A stretch of DNA of 44,798 nt, taken from contig SLSZ01000135.1 of NCBI GenBank assembly GCA_007130125.1, positions 1-44,798 on the forward strand. The letters run 5' to 3'. Below, in pieces: positions 1-44,798 of the stretch (position 1 is its first letter; every line of letters starts with the position of its first letter). The DNA is from Bacteroidales bacterium. GTDB lineage: Bacteria; Bacteroidota; Bacteroidia; Bacteroidales; UBA7960. The notes under the pieces are model-generated. The model did no database searches and was not told where the DNA came from. It saw nothing but the letters and a program-made list of their open reading frames with translations. Both the position numbers and the translations under genes were made by a program.

Positions 1-432
1 AATGATTTCAAATGGCAATGTAAAGGTATTTACGGGCAGAATCTTACAGAGCATCTTTTACTTGGAGGTTATGCAGTAAGAACAAAAGATCCGGAAAATG
101 GCATAGAAACATACACGCCAACAAACCATGCTTTTTTTTGGGGAAATGTAGTTTATGGCAAGAATATCAGGTTCGGTTTCTTTGGAGGTTATGCAAAAAA
201 TTTAGGAACTTCTCATAATAATACAGGAGTATACTTTTCAAGGGGTGAAAACATTGATTACCTCTACCGTATTGCTCCCTCTGTTTCTTTTGTTTCAAAT
301 ACAGTAAAAATTTCAACAGAACTTGAATATACTGTTGCTGCATATGGGGAGCCGGATATTAGTGGCAAAATAAAAAACAGTGAGGAAGTAATTAACATTA
401 GGGGGCTTTTAACAATATTTTACTTTTTTTAA
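1..432 (+). CDS. 3' end of a probable outer-membrane beta-barrel protein (partial)
   Basis: Reading frame 1 is open from the window edge to a TAA at 430-432 and gives 143 residues. The translation has alternating aromatic/glycine strands (for example LLLGGYAVRTKD, FGFFGGYAKNLG) and ends in the aromatic residues FYFF, as outer-membrane barrel proteins do. The N-terminus, and therefore the family, lies outside the window. It resembles the last strands of a porin-like protein, but no specific family or substrate can be named. The next gene starts 574 bp downstream behind a large regulatory gap, so this gene is probably the end of a separate transcript. Confidence 0.6.
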   Translation, partial: NDFKWQCKGIYGQNLTEHLLLGGYAVRTKDPENGIETYTPTNHAFFWGNVVYGKNIRFGFFGGYAKNLGTSHNNTGVYFSRGENIDYLYRIAPSVSFVSNTVKISTELEYTVAAYGEPDISGKIKNSEEVINIRGLLTIFYFF

Positions 433-528
433 GAGTTTTATTTCTGATTCTTGACTAAAACAATCAGTTGAAGTTTTTTTGCTAAAAAGAAGCAGATATT
501 ATTTTCAGGTTTGCCCAACTGGTATAAA

Positions 529-541
529 ACACTTGAAGTGT
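529..541. repeat. Perfect palindrome next to the twin operators
   Basis: ACACTT-G-AAGTGT is a perfect 13-bp inverted repeat. It abuts, and shares one base with, the first of the two TGTTC-N6-GAACA sites. It may be part of the same protein-binding region or an unrelated short palindrome. Confidence 0.4.
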
Positions 542-577
542 GTTCATATTCGAACACTGCTGTTCAGATGTGAACAG
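541..577. promoter_or_regulatory. Two tandem operator-like sites, TGTTC-N6-GAACA
   Basis: Site 1 is at 541-556 (TGTTC ATATTC GAACA). Site 2 is at 561-576 (TGTTC AGATGT GAACA), and its perfect arms extend to 7 bp (CTGTTCA-N4-TGAACAG, 560-577). The starts are exactly 20 bp apart, about two helical turns, so two dimers of one regulator would bind the same face. The regulator is unknown. The sites lie about 225 bp upstream of the best promoter candidate for the TonB receptor operon and about 110 bp downstream of the preceding gene. Confidence 0.45.
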
Positions 578-765
578 AAAAAATCTATTTTTGATTACCA
601 AACATTAACACATAAATCTAGTCAACATGTTTAGTTTTCTGACATTTAGGTTTCTGTGGTTTATGGTATATAAATTGTCGAATTATTTGCTAATTTATGC
701 ATTTTCTAATAAGTTTTGTTCTTAAAATAGTTTTTTTGTTGATTTAAGTATAATTGATTCCGAAA

Positions 766-798
766 TTTGTAAAAGTTATTAAAAATTTCTGATATTTG
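766..798 (+). promoter_or_regulatory. Candidate Bacteroidota promoter for the TonB receptor operon
   Basis: TTTG at 766-769 is followed after 21 nt by GATATTTG at 791-798. This matches the Bacteroidota consensus TTTG-N19-21-TAnnTTTG with one mismatch in the -7 box. The start point would be near 805, leaving a roughly 200-nt leader. Confidence 0.3.
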
Positions 799-1006
799 CG
801 AAGTTTTAATTCACCAAAAGATTATAATATAACAAGCAAGCGATTAAGTAAAGTTTTTAAATATTTCATCAACATAATATAAGAGATATTGAAAATAGTT
901 TAATAATAGTAAATATTGCCAGGATTTTTGACCATCATGGAAATATAATCTGGCATAAAATTAATATTACAGACAAATTGTATTGTCTCAGAACCATATT
1001 TTTAAT

Positions 1007-3709
1007 ATGAAAAGAGTTTTTGTTTTATTCGCAGGATTTTTCTTATCTTCTTTTTTTCCTTTTCAGCAGGCCTATTCGACCCAGGCAGGTCAGGTTATTG
1101 ATGATAAACTTACAATTGATCAAGTTGTAAAAATAATTGATGAAGAACATTCTTATAATGTTTTTTATCAGCCACAATGGTTTGATGATATTGAGTTTAG
1201 TACCACAATAACTGAATATTCTCTTCCTAATCTCCTTGAATCAATTGCCGTTGAGGCCGGATTAGATTTTGTTATTATTGATGAGGCTGTAATTTTTATT
1301 CCCACAGAGCAACAAATTGATGAAAGGCTCGCATATGATGAGGATATTTTTGTTATAGGTGATCCAAATCAATACGGCAGATTTTCAAGGGCTACTATTT
1401 CAGGCACGGTTATGGATGCTTCAACTGGCGAAACTTTGATCGGTGCTGTTATACTTGAGCCGGAAAGTAATACCGGTGTAACAACCGATGTAGATGGTGA
1501 GTTTGAGTTAGAGTTGCCTGTTGGACAGCACCGGTTAAATATATCTTATACCGGATATGAAGATAGAACTCAGGATGTAAGGCTTATAAGCGACGGAAAT
1601 GTTGACTTTGAGTTGTTTAGTGAAATTACTGTGTTAGATGAAGTTACTATTGTTGCACGGCGGGCAGAGGATAATGTATTGAGAACACAAATGAGTTTTG
1701 TGTCAATGGATTCAAAAACATTGCGTGAATTACCTTCTAGTTTTGGAGAACAAGACATTGTGAGAAGTATGACATTGTTACCGGGAATACAATCGGTCGG
1801 TGAATTTGGTACCGGGTTTAATGTCAGGGGAGGCAGTGCAGACCAAAACCTCATATTAGTGGAAAATGTACCGTTGTTTAACTCTTCGCATTTGTTTGGA
1901 TTGATATCACTTATTAATCCTGACATGGTTTCCAATGTCACTTTAATGAAAGCAGGTATCCCTGCTAAATATGGAGAAAGGGCTTCGTCTGTTATGGATA
2001 TTCGTCTTAATAGTGAATTAGATAGAGAAGAACCATCTGTCAGTGGTGGCTTGGGCCTTATTAATAGCCGCTTATTGTTTGAAACTCCAATTGTGAAAGA
2101 TAAAGCAACTTTTGCTTTTGGTGCAAGATCATCATATTCCGATTGGTTATTGCAACAAATACCGAATGAAGATCTTATGAACAGCTCGGCACGGTTTCAC
2201 GACTTTACCGCTCTTACTAATATTGCAATAGACCTTGATAATTATCTTACTGTTTTTGGATACTATAGTTATGATAAGTTTGGCTTCCTTGGAGAAAATA
2301 ATTTTGAATACAGCAATGCGTTAGCATCTCTTAGATGGAATCGTATTATCGGACGAACCCTATCAAGCACAATGACTTTAGGATGGAGTAATTACAATTA
2401 CCAGGTTAAGGAAGAGCCTGTTTTAAATCAATATGTGCATTCAAAAATGAAATCGGATATTGATTATAAAACCTTAAAGTATGTGTTTTCTTATCATCCA
2501 CACCACAACCATTCGGTAGAATTTGGTATTAATGCTATCAGGTATGGTATATCGCCGGGAGATCTTTACCCTGTGGGAGATATTTCGACCATTGAAAGAA
2601 AAACACTTGATAGTGAACAAGCTCTTGAGCTTTCAGCTTTTGTTAGTGATGATATCCTGATAGGTGCCAAAATGAGCCTCGAAGTTGGACTGAGATTTAC
2701 ACAGTACCTTCAACTTGGACCCGCATCAGTAGATATATATGAAGAGGATAAGCCAATGCATGAAGACAATGTTGCAGAAACAACTTCTTATGGTAGCAAT
2801 GAAATAGTATCTAGTTATAATGGACTGGAACCAAGGTTAGGTTTTAGGTATAAAACCGGTGAATCCAGCTCTGTGAAATTGAGCTATAACAGAATTAATC
2901 AATATATAAACCTTATTTCGAATACTTCGGTTATGTCCCCTACCGACCTGTGGAAGCTTAGTGATAAACATATAAAACCTTTAACCAGTGATCAGTATGC
3001 TTTGGGATATTTTAATAATTTCAGCAATAATACTATTGAAACTTCTGTTGAGGTTTATTACAGGGATTTTAAAAACTCCATTGAATATAAAAGCGGAGCT
3101 GAAATAGTAATGAATGATCGCCTTGAAACCGATGTTATTAATGCTAAAGGTTATGGATATGGACTAGAGCTGTTTATAAGAAAAAATGCGGGACGCTTAA
3201 CAGGATGGACAAGCTATACATACTCAAGATCAATGAGAAGATCACAGGAAGAATTTTTGGAAAATCAGATAAACCAAAACAATTTTTTCCCTTCAAATTA
3301 TGACAGACCTCACAACATGGTTGTGAATATGAATTACGATATTTCAAGAAGGTGGCGTTTTGGAGCCGTCTTTACATATAGTACAGGAAGGCCTGTGACA
3401 TTACCAGAACATATCTACCCATACGGTAATGATTATCTGGTTTATTATTCTGACAGGAACAAATACCGTTTGCCTGACTATCACAGATTAGACCTGTCGC
3501 TCACTTTAGGCGAAAATCTTAGAACGGACAGGCGAGGTAAAGGAACATGGACAATTTCTGTAATGAATGTTTATGGACGAAAAAATCCATACTCGGTCTT
3601 TTATAAGCGAGAAGCCAGTAGCGTGGATGAACCAAGGTCGTTTAATCTTTATCAGCTATATATAATCGGTAGACCTTTGCCTACTATTACTTATAATTAT
3701 AGGTTTTAG
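1007..3709 (+). CDS. TonB-dependent receptor with STN and carboxypeptidase-regulatory domains
   Basis: Outer-membrane active-transport receptor of about 900 aa. The ATG at 1007 gives a normal signal peptide (MKRVFVLFAGFFLSSFF); an upstream in-frame TTG at 983 would add eight residues ahead of it and is less likely. Order of parts: a secretin/TonB short N-terminal (STN-like) domain at about residues 30-100, a CarboxypepD_reg-like Ig-fold at about 130-215 (starting ISGTVMDASTGE), a TonB plug at about 235-330 (GFNVRGGSADQN), then the barrel, ending in the aromatic residues YNYRF. Unlike SusC/SusD pairs, it is followed by a DUF4249 lipoprotein. An STN domain suggests signalling to an anti-sigma factor, but no such pair lies next to it. 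The substrate is unknown. Confidence 0.9.
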   Translation: MKRVFVLFAGFFLSSFFPFQQAYSTQAGQVIDDKLTIDQVVKIIDEEHSYNVFYQPQWFDDIEFSTTITEYSLPNLLESIAVEAGLDFVIIDEAVIFIPTEQQIDERLAYDEDIFVIGDPNQYGRFSRATISGTVMDASTGETLIGAVILEPESNTGVTTDVDGEFELELPVGQHRLNISYTGYEDRTQDVRLISDGNVDFELFSEITVLDEVTIVARRAEDNVLRTQMSFVSMDSKTLRELPSSFGEQDIVRSMTLLPGIQSVGEFGTGFNVRGGSADQNLILVENVPLFNSSHLFGLISLINPDMVSNVTLMKAGIPAKYGERASSVMDIRLNSELDREEPSVSGGLGLINSRLLFETPIVKDKATFAFGARSSYSDWLLQQIPNEDLMNSSARFHDFTALTNIAIDLDNYLTVFGYYSYDKFGFLGENNFEYSNALASLRWNRIIGRTLSSTMTLGWSNYNYQVKEEPVLNQYVHSKMKSDIDYKTLKYVFSYHPHHNHSVEFGINAIRYGISPGDLYPVGDISTIERKTLDSEQALELSAFVSDDILIGAKMSLEVGLRFTQYLQLGPASVDIYEEDKPMHEDNVAETTSYGSNEIVSSYNGLEPRLGFRYKTGESSSVKLSYNRINQYINLISNTSVMSPTDLWKLSDKHIKPLTSDQYALGYFNNFSNNTIETSVEVYYRDFKNSIEYKSGAEIVMNDRLETDVINAKGYGYGLELFIRKNAGRLTGWTSYTYSRSMRRSQEEFLENQINQNNFFPSNYDRPHNMVVNMNYDISRRWRFGAVFTYSTGRPVTLPEHIYPYGNDYLVYYSDRNKYRLPDYHRLDLSLTLGENLRTDRRGKGTWTISVMNVYGRKNPYSVFYKREASSVDEPRSFNLYQLYIIGRPLPTITYNYRF

Positions 3710-3714
3710 ATAAT

Positions 3715-4839
3715 ATGGATAATTTTAAAATGAAAAAAAACCATAATATGAGATCAAGCATATTATTATTTATTGTTGCATCGGTTATTCTTTATGGGTG
3801 CATTGAAGTTTATGAGCCGGAAATTTCTGCTGATAATCAGCATTTTGTAGTAGAGGGGCTGCTTACAGATGAAGCAGGTCCGCATATTGTAAGACTATCA
3901 AGATCCAATACTTTCGGTGAAGAGATACGGCAAAATTATGTAGGACGTGCCAACGTACGTATAATTGACTCACAAAACAATGCCGTTGATCTGCGGGAAA
4001 TAAGATCCGGGTATTATGAAACACCCGAAGATTTTTCCGGAACAATCGGAGAAACTTATACTCTGCATATTGAAACAGTCGAAGGAGTTGTATATGAATC
4101 TGAGCCGCAGGAAATGGTTAAGCCCGTTAGCATTGATTCATTATATGGTGAATTTGGCCAGCAAACATTTTCTTTTGAATCGCCTGCTTCAGGCGATATA
4201 TACCAAAGAAGGGTGGAGGGAGTTAATATGTATTTTGACGTTTCTCGCGATGATGAGCAAATCCCAAAGTTTAGGTTTAATACGGTTTTAATGCTACAAT
4301 ACGAATGGGCGGTTGCCGTTGGGGGGGCTCCTATATATGATCTTTGCTGGGTAAAAAGAAGAATAGTAGATTTCTTGGAAGCTGATATTCCGCAAAATCT
4401 TAGCAAACCTGATATACGGCGCAACCGGATAGCATTTTTACCAATATCCGGAAGAAATATGAGATATATGGGCTTTCCCCAATATGGCAGGGACGACAGT
4501 ACAGCAATTTCCTATACACACCCCAGGATCGTTATCAAATCAATATATACCTTAAATGAAGAAGCTTATGAATTTCATTATGATAGAAATATGCAGCTAA
4601 GTGATGAGGGCAGCTTTTTTGATCCGATTTCACCACAGCTCTCTGGCAATATTTATAATGTGGATGATGAAAATGAAATAGTCTTTGGTTTCTTTGAAGT
4701 GTCGCCTGTGACAAAATCCACTATAAATGTGAGAATTGATGAAAATCAAAATATTATACAAATTGATACCCTCGATTGTTTGGAATACGTGCCAAATTCC
4801 GGATGTTTGACAGCCGAATTCCCGGAATGGTGGATTTAA
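3715..4839 (+). CDS. DUF4249 family lipoprotein
   Basis: A 374-aa lipoprotein. The N-terminus has a hydrophobic stretch ending in a lipobox-like LYGC with Cys29 as the predicted lipidated residue. Conserved DUF4249 features follow, including VVEGLLTDEAGPHIVRLS and an Ig-like beta-rich region. Members of this family usually lie directly downstream of TonB-dependent receptors, as here (5 bp after the receptor stop), and are thought to be surface partners of the receptor, but their ligand is unknown. An ATG at 3730 is an alternative start. A run of seven G at 4321-4327 lies within the gene, which is unusual in such AT-rich DNA. Confidence 0.85.
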   Translation: MDNFKMKKNHNMRSSILLFIVASVILYGCIEVYEPEISADNQHFVVEGLLTDEAGPHIVRLSRSNTFGEEIRQNYVGRANVRIIDSQNNAVDLREIRSGYYETPEDFSGTIGETYTLHIETVEGVVYESEPQEMVKPVSIDSLYGEFGQQTFSFESPASGDIYQRRVEGVNMYFDVSRDDEQIPKFRFNTVLMLQYEWAVAVGGAPIYDLCWVKRRIVDFLEADIPQNLSKPDIRRNRIAFLPISGRNMRYMGFPQYGRDDSTAISYTHPRIVIKSIYTLNEEAYEFHYDRNMQLSDEGSFFDPISPQLSGNIYNVDDENEIVFGFFEVSPVTKSTINVRIDENQNIIQIDTLDCLEYVPNSGCLTAEFPEWWI

Positions 4840-4857
4840 CTATTAAATAATTGAATT

Positions 4858-7206
4858 ATGAGATTGCCTTTGAATGTTATTGTTATATCTGTTTTCCTTT
4901 TTATATGCGGAAACGAATGTTTATACGCAGAAGGAATGCATAAAGAGTTTTCTTTTACTGAAAATACATACATCCATACCGACCGTGATATCTATGTGGC
5001 CGGGGAAAACATGTATTATAAAGTATATCTTTTAAATAATAATAATAATAATGAGCCCGGCTTGAAAAGCGGGTTTATGTATATAGCATTAAGAAGTGAA
5101 AATGAGGTTGTCGAACGGGTAATTATGGAAATTGATCAAAAGTCCTATTCAGGTGGTTCAATCTACCTTGATGATACCTTGTCAACCGGCTATTATGAAC
5201 TTGTTGCGTATACGAACTGGATGAAAAATGCCGGGGAAGAGTATTATTTTAGAAAGCCTGTGCTTATAGTTAACCGGTTTGATCAACAACCGGAAAGCAT
5301 TCTTGCAGATATTAGCTTGCAGGAAGACCCGAAAGTAGAATTTATACCCGAAAGCAATAGTTTTGTTGAGGGACTGGATAATAAATTATTGATAAAAACA
5401 AAGGGAATTTTTGATTCTGACATGCGTGATGTTTTGATTTTAAATCAGGACAATGATACTATTACACAAACCACACTTAATGCTCATGGCTTTTCCACAT
5501 TTTCTTTAGTGCCTGATACAGCAACCAGCTATTTTGCTTCAATTGAAGGCATAGATGACTTGTTTCAGCTTCCAGAAGCACGAAGATTTGGTTCTGTTTT
5601 AAAAGTCGCTCAAAAGCAGAATGTTTTAAATATTGAAATTCTGGTAACTGAAGAGAGTCCTAAAATAGATTGGCTAAGAATAAATCACCAGGGTAATACT
5701 GTTTATGAAGAAAGAATTTATGAAAAACCCTTTGCTACCAGTATTAATACTGATCAAAAGAATATTCCTGAAGGACTTTTATCAATAGAAATTGGAGCAG
5801 GTGGATGGGGGAAAATAGCTGAAAGACTTTGGTTTAATACTCACTATGAAAAGGCAGGAGTGTCTGTAAAAACTGCCGCCGGGCAATATGGTAAAAGAGA
5901 AAGAATAGATCTAGATATAAACGGCTTTGACTTAGATGACGAATTTGCAACTCTCTCAGTTTCTGTGATAAAAAGGCATGCAAAAGAGAAACACAGTGTC
6001 GGGCTTGATGGATATCTGAGAGCATATGAACTAATGAAGCCGTTTGGATTAAACCTGCATGAAGCAACTGCTTTCTACGGTAAAATGAGCATTGAGAAGT
6101 TGAATGATTATCTAATAAAAAACCCTGAAACAGATAATAAAAACAATCCAGAAAGGCATAACTTCAATAGCATGTACTACATGGAAACAGACGAGCTGAT
6201 ATTGTCCGGAAGGGTTGTGGATAATACCACAAAAACCCCGGTTGAAGGTGCCAGGGTAATTCTTAACACTCCTGATTCGGTTATAAATCTATTGTATTCA
6301 AACTCCAATGAAGAAGGGTTGTTTCATTTTGTTCTTACTGATTTTTACCATGATAAGGAACTTTACTTTTTTTTGGATCCTAAATCCATTGATGAGAATG
6401 CTCAAATAGAACTCATAGATAAATTTACATTCGAGTCAATTTATAAACCGGAGCATTTTGCATCAGTAAGGCACAAGATAGACTTTATTAAAACTAGCCA
6501 GGATATTGTCAGGGTTAATAAAGCTTATGGGATTAATCATCTGGAAGAGAAAAACGCTGAAAAAACACACAGAGCTCATCCGCCTGTATTATTTTCAAAG
6601 GCAAATAACACGATTTATACAGAAAATTATGCACCCCTCGACAGTTTGCTTGAGATTACCCGGGAGCTTATACATCCATGGAGAGTAAGATATCGTAACC
6701 AGCAATATGTTTCAAGTATAGTTTGTGCGTCTTCTGGGAATCGATTGCAAGAGGAGCCTATATATTTTCTCGACGGAATCATTTTGACCGATATTAGCAA
6801 ACTGACACATTTAAATTCACAAACAATTGAAAAAATTCAGGTGCACAACTTCCAATGGGTTCATGGCGAGATTCTTTTTCCTGGAATAATTGGTGTTTTT
6901 TCAAAAACTCACGAGTATCTTGAAGCATTTGCTGATCGCACCAGATCAACTATGTTTAAAGAAACCCTGCGTGATCCGGTTAAACATAATCCTCCTGAAT
7001 ATAATCAAAATACTCTAGAGAAGAAACATGAACCGGATTTACGACAATTGTTGTTTTGGGATGCTGAGGTTATTATAGAAAAGGGAGAAAAAGAAACAAT
7101 TAGCTTCTTTTCCGGCGACCTGGGCGGTGAGTTTATTATTTCTGTACAAGGAGTTACTTCAGAAGGGACTCCGGTTAACATTAGTAAACCTATTATAATT
7201 AATTAG
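4858..7206 (+). CDS. Large secreted protein with MG2-like and plug-like regions
   Basis: 782 aa with a signal peptide (LPLNVIVISVFLFICGNE). Residues about 30-140 (TYIHTDRDIYVAGENMYYK) look like the macroglobulin MG2 fold of bacterial alpha-2-macroglobulin-like proteins. Around residues 450-520 there is a CarboxypepD_reg-like Ig domain (LSGRVVDNTTKTPVEGARV). Near residues 635-690 a segment (PIYFLDGIILTDISKL) resembles a TonB plug, but no barrel follows. There is no thioester CxEQ motif, so it is not a protease-trapping macroglobulin. It is probably periplasmic or outer-membrane-associated and may form part of the receptor complex encoded upstream. A run of six AAT codons (5035-5052) encodes six Asn residues. 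The exact function is unknown. Confidence 0.7.
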   Translation: MRLPLNVIVISVFLFICGNECLYAEGMHKEFSFTENTYIHTDRDIYVAGENMYYKVYLLNNNNNNEPGLKSGFMYIALRSENEVVERVIMEIDQKSYSGGSIYLDDTLSTGYYELVAYTNWMKNAGEEYYFRKPVLIVNRFDQQPESILADISLQEDPKVEFIPESNSFVEGLDNKLLIKTKGIFDSDMRDVLILNQDNDTITQTTLNAHGFSTFSLVPDTATSYFASIEGIDDLFQLPEARRFGSVLKVAQKQNVLNIEILVTEESPKIDWLRINHQGNTVYEERIYEKPFATSINTDQKNIPEGLLSIEIGAGGWGKIAERLWFNTHYEKAGVSVKTAAGQYGKRERIDLDINGFDLDDEFATLSVSVIKRHAKEKHSVGLDGYLRAYELMKPFGLNLHEATAFYGKMSIEKLNDYLIKNPETDNKNNPERHNFNSMYYMETDELILSGRVVDNTTKTPVEGARVILNTPDSVINLLYSNSNEEGLFHFVLTDFYHDKELYFFLDPKSIDENAQIELIDKFTFESIYKPEHFASVRHKIDFIKTSQDIVRVNKAYGINHLEEKNAEKTHRAHPPVLFSKANNTIYTENYAPLDSLLEITRELIHPWRVRYRNQQYVSSIVCASSGNRLQEEPIYFLDGIILTDISKLTHLNSQTIEKIQVHNFQWVHGEILFPGIIGVFSKTHEYLEAFADRTRSTMFKETLRDPVKHNPPEYNQNTLEKKHEPDLRQLLFWDAEVIIEKGEKETISFFSGDLGGEFIISVQGVTSEGTPVNISKPIIIN

Positions 7207-7213
7207 TTTTATC

Positions 7214-7945
7214 ATGAAAAAACGTTTTGATATATTTTTGCTAAGTCTGTCATTTATATTAGTTGTTTGTCCTGCAGAGCTATCGGCACAGTTTGATAAA
7301 GATGATATTACATTGAAACGAGAACCAAAATTGTCCGGTGAAGTGTACTCTTTTACTATGCAGGCAGAGGGTAGCTATTATTTGAATAGGAATTGGAGTG
7401 ATGGCGATGTTTTGTTGGCAACAGGTGAAAAAGTTAAAAATGAACTTTTTAAATATAATGGTTTCCTGGATGAATTAGTTTGGTTGAACGCCAAAACTTA
7501 TCAACCTGTAAAAGTAGATAAAGAGATGGTTGAAGAATTTACTCTATATCTTCCCGGCGAAAGAAGGCCTTTTGTTTTTCAAAACATTACTATTGACATC
7601 GCTTTAAGCGCTGAAACTAAAAATATTTTTGCACACAGTTTATATGAAGGGGAAATTTCCCTTGTAGCACATCGTCGTATTATAAGAACCGGACAATCTT
7701 TAAGAAGTGGAGAAGGTACGTTGTATGCTGTAGCCAGGCTTAAACCCGAACCGGTTTTTTATATTGTAATGCCTGATAACAAAGCTTTTGAAGTTAGAAG
7801 GTTCAGTAGAAGGTCTTTATATCGAATATTTCCCGATCACCGGAGAGAATTAAGATCTGCTTTTCGTGATAGAGGATTAAGAATTCGTTCTGAAAATGAC
7901 CTGATACAAGCCGTTGATGTGGTTGATCAAGTTCTGTTTCAATAA
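7214..7945 (+). CDS. Secreted protein of unknown function, last gene of the receptor operon
   Basis: 243 aa with a classical signal peptide (MKKRFDIFLLSLSFILVVCPAELSAQ). The mature part is beta-rich and basic near the C-terminus (RRFSRRSLYRIFPDHRREL), with no recognised catalytic motif. It starts 7 bp after the stop of the MG2-like gene, so it is almost certainly co-transcribed with the receptor, the DUF4249 lipoprotein and the MG2-like protein. I do not recognise the family. A hairpin beginning in its stop codon probably ends the transcript. Confidence 0.7.
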   Translation: MKKRFDIFLLSLSFILVVCPAELSAQFDKDDITLKREPKLSGEVYSFTMQAEGSYYLNRNWSDGDVLLATGEKVKNELFKYNGFLDELVWLNAKTYQPVKVDKEMVEEFTLYLPGERRPFVFQNITIDIALSAETKNIFAHSLYEGEISLVAHRRIIRTGQSLRSGEGTLYAVARLKPEPVFYIVMPDNKAFEVRRFSRRSLYRIFPDHRRELRSAFRDRGLRIRSENDLIQAVDVVDQVLFQ

Positions 7946-7976
7946 TAGAAAGCCAAAACGGTTTGCTTACTATTAT
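7942..7976 (+). terminator. Hairpin at the end of the receptor operon
   Basis: ATAATAG (7942-7948) pairs with CTATTAT (7970-7976), and inside it AAGC-C-AAA pairs with TTTGCTT around an ACGG loop, with one mismatch and one bulge. It begins in the TAA stop codon. The following sequence (CCTTATTTAATCC) is only weakly T-rich, so it could be a terminator or an mRNA 3'-end stabiliser. Confidence 0.4.
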
Positions 7977-8006
7977 CCTTATTTAATCCATTTTATTATT
8001 ATTATG

Positions 8007-8014
8007 TATTTTTG
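8007..8014 (+). promoter_or_regulatory. -7 box upstream of the P1 peptidase gene
   Basis: TATTTTTG fully matches the Bacteroidota -7 consensus TAnnTTTG and lies about 170 bp before the ATG at 8188. No TTTG lies at the expected -33 distance, so the match is incomplete. Confidence 0.3.
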
Positions 8015-8187
8015 TGTATAGAGCTGTTCATTGTTTATGATATTTCGGCTTTTGCTATACAATAGCTCTTCTTAATTACAAATGCCTGCGGTAAATGTAT
8101 TAGTTACTTCAAGATATTTTTACCTGCGGTTGATTTTTTAATCTCAAAAAAAACTATAACCAAATATTTAATCAAACCACGATAAAC

Positions 8188-9333
8188 ATGAAAAGGATTG
8201 CTATTTCTTCAATTTTACTACTAGCTTTAATTAATATCATTGGGCAAAACGCTGCTGAAAAATTGCGCTTGAGGGATTATGGAATTAATATAGGGGTTTT
8301 GGAAACCGGCCATTATAATTCAATTACCGATGTAAAAGGTGTAAAAGCAGGTCATGTAACCTTATATGAGGGCGACAGTGTTCGCACCGGCGTTACTGCT
8401 GTTTTGCCTCATGCTGAAAATCTTTTTCAATACAAAGTCCCTGCCGCTATTTATCTTGCCAACGGTTTTGGAAAGCTTACCGGGTACAGCCAGGTGGAAG
8501 AACTTGGGAATATTGAAACACCAATAATTTTGACAAATACATTGAGTGTTCCGGTAGCGGCAGATGCTTTAATCAGCCATGCTTTATCTTTACCGGGCAA
8601 CGAAGATGTGAGGAGCGTTAATCCTGTTGTTGGTGAGACCAACGATGGGTGGCTGAATGATATTCGCGGAAGACATGTTGAGGAGCATCATGTGCTTGGT
8701 GCAATAAAAAATGCCGGAGGTGGCAAGGTTGCAGAAGGCAATGTGGGTGCCGGTACAGGAACTATCAGCTTTGGGTTTAAAGGCGGCATTGGCACATCTT
8801 CCCGGGTTACACCCGCGGCGCATGGCGGATATACTGTTGGAGTGCTTGTTCAGTCAAACTTTGGCGGTGTATTAGAGATAAATGGCGCTCCCGTGGGTCA
8901 GGAACTGGAAAAGTTTATCTTTAGCACGGATATTCTTGATAGTGCTGACGGTTCTTGCATGATTATTGTTGCTACAGACGCCCCACTATGCGCAAGGAAT
9001 CTTAAAAGACTAGCCAAAAGGGCAATGCTGGGACTGGGAAAAACCGGAGGGATTTCATCTAATGGAAGTGGAGATTATGTTATTGCATTTTCTGTTGCAG
9101 AAGATAATCTTATCGAATATCAGCACGAGTCAAAATATTATGATGCAAAAGTCTTAAGAAATGAAAATACCTCCGCACTGTTTTTGGCAGTAAATGAAGC
9201 CACCGAAGAAGCTATAATTAATTCTCTTTTTGCTGCGGAAACTATGACAGGCAGAAACAATCATAAAATTGAAGCATTACCCGTTAAAAAGGTATTGGAG
9301 ATACTTGAAAAGTATAATAAAATAAAAAATTGA
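8188..9333 (+). CDS. P1 family (S58, DmpA-like) peptidase
   Basis: 381 aa including an N-terminal signal peptide (MKRIAISSILLLALINIIGQ), so probably periplasmic. Family signatures are GVKAGHVTLYEGD-VRTGVTAVLP near the N-terminus, NDGWLNDI, GNVGAGTGT, and the auto-cleavage region DGSCMIIVATDAPL. By analogy with DmpA/BapA, Ser256 in that motif would become the N-terminal nucleophile after self-cleavage between Gly255 and Ser256. Family members are beta-peptidyl or D-aminopeptidases and split into two subunits. The length matches the family. It is a stand-alone gene with about 240 bp upstream. The true substrate is unknown. Confidence 0.88.
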   Translation: MKRIAISSILLLALINIIGQNAAEKLRLRDYGINIGVLETGHYNSITDVKGVKAGHVTLYEGDSVRTGVTAVLPHAENLFQYKVPAAIYLANGFGKLTGYSQVEELGNIETPIILTNTLSVPVAADALISHALSLPGNEDVRSVNPVVGETNDGWLNDIRGRHVEEHHVLGAIKNAGGGKVAEGNVGAGTGTISFGFKGGIGTSSRVTPAAHGGYTVGVLVQSNFGGVLEINGAPVGQELEKFIFSTDILDSADGSCMIIVATDAPLCARNLKRLAKRAMLGLGKTGGISSNGSGDYVIAFSVAEDNLIEYQHESKYYDAKVLRNENTSALFLAVNEATEEAIINSLFAAETMTGRNNHKIEALPVKKVLEILEKYNKIKN

Positions 9334-9384
9334 AAATATTAATACCTTATTAACTTATTAGTCTGTTTATAAAATAATTCAGCT

Positions 9385-9392
9385 TATTTTTG
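9385..9392 (+). promoter_or_regulatory. -7 box upstream of the GNAT-nitrilase gene
   Basis: TATTTTTG matches TAnnTTTG. It overlaps the TTG (9390-9392) that would otherwise be taken as a start codon, which supports the ATG at 9423 as the true start. No good -33 element is visible. Confidence 0.4.
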
Positions 9393-9422
9393 CAAAATAA
9401 TAAAACAAAAATCTCCCACCTA

Positions 9423-11000
9423 ATGGCAATACAAGAAAAAATAAAAGATAAAAGCACAGAGCATAAAGTAATTCTTCGTAATCTGACCAAAGAGGATTAT
9501 GATACGCTGATAAAATCAATGGATGAGGCTTATGGGGCAATTGATGCTGAAGTTTGGCAAAAGCGGGAGATAAACAGGCTTTTAAAGTTGTTTCCCGAAG
9601 GACAGATATGTATAGAGATAGATAATCAAGTGATAGCCGTTGCTTTATCAATTATTGTTAATTACAAAAAATTTGGTGATAATCATACTTATGCTAAGAT
9701 CACCGGAAATGAGACATTTAATACTCATGATCCTGATGGCGATGTTTTATATGGGATTGATGTTTTTGTTCATCCCGAATACCAGGGTATGCGTTTGGGT
9801 CGTCGACTGTATGATGCCCGCAAGGAATTATGCGAAAATCTTAATCTTAAAAGTATTGTTGCCGGCGGAAGAATACCTGGATATAAGGATTATGCTGATT
9901 CCCTGACGCCAAAACAGTATATCGAGAAAGTAAAAATGAAAGAGATACTTGACCCTATTCTTTCATTCCAGCTTTCCAATGACTTCCACGTTAAGAAGAT
10001 TTTAAGGAACTATCTGCCTTACGATAATGAGTCGAAGACTTATGCTACATTATTGGAGTGGAATAATATATATTATGAAGAAAAAGAAGAGCTTATCGGT
10101 GGGAGGCAGGCCGTGGTGAGGATTGGATTGGCACAATGGCAGATGCGCAGTGTTTCTTCTTTCGAGGCGCTGCTTGAGCAAGTGGAGTTTTTTGTTGACT
10201 CTGTCAGCTCATACCAGTCCGACTTTTTGTTATTGCCTGAGTATTTTAATGCACCTCTGATGGCTGAATTTAATCACCTATCAGAAGCCGAAGCATTGCG
10301 GGGATTAGCCGAATACACCGAACCATTGAGAGAAAAGTTCGTAGAGTTTGCTATTTCATACAACATAAATATAATACTTGGCAGTTTGCCAATTTGTGAA
10401 GAAGATAAGCTGTATAATGTTTCTTATTTATGCAGGCGTGATGGCACATGGGATAATCAATATAAAATTCATCCTACACCTGATGAGGTTTCCAGCTTTG
10501 GTATGCGTGGAGGGAACGCTTTAAAGGTTTTTGAAACCGATGCCGGAAAAATAGGAATACTTATCTGCTATGATGTTGAATTTCCGGAACTTTCCAGAAT
10601 ATTAGCCGATAATGGCATGGATATACTTTTTGTGCCGTTCCTTACAGATACCCAAAATGGGTTCAACAGGGTGAGAATTTGTTCTCAAGCCAGGGCAATA
10701 GAAAATGAATGTTATGTGGTAATAGCCGGATCGGTTGGAAACCTGCCCAGGGTTAAAAATATGCGTATTCAGTTTGCACAGTCAGCAGTTTTTTCACCTT
10801 CAGATTTTGCTTTTCCTAATAATGCAATTGTTGCTGAAACCACACCAAACACTGAAATGACACTGCTGGCTGATGTTGACCTTGACTTACTTAAAGAATT
10901 GCATAATATGGGAAGTGTAAGAAACCTTAAAGACCGACGCACTGACCTGTATTCACTTAAATGGAAAAAGAGCCAGGCATTGGCAAAAAACAATAAATAA
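9423..11000 (+). CDS. Bifunctional GNAT acetyltransferase / carbon-nitrogen hydrolase
   Basis: 525 aa from the ATG at 9423. Residues about 18-200 form a GNAT domain with the acetyl-CoA-binding loop region YQGMRLGRRLYDAR. Residues about 230-510 form a nitrilase-superfamily amidohydrolase with the complete Glu-Lys-Cys triad: E273 in LLPEYF, K348 in YKIHPTP and C382 in LICYDVEFPEL. The same two-domain arrangement is common in many bacteria, but the substrate is not established. It probably acts in the cytoplasm on an amide, with N-acylation and amide hydrolysis coupled. A barrel-like gene starts 16 bp downstream and may be co-transcribed. Confidence 0.9.
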   Translation: MAIQEKIKDKSTEHKVILRNLTKEDYDTLIKSMDEAYGAIDAEVWQKREINRLLKLFPEGQICIEIDNQVIAVALSIIVNYKKFGDNHTYAKITGNETFNTHDPDGDVLYGIDVFVHPEYQGMRLGRRLYDARKELCENLNLKSIVAGGRIPGYKDYADSLTPKQYIEKVKMKEILDPILSFQLSNDFHVKKILRNYLPYDNESKTYATLLEWNNIYYEEKEELIGGRQAVVRIGLAQWQMRSVSSFEALLEQVEFFVDSVSSYQSDFLLLPEYFNAPLMAEFNHLSEAEALRGLAEYTEPLREKFVEFAISYNINIILGSLPICEEDKLYNVSYLCRRDGTWDNQYKIHPTPDEVSSFGMRGGNALKVFETDAGKIGILICYDVEFPELSRILADNGMDILFVPFLTDTQNGFNRVRICSQARAIENECYVVIAGSVGNLPRVKNMRIQFAQSAVFSPSDFAFPNNAIVAETTPNTEMTLLADVDLDLLKELHNMGSVRNLKDRRTDLYSLKWKKSQALAKNNK

Positions 11001-11016
11001 TTTTTAAGTTTTCTGT

Positions 11017-11859
11017 ATGCAAAATATAAAATTCCCGGCAATAGTCATGCTGCTTTCTCTCATTTGTTTGAATACATTGTCTGCCTTTGAACCCAACCAG
11101 AAGGACCTGTTGGATAATGAAAAGGTTAAAATTCGTAATATATACTATAAAGTTGACCAGGGTGTTTCAGCAGGCAGATTGCTGGATCAGAAAATGTCAA
11201 ACCTTCATTATACCGGATTCGGTGGTGTATTGAATTTTGGTAGAAGGGCAGTGACACCAAACTACATCGCCGAGTGGAACTTTCTAAGAGTAAATTTTAA
11301 TTATTTGAACCCGGGGCATGGTGCAACAGATGTTTATCAACCTACAGTGGGGTTAAGGTATTTGCACTTACGCAATTTGAACGAACTGGGAGTATTTCAG
11401 GTTCATGCCGGGTTGCAGGCCAACTTATTTGCAGATGTTCGTATTGCATCCAGGCTGGGAAATTCATTTTTGTATGCTGATATTATAAGCGAAGTAAGGC
11501 CCCAGGCTAAGTTTTCCACAAGCTTTCATCTGCTGCGACAGTGGAATTTTGATTTTTCTATTGCTGTTTCATTGATAGGTGTTGGCTATAGATTCCCTGA
11601 ATATGGTACCAGCTTTATGTTGTCTGAAGATGGCGGAGCTGCTTTTAGTTTTAGTGAAGTGCATATTCTGAAACCCTCAAATTTTGGCCATTTTACCACA
11701 GGCATATTTTTGAGTGAATCTTTTGGAGATGTACTAAATCCAAACCGGTTCAGAATAGGTTATGTATGGGATTACTACTCAATGAAAGGGAATCATGAAT
11801 TAAATGTTAATAATGCTGTACATCAACTGGTTTTGGAATTTTACTTTAAAGTAAACTGA
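11017..11859 (+). CDS. Probable outer-membrane beta-barrel protein, unknown function
   Basis: 280 aa with a signal peptide (MQNIKFPAIVMLLSLICLNTLSAF). The mature part is rich in alternating aromatic/polar strands (YTGFGGVLNFGRR, VGLRYLHLRNL, VGYRFPEYGTSF) and the last strand is VLEFYFKVN, consistent with a small outer-membrane barrel. No named family was recognised. It lies 16 bp after the GNAT-nitrilase gene and 43 bp before an S41 peptidase gene on the same strand, so it may share their transcript, but there is no functional link in the sequence. Confidence 0.6.
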   Translation: MQNIKFPAIVMLLSLICLNTLSAFEPNQKDLLDNEKVKIRNIYYKVDQGVSAGRLLDQKMSNLHYTGFGGVLNFGRRAVTPNYIAEWNFLRVNFNYLNPGHGATDVYQPTVGLRYLHLRNLNELGVFQVHAGLQANLFADVRIASRLGNSFLYADIISEVRPQAKFSTSFHLLRQWNFDFSIAVSLIGVGYRFPEYGTSFMLSEDGGAAFSFSEVHILKPSNFGHFTTGIFLSESFGDVLNPNRFRIGYVWDYYSMKGNHELNVNNAVHQLVLEFYFKVN

Positions 11860-11902
11860 TTATATGAAATGACAAAACATTAAAAAAATTAAAGTCTGTC
11901 AT

Positions 11903-12937
11903 ATGCCAACAGGAAACTATTTTAGGATTAAAACAAAAAACATTATTGCAATTATAGTCATATTGATTTTTGTTTGTTCATGTGAAAAAATATTCATGGA
12001 GCCTGATGCAAAATCCGATCCGGAAAGTATATTCGAAGAGATATGGACCTTTGCTGACCGTCATTATTCGTTTTTTGAATATAAGGATGTTGACTGGGAT
12101 GAAGTTTATCTAAGATACAGGCCTGAAGTTCACCAAGATATGGGTGATATTGAATTGTTTGATCTTTGTGCAGACATGCTATATGAACTTAAAGATGGCC
12201 ATGTTAACCTTTTGAGCTCATTCGACCGTTCAAGGAACTGGGAGTGGTATTTAAACAGCCCGGAGAACTTTTATTATTCAATAATAGAAAGGCATTATTT
12301 TGATGGCAGACAAAGATATATCGGTCCATTGCAGTATTTAAACATGGGTGACATTGTTTATGTTTACTATGGAAGTTTTGCAAATACAATCAGCAAAAGT
12401 GATTTGGATATTTTAATTTCCAATCTTAAAGGTAAAAAGGGATTAATATTTGATGTCAGGAATAACGGTGGTGGTGATCCTGAAAATGCCAGAAAACTGG
12501 CAGGTCGTTTTACCAACTCCACCAGTTATGCCGGTGATAACTGGATAAAAACCGGCCCGGGTCATGATGATTTTCGTACGCAGAGGGTGAATATTGAACC
12601 CTACGATGGCGAGCGATATACAGGTAAAGTTGTATTGCTTACAAATCGCAAGAGTTATAGTGCAACAACTTATTTTGCTCAATATATGAGGGCTTTAAAC
12701 AATGTCACACTGGTAGGTGATACTACGGGTGGCGGCGGCGGGTTGCCTGCATTCAGGGATTTGCCCAACGGCTGGCTTCTCAGGGTTTCCAGCTCACGCT
12801 TCTATGCTCATGACGGGTTAAATATTGAAAGTGGAATACCGCCCGATATTCAAATTGATATTAATGAAGAAGAAGCATTCGCTCACGGTGTTGATTCTAT
12901 TATCGAAAAAGCTATTGAGGTTATTATGGAGGAATAG
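11903..12937 (+). CDS. S41 family peptidase, lipoprotein
   Basis: 344 aa. The N-terminus has a hydrophobic segment ending in the lipobox VCSC, so it is probably a membrane-anchored lipoprotein. The C-terminal S41 (tail-specific protease/IRBP-like) core is clear: LIFDVRNNGGGDPENARKL, then NRKSYSATTYFA with Ser253 as the likely nucleophile, then VGDTTGGGGG and a C-terminal GIPPDIQI strand. No obvious PDZ domain was seen. The Lys of the CtpA Ser-Lys dyad is not evident, so it may use a tricorn-type arrangement or be a divergent member. The gene ends just before a strong bidirectional terminator. Confidence 0.85.
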   Translation: MPTGNYFRIKTKNIIAIIVILIFVCSCEKIFMEPDAKSDPESIFEEIWTFADRHYSFFEYKDVDWDEVYLRYRPEVHQDMGDIELFDLCADMLYELKDGHVNLLSSFDRSRNWEWYLNSPENFYYSIIERHYFDGRQRYIGPLQYLNMGDIVYVYYGSFANTISKSDLDILISNLKGKKGLIFDVRNNGGGDPENARKLAGRFTNSTSYAGDNWIKTGPGHDDFRTQRVNIEPYDGERYTGKVVLLTNRKSYSATTYFAQYMRALNNVTLVGDTTGGGGGLPAFRDLPNGWLLRVSSSRFYAHDGLNIESGIPPDIQIDINEEEAFAHGVDSIIEKAIEVIMEE

Positions 12938-12955
12938 CCTTTATTAAATTTAAAT

Positions 12956-12994
12956 AAAAAAGAGGGCAGTAGTATTTATATTGCCCTCTTTTTT
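12956..12994. terminator. Bidirectional rho-independent terminator
   Basis: AAAAAAGAGGGCA (12956-12968) pairs with TGCCCTCTTTTTT (12982-12994), a perfect 13-bp stem with a 13-nt loop. The A-run on one side and T-run on the other make it work on both strands. It sits between the convergent S41 peptidase (+) and AbgT transporter (-) genes. Confidence 0.9.
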
Positions 12995-13023
12995 TAATAA
13001 ACCTGTTCTAGAATAGTGTTAAT

Positions 13024-14724
13024 TTATTCAGATTCAACATCCATTGTTTCTTCTTCTCTTCTTGCATCGTCAACACTATCCAACACATAAGTGTCTTCAG
13101 AAAGTTCATCAGCTTTCTCTTCCTGTTCAATGACTTGCTGTGTTGCAGGTTTGTCATTGCCTTCCTCATAATATATAGGGCCTTCAATACCTAATGGTAT
13201 TCCAAGCCATACCCACAATATAAACTTAGGTATCCTTGCTATCATAAAGGCTATGGCATACGGTATCATCATTGAGATGAGCGTACCAATACCTGCTGTC
13301 TTGTCATACTTTTGAACAAACACTATTACCAGTGGGAAGTATGGCAACAGGGGTGTGAGAATGTTTGAATAAGAGTCACCTATACGGTATGCAGCCTGTG
13401 TTAGCTCAGGTGAATAACCCATAAGCATTAGCATCGGCACAAAAATAGGCGCGAGTAATGCCCACTTTGCTGAAGCACTTCCCATAATTAGGTTAACAAA
13501 TGAAGAGACAATAATGAATGCTATCAGCAAGGGTATTCCCGTAAAGCCAATTGCCGTGAGGCCTTCAGAGCCTTTCACGGCAAGTATACTTCCCAGGTTG
13601 GACCAGTTGAAATAAGCTACAAATTGCGCTGCAACAAATGCTATTACAATATATAAACCCATTGTTGACATCGACTTTGCAGTCATCTCAGATACATCTT
13701 TATCACTTTTGATAGTTTTAGCAATAAGGCCGTAAACCAAACCTGCTATAAAGAATATTATAAGCATTATTGGTACAATAGAGTCGTAAAACGGCCTGAA
13801 ACTATTTTTGCCTAAGTTTTCATCAAAAGCCCCACGTAATAGTCCATCAGAAGGAACTACGGCAATAGCAACGAGAATAAGGACAAATACTATTGATGCA
13901 ACTGACCATTTCAGAGCTTTACGCTCCAATGGAGTAATTTCATTTGATGCTTCATCTGCAAGTGATTTTCCTTCCGGCCTGTAATCACCAAGTCGTGGCA
14001 CAACGATTTTTTCAGTAACCCATGTTCCGGCAATACCAACCAGCGGCACGGCAGCGGCCATTACAAAATAGTTTGAAAGCGGGTTAACCGTGTAATCGGG
14101 GTTAATAATGTTTGATGCAGGTTCAGTAAAAGCAGCCAGCATAGGATCTAAGCCTGTAGGCAGCACATTGGCACCAAAGCCTCCCGAAACACCCGCAAAC
14201 GCAGCAGCAATTCCGGCAACAGGGTGCCTCCCCATACCCAAAAACAGAGTTGCTCCTATTGGAATCAGTATAACATAGCCGGCATCTACAGCTACAGAGC
14301 TAAGCATACCGCCAACAACTATTGAAAAAGTAACCAACTGTTTTGGTACTTTAGATATAAAGAGCTTAAGTGCAACGTTTATCATTCCGGTATGTTCTGC
14401 AACTCCAATACCAAGCATTACAACCAGCACCAGCCCAAGGGGCGGGAATGTTGCAAAAACCTCTACCATCTCAGTGAAAACCCGCTGAAGGCCATCTTTG
14501 GTGAGCAGGTTCTCAACTACAATATATTCTGCAGAAACACCTGTGTCGCCACCTGTGCCGGGCCTTAACACACTTACTCCGCTGAATATCCATGATAACA
14601 ATAACACAACTCCCATCAAAATAGCAAACAAAGTTACAGGCTGCGGTAACTTATTGCCGATAACCTCTATCTTGTCCAGTATTTTCTTAAAAGTACCATT
14701 ACTTTTTGTTTTATCGTTCGTCAT
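13024..14724 (-). CDS. abgT: AbgT family transporter with acidic C-terminal tail
   Basis: 566-aa inner-membrane protein with about a dozen hydrophobic segments. It matches the AbgT (p-aminobenzoyl-glutamate transporter) family throughout: KLPQPVTLFAILMGVVLLLSW at the N-terminus, GVAEHTGMINVALKLFI, SVAVDAGYVILIPIGATLF and the duplicated re-entrant region NLIMGSASAKWALLAPIFVP. Studied members export p-aminobenzoate-type compounds, including sulfonamides, or import p-aminobenzoyl-glutamate; which applies here is unknown. The last 45 residues or so form an acidic, hydrophilic tail (EEKADELSEDTYVLDSVDD) beyond the usual family length of about 510 aa. The gene has its own promoter and converges on the S41 peptidase gene. 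Confidence 0.9.
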   Translation of the reverse strand: MTNDKTKSNGTFKKILDKIEVIGNKLPQPVTLFAILMGVVLLLSWIFSGVSVLRPGTGGDTGVSAEYIVVENLLTKDGLQRVFTEMVEVFATFPPLGLVLVVMLGIGVAEHTGMINVALKLFISKVPKQLVTFSIVVGGMLSSVAVDAGYVILIPIGATLFLGMGRHPVAGIAAAFAGVSGGFGANVLPTGLDPMLAAFTEPASNIINPDYTVNPLSNYFVMAAAVPLVGIAGTWVTEKIVVPRLGDYRPEGKSLADEASNEITPLERKALKWSVASIVFVLILVAIAVVPSDGLLRGAFDENLGKNSFRPFYDSIVPIMLIIFFIAGLVYGLIAKTIKSDKDVSEMTAKSMSTMGLYIVIAFVAAQFVAYFNWSNLGSILAVKGSEGLTAIGFTGIPLLIAFIIVSSFVNLIMGSASAKWALLAPIFVPMLMLMGYSPELTQAAYRIGDSYSNILTPLLPYFPLVIVFVQKYDKTAGIGTLISMMIPYAIAFMIARIPKFILWVWLGIPLGIEGPIYYEEGNDKPATQQVIEQEEKADELSEDTYVLDSVDDARREEETMDVESE

Positions 14725-15082
14725 AAGAATACTATTTTACAGTTATTTATTTTTATTAAACTTGAAAATTCATTTTTATGAAAAAGATCATAAAGCCCAA
14801 AATAAATGGCTTTTTAAATAATATTGGAAATCTTGGTTATTTTTATAAAAACCTAATAAAAAGTCAAAGGGTTTTAAAATAATTCGCCAAAAATAAGTTT
14901 AATAACCTATACTGCAAAAAAAAATTATCACAATTACAGAATTTAACATAGATAAAGTGTTCGCCGGCATGTTGTTTTCCTTTATTGTAAGCTTTTTCAA
15001 GGAGGTTAAAGCCAAATAAATATTTTTGAAATAAAAGGGTGCAATATTGATTTTGTGGTTGATGTGAGGATAAAATTTCCCG
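14725..15082. other. 358-bp intergenic region upstream of abgT
   Basis: Between the 3' end of the T9SS protein gene and the start of abgT, both on the minus strand. It holds the abgT promoter (14888-14918) and an AT-rich leader. A 34-codon ATG frame on the plus strand (14778-14882) has no supporting signal and was not called. Confidence 0.6.
14888..14918 (-). promoter_or_regulatory. abgT promoter (TTTG-N19-TATTTTTG)
   Basis: On the minus strand TTTG (complement of 14915-14918) is followed after 19 nt by TATTTTTG (complement of 14888-14895), an exact match to the Bacteroidota -33/-7 consensus. Transcription would start near 14881, about 157 nt before the abgT ATG. Confidence 0.55.
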
Positions 15083-17155
15083 TCATCTTATAATATGGAC
15101 TACACCATGCATGCTACGTTCAACACCCAAACGTTCGTAAGTGAGCACATAATAATATACTCCATCCGGGGCACCGTTACCATCCCACCAGTTATCGTAA
15201 TAATCGGAATGTTCGAACACCTTTTTTCCCCACCTGTTGTAGATGATTATATGTGCCCTGTCGTAGTGTTCAAGGTTGATAATTTCAAAGTAGTCATTTA
15301 TTCCATCAAAGTTTGGAGTAAAAACATTTGGTATTTCGAGTTCGCAGTTCTGCTCTGTAATTTCTTTTTCTATATATGCTGTACACCCAATAATTGTATC
15401 AGTGATTGCAACAGTATACATTCCTGTTTCTTTTGCCATTATGGTATCATGTGTTCTGTTGGGTTGAATGATGTCGTTTATCTCCCATTGGTAAATCCAG
15501 TTGTAATCGTCGTCATTTACCGGATGAACGGTAAGCAGGGTAGAATCACCTTCGCAAAACGGCAACTCCAGCTCTGATATAATTTCTGCGTTTGGAATTG
15601 GCAAAATATTCACAGTTACTATGGTATCATAGGTGCAATTAAAATTGTCAGTCACTTCAAATTTAAATTCATATTCACCCTCTTCATCTTTTGAAGCCAG
15701 GGCAGGGTTTCCTTCCAAAGGATTTCCGTTATCGTACCATGTTTGACTAACTATTTCGGGTGTAAAAATAAGCGAATCGGGGTATATATCATTATTGAAC
15801 AACAGGCTCCAACCCGACATGTAGCCATTTTCCCCGGGGGTGTTGTCGGTAACGGTAAGTGTCCAGGCGCCATTTAGCGGGCATCCGCCAAGGTTATCCG
15901 GTGATTCATAAAAAGTATATGAGCCTTCAGGAAGATAGGTGGCCGGATAAAAGTTTCCAAATTGGTCATAATATTCATGGCTTTCCGGTGTTGTTTCACT
16001 CATTAGTCCGTATTCTGCTATTTCGGAAAGTGTGAAACAATACTCATACCCAACCCCGGGAGCATCAATATGGTCAACTGCTACCGGTTCTCCAAGGTTT
16101 GCAGGAGAATCTTCTTCGCTATCATAATCTTTTATAATTACATCGGATCCATCGGGACATTGCAGTTCAAATCTTAATTGCCTGTAATCTACGTGGTCAA
16201 TAATGAGGCAAATACGGCCAAAATCATCCCCACTTTCCAGGATAGCATCATCTTCAAATACATCAAAATTCAGACTTGATGTATAGGATTCGGTTGTGCC
16301 ATCAGGTATAGGCACAGTATCATGTACGGAGGTAGGAAAGCCTGTCCATGTAGTAGTATTTACAACACCTCCGAGAGTAAAAATTTCTTCGGCGCACACT
16401 GTGTCCAGACCCGGCTTAGTGCCTGCAAAATTTGGGATTGTGCCCACTTGTACGGTCTCATATACTTCTTTCTCACAATCATTAACCGGATCATATACGT
16501 TGATCCTGAATGGGTTTGCACCGGGATCATCAAATATATAATCAAGCGTTGGTCCTGTATGTGTCTGGCCATCATAAAACCACTCATATTGCAGTTGCGC
16601 AGGGTCGAAGTCAATATTATCAGACATATAATATCCTTCGGCAATGAGTGTAGTTGCTCCTGTACCGGGGCAAAGCTTCATTGTTTCAAAGTTGGTTGTT
16701 ACGTCAACTGTGAATAACTCACAAAGTGAATAGCATGCAATTTCAGCCCACCATCCATATCCGTGGTCAGAGGGAGAAGAAGTAAAACGAAAGTGAAGTG
16801 TGTCAGATGAAGGCCAAAGAACTTCACCGGTCAACTCATTTTCTGTGGCTTCAAATAAAAGGGGGGCATCATTGTTCTCACCATCATAAACATATAGATA
16901 ATCACCCGGCCCAAGGTCAAAAAAATCAAATTTCATGGAAAAGTAAGGCTTGTTCTCATCAGAACTATAAAATGTAACCGAGAAATCTTCTTCCGAACCA
17001 TATTGCGTGATAGTATCGCCGCCACTGTCAACAAATGCACCTGAACAAGCAGGTATCATTTGACCGTCGTGTAGATCGATAGGGTATGTAATTTGAGAAT
17101 ATGCTCCTCCGCAACTCAACAATAAAAGCAAAAACAGGGTAATAGAGCGTGTCAT
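15083..17155 (-). CDS. T9SS-secreted protein with CUB-like, P-domain-like and type B sorting domains
   Basis: 690 aa with a signal peptide (MTRSITLFLLLLLSCGGAYS). Residues about 30-145 look like a CUB domain (FDFFDLGPGDYLYVYDG). Residues about 270-455 contain a proprotein-convertase P-domain-like module (ICLIIDHVDYRQLRFELQ, then GAWTLTVTDNTPGENGYMSG). One or two Ig/PKD-like modules follow. The C-terminus of about 85 aa is a type IX secretion type B sorting domain (PNVFTPNFDGINDYFEI, then IYNRWGKKVFEHSDY, ending HGVVHIIR). It should be exported, secreted by T9SS and attached at or released from the cell surface; P-domains and CUB domains suggest adhesion. Its product is extracellular and shows no enzyme core. 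Confidence 0.85.
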   Translation of the reverse strand: MTRSITLFLLLLLSCGGAYSQITYPIDLHDGQMIPACSGAFVDSGGDTITQYGSEEDFSVTFYSSDENKPYFSMKFDFFDLGPGDYLYVYDGENNDAPLLFEATENELTGEVLWPSSDTLHFRFTSSPSDHGYGWWAEIACYSLCELFTVDVTTNFETMKLCPGTGATTLIAEGYYMSDNIDFDPAQLQYEWFYDGQTHTGPTLDYIFDDPGANPFRINVYDPVNDCEKEVYETVQVGTIPNFAGTKPGLDTVCAEEIFTLGGVVNTTTWTGFPTSVHDTVPIPDGTTESYTSSLNFDVFEDDAILESGDDFGRICLIIDHVDYRQLRFELQCPDGSDVIIKDYDSEEDSPANLGEPVAVDHIDAPGVGYEYCFTLSEIAEYGLMSETTPESHEYYDQFGNFYPATYLPEGSYTFYESPDNLGGCPLNGAWTLTVTDNTPGENGYMSGWSLLFNNDIYPDSLIFTPEIVSQTWYDNGNPLEGNPALASKDEEGEYEFKFEVTDNFNCTYDTIVTVNILPIPNAEIISELELPFCEGDSTLLTVHPVNDDDYNWIYQWEINDIIQPNRTHDTIMAKETGMYTVAITDTIIGCTAYIEKEITEQNCELEIPNVFTPNFDGINDYFEIINLEHYDRAHIIIYNRWGKKVFEHSDYYDNWWDGNGAPDGVYYYVLTYERLGVERSMHGVVHIIR

Positions 17156-17297
17156 ACAGGTTTTAGTTCAAATTAATTAGTCATATAACTAAAAATACGT
17201 TAAAAGTTAAGGTTTATTTTGTCAAATAAGAAAAAAGCACAATAATAAAAGTTCAAAATATCAGCCTAAAATAGCTAATCACATAAATATAAACTTG

Positions 17298-17615
17298 TTA
17301 AAGTTTTAATGACTTCTTTAGATTTTCATTTATTAATAACATATCATTTTTATCCACAGATCCAAGTTTGCCTATTACAAGGTCTTTATCAATAGTAGCA
17401 AATTTGTTTAATCTTATTAGTGAAGTTTTTTTAAGTCCATTATTATTAGAAGGTTGAATAATAACATCATAGTCGGTTTGCCACTTTAGTTGAGTGGTTA
17501 TAAAAGAAACGGTTATATCATTTTCAGCACTGATTAAGATTAACGCCGGCCTGTTTCTATTGCCTAAAAGATCTGTAAATGGAAAGGGAATTAATACAAT
17601 GTCTCCTTTTTTCAT
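17298..17615 (-). CDS. PemK/MazF-family toxin
   Basis: 105 aa, the usual size. The N-terminus KKGDIVLIPFPFTDLLGNRNRPALIL is the typical PemK/MazF beta-barrel start (longer motif at residues 2-27; key residues are the G-D-IV, P-F-PFTD and RPALIL blocks). SLIRLNKFATIDKDLVIGKLG is the conserved C-terminal part. Members are usually mRNA endoribonucleases inhibited by the product of the upstream gene. The start codon overlaps the antitoxin stop by 4 bp, which supports translational coupling. Confidence 0.88.
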   Translation of the reverse strand: MKKGDIVLIPFPFTDLLGNRNRPALILISAENDITVSFITTQLKWQTDYDVIIQPSNNNGLKKTSLIRLNKFATIDKDLVIGKLGSVDKNDMLLINENLKKSLKL

Positions 17616-17839
17616 CTATACCTTTCTTTAACATCATTTACAGTATATATATCTTCTTCCTCATTAAGGTAATCAAAGGTTTTTGACTCATAAGATAGCT
17701 TTTGCATACCTTCTTGAATAATTTTATCATCTATTTTACTTAAAAGAAATTCAGCAAAGTTGTTAACTTCTTCGATTTTTTTATCGGGCAATTGCATGAT
17801 TTTGCTAATCGTACTTTTTATTAAAACTTCTCTGTTCAT
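17612..17839 (-). CDS. Antitoxin of the PemK-like module
   Basis: 75 aa, hydrophilic and helical (IMQLPDKKIEEVNNFAEFLL), of the small DUF2281-like antitoxin type that pairs with MazF/PemK toxins. The C-terminal tail (NEEEDIYTVNDVKERYR) would be the toxin-binding region. Its start lies only about 8 nt after the predicted transcription start, so the message would be nearly leaderless. No DNA-binding domain is obvious, so autoregulation cannot be judged. Confidence 0.75.
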   Translation of the reverse strand: MNREVLIKSTISKIMQLPDKKIEEVNNFAEFLLSKIDDKIIQEGMQKLSYESKTFDYLNEEEDIYTVNDVKERYR

Positions 17840-17853
17840 AATTATCTTTTTAT

Positions 17854-17884
17854 CAAAAATACAAAAATAACATATTACTTCAAA
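17854..17884 (-). promoter_or_regulatory. Promoter of the toxin-antitoxin operon
   Basis: On the minus strand TTTG (complement of 17881-17884) and TATTTTTG (complement of 17854-17861) are separated by 19 nt, a full match to the Bacteroidota consensus. A second TATTTTTG (17862-17869) overlaps the spacer. The -33 element lies inside the 3' end of the flavin reductase gene. Confidence 0.5.
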
Positions 17885-18450
17885 CTCCGTCCAATCTGAT
17901 ATGCATCACCTACCTTTTTGCCTATTTTCCGGTACTCCCTGGCTCCGCCTATGTATATCAAGGGATTCATAGCTTCAATATCGAAAGAGCCATACTTGCC
18001 GGAGTCCTTTAATTTGTCGGTATCCATGTATACTTCTAATATTTCCCCTATAAAATGGTTTGTAGTACCTACTATTGAAGAATCAACAAGTTTACATTCA
18101 AAGTTCAGAGGGCACTCTTTGATAATAGGAGAGGGGATGTACTTTGATTCTATTTTGGTAAATCCGGTTTTTTCGAATTTATCAACTTCTTTTCCTGATG
18201 TTATGCCACAAAAATCGGCTTCAACCATTTTGTCGACACTGGCAATATTAACTGTGAAATTTTTGTTTTTTAATATCTCATTTCCCGAATACCCTTTGGT
18301 TCCAATAGAAACACCAAGTGTTGGCGGCGAACTGGTAAGCAAAGTTACCCAGGCAATGGTTACAATGTTTGCCTTTTCCATAGTTCCTGTCACTACCAGG
18401 CTGGTGGGCATGGGGAATAATATTTTTTGTGGTCCGAATGAGGTTTTCAT
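17875..18450 (-). CDS. Flavin reductase family protein (FMN-binding split barrel)
   Basis: 191 aa. It matches the flavin-reductase/FMN-binding split-barrel family: PTSLVVTGTMEKANIVTIAW at the N-terminus, TLGVSIGTKGYSGNEILKN, FTVNIAS, and a C-terminal MNPLIYIGGAREYRKIGKKV. Such proteins bind FMN and reduce flavins or act as NAD(P)H-dependent oxidoreductases. It is cytoplasmic, with no signal peptide. It is divergent from the DUF5686 gene. The toxin-antitoxin module begins 36 bp beyond its stop but has its own promoter. Confidence 0.85.
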   Translation of the reverse strand: MKTSFGPQKILFPMPTSLVVTGTMEKANIVTIAWVTLLTSSPPTLGVSIGTKGYSGNEILKNKNFTVNIASVDKMVEADFCGITSGKEVDKFEKTGFTKIESKYIPSPIIKECPLNFECKLVDSSIVGTTNHFIGEILEVYMDTDKLKDSGKYGSFDIEAMNPLIYIGGAREYRKIGKKVGDAYQIGRSLK

Positions 18451-18758
18451 AGTAAATGCTTTTTTTGGTTACACATAAGTTAACAAAGCGAAAGTTACAA
18501 AATATTTGACTTATTTGAAAAAGTCAGTTAGAAATATAATATAAAGGTGAAGGCGATTTTATTATTGTGCATATATCAGGCGTTTATTAACTTTACTACA
18601 ACACTTAACTACTCTTAAGTTTGAAAATGATATTACATAACAATACAAAAATAATTCAACAATTAAGCATATTTTTGCACTAAGGCTTAATTTTTGATAA
18701 ACAGATAATAAAAATTTTCCCGGGCATTAATTAAATTATAGTTGATATTCAATTTAAC
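18451..18758. other. 308-bp divergent promoter region
   Basis: Lies between the flavin reductase gene (-) and the DUF5686 gene (+). It is AT-rich and has a good -7 box for the + gene (18670-18677). No convincing consensus promoter was found for the - gene. No RNA gene is visible. Confidence 0.6.
18670..18677 (+). promoter_or_regulatory. -7 box upstream of the DUF5686 gene
   Basis: TATTTTTG matches TAnnTTTG and is 82 bp before the ATG. There is no TTTG at the -33 distance. Confidence 0.35.
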
Positions 18759-21251
18759 ATGATAAGGCTGAGGTATAATTTCATTTTCATTTTTCTGATT
18801 TTTTTATTCTCTTTTGACTTGCAAGCCCAGGTTACAAGGATTAGGGGGACTGTTACAGATTCTCATACTCAAGAACCGCTGCCTTTTGTAAATATTTCTT
18901 TAAAGAATACCGGTGTAGGAACAATAACCGACAAGGATGGTAATTTTTTTATCGAAACCCGTATTGAAGCCGATACGATAGTGGTTTCTTTTGTGGGTTA
19001 TAAAAAGCAAAAAAAAGCCATACAAAAATATCATTACCAGGAAATAAAGTTCGAACTCGAGCCTGACATGTATTACCTTGCAGAGGTTGTAATAAAACCT
19101 GGTGAAAACCCTGCTCATCCTATATTCAGAAATATTTTAGACAACAAGCACTTACACAATCCCGAAAGATTTGATACCTACAATTATGAAATTTATAACA
19201 AAATAGAAATAGGGGTTGATAATGTTGATGATAGACTGAAAAACAATCCGTTGCTGAGAGATTTTAGGTTCATTTTTGATTATGTTGATACATCGGCGAT
19301 TACAGGTAAGGTTTTCCTGCCCTTTTTAATAACCGAAAGCTTGTCGGATTACTATTACCGCCGTTCGCCCCGGCTTGAACGTGAAATAATAAAAGCAGCA
19401 AGCACATCAGGGATAGAAAATATCAGCGTTTCGGAACTTACAGGTCAGAGCTATCAAAAGATTAACATCTATGAAAATTTTGTAAGGGTTTTTGAACCGG
19501 GTTTTGTAAGCCCGATATCAGATTACGGACTGTTTTATTACAACTACCACCTTCTTGACAGTGGATATGTTGATAATAAGTATTGCTATCATATTTCATT
19601 TGTACCAAGAAGGCGACAAGACAGGACTTTCAGTGGTGATTTTTGGGTTAATGACACAACATTTGCAATCAAAAAAATCACAATGCGCCTGGCCGAAGAT
19701 GTTAATTTTAACTTCATAAACGATTTTGTTGCTGAGTTTGAGTATGCTCAGTTGGAAGATTCATCATGGTTTATGAAGCAGGAGCGGCTGTTTTTTGATT
19801 TTAACCTCGAACAACAACTGACAGGTTTTTATGTCAATAAAACTGCTCAATATGACAACATAGTTGTTAATGAACCAATACCGGAAGATGTTTTGAAGCT
19901 TCGTGACAAGATAGTAATAGACTCTGATGCAATAAAAAAGGACCGGGAGTTTTGGGATGAAAACCGCCCTTTACCACTTACCACCCAGGATGAGAATATT
20001 TATAAGATGGTTGACTCGGTTCAGGCAGTGCCGATATATCAGACTTATGAAAAGCTAGTAAGTATGTTTGTGATGGATCACTATGAGATTGGGTTGTTTG
20101 AGATAGGTCCATATTTCCGGATATTTAGTTTTAATGAAATTGAAGGCAACCGCTTGCGTCTAGGAGGTCGTACAAGCAACAATTTTAGCACCGATCTTAT
20201 GATCAGCGGATATGGAGCTTATGGAGAAAAAGACAGAAGGTTTAAATATGGAGGCGGTATTTTGTATTTGTTTGATAACAACCCAAGGTTTGCAGTGTTT
20301 GCCGATTACAAAAATGATATAGAACAACTTGGCCAAAGCCAATTGGCATTAACTGATGATAACCTCTTCAAGTCGTTGCTTCAGCGTAATCCAAACTACC
20401 AACTTACAATGGTACAAGAGGCTAATGTTGGTGTTGAAAAAGAATGGTTTCAGGGCTTTAACAGTATATTGACTTTTACTCACCGGCGTATAGAGCCTAA
20501 TGAATATGTGCCATTCAGAAAAACTCTTACAGGAGTGGATAATATCATAGATGAAGAGGATTCTCAAACAACAGAAATGGGTGATCTTAAGACTACGGAA
20601 ATATCTTTGAATCTAAGGCTAACGAGAGAAGAGAAAATTCTCAGGGGAGAGTTTGAGAGAATGAGTTTGGGAACAACAAAGCCGGTGTTGAACCTATATT
20701 TCACTGTGGGATTACAGGATATTTTTAAAAGTCAGTTTGATTATGCCAAAGCGAGTTTTAACCTGGAACACAGAGTTCCGGTAAGCCCTTTCGGGTATTT
20801 CAGGTATATAGTTGATGGAGGATGGATATTTGGATCGGTGCCGTATCCACTATTGGAATTACATCCGGGGAATGAAACTTACATATTTTACAGGCACGCT
20901 TTCAACATGATGAACTATTATGAGTTTGCCAGCGATAAGTATTTGAGTGTTTACCTGGCGCACCATTTCCAGGGCTTTTTCCTAAACCGTATACCACTTG
21001 TGCGCCGGCTTCAGCTACGTGAAGTAGTATCGGTAAAGGGTTTGATAGGCAGTCTCGATGATTCACACCGGCAGGTGATGGATTTTCCTGATGGGCTGCA
21101 TAGCCTTACAAAACCATATATTGAAGTGAGTGCCGGTATTGAGAATATATTTAAAGTGATAAGACTGGATGCTGTGTGGAGATTAAGTTACCTGGACCAT
21201 GAAAATATCGAGAGCTTTGGGCTGAGAACAACTGTACAATTTACGTTTTGA
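18759..21251 (+). CDS. DUF5686 family outer-membrane protein with carboxypeptidase-regulatory domain
   Basis: 830 aa with a signal peptide (FIFLIFLFSFDLQAQ). Residues about 27-110 form a CarboxypepD_reg-like domain (RIRGTVTDSHTQEPLPFVNI). The rest matches the large DUF5686 family of Bacteroidota (FRNILDNKHLHNPERFDTYN, GDFWVNDTTFAIKKI, and a C-terminal barrel-like part ending in LRTTVQFTF). Members are predicted outer-membrane proteins, and their function is not established. It has its own promoter and is followed by a repeat-rich gap, so it is probably not part of the pigment operon that follows. Confidence 0.85.
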   Translation: MIRLRYNFIFIFLIFLFSFDLQAQVTRIRGTVTDSHTQEPLPFVNISLKNTGVGTITDKDGNFFIETRIEADTIVVSFVGYKKQKKAIQKYHYQEIKFELEPDMYYLAEVVIKPGENPAHPIFRNILDNKHLHNPERFDTYNYEIYNKIEIGVDNVDDRLKNNPLLRDFRFIFDYVDTSAITGKVFLPFLITESLSDYYYRRSPRLEREIIKAASTSGIENISVSELTGQSYQKINIYENFVRVFEPGFVSPISDYGLFYYNYHLLDSGYVDNKYCYHISFVPRRRQDRTFSGDFWVNDTTFAIKKITMRLAEDVNFNFINDFVAEFEYAQLEDSSWFMKQERLFFDFNLEQQLTGFYVNKTAQYDNIVVNEPIPEDVLKLRDKIVIDSDAIKKDREFWDENRPLPLTTQDENIYKMVDSVQAVPIYQTYEKLVSMFVMDHYEIGLFEIGPYFRIFSFNEIEGNRLRLGGRTSNNFSTDLMISGYGAYGEKDRRFKYGGGILYLFDNNPRFAVFADYKNDIEQLGQSQLALTDDNLFKSLLQRNPNYQLTMVQEANVGVEKEWFQGFNSILTFTHRRIEPNEYVPFRKTLTGVDNIIDEEDSQTTEMGDLKTTEISLNLRLTREEKILRGEFERMSLGTTKPVLNLYFTVGLQDIFKSQFDYAKASFNLEHRVPVSPFGYFRYIVDGGWIFGSVPYPLLELHPGNETYIFYRHAFNMMNYYEFASDKYLSVYLAHHFQGFFLNRIPLVRRLQLREVVSVKGLIGSLDDSHRQVMDFPDGLHSLTKPYIEVSAGIENIFKVIRLDAVWRLSYLDHENIESFGLRTTVQFTF

Positions 21252-21319
21252 TTTTATAGGGTTGTGTTTATATATTTATAGGCTTATAGGTTGATAGTGA
21301 TGAGGCGTATTTAGTCGTG

Positions 21320-21400
21320 TAGTCGTTGATTTGATAGAGTCATAGGCAACTGATTACCGATTACTGACTACTCGTCACCCGTCACTCGTCACCCGTTACG
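21320..21400. repeat. Modular intergenic repeat, copy 1
   Basis: Three modules lie in order: TAGTCGTTGATTTGAT (21320-21335), CCGATTACTGACTAC (21357-21371) and a tandem pair of 14-mers, ACTCGTCACCCGTC and ACTCGTCACCCGTT (21370-21383, 21384-21397). The first two recur in inverted orientation, in the same order, at 26261-26296. The third recurs inverted at 33964-33978. Confidence 0.7.
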
Positions 21401-21434
21401 ATATTGATAGAAATCAGTACTTTAAATAAATTTT

Positions 21435-22349
21435 ATGCAGATGAAGCGAATACTAATCATATACTACACCCAATCCGGCCAATTGAAACAAATTTCCGAC
21501 TCTGTGGCCGGGCCATTGATGTCGGAAAATGACATTGTCGTGGATTACTATCGTATTAAGCCGGTAGAAGATTACCCTTTCCCGTGGCCATCGGATGAGT
21601 TTTTTGACTGTATGCCCGAGTCGGTGGAGAAGGTGCCCGTAGAACTTGATTTGTCAGATTTTCCTGCAAACAATAATTATGACCTTGTAATATTGTCTTA
21701 CCAGGTTTGGTACCTTTCGCCGGCAATTCCTGTCACTTCGTTTTTAAAGAGTGATGTTGCCAAAGAGTTCCTTAACGGGAAAAAAGTTGTCACACTGCTG
21801 GGTGTGCGAAACATGTGGGTAGTGGCACAGGAGTACGTTAAAGAAAAGCTTATACAAAATCATGCAAAGGTGGTAGGTAATATTGTATTATCAGATAAGT
21901 CGCATAACCTGGTATCAGTCTTGACAATTATAAAGTGGCTTATGGGAGGTAATAAGGGGCCTTACAGTTTTCTTCCCGAGGCCGGTGTATCTGAAAAAGA
22001 CATCAGAAATGCTGCAGTTTTTGCCCGGCCAATAAAGCAAGCTCTAAAAAACAATGATTACGGCAGTTTACAAAAAGAGCTGGTAGCTTTGGACGGTGTT
22101 AGAGTTAAGTACCATCTGATGCAAATGGAGAAAAATGCTTTCAGGATATTCAGGATATGGGCAAAGCTAATCCGCAAAAAAGGCGAAGCAAAAAACAAAA
22201 AACGGCTGGTACGCGTAAGGTTATTTAAGTATTACCTGTTGTTTGTGATCTTTGTATTGTCACCTGTAGCGTCGTTGGTGTTTCATGTTAAAAGGTTTGT
22301 GATGTTTAAGAGGGCGAAGAAGCAACTAAATTATTATATGGGATATTAG
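21435..22349 (+). CDS. darA: DarA-like dialkylresorcinol-forming enzyme
   Basis: 304 aa, close to the usual length of DarA proteins of Bacteroidota. The N-terminal two thirds resemble a flavodoxin-like fold (RILIIYYTQSGQLKQI with the phosphate-binding loop at about residues 11-17, then YDLVILSYQVWYLSPAIP). A basic hydrophobic segment follows near residues 264-285 (YYLLFVIFVLSPVASLVF), suggesting membrane association. DarA acts with the ketosynthase DarB to condense and aromatise two fatty-acid-derived units to a 2,5-dialkylresorcinol. DarB is encoded 1.1 kb downstream, past an antisense aldo/keto reductase. The name is from recognised sequence patterns, not a database search. Confidence 0.75.
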   Translation: MQMKRILIIYYTQSGQLKQISDSVAGPLMSENDIVVDYYRIKPVEDYPFPWPSDEFFDCMPESVEKVPVELDLSDFPANNNYDLVILSYQVWYLSPAIPVTSFLKSDVAKEFLNGKKVVTLLGVRNMWVVAQEYVKEKLIQNHAKVVGNIVLSDKSHNLVSVLTIIKWLMGGNKGPYSFLPEAGVSEKDIRNAAVFARPIKQALKNNDYGSLQKELVALDGVRVKYHLMQMEKNAFRIFRIWAKLIRKKGEAKNKKRLVRVRLFKYYLLFVIFVLSPVASLVFHVKRFVMFKRAKKQLNYYMGY

Positions 22350-22429
22350 GATTAACCAGGATTATGAATTAAAATAAATCATACTTACAGCATAAAATCA
22401 AATATTCTTTCAGTTAAACAGGTGTTGTT

Positions 22430-23308
22430 TTATGGCACCGGATGTCCCTGTGATTCTTCTAGAATCCTGTACCATTGTTCAACACTCATTTTAACTTTTA
22501 AGGCCTCCATGGCCGATTTTATTCTTTCGGTTTTCATAGTTCCGATTATCGGGTAAACCTGTGAAGGATGTTTAAGTAACCAGGCAAGTGCAATTGCATC
22601 AACATTAAAACCTCCCAGCTCATCACCTATTTTTGTCAACATTTCACGTACCCTGACTGTTTGTTCATCCTTATCTATGAATAATCTTCCACCTGCCAGG
22701 GGAGACCAGGCTAATGGCATTATTTGTTTCTGTATGCATTGATCTAAAGTTCCGTCAAAAAGTGGTTGAGGATGCAAAGCTGAAAATTCAATTTGATTTG
22801 TCACTAATGGGGTGTTCATACAAGCCCTCATCATGTTAACCTGGGATGTTGTAAAGTTCGAAACACCAAAGTTTAACACCTTACCATCTTTTTTTAATTG
22901 TTGAAATGTGTTATCAATCTCATATGGGTCAATTAACTGATCCGGCCTGTGTATAAGTAGAATATCCAAGTAGTCAGTGCCAAGATCAGTAAGTGTTTGG
23001 TTAACTGATTCAATGATGTGTTTGTTTGTAGTATTATAAGATTTGATTTTCGGGTTTGCGTTGGGCTTGCTTTTAAGTACAATGCCTGCCTTGCTGATTA
23101 TTTTGAACTTTTTTCGTAATGTTTTGTCGGTTTTAAATGCTCTGCCCAGCCACTTTTGGCTGTTATAATTGCCGTATATATCAGCCTCATCAAGAGTATT
23201 TATACCAGCGTCAAAGGCTGTGTTGAGTATTTGGGTAATTTCTGCGGCCGGAATATCTTGAATTCGTAAAAAGCCTAGCACTACCCTTGAAATATCAGTT
23301 TTAAACAT
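22430..23308 (-). CDS. Aldo/keto reductase, YdhF-like
   Basis: 292 aa, a cytoplasmic TIM-barrel oxidoreductase. The catalytic tetrad motifs are present: INTLDEADIYGNYNSQ (Asp and Tyr), FKIISKAG (Lys) and LDILLIHRPD (His). SALHPQPLFDG and LAWLLKHPSQVYPIIGTMK fit the YdhF subgroup. It reduces carbonyls with NADPH. It lies antisense between darA and darB, its 3' end facing the darA 3' end, and its promoter must lie in 23309-23465 next to that of darB. A role in pigment formation is possible but not shown by the sequence. Confidence 0.88.
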   Translation of the reverse strand: MFKTDISRVVLGFLRIQDIPAAEITQILNTAFDAGINTLDEADIYGNYNSQKWLGRAFKTDKTLRKKFKIISKAGIVLKSKPNANPKIKSYNTTNKHIIESVNQTLTDLGTDYLDILLIHRPDQLIDPYEIDNTFQQLKKDGKVLNFGVSNFTTSQVNMMRACMNTPLVTNQIEFSALHPQPLFDGTLDQCIQKQIMPLAWSPLAGGRLFIDKDEQTVRVREMLTKIGDELGGFNVDAIALAWLLKHPSQVYPIIGTMKTERIKSAMEALKVKMSVEQWYRILEESQGHPVP

Positions 23309-23465
23309 GCTTGTAAATTTTTTTCTCTAAAGTAGTTGATTTTTTTAAAAAATAGACATATTTTCTTCTGTTTATCAGCGAGCTTCAACTTATGATTGCA
23401 CAATTCAAATTATTTCTTTTTCTTTGCATTTTTTAAATAATACTTTTTATTCTACTAACCGAAAG

Positions 23466-24617
23466 ATGTCAGACATAAATAACAGAGCAGTTTATATTAC
23501 CCGGTTATCAAAATTTTTGCCGAATGATCCTGTAATGAATGATGAGATGGAGGATTTTATAGGTCAGATCAAGGGACAGAAATCACGTTCAAAAAGTATT
23601 ATACTTAGAAGCAATGGCATAAAAAGCCGGTATTATGCACTTGACAAAAACGGTAAGTCAACCCACACAAACTATGAGCTTACTTATGAGGCTATAAAAG
23701 GTTTGATTGGTAACGGTTTTACTTTAAAAGATATTGATTTGTTATCATGTGGCACTACATCGCCCGATCAGATGCTTCCTTCACATGCCTCAATGGTACA
23801 GGGCAAATTGGGTTGCAATTCTATAGAAGTAATTTCACCTGCCGGCTCGTGCAATTCCGGTATGCTGGCATTGAAATACGGTTATCTCTCGGTATTGGCT
23901 GGCATGTCAAAAAATGCGGTATGTTCAGGATCAGAAAAGATATCCACCTGGATACAATCCAAAAATTTCGGCGAAGAGGCCGAACGGCTTGAACAGCTTG
24001 GTAAAAACCCATATCTCGCTTTTGAGAAAGAGTTCCTGAGATGGATGCTTTCTGATGGAGCTGCTGCGGTGCTGTTGCAGAAAGAACCAAACCTGGATGA
24101 GTTATCTCTTAAGATAGACTGGATTGAGATCAAATCGTATGCTAATGAAGCAGATACCTGCATGTGTGCCGGTGCGGTGCAAAAAGAAAACGGTGAATTG
24201 ATACCATGGCGTGATCTTTCCCAGCAAGAGCAAATGAATAGTTCGGTGTTTACCTTAAGGCAGGATACACGGATCCTTGAAAAAAACATTACAAGGTTCG
24301 GGGCAAAATTTTTGGTTGAAGTATCTGAAAAACATAGTTTCAATCCCTCAGAGACAGACTATTTTTTGCCACACATGTCATCAGAGTTCTTTCGTAAGAT
24401 AATACAGAAAGATTCGCTGGATCATGGAGTAGAAATACCCGAAGAAAAGTGGTTCACCAATCTTCATAAAGTTGGTAATGTCGGCTCTGCCTCTGCCTTC
24501 CTTATGCTTGAAGAGCTTTATAATAGCGGAAAATTAAAAGCCGGTGAAAAGATCCTAATCATGGTACCCGAAAGTGCCAGGTTTTCATATGCATATATGC
24601 ATTTAACTGTTGTGTAA
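23466..24617 (+). CDS. darB: DarB-like beta-ketosynthase (KAS III type)
   Basis: 383 aa from the ATG at 23466; an upstream TTG at 23424 lies in a promoter-like T-rich stretch and adds no domain. It is a FabH-like thiolase-fold ketosynthase with the full Cys-His-Asn triad: C129 in AGSCNSG, H303 in LPHMSS and N338 in KVGNVGSAS. StlD/DarB-type enzymes condense a beta-ketoacyl and an acyl thioester and cyclise the product toward dialkylresorcinol. This would supply the alcohol half of a flexirubin. It is followed 2 bp later by a small gene of unknown function, which suggests co-transcription. Confidence 0.85.
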   Translation: MSDINNRAVYITRLSKFLPNDPVMNDEMEDFIGQIKGQKSRSKSIILRSNGIKSRYYALDKNGKSTHTNYELTYEAIKGLIGNGFTLKDIDLLSCGTTSPDQMLPSHASMVQGKLGCNSIEVISPAGSCNSGMLALKYGYLSVLAGMSKNAVCSGSEKISTWIQSKNFGEEAERLEQLGKNPYLAFEKEFLRWMLSDGAAAVLLQKEPNLDELSLKIDWIEIKSYANEADTCMCAGAVQKENGELIPWRDLSQQEQMNSSVFTLRQDTRILEKNITRFGAKFLVEVSEKHSFNPSETDYFLPHMSSEFFRKIIQKDSLDHGVEIPEEKWFTNLHKVGNVGSASAFLMLEELYNSGKLKAGEKILIMVPESARFSYAYMHLTVV

Positions 24618-24619
24618 TT

Positions 24620-25021
24620 ATGAAAAAGAAAGAGGTTCCTCAAGACGATGCCAACTTGCTTGAAGGCAAAACCCGTGAACTGCAATATGCAGTTGATGAA
24701 AAAGGAAACTATACTATTGTAAAAAGTGTTGGATGGGAACCGAAAAATATTGTGCTGCAACAAACCTGGGAGGAGATAAACGAAAAACTGGAGCAGGTGA
24801 GAGAACAGGTGAAAGCCGGCAAATATAGTCCGCTGTATTATCACATGAAAAAACACCTTTTAACCAAAAGGATGTTGGCAAAATATGCCGGAATTAGTGT
24901 TTTTAAAGTGTGGTTTCATCTGAAGCCGAAAAGTTATGCGAAGCTCAGCAAAGAGAATATAGAAAAATATAAAAAAGCTCTGAATTTGAAGCCGGAGGAG
25001 GATTTGGGGAATGTTGATTAG
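24620..25021 (+). CDS. Small protein with a predicted C-terminal helix-turn-helix
   Basis: 133 aa. The N-terminal half is acidic (ELQYAVDEKGNYTIVKSVGW) and the middle is a helical linker (EINEKLEQVREQVKAG). The C-terminal part (KRMLAKYAGISVFKVWFHLK, then LSKENIEKYKKALNL) has the spacing of an XRE-like helix-turn-helix. It starts 2 bp after the darB stop, so it is probably a co-expressed local regulator or an accessory protein of the pigment locus. The family is not recognised by name; the helix-turn-helix assignment is inferred from the pattern only. Confidence 0.6.
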   Translation: MKKKEVPQDDANLLEGKTRELQYAVDEKGNYTIVKSVGWEPKNIVLQQTWEEINEKLEQVREQVKAGKYSPLYYHMKKHLLTKRMLAKYAGISVFKVWFHLKPKSYAKLSKENIEKYKKALNLKPEEDLGNVD

Positions 25022-25026
25022 ATAAT

Positions 25027-25166
25027 GGGCATAGGGCATGGGGCATAAAGCATAGGGCAATTAGCGCTGAGTACGGAGAGGGAGAGAACTGAGAGTGTGA
25101 GAGATTAAAGTTTGGTTTTTGGGATTTTGAATTTATTTTGAACTTGGGATTTTATTTTGGGATTTT
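25027..25166. repeat. Word-like intergenic repeats
   Basis: 25027-25059 is a degenerate tandem of GGGCATA/GGGCATG units. 25119-25166 contains TTGGGATTTT three times within AT-rich sequence. Neither part encodes anything plausible. Confidence 0.5.
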
Positions 25167-25211
25167 CTTTTGGTTGCTTTTTGCTTATATTAAATTGAGG
25201 TTCTTACAGAA

Positions 25212-26228
25212 ATGAAGATAGATTACCAACATAAAATGGCAGCTCATTGCGAGAACGGTGCCATAATGAGCCTTTTAAACCACCATGGCATTAAGCTAAG
25301 TGAAGCTATGATCTTTGGTATAGGTTCGGGAATATATTTTTCTCATATACCAATTATTAAGCTTAACGGATTGCCTTTGACTTCATTCAGGCCATGGCCG
25401 GGAGCGATTTTTAAAAGGGCTTCAAAAGCATTGGGCATTGATGTTGAAGTGAAAAAGTTTCGGAATCCTGAAAAGGCAATGGTTGCACTTGATGATAATC
25501 TTGAAAGGGGAATACCAACAGGCATGGTTGTTGGAGTGTTTTACCTGGATTATTTTCCGGCTCCTTACAGATTTCATTTTAATGCGCATAATATAATAGG
25601 CGTAGGCAAAGAGAACGGGAATTATATTATTAGCGATCCAATTATGGAGTCGTTTGAACATCTTTCTTATGATAGTTTGAAGAAAGTGCGTTTCGCACAG
25701 GGGCTGCAAGCACCAAGAGGAAAAATGTATTACATAAAAAACCTGCCAAATGAAATTAATATTAAGGTAGCAATTATAAAAGGCCTAAAGCGTACGGTAA
25801 GGGAGATGGTGATTCTTCCCGGGCCGGTTATAGGTGCAAGGGGAATAAAATACTTGTCAAAAAAAGTAAGAAAATACCCAAAAAGATATTCACCCAGGGA
25901 GGCATCAAAGCGGTTAGGTCAGATTGTTCGAATGCAGGAGGAGATTGGTACGGGAGGGGCAGGATTTAGATTTTTGTTTGCTGCTTTTCTGCAAGAAGCA
26001 TCTGAGATCCTTGAAAATAAAAGGCTGAATGAGCTGTCGGCCAGTATGACCGAAATTGGAGATATGTGGCGTGACTTTGCAGTACATGCCGGAAGGATCA
26101 TAAAAGAAAGAAATGAAGTTGAGACCTATGATAGTATAGCGAATTTGTTGCTGGATATTTCAGCAAAGGAAAATATAGTATATAAGGAGCTGGCAAAAGT
26201 GGTGAAAGAGGAGAGTTTGAAGGCGTAG
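25212..26228 (+). CDS. BtrH-like acyltransferase (BtrH_N plus DUF4872)
   Basis: 338 aa. Residues 1-150 resemble the BtrH N-terminal domain, a papain-like fold with candidate active-site residues C13 (AAHCENGAIMSLL), H126 (HFNAHNIIGVG) and D142 (ISDPIM). The rest fits DUF4872 (the helical part from about 180 to 330). BtrH in butirosin biosynthesis moves an acyl group from an acyl carrier protein to an amine of the aminoglycoside. In a locus with an aryl-polyene ACP and a dialkylresorcinol pathway, this protein is a candidate for forming the ester bond of the flexirubin. That role is inference. No signal peptide was seen, so it is cytoplasmic. Confidence 0.75.
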   Translation: MKIDYQHKMAAHCENGAIMSLLNHHGIKLSEAMIFGIGSGIYFSHIPIIKLNGLPLTSFRPWPGAIFKRASKALGIDVEVKKFRNPEKAMVALDDNLERGIPTGMVVGVFYLDYFPAPYRFHFNAHNIIGVGKENGNYIISDPIMESFEHLSYDSLKKVRFAQGLQAPRGKMYYIKNLPNEINIKVAIIKGLKRTVREMVILPGPVIGARGIKYLSKKVRKYPKRYSPREASKRLGQIVRMQEEIGTGGAGFRFLFAAFLQEASEILENKRLNELSASMTEIGDMWRDFAVHAGRIIKERNEVETYDSIANLLLDISAKENIVYKELAKVVKEESLKA

Positions 26229-26260
26229 GATTGTGAGCACTGAGAGGTAATTGGTCAGAG

Positions 26261-26296
26261 GTAATCAGTAATCGGCAACCATCAACTCAACGACTA
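26261..26296. repeat. Modular intergenic repeat, inverted copy 2
   Basis: GTAATCAGTAATCGG (26261-26275) is the reverse complement of the 21357-21371 module with one mismatch. ATCAACTCAACGACTA (26281-26296) is the reverse complement of the 21320-21335 module with one mismatch. The order is conserved on the opposite strand, but the spacing differs (5 versus 21 bp). Confidence 0.7.
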
Positions 26297-26351
26297 AACA
26301 ACTCAACCTATCAATCAATCAACCAAAAAAACGTTGGTAATAAATAAATTT

Positions 26352-27107
26352 ATGGAAAATAACGTTTTAATAGAGATCAACAATTTAAGTAAAACTTATC
26401 TTAAAGGCAGGGACCCTGCGCTTGATAAGCTTAATCTTGATATTTACAACGGGGAGATCTTTGGTTTGCTGGGTCCGAATGGAGCAGGAAAAACAACTAC
26501 AATTTCAATATTGTGTAATTTGATCAAGTCCACCGAAGGTAGTTGCAGTATAAAAGGCTTTGACGTTCACAAAGAATTTAGGTTTGTAAAACCTTTCATT
26601 GGAGTAGTTTCACAGGATATTGCTTTATACCAGCTGCTAACGCCATATGAAAACCTTGTATATTTTGGCAGCATGTTTGACCTGCCAAAAAAAGAATTAA
26701 AGGAAAGAATTGATTACTTCCTTGAGAAAATGGGGCTATACAAGGTAAAAAATGAAAAGATTAAGCATTTTTCGGGAGGTATGAAGCGCCGGGTAAACCT
26801 TATTGCCGGCATTTTGCATGATCCCAGGCTTGTATTTCTTGATGAACCTACAGTAGGAATAGATGTGCAATCAAGAATGGTTATACTTGACTATTTGAAT
26901 GAGCTCAATAAGGAGGGAGTTACTTTGCTGTACTCATCACATATGCTGGATGAGGCAGAAAAACTTTGTACGAGGATTGCAATAATTGATTATGGTAAAC
27001 TGCTGACTGTCGGAACACCGGAAGAACTTATAACTGAATACAACAGCAATTGCAAAAACCTTGAAGATGTGTTCCTGCATCTGACCGGAAGACATGTGAG
27101 GGATTAA
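26352..27107 (+). CDS. ABC transporter ATP-binding protein
   Basis: 251 aa from the ATG at 26352; an upstream TTG at 26334 is not needed. Walker A is GPNGAGKTT (residues 41-49), the signature is HFSGGMKRR (139-147), and Walker B is LVFLDEPTVG with D164 and E165. The switch region YSSHMLDEAEKL follows. It resembles the CcmA/DrrA-type ATPases of ABC-2 exporters and pairs with the permease 78 bp downstream. In this locus it probably exports a pigment precursor or lipid, or assists envelope delivery, but the substrate is not visible. Confidence 0.93.
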   Translation: MENNVLIEINNLSKTYLKGRDPALDKLNLDIYNGEIFGLLGPNGAGKTTTISILCNLIKSTEGSCSIKGFDVHKEFRFVKPFIGVVSQDIALYQLLTPYENLVYFGSMFDLPKKELKERIDYFLEKMGLYKVKNEKIKHFSGGMKRRVNLIAGILHDPRLVFLDEPTVGIDVQSRMVILDYLNELNKEGVTLLYSSHMLDEAEKLCTRIAIIDYGKLLTVGTPEELITEYNSNCKNLEDVFLHLTGRHVRD

Positions 27108-27185
27108 TTTTTTTGAAATTTTGATTTGCATATTCAACATATATATCATTTTTAGATTTTTTAACAGTGGAGCGTAATTAATAAA

Positions 27186-28460
27186 ATGAGAAAACTTCTT
27201 GCATCAATACAAAAAGAGTATCGTATACTGATTCGCGATTTTGAGGGTCTGGCGCTTATGTTTGTCATGCCCCTGGTTTTAGTGTTTGTAATTACCATTC
27301 TGCAGGAAAAGACATACCAGACCATCAATGAAACCAGGGTACCTGTTGTATTGATCGACAATGATATGGACTCTGTTGGAACAGCATTCACGCATGGAGT
27401 AAAGAGCAACGGCTTTTTTGAGGTTACAGTTATTCAGAATGCTGATTCGGCGGAAATGGCAAAAGCTCGTGATGATGTTGCAAGTGGTAAATATCAAATG
27501 GGGATTATAGTTCCTGAAGGTACTACTAAATCAATCAGAAACCGGGTAGTTGCATTAGTGCAGGAGCAGGTGCCGGCTATGATGAATGTGGATACTACAG
27601 GTTTGAAAAAGTCCGTTCAGGTTGACTTGTTCTTTGATCCTATTACTAAAGACTCTTTCAGAAGTATTATCAAAAGCAACTTAAGGGAATTCAGCTCAAA
27701 GATAGAAACGCGTATTGTGTTTATTACTTATAGCAGAATAATAGATGCTATGATGAATCAATCAACATATTTGCAATATCCTGAAGAGGCGGTTATAGAG
27801 TTTGATGAAAGTTATATTTGCGAGTTTGGGCAGCAGGATGCTCCCAGCTCAGTTCAGCATAACGTACCTGCATGGACATTGTTTGCAATGTTTTTTATTT
27901 GTATACCTTTGGCCGGAAATATTATAAAAGAGCGTTATGACGGTTGCCTTGACAGGCTCAAAACCATGCCTGTTTCCTATTTGACGGTAACATTCAGTAA
28001 GCTTCTGATGTTTCTCGTAGTTACTATGATGCAGGCAGCAGTTATAGTAATGGTCGGCATTTGGGTTATTCCGCTGGCAGATGTTCAACCACTGCAGTTG
28101 GGAAGCAATATTGCAGGTTTTGTTTTTATGACAGTCTCTGCCGGTCTGGCTGCTACCGGCTATGGTATAATGATCGGTACAATTGCAAAATCATATATGC
28201 AGGCATCAACATTCGGTGCTGTTTCAACAGTGATATTGGCTGCTTTGGGAGGTGTATGGATCCCATTATACGTTATGAGCCCGGCAATGAGGCAAATCAG
28301 CCAACTATCCCCTATGAACTGGGGTATACAGGGATATTATGAGTATTTCCTGAGAGATGCTGCATTTGTAAATATTTTTCCATATGCATTCAAACTTCTA
28401 TTGTTTTTTGTTGTTTGCCTTTTAGTTGCATATTTTTATAAAAAGTATCAAAAAGTATAG
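27186..28460 (+). CDS. ABC-2 type transporter permease
   Basis: 424-aa integral membrane protein. The first membrane segment is at about residues 20-40 (LMFVMPLVLVFVITILQ), then comes a long extracytoplasmic loop of about 180 residues, then five C-terminal membrane segments ending near residue 420. This is the ABC2_membrane_3/YhhJ-like pattern. It works with the ATPase encoded just upstream. The next gene (thioesterase) starts 2 nt after its stop, so the pair is in one operon with the pigment genes. Confidence 0.92.
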   Translation: MRKLLASIQKEYRILIRDFEGLALMFVMPLVLVFVITILQEKTYQTINETRVPVVLIDNDMDSVGTAFTHGVKSNGFFEVTVIQNADSAEMAKARDDVASGKYQMGIIVPEGTTKSIRNRVVALVQEQVPAMMNVDTTGLKKSVQVDLFFDPITKDSFRSIIKSNLREFSSKIETRIVFITYSRIIDAMMNQSTYLQYPEEAVIEFDESYICEFGQQDAPSSVQHNVPAWTLFAMFFICIPLAGNIIKERYDGCLDRLKTMPVSYLTVTFSKLLMFLVVTMMQAAVIVMVGIWVIPLADVQPLQLGSNIAGFVFMTVSAGLAATGYGIMIGTIAKSYMQASTFGAVSTVILAALGGVWIPLYVMSPAMRQISQLSPMNWGIQGYYEYFLRDAAFVNIFPYAFKLLLFFVVCLLVAYFYKKYQKV

Positions 28461-28462
28461 AT

Positions 28463-28891
28463 TTGACAAAAAAAAAACAACTTATTAACAGAACAGAGAT
28501 TGTAGTCAGGTTCAGCGAAGTTGACTCGATGGGAATTGTTTGGCATGGCCATTATATAAAATTCTTTGAAGACGGAAGGGAAGCTTTCGGCAAGGAACAT
28601 AATATCGGGTATTTGGATATTTATGATAAAGGGTATTTAGCGCCTGTAGTAAAAGTCAATTGCGACTTTAAGCGGTATGTTAAATATGGTGATGCAATTA
28701 TTGTTGAGACTGAGTTCATAAATACAAAAGCAGCTAAAATTGTTTTTAAATTCAAGATCTTTAACAAAAGAAACGACGAGTTAGTTGCCGAGGGAGAAAG
28801 CATACAGGTGTTTACAATGCCTAATGGAGAGCTGGTGCTTACTAATCCCCCGTTTTTTGAAGCATGGAAAAAGGAAAAAGGATTTGTGTGA
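28463..28891 (+). CDS. Acyl-CoA/ACP thioesterase, 4HBT hotdog family
   Basis: 142 aa. The 4-hydroxybenzoyl-CoA thioesterase pattern D-x2-G-x-V-x4-Y-x5-G-R is complete (D21 in FSEVDSMGIVWHGHY, followed by FFEDGRE). The only start that keeps the domain is a TTG at 28463, since the first ATG lies inside the motif. The start is 2 nt after the permease stop and its codons 3-5 lie in a run of ten A (28468-28477). It could release or edit acyl-thioester intermediates during polyene synthesis. It overlaps the next gene by one base (TGATG), suggesting coupled translation. Confidence 0.88.
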   Translation: MTKKKQLINRTEIVVRFSEVDSMGIVWHGHYIKFFEDGREAFGKEHNIGYLDIYDKGYLAPVVKVNCDFKRYVKYGDAIIVETEFINTKAAKIVFKFKIFNKRNDELVAEGESIQVFTMPNGELVLTNPPFFEAWKKEKGFV

Positions 28892-30015
28892 TGAGCAAAA
28901 GAGTAGACATAGTATCAGATCATTTGATTTCTGCTTTGGGTAGCGGTTCAGAAGAAAATTTCAACAAACTGCTGAATAATCGGACAGGCATTACTATGCA
29001 TAATAACGGCAAGTATTCCGATAACATGTTGCCTTTAGGCTCAATTAACGATGAGTGGCTTTCTCAATGGGCTTATAATAATGAACTACCTGAAGGTTTC
29101 ACACGATTTGAAAAGCTTTCTATCTTGTCAATCTCTGAAGCTTTAAAAGACACTTCAATTGATATTTCTTCAGAAGACACGTTGCTGGTTCTTTCGACTA
29201 CAAAGGGAAATGTTGATTTGATAGAGTATCCTGAAATGCATAACAAGCTTGATCTGTGGTATTCGGCCCATCAGATCGCCGGTTATTTTAAAGCCAAAAA
29301 CCGCCCGAGGCTTATATCCAATGCTTGTATTTCAGGTGTTGTAGCTCTTATGTATGCCCAATGGCAGCTTAAGGAAGGCAGATATAAACACGCTGTTGTT
29401 GTGGGTGCTGATACGTTATCAAAGTTTGTTGTCAGCGGTTTTGAATCTTTCATGTCACTTAGCTCTGAAATATGTAAGCCCTTTGATAAAAACCGCGATG
29501 GTTTGACAATTGGCGAAGCAGCAGCAACCATGGTATTAAGTACCCAGGAAAAAGGGAAAGTAAGTATAGTTAAAGGAGCAACGGCAAATGATGCTAATCA
29601 TATAAGTGGTCCGTCGCGCACAGGCGAAGGACTTTTCCAGGCTATAAAACATACACTCGATAATGAAGACATTCAAATAGACTTCATTTCAGCTCACGGC
29701 ACAGCAACACCCTACAATGACGATATGGAGTCGATAGCAATTACCAGAAGCGGATTGAACAATGTGCCCGTAAACGGATTTAAAGGTTATGTCGGGCATA
29801 CCCTCGGTGCTGCCGGAATAGTGGAGGTAATTTACTCATTGTGGTCAATGTATCACAATAAGATAATAAAGACTTTTGGATATAATGAGTTTGGTGTTGT
29901 TGAAAAAGTTAATATAATAGATAGAAATATCACAAAAGAACTGAATAATGTTTTAAAAACCGCATCCGGCTTTGGAGGATGCAATTCAGCCTTATTACTC
30001 AAGAAAAATGGATAA
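28891..30015 (+). CDS. Beta-ketoacyl-ACP synthase (FabF-like, APE-type)
   Basis: 374 aa from the ATG at 28891, which overlaps the thioesterase stop as TGATG; an in-frame ATG at 28864 would add nine residues inside the thioesterase gene. The Cys-His-His triad is complete: C146 in SNACISG, H269 in SAHGTATPYND and H303 in YVGHTLGAAG. It is one of two intact FabF-like ketosynthases in the locus. It should extend the polyene chain by decarboxylative condensation with malonyl-ACP. The next gene starts inside it (30008). Confidence 0.88.
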   Translation: MSKRVDIVSDHLISALGSGSEENFNKLLNNRTGITMHNNGKYSDNMLPLGSINDEWLSQWAYNNELPEGFTRFEKLSILSISEALKDTSIDISSEDTLLVLSTTKGNVDLIEYPEMHNKLDLWYSAHQIAGYFKAKNRPRLISNACISGVVALMYAQWQLKEGRYKHAVVVGADTLSKFVVSGFESFMSLSSEICKPFDKNRDGLTIGEAAATMVLSTQEKGKVSIVKGATANDANHISGPSRTGEGLFQAIKHTLDNEDIQIDFISAHGTATPYNDDMESIAITRSGLNNVPVNGFKGYVGHTLGAAGIVEVIYSLWSMYHNKIIKTFGYNEFGVVEKVNIIDRNITKELNNVLKTASGFGGCNSALLLKKNG

Positions 30016-30616
30016 TTGGAGTATTATAAACAGTGTGGAAATAAACAATGGCAAAGTGTTTGCCAATGGCCGGCTTGTACATGACACTGAAAATGATTTT
30101 ACACTAGCTTCAAAAGAGCTGTACAAAAAATATAGTAAAGCTTATATCAAGTTTTTTAAGATGGATGCCCTTTCGAAGCTTGGCTTTCTCACAGCCGAAA
30201 TACTTTTGAAGGATTTTAACCTTGAAAACATTGACATGAATGAAATAGCACTGGTTGTTGGAAATTCTAATGCAACAAAGGATACGGATTTGAAGTATTT
30301 GCAAACAATGAGGGAGCAACCAAGCCCGGCCGTATTTGTCTACACACTGCCTAATATTTTGGTTGGGGAAATATGTATCCGGCATGGGTTCAAAGGACAA
30401 AATGTTTTTTATATTAGTGGGAAATTTGATGAGGAAGAGTTGTATGAAAACATTGAATTGCTTATAAATAACAGCACTACTGATTATGTGATAGGCGGAT
30501 GGGTTGACTTTATAAACCCAAATGATTATAAATCCATACTTTACTTAATTGGTAAAGATTCAAAAAGTAGTAAATTTGCAATAAATAATTTAAAACGGTT
30601 AAATAATATTAAATGA
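30008..30616 (+). CDS. Half-length ketosynthase-like protein, no active-site Cys
   Basis: 202 aa. The ATG at 30008 overlaps the end of the preceding ketosynthase gene by 8 bp; an ATG at 29972 is in frame but less likely. The segment SPAVFVYTLPNILVGEICIR, then HGFKGQN, matches the N-terminal half of a ketosynthase just before its active-site Cys. The next stretch is VFYISGKFDEEEL, so Cys is absent, and the chain ends at DYVIGGWVDF with no His motifs. It is therefore not a condensing enzyme by itself. It may be a structural or chain-length partner of the adjacent ketosynthases. It is intact as an ORF, so it is not simply a frameshift remnant. Confidence 0.7.
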   Translation: MDNWSIINSVEINNGKVFANGRLVHDTENDFTLASKELYKKYSKAYIKFFKMDALSKLGFLTAEILLKDFNLENIDMNEIALVVGNSNATKDTDLKYLQTMREQPSPAVFVYTLPNILVGEICIRHGFKGQNVFYISGKFDEEELYENIELLINNSTTDYVIGGWVDFINPNDYKSILYLIGKDSKSSKFAINNLKRLNNIK

Positions 30617-30692
30617 TAAATTTGGAGTTTATTAAGCTAATTGGTAAAACCAAATATTTTATTACTGTAATTTTCAAATAAAACCAATAATA

Positions 30693-30947
30693 ATGGACAG
30701 CTTGATCAGGCAATTAAAAGAACAAATAATTGATCATTTGAATCTTGAGGGACTCAGCCCGGATGATATAAACGAGAAGGAACCACTTTTTGGTGAGGGT
30801 TTGGGGTTAGATTCTATAGATGCACTTGAGTTAACTCTCTTGCTCGAGAGAGGATATGGCATCAAACTTGAAAACCCACAAGAAGGCAAGAAGATCTTTC
30901 AATCAGTTGAAACAATGGCGGAGTATATTCAGCATAACAAAAAATAA
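30693..30947 (+). CDS. Acyl carrier protein
   Basis: 84 aa. The phosphopantetheine attachment motif is GLGLDSIDALEL with Ser41 as the modified residue. The overall length and acidic helices fit a type II ACP. It lies between the half-ketosynthase and the second ketosynthase and should carry the growing polyene. A second ACP, common in aryl polyene loci, is not in the window. The 76-bp gap upstream has a small TTGGT-AAA-ACCAA palindrome. Confidence 0.93.
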   Translation: MDSLIRQLKEQIIDHLNLEGLSPDDINEKEPLFGEGLGLDSIDALELTLLLERGYGIKLENPQEGKKIFQSVETMAEYIQHNKK

Positions 30948-30967
30948 CCCCGAAAATTCATCATCTA

Positions 30968-32152
30968 ATGGGAAATCGCGTGTTTGTTACTGGAATGGGA
31001 ATTATATCAGCAATTGGTAATAATTTAGAAGAAAACTACAACTCATTGCTGAATAAGGAGCATGGTATCAGTAAACTGGATATTCTTGAAACTGTGCATA
31101 AGGATGAAATTGTTTGCGGGGAAATTAAGTTAACTAACGAGGAGTTACTCCAAAGGCTTAAATTACCTGAAAATACAACTTACCCACGGACTACGATATT
31201 GGCTATACATGCTGCCAAAGAAGCATATAATGATGCCGGCCTGGCAAATGGCGATACAGCAAAAACCGGTGTGATACTTGGAACCACCGTTGGCGGAATG
31301 GATAAAAGTGAAAGATATTACAGGCACCCGGAAGAAAATACCGATTTTATTAATACTCATAATTGTGGGTATACAACTGAAAAAGTTGCCGACTCTCTTA
31401 ACCTACAGGATTTTGTTACAACCCTTAGCACTGCATGCAGTAGTGGAGCTAATGCTATTATGCTTGGAGCAAGGCTTATAAAAAACGGGATTGTTGACCG
31501 TGCTATTGTCGGTGGTACCGACTCTCTGTCGAGGTTTACAATAAATGGCTTTAAAACGCTTTTCCTGCTGGATCCAAATCCTTGTTCTCCTTTTGATAAG
31601 GACCGCAAAGGGCTTAACCTGGGTGAAGGGGCCGGCATTTTGGTTCTTGAGAGTGAAAAGCTGTGCAATGAAAAGAAGAAGTACTGCGAGATTAGTGGAT
31701 ATGCTAATAATAATGATGCTTATCATCAAACCGCGACTTCATCCGAAGCAAAAGGACCATTCCTGTCAATGAAAAATGCAATCGAAGTTGGTAAACTTAA
31801 AGCTAAAGATATAGACTATATCAATGTGCATGGAACGGGTACTGATAATAACGATTTTACTGAAGGGATCGCTATGGAAAAATTGTTTGGAGAACATGTT
31901 CCGCCTTTCAGTTCTACAAAATCTTATACCGGCCATACCCTGGGGGCAGCAGGCGCCCTGGAAGCCATATATTCAATACTTTCCATTGAATATAATGTGA
32001 TTTTTCCAAACCTTAATTTTAAACAACGAATATCTGAACTATCGATCTCGCCGGCAACTGTTGTGATTGATAATGCGGGTATTAAGAATGTAATGTCAAA
32101 CTCATTTGGCTTTGGCGGAAACGAAACCACGTTAATTTTTTCAAAGGAATAA
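30968..32152 (+). CDS. Beta-ketoacyl-ACP synthase II (FabF-like)
   Basis: 394 aa. Full active-site set: C157 in STACSSGANA, H288 in NVHGTGTDNND and H323 in YTGHTLGAAG. It starts 21 bp after the ACP stop. Together with the ketosynthase-like protein encoded 3 bp downstream, which lacks the active-site residues, it probably forms a ketosynthase/chain-length-factor heterodimer, as in type II polyketide and aryl polyene synthesis. It should act in the cytoplasm on ACP-bound substrates. Confidence 0.92.
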   Translation: MGNRVFVTGMGIISAIGNNLEENYNSLLNKEHGISKLDILETVHKDEIVCGEIKLTNEELLQRLKLPENTTYPRTTILAIHAAKEAYNDAGLANGDTAKTGVILGTTVGGMDKSERYYRHPEENTDFINTHNCGYTTEKVADSLNLQDFVTTLSTACSSGANAIMLGARLIKNGIVDRAIVGGTDSLSRFTINGFKTLFLLDPNPCSPFDKDRKGLNLGEGAGILVLESEKLCNEKKKYCEISGYANNNDAYHQTATSSEAKGPFLSMKNAIEVGKLKAKDIDYINVHGTGTDNNDFTEGIAMEKLFGEHVPPFSSTKSYTGHTLGAAGALEAIYSILSIEYNVIFPNLNFKQRISELSISPATVVIDNAGIKNVMSNSFGFGGNETTLIFSKE

Positions 32153-32154
32153 AT

Positions 32155-33213
32155 ATGGCTATTTATATAAACGGAGCACAGGCAATTTCACCACAAAATA
32201 CTTTTTTAAGTCCTGAAATACCAAAGGACCTTATAAAGTATGATGGTATGATGCAAAATGTTTTGCCTGACTTCAAAAACTATTTCAATCCTATTGAAAT
32301 GCGGCGAATGAGCAGGATAATTAAATGTAGCTCTGCTGCTGCCGCAGAGTGTATTAATGAAGCTGAGATTGACACACTCAATGCCATTGCCGTTGGTACA
32401 GGCTTGGGATGCCTTGAAGATACCGAGAAGTTCCTTAATAAAATGATCGATACTAACGAAGGTATGCTTACTCCAACTACATTCATACAATCAACACACA
32501 ATACACTCGCCGGAAAAATTGCCATAGATTATAAGTGTACCGGAGCAAATTTTACATATGCACACAAAACGATCTCCTTTGAGTCTGCCTTGCTTGAAGC
32601 TATATTGTTAATAAAAGAAGGTAATAAAAATATTCTGGTAGGCGGTGTTGATGAAATAACTCCTGAGAATTACAATCTGAGGAAACACATTGATCATTGG
32701 AAAGAGGAACCCTACAATAACTTAGATGTATGTAACTCCAACACCCCGGGCACTGTGGCCGGCGAGGGGGCTGCGTATTTTATGATTTCGGCGGACAAAA
32801 CAAAAAACACTTATGCCGAAATTAAAATGGTGGAACTTTATCACAGATCCAATGGCATTTCGGCATTATCTAAAAACTTGAATAACAGATTGCAAGATGC
32901 CGGTTTGTCATTTGATGATATTGATCTGGTTTTATTTGGATATAACGGCGACAGTATCAGTGATACTTACTATCACCAGGTAAAAGATATGATATTTGAT
33001 AACCATGTTCATGGTTATTATAAGCATTACTGCGGGGAATATGATACATCCGCCTCTTTTGGTGTGTGGATGGCAACAAGGATCATCAAGCAAAACGATG
33101 TTCCGGAAAATGTTATTCTGGGAAAAAGAAAAAAAGATAAAATAAATAATGTTTTGTTGTATAACCAGGAAAACAACAAAAACCACTCTTTTATAGTTTT
33201 ATCCGCATGTTGA
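32155..33213 (+). CDS. Chain-length-factor-like ketosynthase homolog
   Basis: 352 aa with a ketosynthase fold (MRRMSRIIKCSSAAAAECIN, and STHNTLAGKIAIDYKCTGAN before the active site). The position of the nucleophile reads FTYAHKTISFESAL, so Cys is missing. The HGTGT and GHT histidines are also replaced (LFGYNGDSISD; YKHYCGEYDTSASFG). It matches the non-catalytic chain-length-factor partners of type II systems and lies 2 bp after an intact ketosynthase. It should set polyene length in the heterodimer. The next gene overlaps it by 7 bp. Confidence 0.85.
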   Translation: MAIYINGAQAISPQNTFLSPEIPKDLIKYDGMMQNVLPDFKNYFNPIEMRRMSRIIKCSSAAAAECINEAEIDTLNAIAVGTGLGCLEDTEKFLNKMIDTNEGMLTPTTFIQSTHNTLAGKIAIDYKCTGANFTYAHKTISFESALLEAILLIKEGNKNILVGGVDEITPENYNLRKHIDHWKEEPYNNLDVCNSNTPGTVAGEGAAYFMISADKTKNTYAEIKMVELYHRSNGISALSKNLNNRLQDAGLSFDDIDLVLFGYNGDSISDTYYHQVKDMIFDNHVHGYYKHYCGEYDTSASFGVWMATRIIKQNDVPENVILGKRKKDKINNVLLYNQENNKNHSFIVLSAC

Positions 33214-33974
33214 CTTATCGTCATATTAGAATAGCCTTTATTTTAATATCCTGTATGTTGATTGCCGGGAATTTTATGTCATATATCCCAATTGCTTGCT
33301 TTTTCATTACACTGGCATTGTTTTTGTCAATATTATTTATCGGTTCTGCTTTTATCTGTAGCCAGTTTTATACTAAAGTTATTTGCCGTGACATAAGGGC
33401 ACGTAACAAAAATGTTTTCATAACATTTGATGATAGCCCTGATAAAACAGAAACACCTTTGGTCCTTGAAGTATTAAAAAAACACGATATAAAAGCAACT
33501 TTTTTTATAATTGGGGAAAAGGCTGAAGAGAATATTGAATTGGTTAAAGAAATTGCCGGGCAAGGGCATGTTTTAGGTAATCATTCATACAGCCATAAAA
33601 ATTATTTTCCCTTAAGAAGTACTAAAAAAATAATTAAAGAAATTAAAAAAACAGACAATTTAATAAATAGTGTCAGGCTATCCGAAAGAATTGTTTTCAG
33701 GCCGCCATTCGGGGTAACCAACCCCTCAATAGCAAAAGCAATAAAAAGGCTTAAAGTTTATACAATAGGATGGAGTCTTAAATCGTTTGATACCGTGACT
33801 AAAAAGAGAGAAAGGGTGCTGAAAAGATTGATAAACAGAACGAGGCCAGGCGATATCGTTCTTTTGCATGATCCGGTCAAAAATATTCATATTGTTTTGG
33901 ATAAGTACATTGAGTTTTTAAAAAAAAATAATTATAACTTTGAAACAGTAGATAAATTGCTGAGTAACGAGTGA
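33207..33974 (+). CDS. Polysaccharide deacetylase family protein (NodB fold), membrane-anchored
   Basis: 255 aa. Two hydrophobic segments (about residues 8-55) suggest membrane anchoring. The catalytic residues of carbohydrate esterase family 4 are present: D75-D76 in TFDDSPD and H126/H130 in NHSYSH (the His-x3-His metal site), then FRPPFG and VLLHDP. It overlaps the chain-length-factor gene by 7 bp, so it is part of the same transcript. In pigment loci it could remove an acetyl group from a glycosylated or otherwise modified product, but the substrate is unknown. Its 3' end runs into a short repeat module. Confidence 0.88.
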   Translation: MLTYRHIRIAFILISCMLIAGNFMSYIPIACFFITLALFLSILFIGSAFICSQFYTKVICRDIRARNKNVFITFDDSPDKTETPLVLEVLKKHDIKATFFIIGEKAEENIELVKEIAGQGHVLGNHSYSHKNYFPLRSTKKIIKEIKKTDNLINSVRLSERIVFRPPFGVTNPSIAKAIKRLKVYTIGWSLKSFDTVTKKRERVLKRLINRTRPGDIVLLHDPVKNIHIVLDKYIEFLKKNNYNFETVDKLLSNE

Positions 33975-33978
33975 CGAG
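33964..33978. repeat. Inverted copy of the third module of the 21.3-kb repeat
   Basis: GTAACGAGTGACGAG (33964-33978) matches the reverse complement of 21385-21399 at 14 of 15 positions. It covers the last codons and stop of the deacetylase gene. Confidence 0.5.
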
Positions 33979-34037
33979 AAATAATTGCTAAATTCCCGCA
34001 CTAGTTACAAGCTAACAACCACTTAACAAACCGATCT

Positions 34038-34664
34038 ATGAAGACATTTTTTGCATTATTAATTTGCTTCCTGTATGTTACTGCTTATAGCCAGTCTGAT
34101 TTCAGACCGGTAAGTGATATCGAGACTGTCGGCAGTAAACTTGACAACATGGCTAAAAGCCTTAATACAATACAAAGTGATTTTCACCAGGAAAAGTATA
34201 TGGACTTCCTGGATGTTACTCTTGAATCCAAAGGAAAGTTCTGGTTTCAGAAAGAAAACTCGCTTCGCTGGCAATATACCGAGCCATACAATTATATTGT
34301 AATAGTTAATGATGGCGTTGTGCAAATAAGTGATGACGGCAGAAATCAGGAATTTCAGGTTAAAGGTAATAAGATATTTGAGCAGGTTAATAATATAATT
34401 GTTGCTTCCATGAGTGGTGATGTAATTGATAATGATGATTTTGATGTTAAGCTATTTGAAAACGATGAGTACTTCCTTGTTAAGCTAAAACCTTTAAAAA
34501 AGGATATTTCTAAGGTTATTCATGAAATGGAAATGTATTTTGATAAATCATCATTGCATATCTCCAAAATAATAATGAACGAGCCTAACAACGACTATAC
34601 TTTGATAAGATATACAAACCGGAAAATCAATGAGCCGATTCCCTCGTCAGTTTTTAGCCTTTAG
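34038..34664 (+). CDS. LolA-like outer-membrane lipoprotein carrier
   Basis: 208 aa with a signal peptide (MKTFFALLICFLYVTAYS). The LolA pattern is present: MAKSLNTIQSDFHQEKYMD, KGKFWFQKENSLRWQYTEPY and the C-terminal beta strands. Such LolA paralogs are regular members of aryl polyene loci and probably carry the hydrophobic pigment across the periplasm. The next gene, a lipoprotein, starts within its 3' end (35-bp overlap), so the two are translated together. It is unlikely to be the housekeeping LolA. Confidence 0.88.
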   Translation: MKTFFALLICFLYVTAYSQSDFRPVSDIETVGSKLDNMAKSLNTIQSDFHQEKYMDFLDVTLESKGKFWFQKENSLRWQYTEPYNYIVIVNDGVVQISDDGRNQEFQVKGNKIFEQVNNIIVASMSGDVIDNDDFDVKLFENDEYFLVKLKPLKKDISKVIHEMEMYFDKSSLHISKIIMNEPNNDYTLIRYTNRKINEPIPSSVFSL

Positions 34665-35250
34665 TATCATTTCTTTTTTGCTTTTCTCTTGCCAAACACA
34701 TAAACTTATTTGGGAAGAAGAACAACCCGGCCCTGGTATATCTGCACCACTGCAATTAGAGAAAGGCGACAGGGCTATGTACAAAGCAAACTTAGAAGTG
34801 TTCAGGAACAATCTAAGCGGTGTGTTTGTTATTCTAAACGCTGACAGCCTCTATAAAGTTGGATTTGTCTCTGAAATGGGAGTGAAGTTTTTTGACATGA
34901 AAATAGATGAGGATGGCTATGAAGTTGTTTACTGTATGGAGGCAATTAACAGAAAACCCTTGTTGAACAGTATTGCAAGAAGTTTGCAATACATCCTCGA
35001 AGACCCGGGAAAACATGATGGAAGCTTTTATGCTACAAAAAGCAATGATACAATTTATAAGCTTGCAGACAATGATGGCTGGAAACGAAAATATTTTGTT
35101 GAAAGCGGCAGGGTTAAAAGAATTGAAGCAAAGAAGCTGATACGCAACAGAGTTTTTCTCAATGCCGGCTATAATAATAAAAACCAACCTGAAAATATTA
35201 TATTTTTGCAAAGAGGGATAAGGATGAGAATAGAAATGAATAAACTTTAA
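34630..35250 (+). CDS. Small lipoprotein of the pigment locus
   Basis: 206 aa. Lipobox LLFSC with Cys21 as the predicted acylated residue, then a beta-rich body of unknown family (MYKANLEVFRNNLSGVFVIL, and FYATKSNDTIYKLADNDGW). Its gene starts 35 bp inside the LolA-like gene. The position suggests an outer-membrane receptor partner of the LolA-like carrier, comparable in role to LolB or to the DUF3261 lipoproteins of proteobacterial aryl polyene loci. That role is inference; no family match is claimed. Confidence 0.7.
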   Translation: MSRFPRQFLAFSIISFLLFSCQTHKLIWEEEQPGPGISAPLQLEKGDRAMYKANLEVFRNNLSGVFVILNADSLYKVGFVSEMGVKFFDMKIDEDGYEVVYCMEAINRKPLLNSIARSLQYILEDPGKHDGSFYATKSNDTIYKLADNDGWKRKYFVESGRVKRIEAKKLIRNRVFLNAGYNNKNQPENIIFLQRGIRMRIEMNKL

Positions 35251-35261
35251 AAAGAAGCTGA

Positions 35262-35285
35262 CAGTTGACAACAGGCAGTTGGCAA
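35262..35285. repeat. Short direct repeat between pigment genes
   Basis: CAGTTGACAA (35262-35271) and CAGTTGGCAA (35276-35285) repeat with one mismatch in a 59-bp gap. It is the same style of word repeat seen in the other gaps of this locus. Confidence 0.45.
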
Positions 35286-35309
35286 ATTGCTGTAATATAT
35301 TAAATACAA

Positions 35310-35684
35310 ATGTTGAAAAGTGATTTTTATAAAATATTAAATAAAGAGCATACTGAAGGAGAGATTGTTTATAAAATAAAATTAAACCCGTCTCATCCGG
35401 TTTACGTGGGACATTTCCCTGATGTACCTGTAACTCCTGGTGTATGCCAGGTTGCTATTGTAAAAGAATGTCTTGAAGATGCCCTGAATAAGACGTTGTT
35501 TTTGAAAAACTCAAAAGATATTAAGTTTGCCGGACTGAACAACCCCGTGGAGAAGGATGAGTTAATAATAAAAATATCTTATGGCTTGCTGGAAGACGGT
35601 TTATATAAAATCAACGCAACAATAATTGATGACCAGGAAAATACGGTTTTAAAATTGAGAGGTGAATTTGGTGACCAGTTATAA
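35310..35684 (+). CDS. ApeI/FabZ-like 3-hydroxyacyl-ACP dehydratase
   Basis: 124-aa hotdog-fold protein. The FabZ-type motif is clear, with H35 in the segment HPVYVGHFPDVPVTPGV and a nearby Glu (VAIVKECLE). It should remove water from 3-hydroxyacyl-ACP to create the double bonds of the polyene. Aryl polyene loci use an ApeI/ApeP pair; only this one is present here. The downstream glycosyltransferase gene begins inside this gene (23-bp overlap from a GTG). Confidence 0.88.
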   Translation: MLKSDFYKILNKEHTEGEIVYKIKLNPSHPVYVGHFPDVPVTPGVCQVAIVKECLEDALNKTLFLKNSKDIKFAGLNNPVEKDELIIKISYGLLEDGLYKINATIIDDQENTVLKLRGEFGDQL

Positions 35685-36834
35685 ACTTCAACAAAAATTT
35701 GATTCTCTTAAGTGTTGTGTCATTATACCTACCTATAATAATGAATCAACATTGCCGGGTGTAATAAAAGGTGTTTTGAAATTTACATCCAATGTAATTG
35801 TTGTAAATGATGGTTCCACGGATTCAACTAATGAAATAGTTTCAGGATTTCCCCAGGTAACCTATGTTTCTCATAATAAGAACAGGGGTAAAGGTATAGC
35901 TTTGCGTACAGGGTTTTCTGAAGCTATTAAAATGGGATATGATTATGCTATTACCATTGATTCTGACGGACAACATATGCCCGGAGATATTCCGAAATTT
36001 ATTGATGCCCTGGAGAAAAACCCTGGTGCTTTGATTGTAGGAGCACGTAATATGGATCAAAAAAGCGTACCTGCAAAAAGTTCTTTCGGGCATAAGTTCA
36101 GCAACTTCTGGTATTACGTGGAAACCGGAATAAAACTCCCTGATACTCAAACAGGTTACAGGCTCTACCCCGTAAAGAAACTCAGCAATATGCGCTTTTA
36201 TACCGAAAAATTTGAGTTTGAGATAGAGGTGCTTGTCAGGGCAACATGGAAGGGTGTGCCGGTTAATTATGTACCTGTGGATGTATATTATGCACCGAAA
36301 AACGAACGTGTATCTCACTTCAGGCCTGTCAGGGATTTTGCAAGAGTCTCACTGCTGAATACCTGGTTGGTTATTTTAGCTATTTTCTATTATCGCCCTC
36401 TTTTTGTATGGAGAGATATTAGAAAAAAAGGATTTGCTGAGGTTATTGGCAGAAATGAAAGCAACCACAAGCTGGCTGCTGCTATTGGTTTTGGCGTGAT
36501 GATGGGTATAGTGCCAATATGGGGCTACCAAACTGTAACAGCCTTGTTTCTGGCACATCTGCTAAGGTTGAACAAACTGATTGTGTTCTGGTCATGCAAC
36601 ATCAGCTTGCCACCAGTTATGCCTTTCATTTTGTATTTAAGCTTTAAAACAGGTGAACTTTTTGTCGCAAACCCTATTGTGCTTTCGTTTAACCCCGACT
36701 TATCAGTACAATCATTTACTATCGGGCTTAAACAGTACATTATTGGTGCTATCATATTTGCAATAGTTGCTGCCGCGGCAGCTTTTGTTATTTCTTTTTT
36801 ATTGCTTTCTTTGCGGAAGATTATAAAGAGATAA
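35662..36834 (+). CDS. GT2 glycosyltransferase with C-terminal DUF2062
   Basis: 390 aa. Residues about 17-240 form a GT-A glycosyltransferase family 2 domain (VVNDGSTDST, the metal-binding DSD at about 100-102 in TIDSDGQHMPGD, and a DTQTGYRLYP block). Residues about 265-390 form DUF2062 with several membrane helices (AAIGFGVMMGIVPIWGYQTV). The same two-domain protein is common in aryl polyene and flexirubin loci. The start is a GTG at 35662, or possibly the GTG at 35671. It could glycosylate a lipid or the pigment head group; the acceptor is unknown. Confidence 0.9.
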   Translation: MNLVTSYKLQQKFDSLKCCVIIPTYNNESTLPGVIKGVLKFTSNVIVVNDGSTDSTNEIVSGFPQVTYVSHNKNRGKGIALRTGFSEAIKMGYDYAITIDSDGQHMPGDIPKFIDALEKNPGALIVGARNMDQKSVPAKSSFGHKFSNFWYYVETGIKLPDTQTGYRLYPVKKLSNMRFYTEKFEFEIEVLVRATWKGVPVNYVPVDVYYAPKNERVSHFRPVRDFARVSLLNTWLVILAIFYYRPLFVWRDIRKKGFAEVIGRNESNHKLAAAIGFGVMMGIVPIWGYQTVTALFLAHLLRLNKLIVFWSCNISLPPVMPFILYLSFKTGELFVANPIVLSFNPDLSVQSFTIGLKQYIIGAIIFAIVAAAAAFVISFLLLSLRKIIKR

Positions 36835-36942
36835 ATAATTAATGATCAACGGAACATTTTCTTTATTTTAAAATTTGTACGAGGCTATAGATGGCAATAT
36901 CCCACATGTATTTTGTTTATGGCTTTTAAAATTTGGAAATTA

Positions 36943-39900
36943 ATGAGTAAGCTTTTTGTTGCAATATACACTTTCATTCGAAGGTTCAGAGTTATATTTC
37001 TTCTGGCAGTGATTGCTTTTGCTGTGTTTGCAACATTTAACATCAGGAATATTACATTATTCGATGATTTTAGTGCTGTTTTTCCCCAGAGTGACAAAAT
37101 TGAAATTTATAACGAAGTAATATCAAACTCGACAATCCTCGAACAGATAGTATTTAATGTTTACCAGAAGGATACCTTGCAGGAAGCTGATCCGGCACAA
37201 TTAACATCTGTTGCTGCTCAACTTGCCGACAGCATTGATTATTACCTTAAGCCTGATTATGTGAGGTCAATTACATCGGGTGTCGATGATCAACTATTCT
37301 TTGAAGCCTTTGAATTGTTTTATCAGTACCTGCCTTTTTATCTTGATAGTGCTGATTATCGAATGCTTGATAGTCTTATTACCTATGAAGGTATTGAAGC
37401 CAAGCTTGAAGAGAACCTGAGATCATTGATGTCACCAGTGTCAGTTGTTACACGTGATTTTTTACTACAGGATCCATTACATATTGTTTTGCCTAAGCTT
37501 GAAGTTTTGAAAGATGTCCAATTGGAGGAAGGGCTTGAGTTATACAATAACTACCTGGTTACTGAAGATAAACGTAATGCTTTATTCTTTGTGCTACCCC
37601 ATGATACGCACAGTACAGCGGAAAACGAATATTTTGTCAATGAGTTGGAAAGGATTACCGGCAATTTTGAAAAGACTTACCCTGACATAAAAATCAGCTT
37701 TTACGGTTCAGTGCCGGTTGCAATTGCCAATACCCGGCAGATAAAGGATGATATTAAGCTTACAGTGTCAATAGCCTTAGTACTGCTGGTTTTCTTAATG
37801 CTTTTCTTTTTCCAGCGGATTCAGAACATTTTGCTGATTTTTTTCCCTGCCGCTGTCGGAGGTGTTTTAGCATTGTTCTTTTTTGCTGTATTTAAACCTG
37901 AAATATCGGCTTTGTCACTTGCAATAGGTTCAGTGCTGCTGGGAATCACCATTGACTTTTCTTTACATTTCCTTACACACCATAAGCACTCCGGCTCATC
38001 AAAAAAGACACTTAAAGCTATATCCGAGCCTGTTTTAATGAGTGGTTTTACAACAACAACAGCTTTCTTATGCCTGTTATTTATTACATCACCGGCTTTG
38101 CAAGACCTTGGTATATTTGCATCAGTTGCCGTTATGGGGGCAGCATTAGGTGCGTTGGTTTTTTTGCCACATATGGTAAATGATAAAAAGGTGCCAGGTA
38201 AAAAGCTTTATCGCCACACTATAATTGAGAAAGCTGCTGCTTTTGAACTGCATGCAGTTAAACCCCTGGTAATTGCCATATTGCTTATATCTGCATTTTT
38301 GTTGTATTTTGCACAATATACAAGCTTTGAAGAAGATCTGGAAAAGTCGGGTTACCTTTCGGAAGAGCTGGCTGAAGCTGATGAAAGGTTGAAAAAGATC
38401 TCCGATATAACCGAAACGACAATATATGTCATAGCTGAAGGAGAAACACTGGATGAATGCCTCCAGCATAACAGGGAGATCGTTAATGAGCTGCAACACC
38501 TGCAAAGTGAAAGTGTTTTCGAATCTTATTATTCAGTATCACGAATTATTCCTTCAGAAAAATTACAACAAGAAAAAATTGAGAAGTGGAATGACTTTTG
38601 GACAGATGAGAAGATTAGTAAAGCTAAATCTATTATGCGTGAAGCAGGAGGAAAGCTTCATTTCAACGAAAAAGCCTACCGGGGATTTTTCCGGATGATA
38701 GAAAAGGATTATGAAATTTTACCGCCGCACACTATTGCTAAAAAGCTGGGGCTTATAACTGAGAACTTTATCATTCACACACCAAGCCGTGTGATGGTTG
38801 CAAATCTGATAAAAGCCGATACTGACGAAATATCGGATGCTATTAAAGAGCATCTGGCCAAAAAAGAAAATACTCTCGTATTTGATAAAAAATCATTAGC
38901 TGAAAGTCTTTTTGATATTCTTAAACATGATTTCAACAGATTTATAGCGGCTTCTCTCGTAGTAGTTTTTTTGATTATACTGATATTTTTCGGCAGGATC
39001 GAACTGGCAATAATTACTTTCCTGCCGATGGCGCTAAGCTGGGGTTGGACTATCGGTATAATGGGCTTATTTGATATTAAGTTCAATATTTTTAATGTCG
39101 TTATTTCGGCATTTATTTTTGGGTTGGGGGTTGATTATTCAATATTTATTTCAAAAGGATTATTACAAAAGCATAAGTTTGGGGCTGACAATATCATTTC
39201 CTATAAAAGCTCAATATTATTGTCATGCCTCAGTACATTGATAGGGGTTGGTGTTTTGATATTTGCAAAACATCCTGCATTAAAATCAATAGCATTACTT
39301 TCTCTTATAGGTATAAGTTCCGTTGTGTTAATTGCATTTACATTACAACCGTTTTTGTTTGATAAAGCTTTTTATTATAAGGGTAAGCCACGTAAGAATC
39401 CGGTGAATCTTTATCAGTTTATGGTATCATCATTGGGTTTCTTTTCTTTTGGTGTAGTTGCCCTGTTTTTATCTGCATTAGTGCCGTTTTTTAAGGTATT
39501 CCCGGCAAAAAAAGTAAGGAAGAGGGCAGCTTATAAACGGCTGATATGCTCGGCTTGCAAGGTTATTATTTCAATTTCATGGTTTTATAGCCCCAAGAGA
39601 TCGTTCGAACTTGATAAAAGCACTTTTGACAAATCGTCAATTATAATATCCAACCACCAGTCTGTAATGGACTTGTTGTTATATCTGTCACTTTCGCCAA
39701 AAATAGTCATGCTTGTAAAAGATTGGGTCTGGAACAATTTTTATTTCGGGCGGGTTGTCAGATATGCCGGCTTTATCAATGTTGAAGAAGAATATAAAGA
39801 GACGTTACCTGCCCTGCAAAAAGCGCTTGATGATGGTAATTCAATACTGATTTTTCCCGAGGGTACAAGGACAAGAACGGGTAAGATCAGGAGATTTCAT

Positions 39901-40797
39901 AAAGGAGCTTTTTACTTTGCCGAACAGCTAAAAGCTGATATTACCGCAATACTTCTGCACGGTTATTATGAAGTGCTTCCGGCAGGTACTTTTATACTTG
40001 ATCCCTATCCTGTAAATGTTCGTCTGCTTGGAAGGTTTAGGTATGATGAGCTTGGAGACAATTACTCTGTGAGAGCAAAAGCAATGTGCAGGCTCTATCG
40101 TAAAGAATATAGAAAGTTGTTTGAAACGGAAAGGAGGACATTTTTCTACAAAACTGAACTCATTAACAAGTACAAGTTTAAAGGCCCTGTTATTGAATAT
40201 TATGTTAAAATAAAGCTTAGACTGGAAAATAATTACGAACTGTATGATGAAATTATACCGCGCAGCGCAAAAATCTTTGATGCCGGTTGTGGATATGGAA
40301 TGCTCACAAATATGCTGTCGCTCACAGGAAAGGATCGATATATCAAAGGAGTTGATTATGATAGAGAAAAAATAGAATTTGCTAAGAATACAGTATCTTT
40401 TGATCAGAAAAATATTGATTTTGAATGTGTTGATATTGCAGAATATGAGCCTGAATATTATGATGTTTTTATACTATTCGATGTGCTGCATTACATACCT
40501 GAAAGCTCGCAAAAAGCAGTTATTGAAAAATTTATTGCAAAGCTTAACCAGTCCGGCATGATCATTATTAGGGAAGGGAATAAAGACATCAAAAGCAAAC
40601 ATTTTATGACACGCGTCTCCGAGTTTTTCTCCACTGGTCTGGGATTTAACAAAGCAAAAGCCAAGCTTTCGTTTATTTCCGGTTCACTTTTGAAAAAAAT
40701 AGCAGATGAAAATAACATGTCTTTTGAGGTCATTGCATCCGAAAAAAGAACATCGAATCAGGTATTTGTTTTTAAAAAAAATAATCAAAAAAATTGA
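36943..40797 (+). CDS. Trifunctional MMPL transporter / lysophospholipid acyltransferase / SAM methyltransferase
   Basis: 1284 aa from the ATG at 36943, which follows a purine-rich GGAAA; ATG 36919 and TTG 36913 are in frame. Residues 1 to about 850 form an RND-type MMPL exporter with two sets of membrane helices and large periplasmic loops (LFDDFSAVFPQSDKIEIYNE). Residues about 880-1085 are a PlsC-like acyltransferase with HX4D (H905-D910 in NHQSVMD) and FPEGTR (971-976). Residues about 1100-1275 are a class I methyltransferase (FDAGCGYGM, with D1113). The three activities on one chain suggest a concerted export-acylation-methylation step on the pigment or a lipid. Fusions of this type are known in Bacteroidota pigment loci. 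Confidence 0.9.
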   Translation: MSKLFVAIYTFIRRFRVIFLLAVIAFAVFATFNIRNITLFDDFSAVFPQSDKIEIYNEVISNSTILEQIVFNVYQKDTLQEADPAQLTSVAAQLADSIDYYLKPDYVRSITSGVDDQLFFEAFELFYQYLPFYLDSADYRMLDSLITYEGIEAKLEENLRSLMSPVSVVTRDFLLQDPLHIVLPKLEVLKDVQLEEGLELYNNYLVTEDKRNALFFVLPHDTHSTAENEYFVNELERITGNFEKTYPDIKISFYGSVPVAIANTRQIKDDIKLTVSIALVLLVFLMLFFFQRIQNILLIFFPAAVGGVLALFFFAVFKPEISALSLAIGSVLLGITIDFSLHFLTHHKHSGSSKKTLKAISEPVLMSGFTTTTAFLCLLFITSPALQDLGIFASVAVMGAALGALVFLPHMVNDKKVPGKKLYRHTIIEKAAAFELHAVKPLVIAILLISAFLLYFAQYTSFEEDLEKSGYLSEELAEADERLKKISDITETTIYVIAEGETLDECLQHNREIVNELQHLQSESVFESYYSVSRIIPSEKLQQEKIEKWNDFWTDEKISKAKSIMREAGGKLHFNEKAYRGFFRMIEKDYEILPPHTIAKKLGLITENFIIHTPSRVMVANLIKADTDEISDAIKEHLAKKENTLVFDKKSLAESLFDILKHDFNRFIAASLVVVFLIILIFFGRIELAIITFLPMALSWGWTIGIMGLFDIKFNIFNVVISAFIFGLGVDYSIFISKGLLQKHKFGADNIISYKSSILLSCLSTLIGVGVLIFAKHPALKSIALLSLIGISSVVLIAFTLQPFLFDKAFYYKGKPRKNPVNLYQFMVSSLGFFSFGVVALFLSALVPFFKVFPAKKVRKRAAYKRLICSACKVIISISWFYSPKRSFELDKSTFDKSSIIISNHQSVMDLLLYLSLSPKIVMLVKDWVWNNFYFGRVVRYAGFINVEEEYKETLPALQKALDDGNSILIFPEGTRTRTGKIRRFHKGAFYFAEQLKADITAILLHGYYEVLPAGTFILDPYPVNVRLLGRFRYDELGDNYSVRAKAMCRLYRKEYRKLFETERRTFFYKTELINKYKFKGPVIEYYVKIKLRLENNYELYDEIIPRSAKIFDAGCGYGMLTNMLSLTGKDRYIKGVDYDREKIEFAKNTVSFDQKNIDFECVDIAEYEPEYYDVFILFDVLHYIPESSQKAVIEKFIAKLNQSGMIIIREGNKDIKSKHFMTRVSEFFSTGLGFNKAKAKLSFISGSLLKKIADENNMSFEVIASEKRTSNQVFVFKKNNQKN

Positions 40798-40841
40798 AAA
40801 TACACTTGTGTTAAGTTGCCTGTTTTTAATCAGTACAATAC

Positions 40842-42338
40842 ATGAAAAAATATGACATAGTAGTTATCGGTGCAGGCCTGGGAGGTTTGATCACATCAAC
40901 TATTCTTTCTCGTGAAGGCTATTCTGTGTGCGTTTTAGAAAAAGGCGTGCAGATCGGTGGAGCAATCCAGTCTTTTTCACGTGATAATGTTACTTTCGAT
41001 GTTGGTGCGCATTATGTAGGAGGGCTTGAACAAGGGCAAAACCTTAACCAAATATTGCGTTTCCTAAATGTTAAGGATAAGCTGAAACTCAAAAAGCTTG
41101 ACGTTGATGCCTATGATAAAATAACTTTTCTGGATCAAAATAAAGAATACCCACATTCACAGGGATTTGAAAATTTTAAAGAAAACCTTTTGGAATTTTT
41201 CCCTGCAGAAAAAAAAGCTGTTGACAAATATATTGAAACGGTAATAAACCTTGTTAATGATTTTCCTCTATTTAAGTTGAGTGAAGGAGAATACTCATTG
41301 TTTTCTTCAAAACATCAAAATATATCGGTGGGAAATTATTTGGATTCAATTACTGAAGATGAGAACTTAAAAAATGTTTTGGCAGGAAACAATTTGCTGT
41401 ATGCAGGGGAGCAATATTCTACTCAATTATCTGTACAAGGACTGATTCACTATTCTTATCTTGAAAGTGCTTACCGCTTTGTAGGAGGAACATCAAAGCT
41501 TGCTCATGCCCTGGCTGACGAAATAACTGCGAATGGCGGTGAGATACTTGTTAAGTCGGAAGTAAAAAGGTTTGAATTAGAAAATGGCAAGATTGATAGT
41601 GTTGTTGTCAATGAAGGGGAAAAGGTGTTAGGTAAACATTTCATTTCGAACATGCACCCAACGCGTACCTTTGAAATGATTGATGAACAGGAGGTAAGAA
41701 AATCATATTACAGGCGAATTGTTAATCTTGAAAACACAATATCGGTGTTTTCTGTTTATGGCATTTTAAAACCTAATAGCTTTCCATTTCTGAACTCAAA
41801 TCATTACATCTTTAGAGAAAATAATGTTTGGGGTGTTGATAATTATGATAAACAGCAATGGCCTAGCATGAGCATGTTCCTTACGCAGCCTGTTCCCGGA
41901 AATGATAGATACGCAAAGGGGTTCACTGCTTTAGCCTATATGAAGTTTGATGAAGTTATGAAATGGAAAAATACTGTAGTCGGTAGTCGTGGTGATGATT
42001 ATTATGAGTTTAAAAAATTAAAGGCCCAGAAAGTATTGGATCTGGTTGAAAAAAAGTTTCCCGGTTTACGTGACTCTATAAGCAATGTATACAGCTCCTC
42101 ACCCTTGACATACCGTGATTATACAGGCACTGTTGATGGTTCTCTCTACGGAGTTGTCAGGAATGTTGATAGTCACATGGAAAACCTTGTGCTTCCTGAT
42201 ACTAAGATCCCAAATCTTTTGTTTACAGGACAAAATACTACCATGCATGGTGTTATTGGTGTGGCAATAGGTTCATTGCTCGTATGCTCCAAGTTTTTAG
42301 GAATGAAGTACCTGGTGGATAATATTAATAAAGCCTGA
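40842..42338 (+). CDS. CrtI-like NAD(P)/FAD-dependent oxidoreductase
   Basis: 498 aa. The N-terminal Rossmann motif is VVIGAGLGGLITSTILSREG (GAGLGG at 10-15) with the second-strand Glu in VLEKGVQIGGAIQSF. DVGAHYVGG and the C-terminal FAD-binding block (NLLFTGQNTTMHGVIGVAIG) fit phytoene desaturase/retinol reductase-like enzymes. It may adjust desaturation of the polyene or of an alkyl side chain. No carotenoid genes are nearby, so carotenoid synthesis is unlikely. It is the last recognisable gene of the pigment locus and starts 44 bp after the MMPL fusion gene. Confidence 0.88.
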   Translation: MKKYDIVVIGAGLGGLITSTILSREGYSVCVLEKGVQIGGAIQSFSRDNVTFDVGAHYVGGLEQGQNLNQILRFLNVKDKLKLKKLDVDAYDKITFLDQNKEYPHSQGFENFKENLLEFFPAEKKAVDKYIETVINLVNDFPLFKLSEGEYSLFSSKHQNISVGNYLDSITEDENLKNVLAGNNLLYAGEQYSTQLSVQGLIHYSYLESAYRFVGGTSKLAHALADEITANGGEILVKSEVKRFELENGKIDSVVVNEGEKVLGKHFISNMHPTRTFEMIDEQEVRKSYYRRIVNLENTISVFSVYGILKPNSFPFLNSNHYIFRENNVWGVDNYDKQQWPSMSMFLTQPVPGNDRYAKGFTALAYMKFDEVMKWKNTVVGSRGDDYYEFKKLKAQKVLDLVEKKFPGLRDSISNVYSSSPLTYRDYTGTVDGSLYGVVRNVDSHMENLVLPDTKIPNLLFTGQNTTMHGVIGVAIGSLLVCSKFLGMKYLVDNINKA

Positions 42339-42361
42339 GGTTTTCTTCAAATATCTCTATA

Positions 42362-43120
42362 TTGATTTTGATAAATAATTTTAAAAATTCTTGTCACAAA
42401 AATCCTGTTAAAAACGACTGTATAATAAAAGCATCTGTTTTGGGAAAATTCGAAGATATATACAACGAAAACTATAATACCATGCTTGGTGTTGCGCGCA
42501 AAATGATAGGCAATGGTTATGATGCCGGCGATATAATACACGATGTTTTTATTGATTTCTTCGAAAAATGTGATGAGAGGACAACAGTTGTGAAATATCC
42601 TAAAAGCTGGTTATATCGTGTTACTTTGAACAAGTGTGTTGATAGGTTAAGAAAAAGTAAAAACCATAAAGATATCGAGGATGTTCATGGTAAAACAGAC
42701 GAGAATGACCAGACGGAAATTTCAGAGAAAAAGGCTATTGTCAGCCTGGCACTGTCAAAACTAAAAACAAATGAAAGAGAATTGGCAGTTCTGTATAGTG
42801 AGGGGTTATCTTATAAAGAAATTGCCGGAATTGCCGGCATAAAACTTTCTTCAGTGGGAAAAATGCTGTCGCGCACATTAAAAAAAATTGAGCAGGTACT
42901 ATGCCTTTCGCAAAACCCCTGGGAAGAAGACATCCTCCTATTGTTGCAAATGTTGGTGACGAACTTGTTGTGGCTATTCCTGAAACAGGGGAAATACTCA
43001 TCTATGACCTGGATGGAAAACTTCTGTCAAAACAGAACATTGACTGGGCAAAAGATTATGTTTCAGTGGAGGAACAGAAAGAGATTCAGCGCAATGCTAT
43101 TGAGAGGTACCGTAATATAA
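42362..43120 (+). CDS. ECF sigma factor, 3' end fused out of frame to a propeller gene
   Basis: Residues up to about 179 form an extracytoplasmic-function sigma factor: region 2 (YDAGDIIHDVFIDFFEKCDE, PKSWLYRVTLNKCVDRL) and region 4 (LKTNERELAVLYSEGLSYKE, IKLSSVGKMLSRTLKKIEQV). The ATG does not appear before region 2, so the start is a TTG (42362, or 42440 giving MGKFEDIY); the 5' end may also be altered. From about 42900 the frame reads through the shifted sequence of a beta-propeller gene for about 73 meaningless residues. No anti-sigma gene follows. The sigma domain looks complete, but the natural C-terminus is lost or replaced. Confidence 0.7.
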   Translation: MILINNFKNSCHKNPVKNDCIIKASVLGKFEDIYNENYNTMLGVARKMIGNGYDAGDIIHDVFIDFFEKCDERTTVVKYPKSWLYRVTLNKCVDRLRKSKNHKDIEDVHGKTDENDQTEISEKKAIVSLALSKLKTNERELAVLYSEGLSYKEIAGIAGIKLSSVGKMLSRTLKKIEQVLCLSQNPWEEDILLLLQMLVTNLLWLFLKQGKYSSMTWMENFCQNRTLTGQKIMFQWRNRKRFSAMLLRGTVI

Positions 43121-43506
43121 AGGAACCGCGTTTTGTGGAATGGGCATCCCCGGAAGAAAACCGTGCCGCACGTGATTATCTTGTGCGGGAGATGGAAAAA
43201 GACCTTGAAAAAATAAGCAAGCCAATACGTATGCCGTTTTTTTCAACCCTTATCCAAGACTCCGATGACAACCTGCTGTTTTTTGAGTTTCCAAAAGAAG
43301 AAGGAGCTAATAAGTTCAATGTATGGGTTTACCAGGATGGCGGGCAATTTGTAGCACAAAGCAGCTTCCATGTTGAAGGGTATGAGCTTGAAATTAAAAA
43401 CTCTAAAATGGCGTTTCATGATGGGTATTTGTATGCGCTGGTAAAGAAAAAAGGAGCTGAAGGCGTACCGCTAAGGGTAATGAGGTTTGAACTTAAAGGA
43501 CAATAA
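42901..43506 (+). pseudogene. 6-bladed beta-propeller protein, 5' half missing
   Basis: The 201-residue frame has the C-terminal blades of the Bacteroidota 6-bladed beta-propeller family (KPLGRRHPPIVANVGDELVV, GEILIYDLDGKL, FFSTLIQDSDDNLLFFEF, FNVWVYQDGGQFV). Intact members are about 370-400 aa secreted lipoproteins, so the signal peptide and first blades are absent. Homology begins at the first codons of the frame, directly at the end of the sigma factor domain, so a deletion or misassembly fused two genes. An ATG is present by chance at 42901, but without the signal sequence and half the fold a functional product is unlikely. Confidence 0.7.
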
Positions 43507-44035
43507 TGCCGGGATGTTAGAATATCTAAAATAAAACTCATCAGACTTTTCTTTAGGTGCAGAGCAACGTGACATAAAATCATCTTTTAATATCACGGTG
43601 CTCTGCACCTTTTGTTTAGCGAAGGTTGCATATTTGGCTGCAAATATCACGGTGCTCTGCACCTTTTATTTAGTAGGGAGAGCATTTTTGGCTACTTACA
43701 AATATTACGGTGCTCTGCACCTATTAGTTAACGGCGGCTGCATCTTTAGCTACAAATGTTGCTATGCTATGCACCTTTTAGTTAATGGCAGCTGCATCTT
43801 TGGCTGCAAATACTTGGTGTTCTGCATCTCTTATTTAGCCACGTATGGTCATTCAGCGAACGTTTTTACTCCTATCGTTATTAAAATTGTAACAAACCTT
43901 TCTTAGGTGCAGCGCACCGGCTATATTTATAACATTGAATGTTAATAAAGACTATCTAAGGTGCAGCGCACCGTGACATAAGTCATAGCATTTTATTTAT
44001 ATTTGCATAGTTATTAACCCAAAAAACCTTTAACC
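43507..44035. repeat. Palindrome array left of the transposase
   Basis: Eight copies of a 13-bp palindrome. Copies in one orientation (GGTGC-TCT-GCACC) start at 43597, 43651 and 43709, with degenerate ones near 43763 and 43816. Copies in the other orientation (GGTGC-AGA/AGC-GCACC) start at 43556, 43906 and 43960. Successive copies are 53-58 bp apart, usually 54. Most units between forward copies also hold GGCTGCATNTTTGGCTGCAAAT-like sequence with an inner ATTTG-GCTG-CAAAT hairpin. The 102-codon open frame here (43598-43906) arises from the 54-bp (18-codon) period and is not a gene. Confidence 0.85.
43998..44005 (+). promoter_or_regulatory. -7 box upstream of the transposase gene
   Basis: TATATTTG fully matches TAnnTTTG and lies 31 bp before the transposase ATG. 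A -33 TTTG is not present. Confidence 0.4.
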
Positions 44036-44494
44036 ATGGCAAACACCTACACACAATTTTACGCTCATCTTATATTTTCTCCAAAAAACAGACAAGCCTT
44101 AATTAAAAAGGCCTGGAAAGACGATTTAGAGAAATATATTACAGGAATAGTTCAACAAAATGGCCATAAATTGCTTTCTATAGGCAGCATGCCTGACCAT
44201 ATTCACATCTTTATTGGATATAATGTAAATCAGCTAATTCCAGAGTTAGTTGAGAAAATAAAAACATCAAGTAATGCCTGGATAAAGAATAATAATCTTT
44301 CAAAGAGCAAATTTGAATGGCAGCGTGGCTATGGTGCTTTTTCGCATTCAAGATCCAATATAGACAGTGTAGTTAAATATGTTTTGAATCAGGAGCAGCA
44401 TCACAAGAAAATGACTTTCAAAGAAGAATATTTAGAAATTCTTAAAAAGAATGATGTTGATTATGAAGATAGATACCTTTTTGAATTTTTTTGA
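44036..44494 (+). CDS. tnpA: IS200/IS605-type transposase (HUH Y1 family)
   Basis: 152 aa, the normal size for a single-domain Y1 transposase. The HUH motif is HIHIFIGY (in MPDHIHIF), and the catalytic Tyr is in the helix VVKYVLNQEQHHKK. The ending EYLEILKKN, then YEDRYLFEFF, is typical of the Bacteroidota group. These enzymes cut and join single-stranded DNA at imperfect hairpins. The gene sits in the middle of an array of GGTGC/GCACC palindromes, which are its likely substrate. It is intact, so the element may still be active. Confidence 0.92.
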   Translation: MANTYTQFYAHLIFSPKNRQALIKKAWKDDLEKYITGIVQQNGHKLLSIGSMPDHIHIFIGYNVNQLIPELVEKIKTSSNAWIKNNNLSKSKFEWQRGYGAFSHSRSNIDSVVKYVLNQEQHHKKMTFKEEYLEILKKNDVDYEDRYLFEFF

Positions 44495-44538
44495 GGTCAT
44501 AGGGGTTTTTATTAATATAATTGTACTAAAAATGTTGC

Positions 44539-44659
44539 GGTGCTCTGCACCTATTAATTAGCTACGGCTGCATGTTTGGCTACATATGTTGCGGTGCTCT
44601 GCACCTATTACTTAGAGGAGGCTGCATATTTGGCTGCAAATGTTACGGTGCTCTGCACC
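44539..44659. repeat. Palindrome array right of the transposase
   Basis: Three perfect forward copies of GGTGCTCTGCACC start at 44539, 44593 and 44647, exactly 54 bp apart. Between them are the same GGCTGCAT(G/A)TTTGGCT units as in the left array. The last copy ends 46 bp before the long hairpin at 44706-44739. Confidence 0.9.
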
Positions 44660-44705
44660 TTTTTTTTGATTTTTTACAGGGTTTTGATTTTTATATTTGG
44701 GATTT

Positions 44706-44739
44706 ACCCTGTTAAATGTAATTTTGTATTTAACAGGGT
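44706..44739. repeat. Perfect 12-bp stem hairpin
   Basis: ACCCTGTTAAAT (44706-44717) and ATTTAACAGGGT (44728-44739) are perfect reverse complements with a 10-nt loop. A third copy of the stem end, ACAGGGT at 44676-44682, could pair with the same left arm (44706-44712), so two alternative hairpins are possible. No poly-T run follows, so a standard terminator is not clear. Confidence 0.6.
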
Positions 44740-44798
44740 GAATTTTGAACTTTGAAGTCTGAACTTTGGATTTTTAATTACTTATTTAGCCCCATGTA

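Follow-up and report, generated by a model that had tools for sequence, protein, structure and literature searches.

The stretch of DNA examined here (the window) comprises 44,798 nucleotides of contig SLSZ01000135.1 from a Bacteroidales bacterium. It contains an intact open reading frame, darH, at 25212..26228 on the forward strand, which starts with ATG and encodes 338 amino acids; the coordinates are exactly those of a preliminary description of this DNA, and the homology to BtrH claimed there is borne out. Residues 12-143 match the Pfam domain BtrH_N (PF14399; 152 bits against a cut-off of 29.7, E 1.4e-44) and residues 154-327 match DUF4872 (PF16169; 178 bits). The NCBIfam equivalog NF053550, labelled 'BtrH-related acyltransferase DarH', covers residues 4-327 with 440 bits (cut-off 300). 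This match and the order of the genes around darH are far above chance. Its sequence makes it an unremarkable member of an already named family. Because NF053550 already carries the acyltransferase name, the family and the acyltransferase guess pre-date the present analysis. A literature search found no experimental paper on DarH.

The gene is placed between resorcinol and polyene genes, as described before: DarA and DarB precede it, and the polyene genes follow from 28463. All genes given here are on the forward strand unless noted. Upstream are DarA, the dialkylresorcinol aromatase/condensing protein (21435..22349; E 6e-72, 40% identity to the Flavobacterium orthologue), and DarB, the dialkylresorcinol ketosynthase (23424..24617; NF053539 565.5 bits, cut-off 550), which make the proposed acceptor of DarH, a dialkylresorcinol (DAR). 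A convergent aldo-keto reductase gene on the reverse strand (22430-23308) separates the two, and is not seen at this place in the other clusters listed. The 133-residue DarG (24620..25021; NF053536 135 bits, cut-off 70; NF053545 142 bits, cut-off 170) directly precedes DarH. Downstream, the DAR-linked module continues with an ABC transporter ATPase (26334..27107; PF00005), missing from DAR-less polyene clusters, and an ABC-2 permease (27186..28460; PF12698). These are followed by a thioesterase and two ketosynthase-like polyene-pathway genes (28463..30616; Pfam), which DAR-less polyene clusters also have, and by the acyl carrier protein that is the proposed polyene acyl donor (30693..30947; PF00550, with the motif LGLDSIDAL in its translation). 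The aryl-polyene ketosynthase (30968-32152; domain search) and its chain-length-factor-like partner (32155-33213; PF13723) come next. Profile matches and cluster comparison assign further polyene and export genes to 33207..42338, encoding a polysaccharide deacetylase, LolA2, a small lipoprotein, a dehydratase, GT2-DUF2062, an MMPL-LPLAT-methyltransferase and an FAD oxidoreductase.

Flexirubin is an orange bacterial pigment and a chemotaxonomic marker of Bacteroidota. The preliminary description had proposed that the darH product forms the ester between the polyene and the resorcinol, with co-occurrence as a check, and the distribution of the genes supports this candidacy. A scan of 297 Bacteroidota genomes gave 23 with DarH above cut-off. 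DarB passes its cut-off in these 23 and in G238, and the polyene marker PF13723 does so in the 23 and in G238, G118 and G242. The DarA search, which covered 30 of the 297 genomes, found DarA in exactly the 23 DarH genomes, all of which have DarB and PF13723. DarH is thus present in 23/23 polyene genomes with DarA and in 0/3 without it, an arrangement among 26 phylogenetically related genomes that would have a probability of 1/2600 if the genomes were independent. The one seeming exception, G238, which has DarB and polyene genes without DarH, also has no DarA and is better counted among the polyene-only genomes, as one that carries a DarB-like gene. The polyene-only clusters of G118 and G242 retain the polyene core but have none of DarA, DarB, DarG, DarH and the ABC genes. 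In 80 further named DarH loci, several of them on truncated contigs, DarB was found in 71, DarG in 71 and DarA in 69; named loci with the DAR-DarH block include Chitinophaga pinensis, Flavobacterium johnsoniae and F. psychrophilum. A plasmid search for DarH relatives gave distant matches only. The ABC permease orthologue occurs in the same 23 genomes as DarA and DarH. Since DarG and the ABC genes are distributed as DarH is, co-occurrence alone does not single out DarH.

DarH is also present in species verified as flexirubin producers, C. pinensis (strain YS-16, L197) and F. johnsoniae (strain CI04, L157), in strains that differ from the studied ones, DSM 2588 and UW101. In C. pinensis the DAR and polyene halves are encoded apart, and DarH is found with the DAR genes and not in the flx cluster. 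A related arrangement is known from the betaproteobacterium Azoarcus, in which arcuflavin is a polyene-DAR ester and the published DAR cluster includes a BtrH-like darE (PMC3949708). Compared with DarH by annotation and neighbourhood, darE (azo0290) of Azoarcus sp. BH72, annotated as a 'BtrH-like peptidase', similarly adjoins darA, darB, darD and an ABC ATPase in a producer of such an ester. For Pseudomonas chlororaphis, a maker of free dialkylresorcinol, darABC and two regulators are listed, and no BtrH (PMC6403133).

The Cys/His/Asp candidates noted earlier are Cys13, His126 and Asp142. They are conserved in 149 of 150 distinct DarH homologues, the exception being one truncated copy, and R160, E243, T247 and G249 are likewise conserved. 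An AlphaFold2 model of DarH (pLDDT 89.2, pTM 0.89) was compared with the PDB by Foldseek. Matches over nearly the full chain were AziU3/U2 (7.9e-10), CtaG (9.2e-10) and CcbD (1e-7); C39 peptidases, including the peptidase domain of PCAT1, matched the fold far more weakly. The CtaG entries include the variants C11A, H128A and D144N, so that the Cys/His/Asp order is as in DarH, with a His-Asp spacing of 16 in both proteins and a similar Cys-His spacing (117 in CtaG, 113 in DarH). A phmmer search of PDB sequences with DarH found nothing, and the DarH profile picked up only coiled-coil artefacts and, weakly, AziU3 (E 1.7). The kinship of DarH with the solved structures, as judged from the model, is therefore one of fold only, and sequence search alone falls short of it.

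The characterised relatives are amide makers or amine-acting enzymes, and none makes a phenol ester. BtrH of butirosin synthesis (PF14399) shares with DarH the BtrH_N domain, the Cys/His/Asp positions and an expected carrier-bound acyl donor. It is an ACP:aminoglycoside acyltransferase (PMC10318531), in agreement with the earlier account of BtrH as a carrier-protein-to-amine acyl mover; however, BtrH acylates an amine, and the acceptor of DarH would be a phenol. For CtaG (closthioamide), the proposed role is that of a peptidyl transferase which passes 4-hydroxybenzoate from a carrier protein on to an amine that is itself carrier-bound (PMC6772006), and the structure of CcbD (celesticetin) includes the PCP domain of CcbZ. 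Both have the overall fold of DarH over most of the chain, but at about 12-15% identity and with amines as acceptors. Together, the CtaG and CcbD fold matches and the chemistry of BtrH make carrier-protein acyltransferase the best-supported class for DarH, as far as a predicted structure can assign it. AziU3/AziU2 (azinomycin), the top Foldseek match, is a BtrH-fold enzyme in which AziU3 acts with a small partner protein; it differs in forming an aziridine with sulfate displacement instead of transferring an acyl group. Because AziU3 is an aziridine synthase, the reaction of DarH does not follow from its fold.

DarA and DarB alone yield DAR in a heterologous host (PMC3992019), and DAR-less polyene clusters do without DarH. 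DarH is thus dispensable for making either half of the pigment. Within the co-distributed set, DarH alone combines a fold of the acyl-transfer type with a catalytic triad that does not vary, and for this reason it was chosen over DarG and the ABC genes. Family, triad, fold and genomic coupling, together with the presence in producer species, make DarH the probable enzyme that joins the aryl-polyene to DAR. The preliminary description knew of no established enzyme for this step. It was right in that a literature search found no demonstrated enzyme joining the flexirubin halves; however, the name of NF053550 and a proposal for FlxW, considered below, already existed.

From these features we infer the donor, the acceptor, the chemistry, the order of steps and the export as follows. 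Asp142 would orient His126, which would activate Cys13. The Cys13 thiolate would then attack the thioester that links the polyenoyl chain to the acyl carrier protein of the pathway, giving an acyl-S-enzyme. A phenolic hydroxyl of DAR, with the papain-like N-domain on one side of it and the helical DUF4872 domain on the other, would be helped by His126 and Asp142 to accept the acyl group from Cys13 and form the flexirubin ester. The ester would reach the outer membrane by way of the adjoining ABC transporter and the MMPL and LolA genes.

Other proteins of these clusters could in principle make the ester. FlxW was proposed for this step as 'ligase-like' by Schoner et al. 2014 (PMC3992019). Since the gene order in C. 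pinensis YS-16 agrees with the published flxA-flxY functions, FlxW can be equated with the PF03417 gene, which encodes a protein of about 560 aa of the AAT (acyl-CoA:6-aminopenicillanic acid acyltransferase) type. The AAT family transfers acyl groups, and nearly all polyene genomes examined have a member of it. However, the long, FlxW-type AAT is present in the three polyene genomes without DarA (G118, G242, G238), and G099 lacks it while having DarA, DarB and DarH, a distribution that rules it out as a DAR-specific enzyme. Nor is an AAT among the listed genes of the Azoarcus arc and dar clusters, although the strain produces the ester (PMC3949708). Because the FlxW-type AAT also occurs in DAR-less polyene clusters, DarH fits the ester step better. 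On this genomic evidence FlxW appears the weaker candidate and is unlikely to form the ester; it may act with different acceptors. The lipid-type acyltransferases, Lip_A_acyltrans and the LPLAT of the MMPL fusion, also have folds used for acyl transfer and are conserved across clusters, and one of them might make the ester while DarH does something else. But they too are found in the DAR-less clusters of G118, G242 and G238, where attachment of the polyene to lipid is the more likely role, and we regard them as very improbable ester-forming enzymes.

DarH itself might not be a biosynthetic acyltransferase at all but a C39-like peptidase or hydrolase that works for the ABC transporter next to it. 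The ATPase and permease genes do adjoin darH, and C39 peptidases are among its weaker fold matches, but the matches over the full length are biosynthetic enzymes. DarH is moreover a separate protein with a DUF4872 domain, not fused to the transporter, and the neighbouring ATPase and permease have only ABC and AAA domains in Pfam, with no fused peptidase domain. In G270 and G017 the ABC genes lie elsewhere, yet DarG and DarH stay together. No obvious leader-peptide gene was seen in a non-systematic look at short open reading frames. A peptidase role for DarH is accordingly given very little weight.

A further alternative concerns the acceptor, with DarH moving the polyene acyl group to a wider set of molecules and DAR being replaced in some Bacteroidales. 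A DarH-family match was found in 49 of 295 Bacteroidales genomes, and DarA matched in 36 of these 49 DarH genomes, all tested; the match in G551 is a 22-bit partial one only. Six genomes (G406, G346, G458, G505, G590 and G551) have DarH beside polyene-pathway genes with no credible DarA or DarB, their best DarB-like score being about 116 bits where the cut-off is 450. G406 and G346 carry DarH as a tandem duplicate, and eight of the DarH copies in the six genomes form one clade (support 100) within the DAR-linked tree. Thus, DarH without DAR was seen in 0/3 DAR-less polyene genomes of the phylum sample but in six genomes of one Bacteroidales clade. Incompleteness could hide DarA and DarB in single genomes, but this is unlikely in all six, which are 93-98% complete. 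Polyene clusters with DarG, DarH and the ABC genes (L247, L248, L249, L253, L254, L257) were read in genomes without DarA and DarB, and a B12 radical-SAM gene of the TIGR04072 type occupies the usual DarAB position in the polyene clusters where this was read; in L247 it matches TIGR04072 ('rSAM_ladder_B12') with 403 bits. Since this clade keeps DarH without DarA and DarB, the acceptor would not always be DAR, and the simplest reading is that the acceptor was exchanged and the joining enzyme kept. As a replacement for the assignment of DarH to the polyene-DAR ester, a wider acceptor range is improbable.

In one of these genomes, locus L264 (G505:C23) carries at 1-6895 a distant DarB-like ketosynthase III together with radical-SAM, 3-hydroxyacyl-CoA dehydrogenase, ketosynthase, ACP and acyltransferase genes, a set that is a possible source of an alternative acceptor.

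The genome of the window also contains, at 10058-13063 of G000:C19 (L067), a paralogous operon of DarG2, DarH2, an ACP and a sulfotransferase (PF13469), after which a B12 radical-SAM gene often comes. DarG2 and DarH2 lie beside a sulfotransferase in at least 11 other Bacteroidales, and the DarH2 copies form one clade (support 99). The set recalls azinomycin AziU3/U2, which uses a sulfated intermediate.

If DarH joins the polyene to DAR, it fills the gap at the joining step of flexirubin synthesis, and would give a fold characterised as amide-forming the further ability to make phenol esters. A broader view, offered tentatively and at somewhat under even probability, is that BtrH-fold enzymes of a DarH branch use carrier-bound polyenes to make phenol esters and can exchange the acceptor, which would be DAR for flexirubin and arcuflavin and another head group in the DarAB-less Bacteroidales, and that DarH2 carries out a further reaction. 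New here are the systematic co-occurrence evidence, the recognition of FlxW as an AAT protein that fits the step less well, the resemblance in fold of DarH to CtaG, CcbD and AziU3, the DarAB-less clade, and the DarH2 operon.

DarG is almost always immediately upstream of DarH in the clusters compared, and its predicted structure has a C-terminal HTH-like helical fold. As DarG adjoins DarH even in G017, where DarA and DarB are located elsewhere, it may act with DarH as a partner or regulate it. A role like that of the small partner AziU2 was considered and set aside, the DarG model having no AziU2 fold match.

Outside Bacteroidota, DarH is carried by the Desulfobacterales MAGs L173, L178 and L183, with DarB in L173 and L178, DarA in L178, DarG in L178 and L183, and ABC genes in L173. 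These gene contents suggest polyene-DAR pigments in Desulfobacterota, contamination of the MAGs being possible. The DarB-like genes of G281, G255 and G219 were rejected as DAR cases, being fused or divergent and without DarA. In G281, G255 and G182:C12 the DarB-like frames are 617-675 aa long with a C-terminal extension; G281 and G255 have no DarA, and the G281 copy adjoins DUF6999. These extended proteins probably belong to a different pathway.
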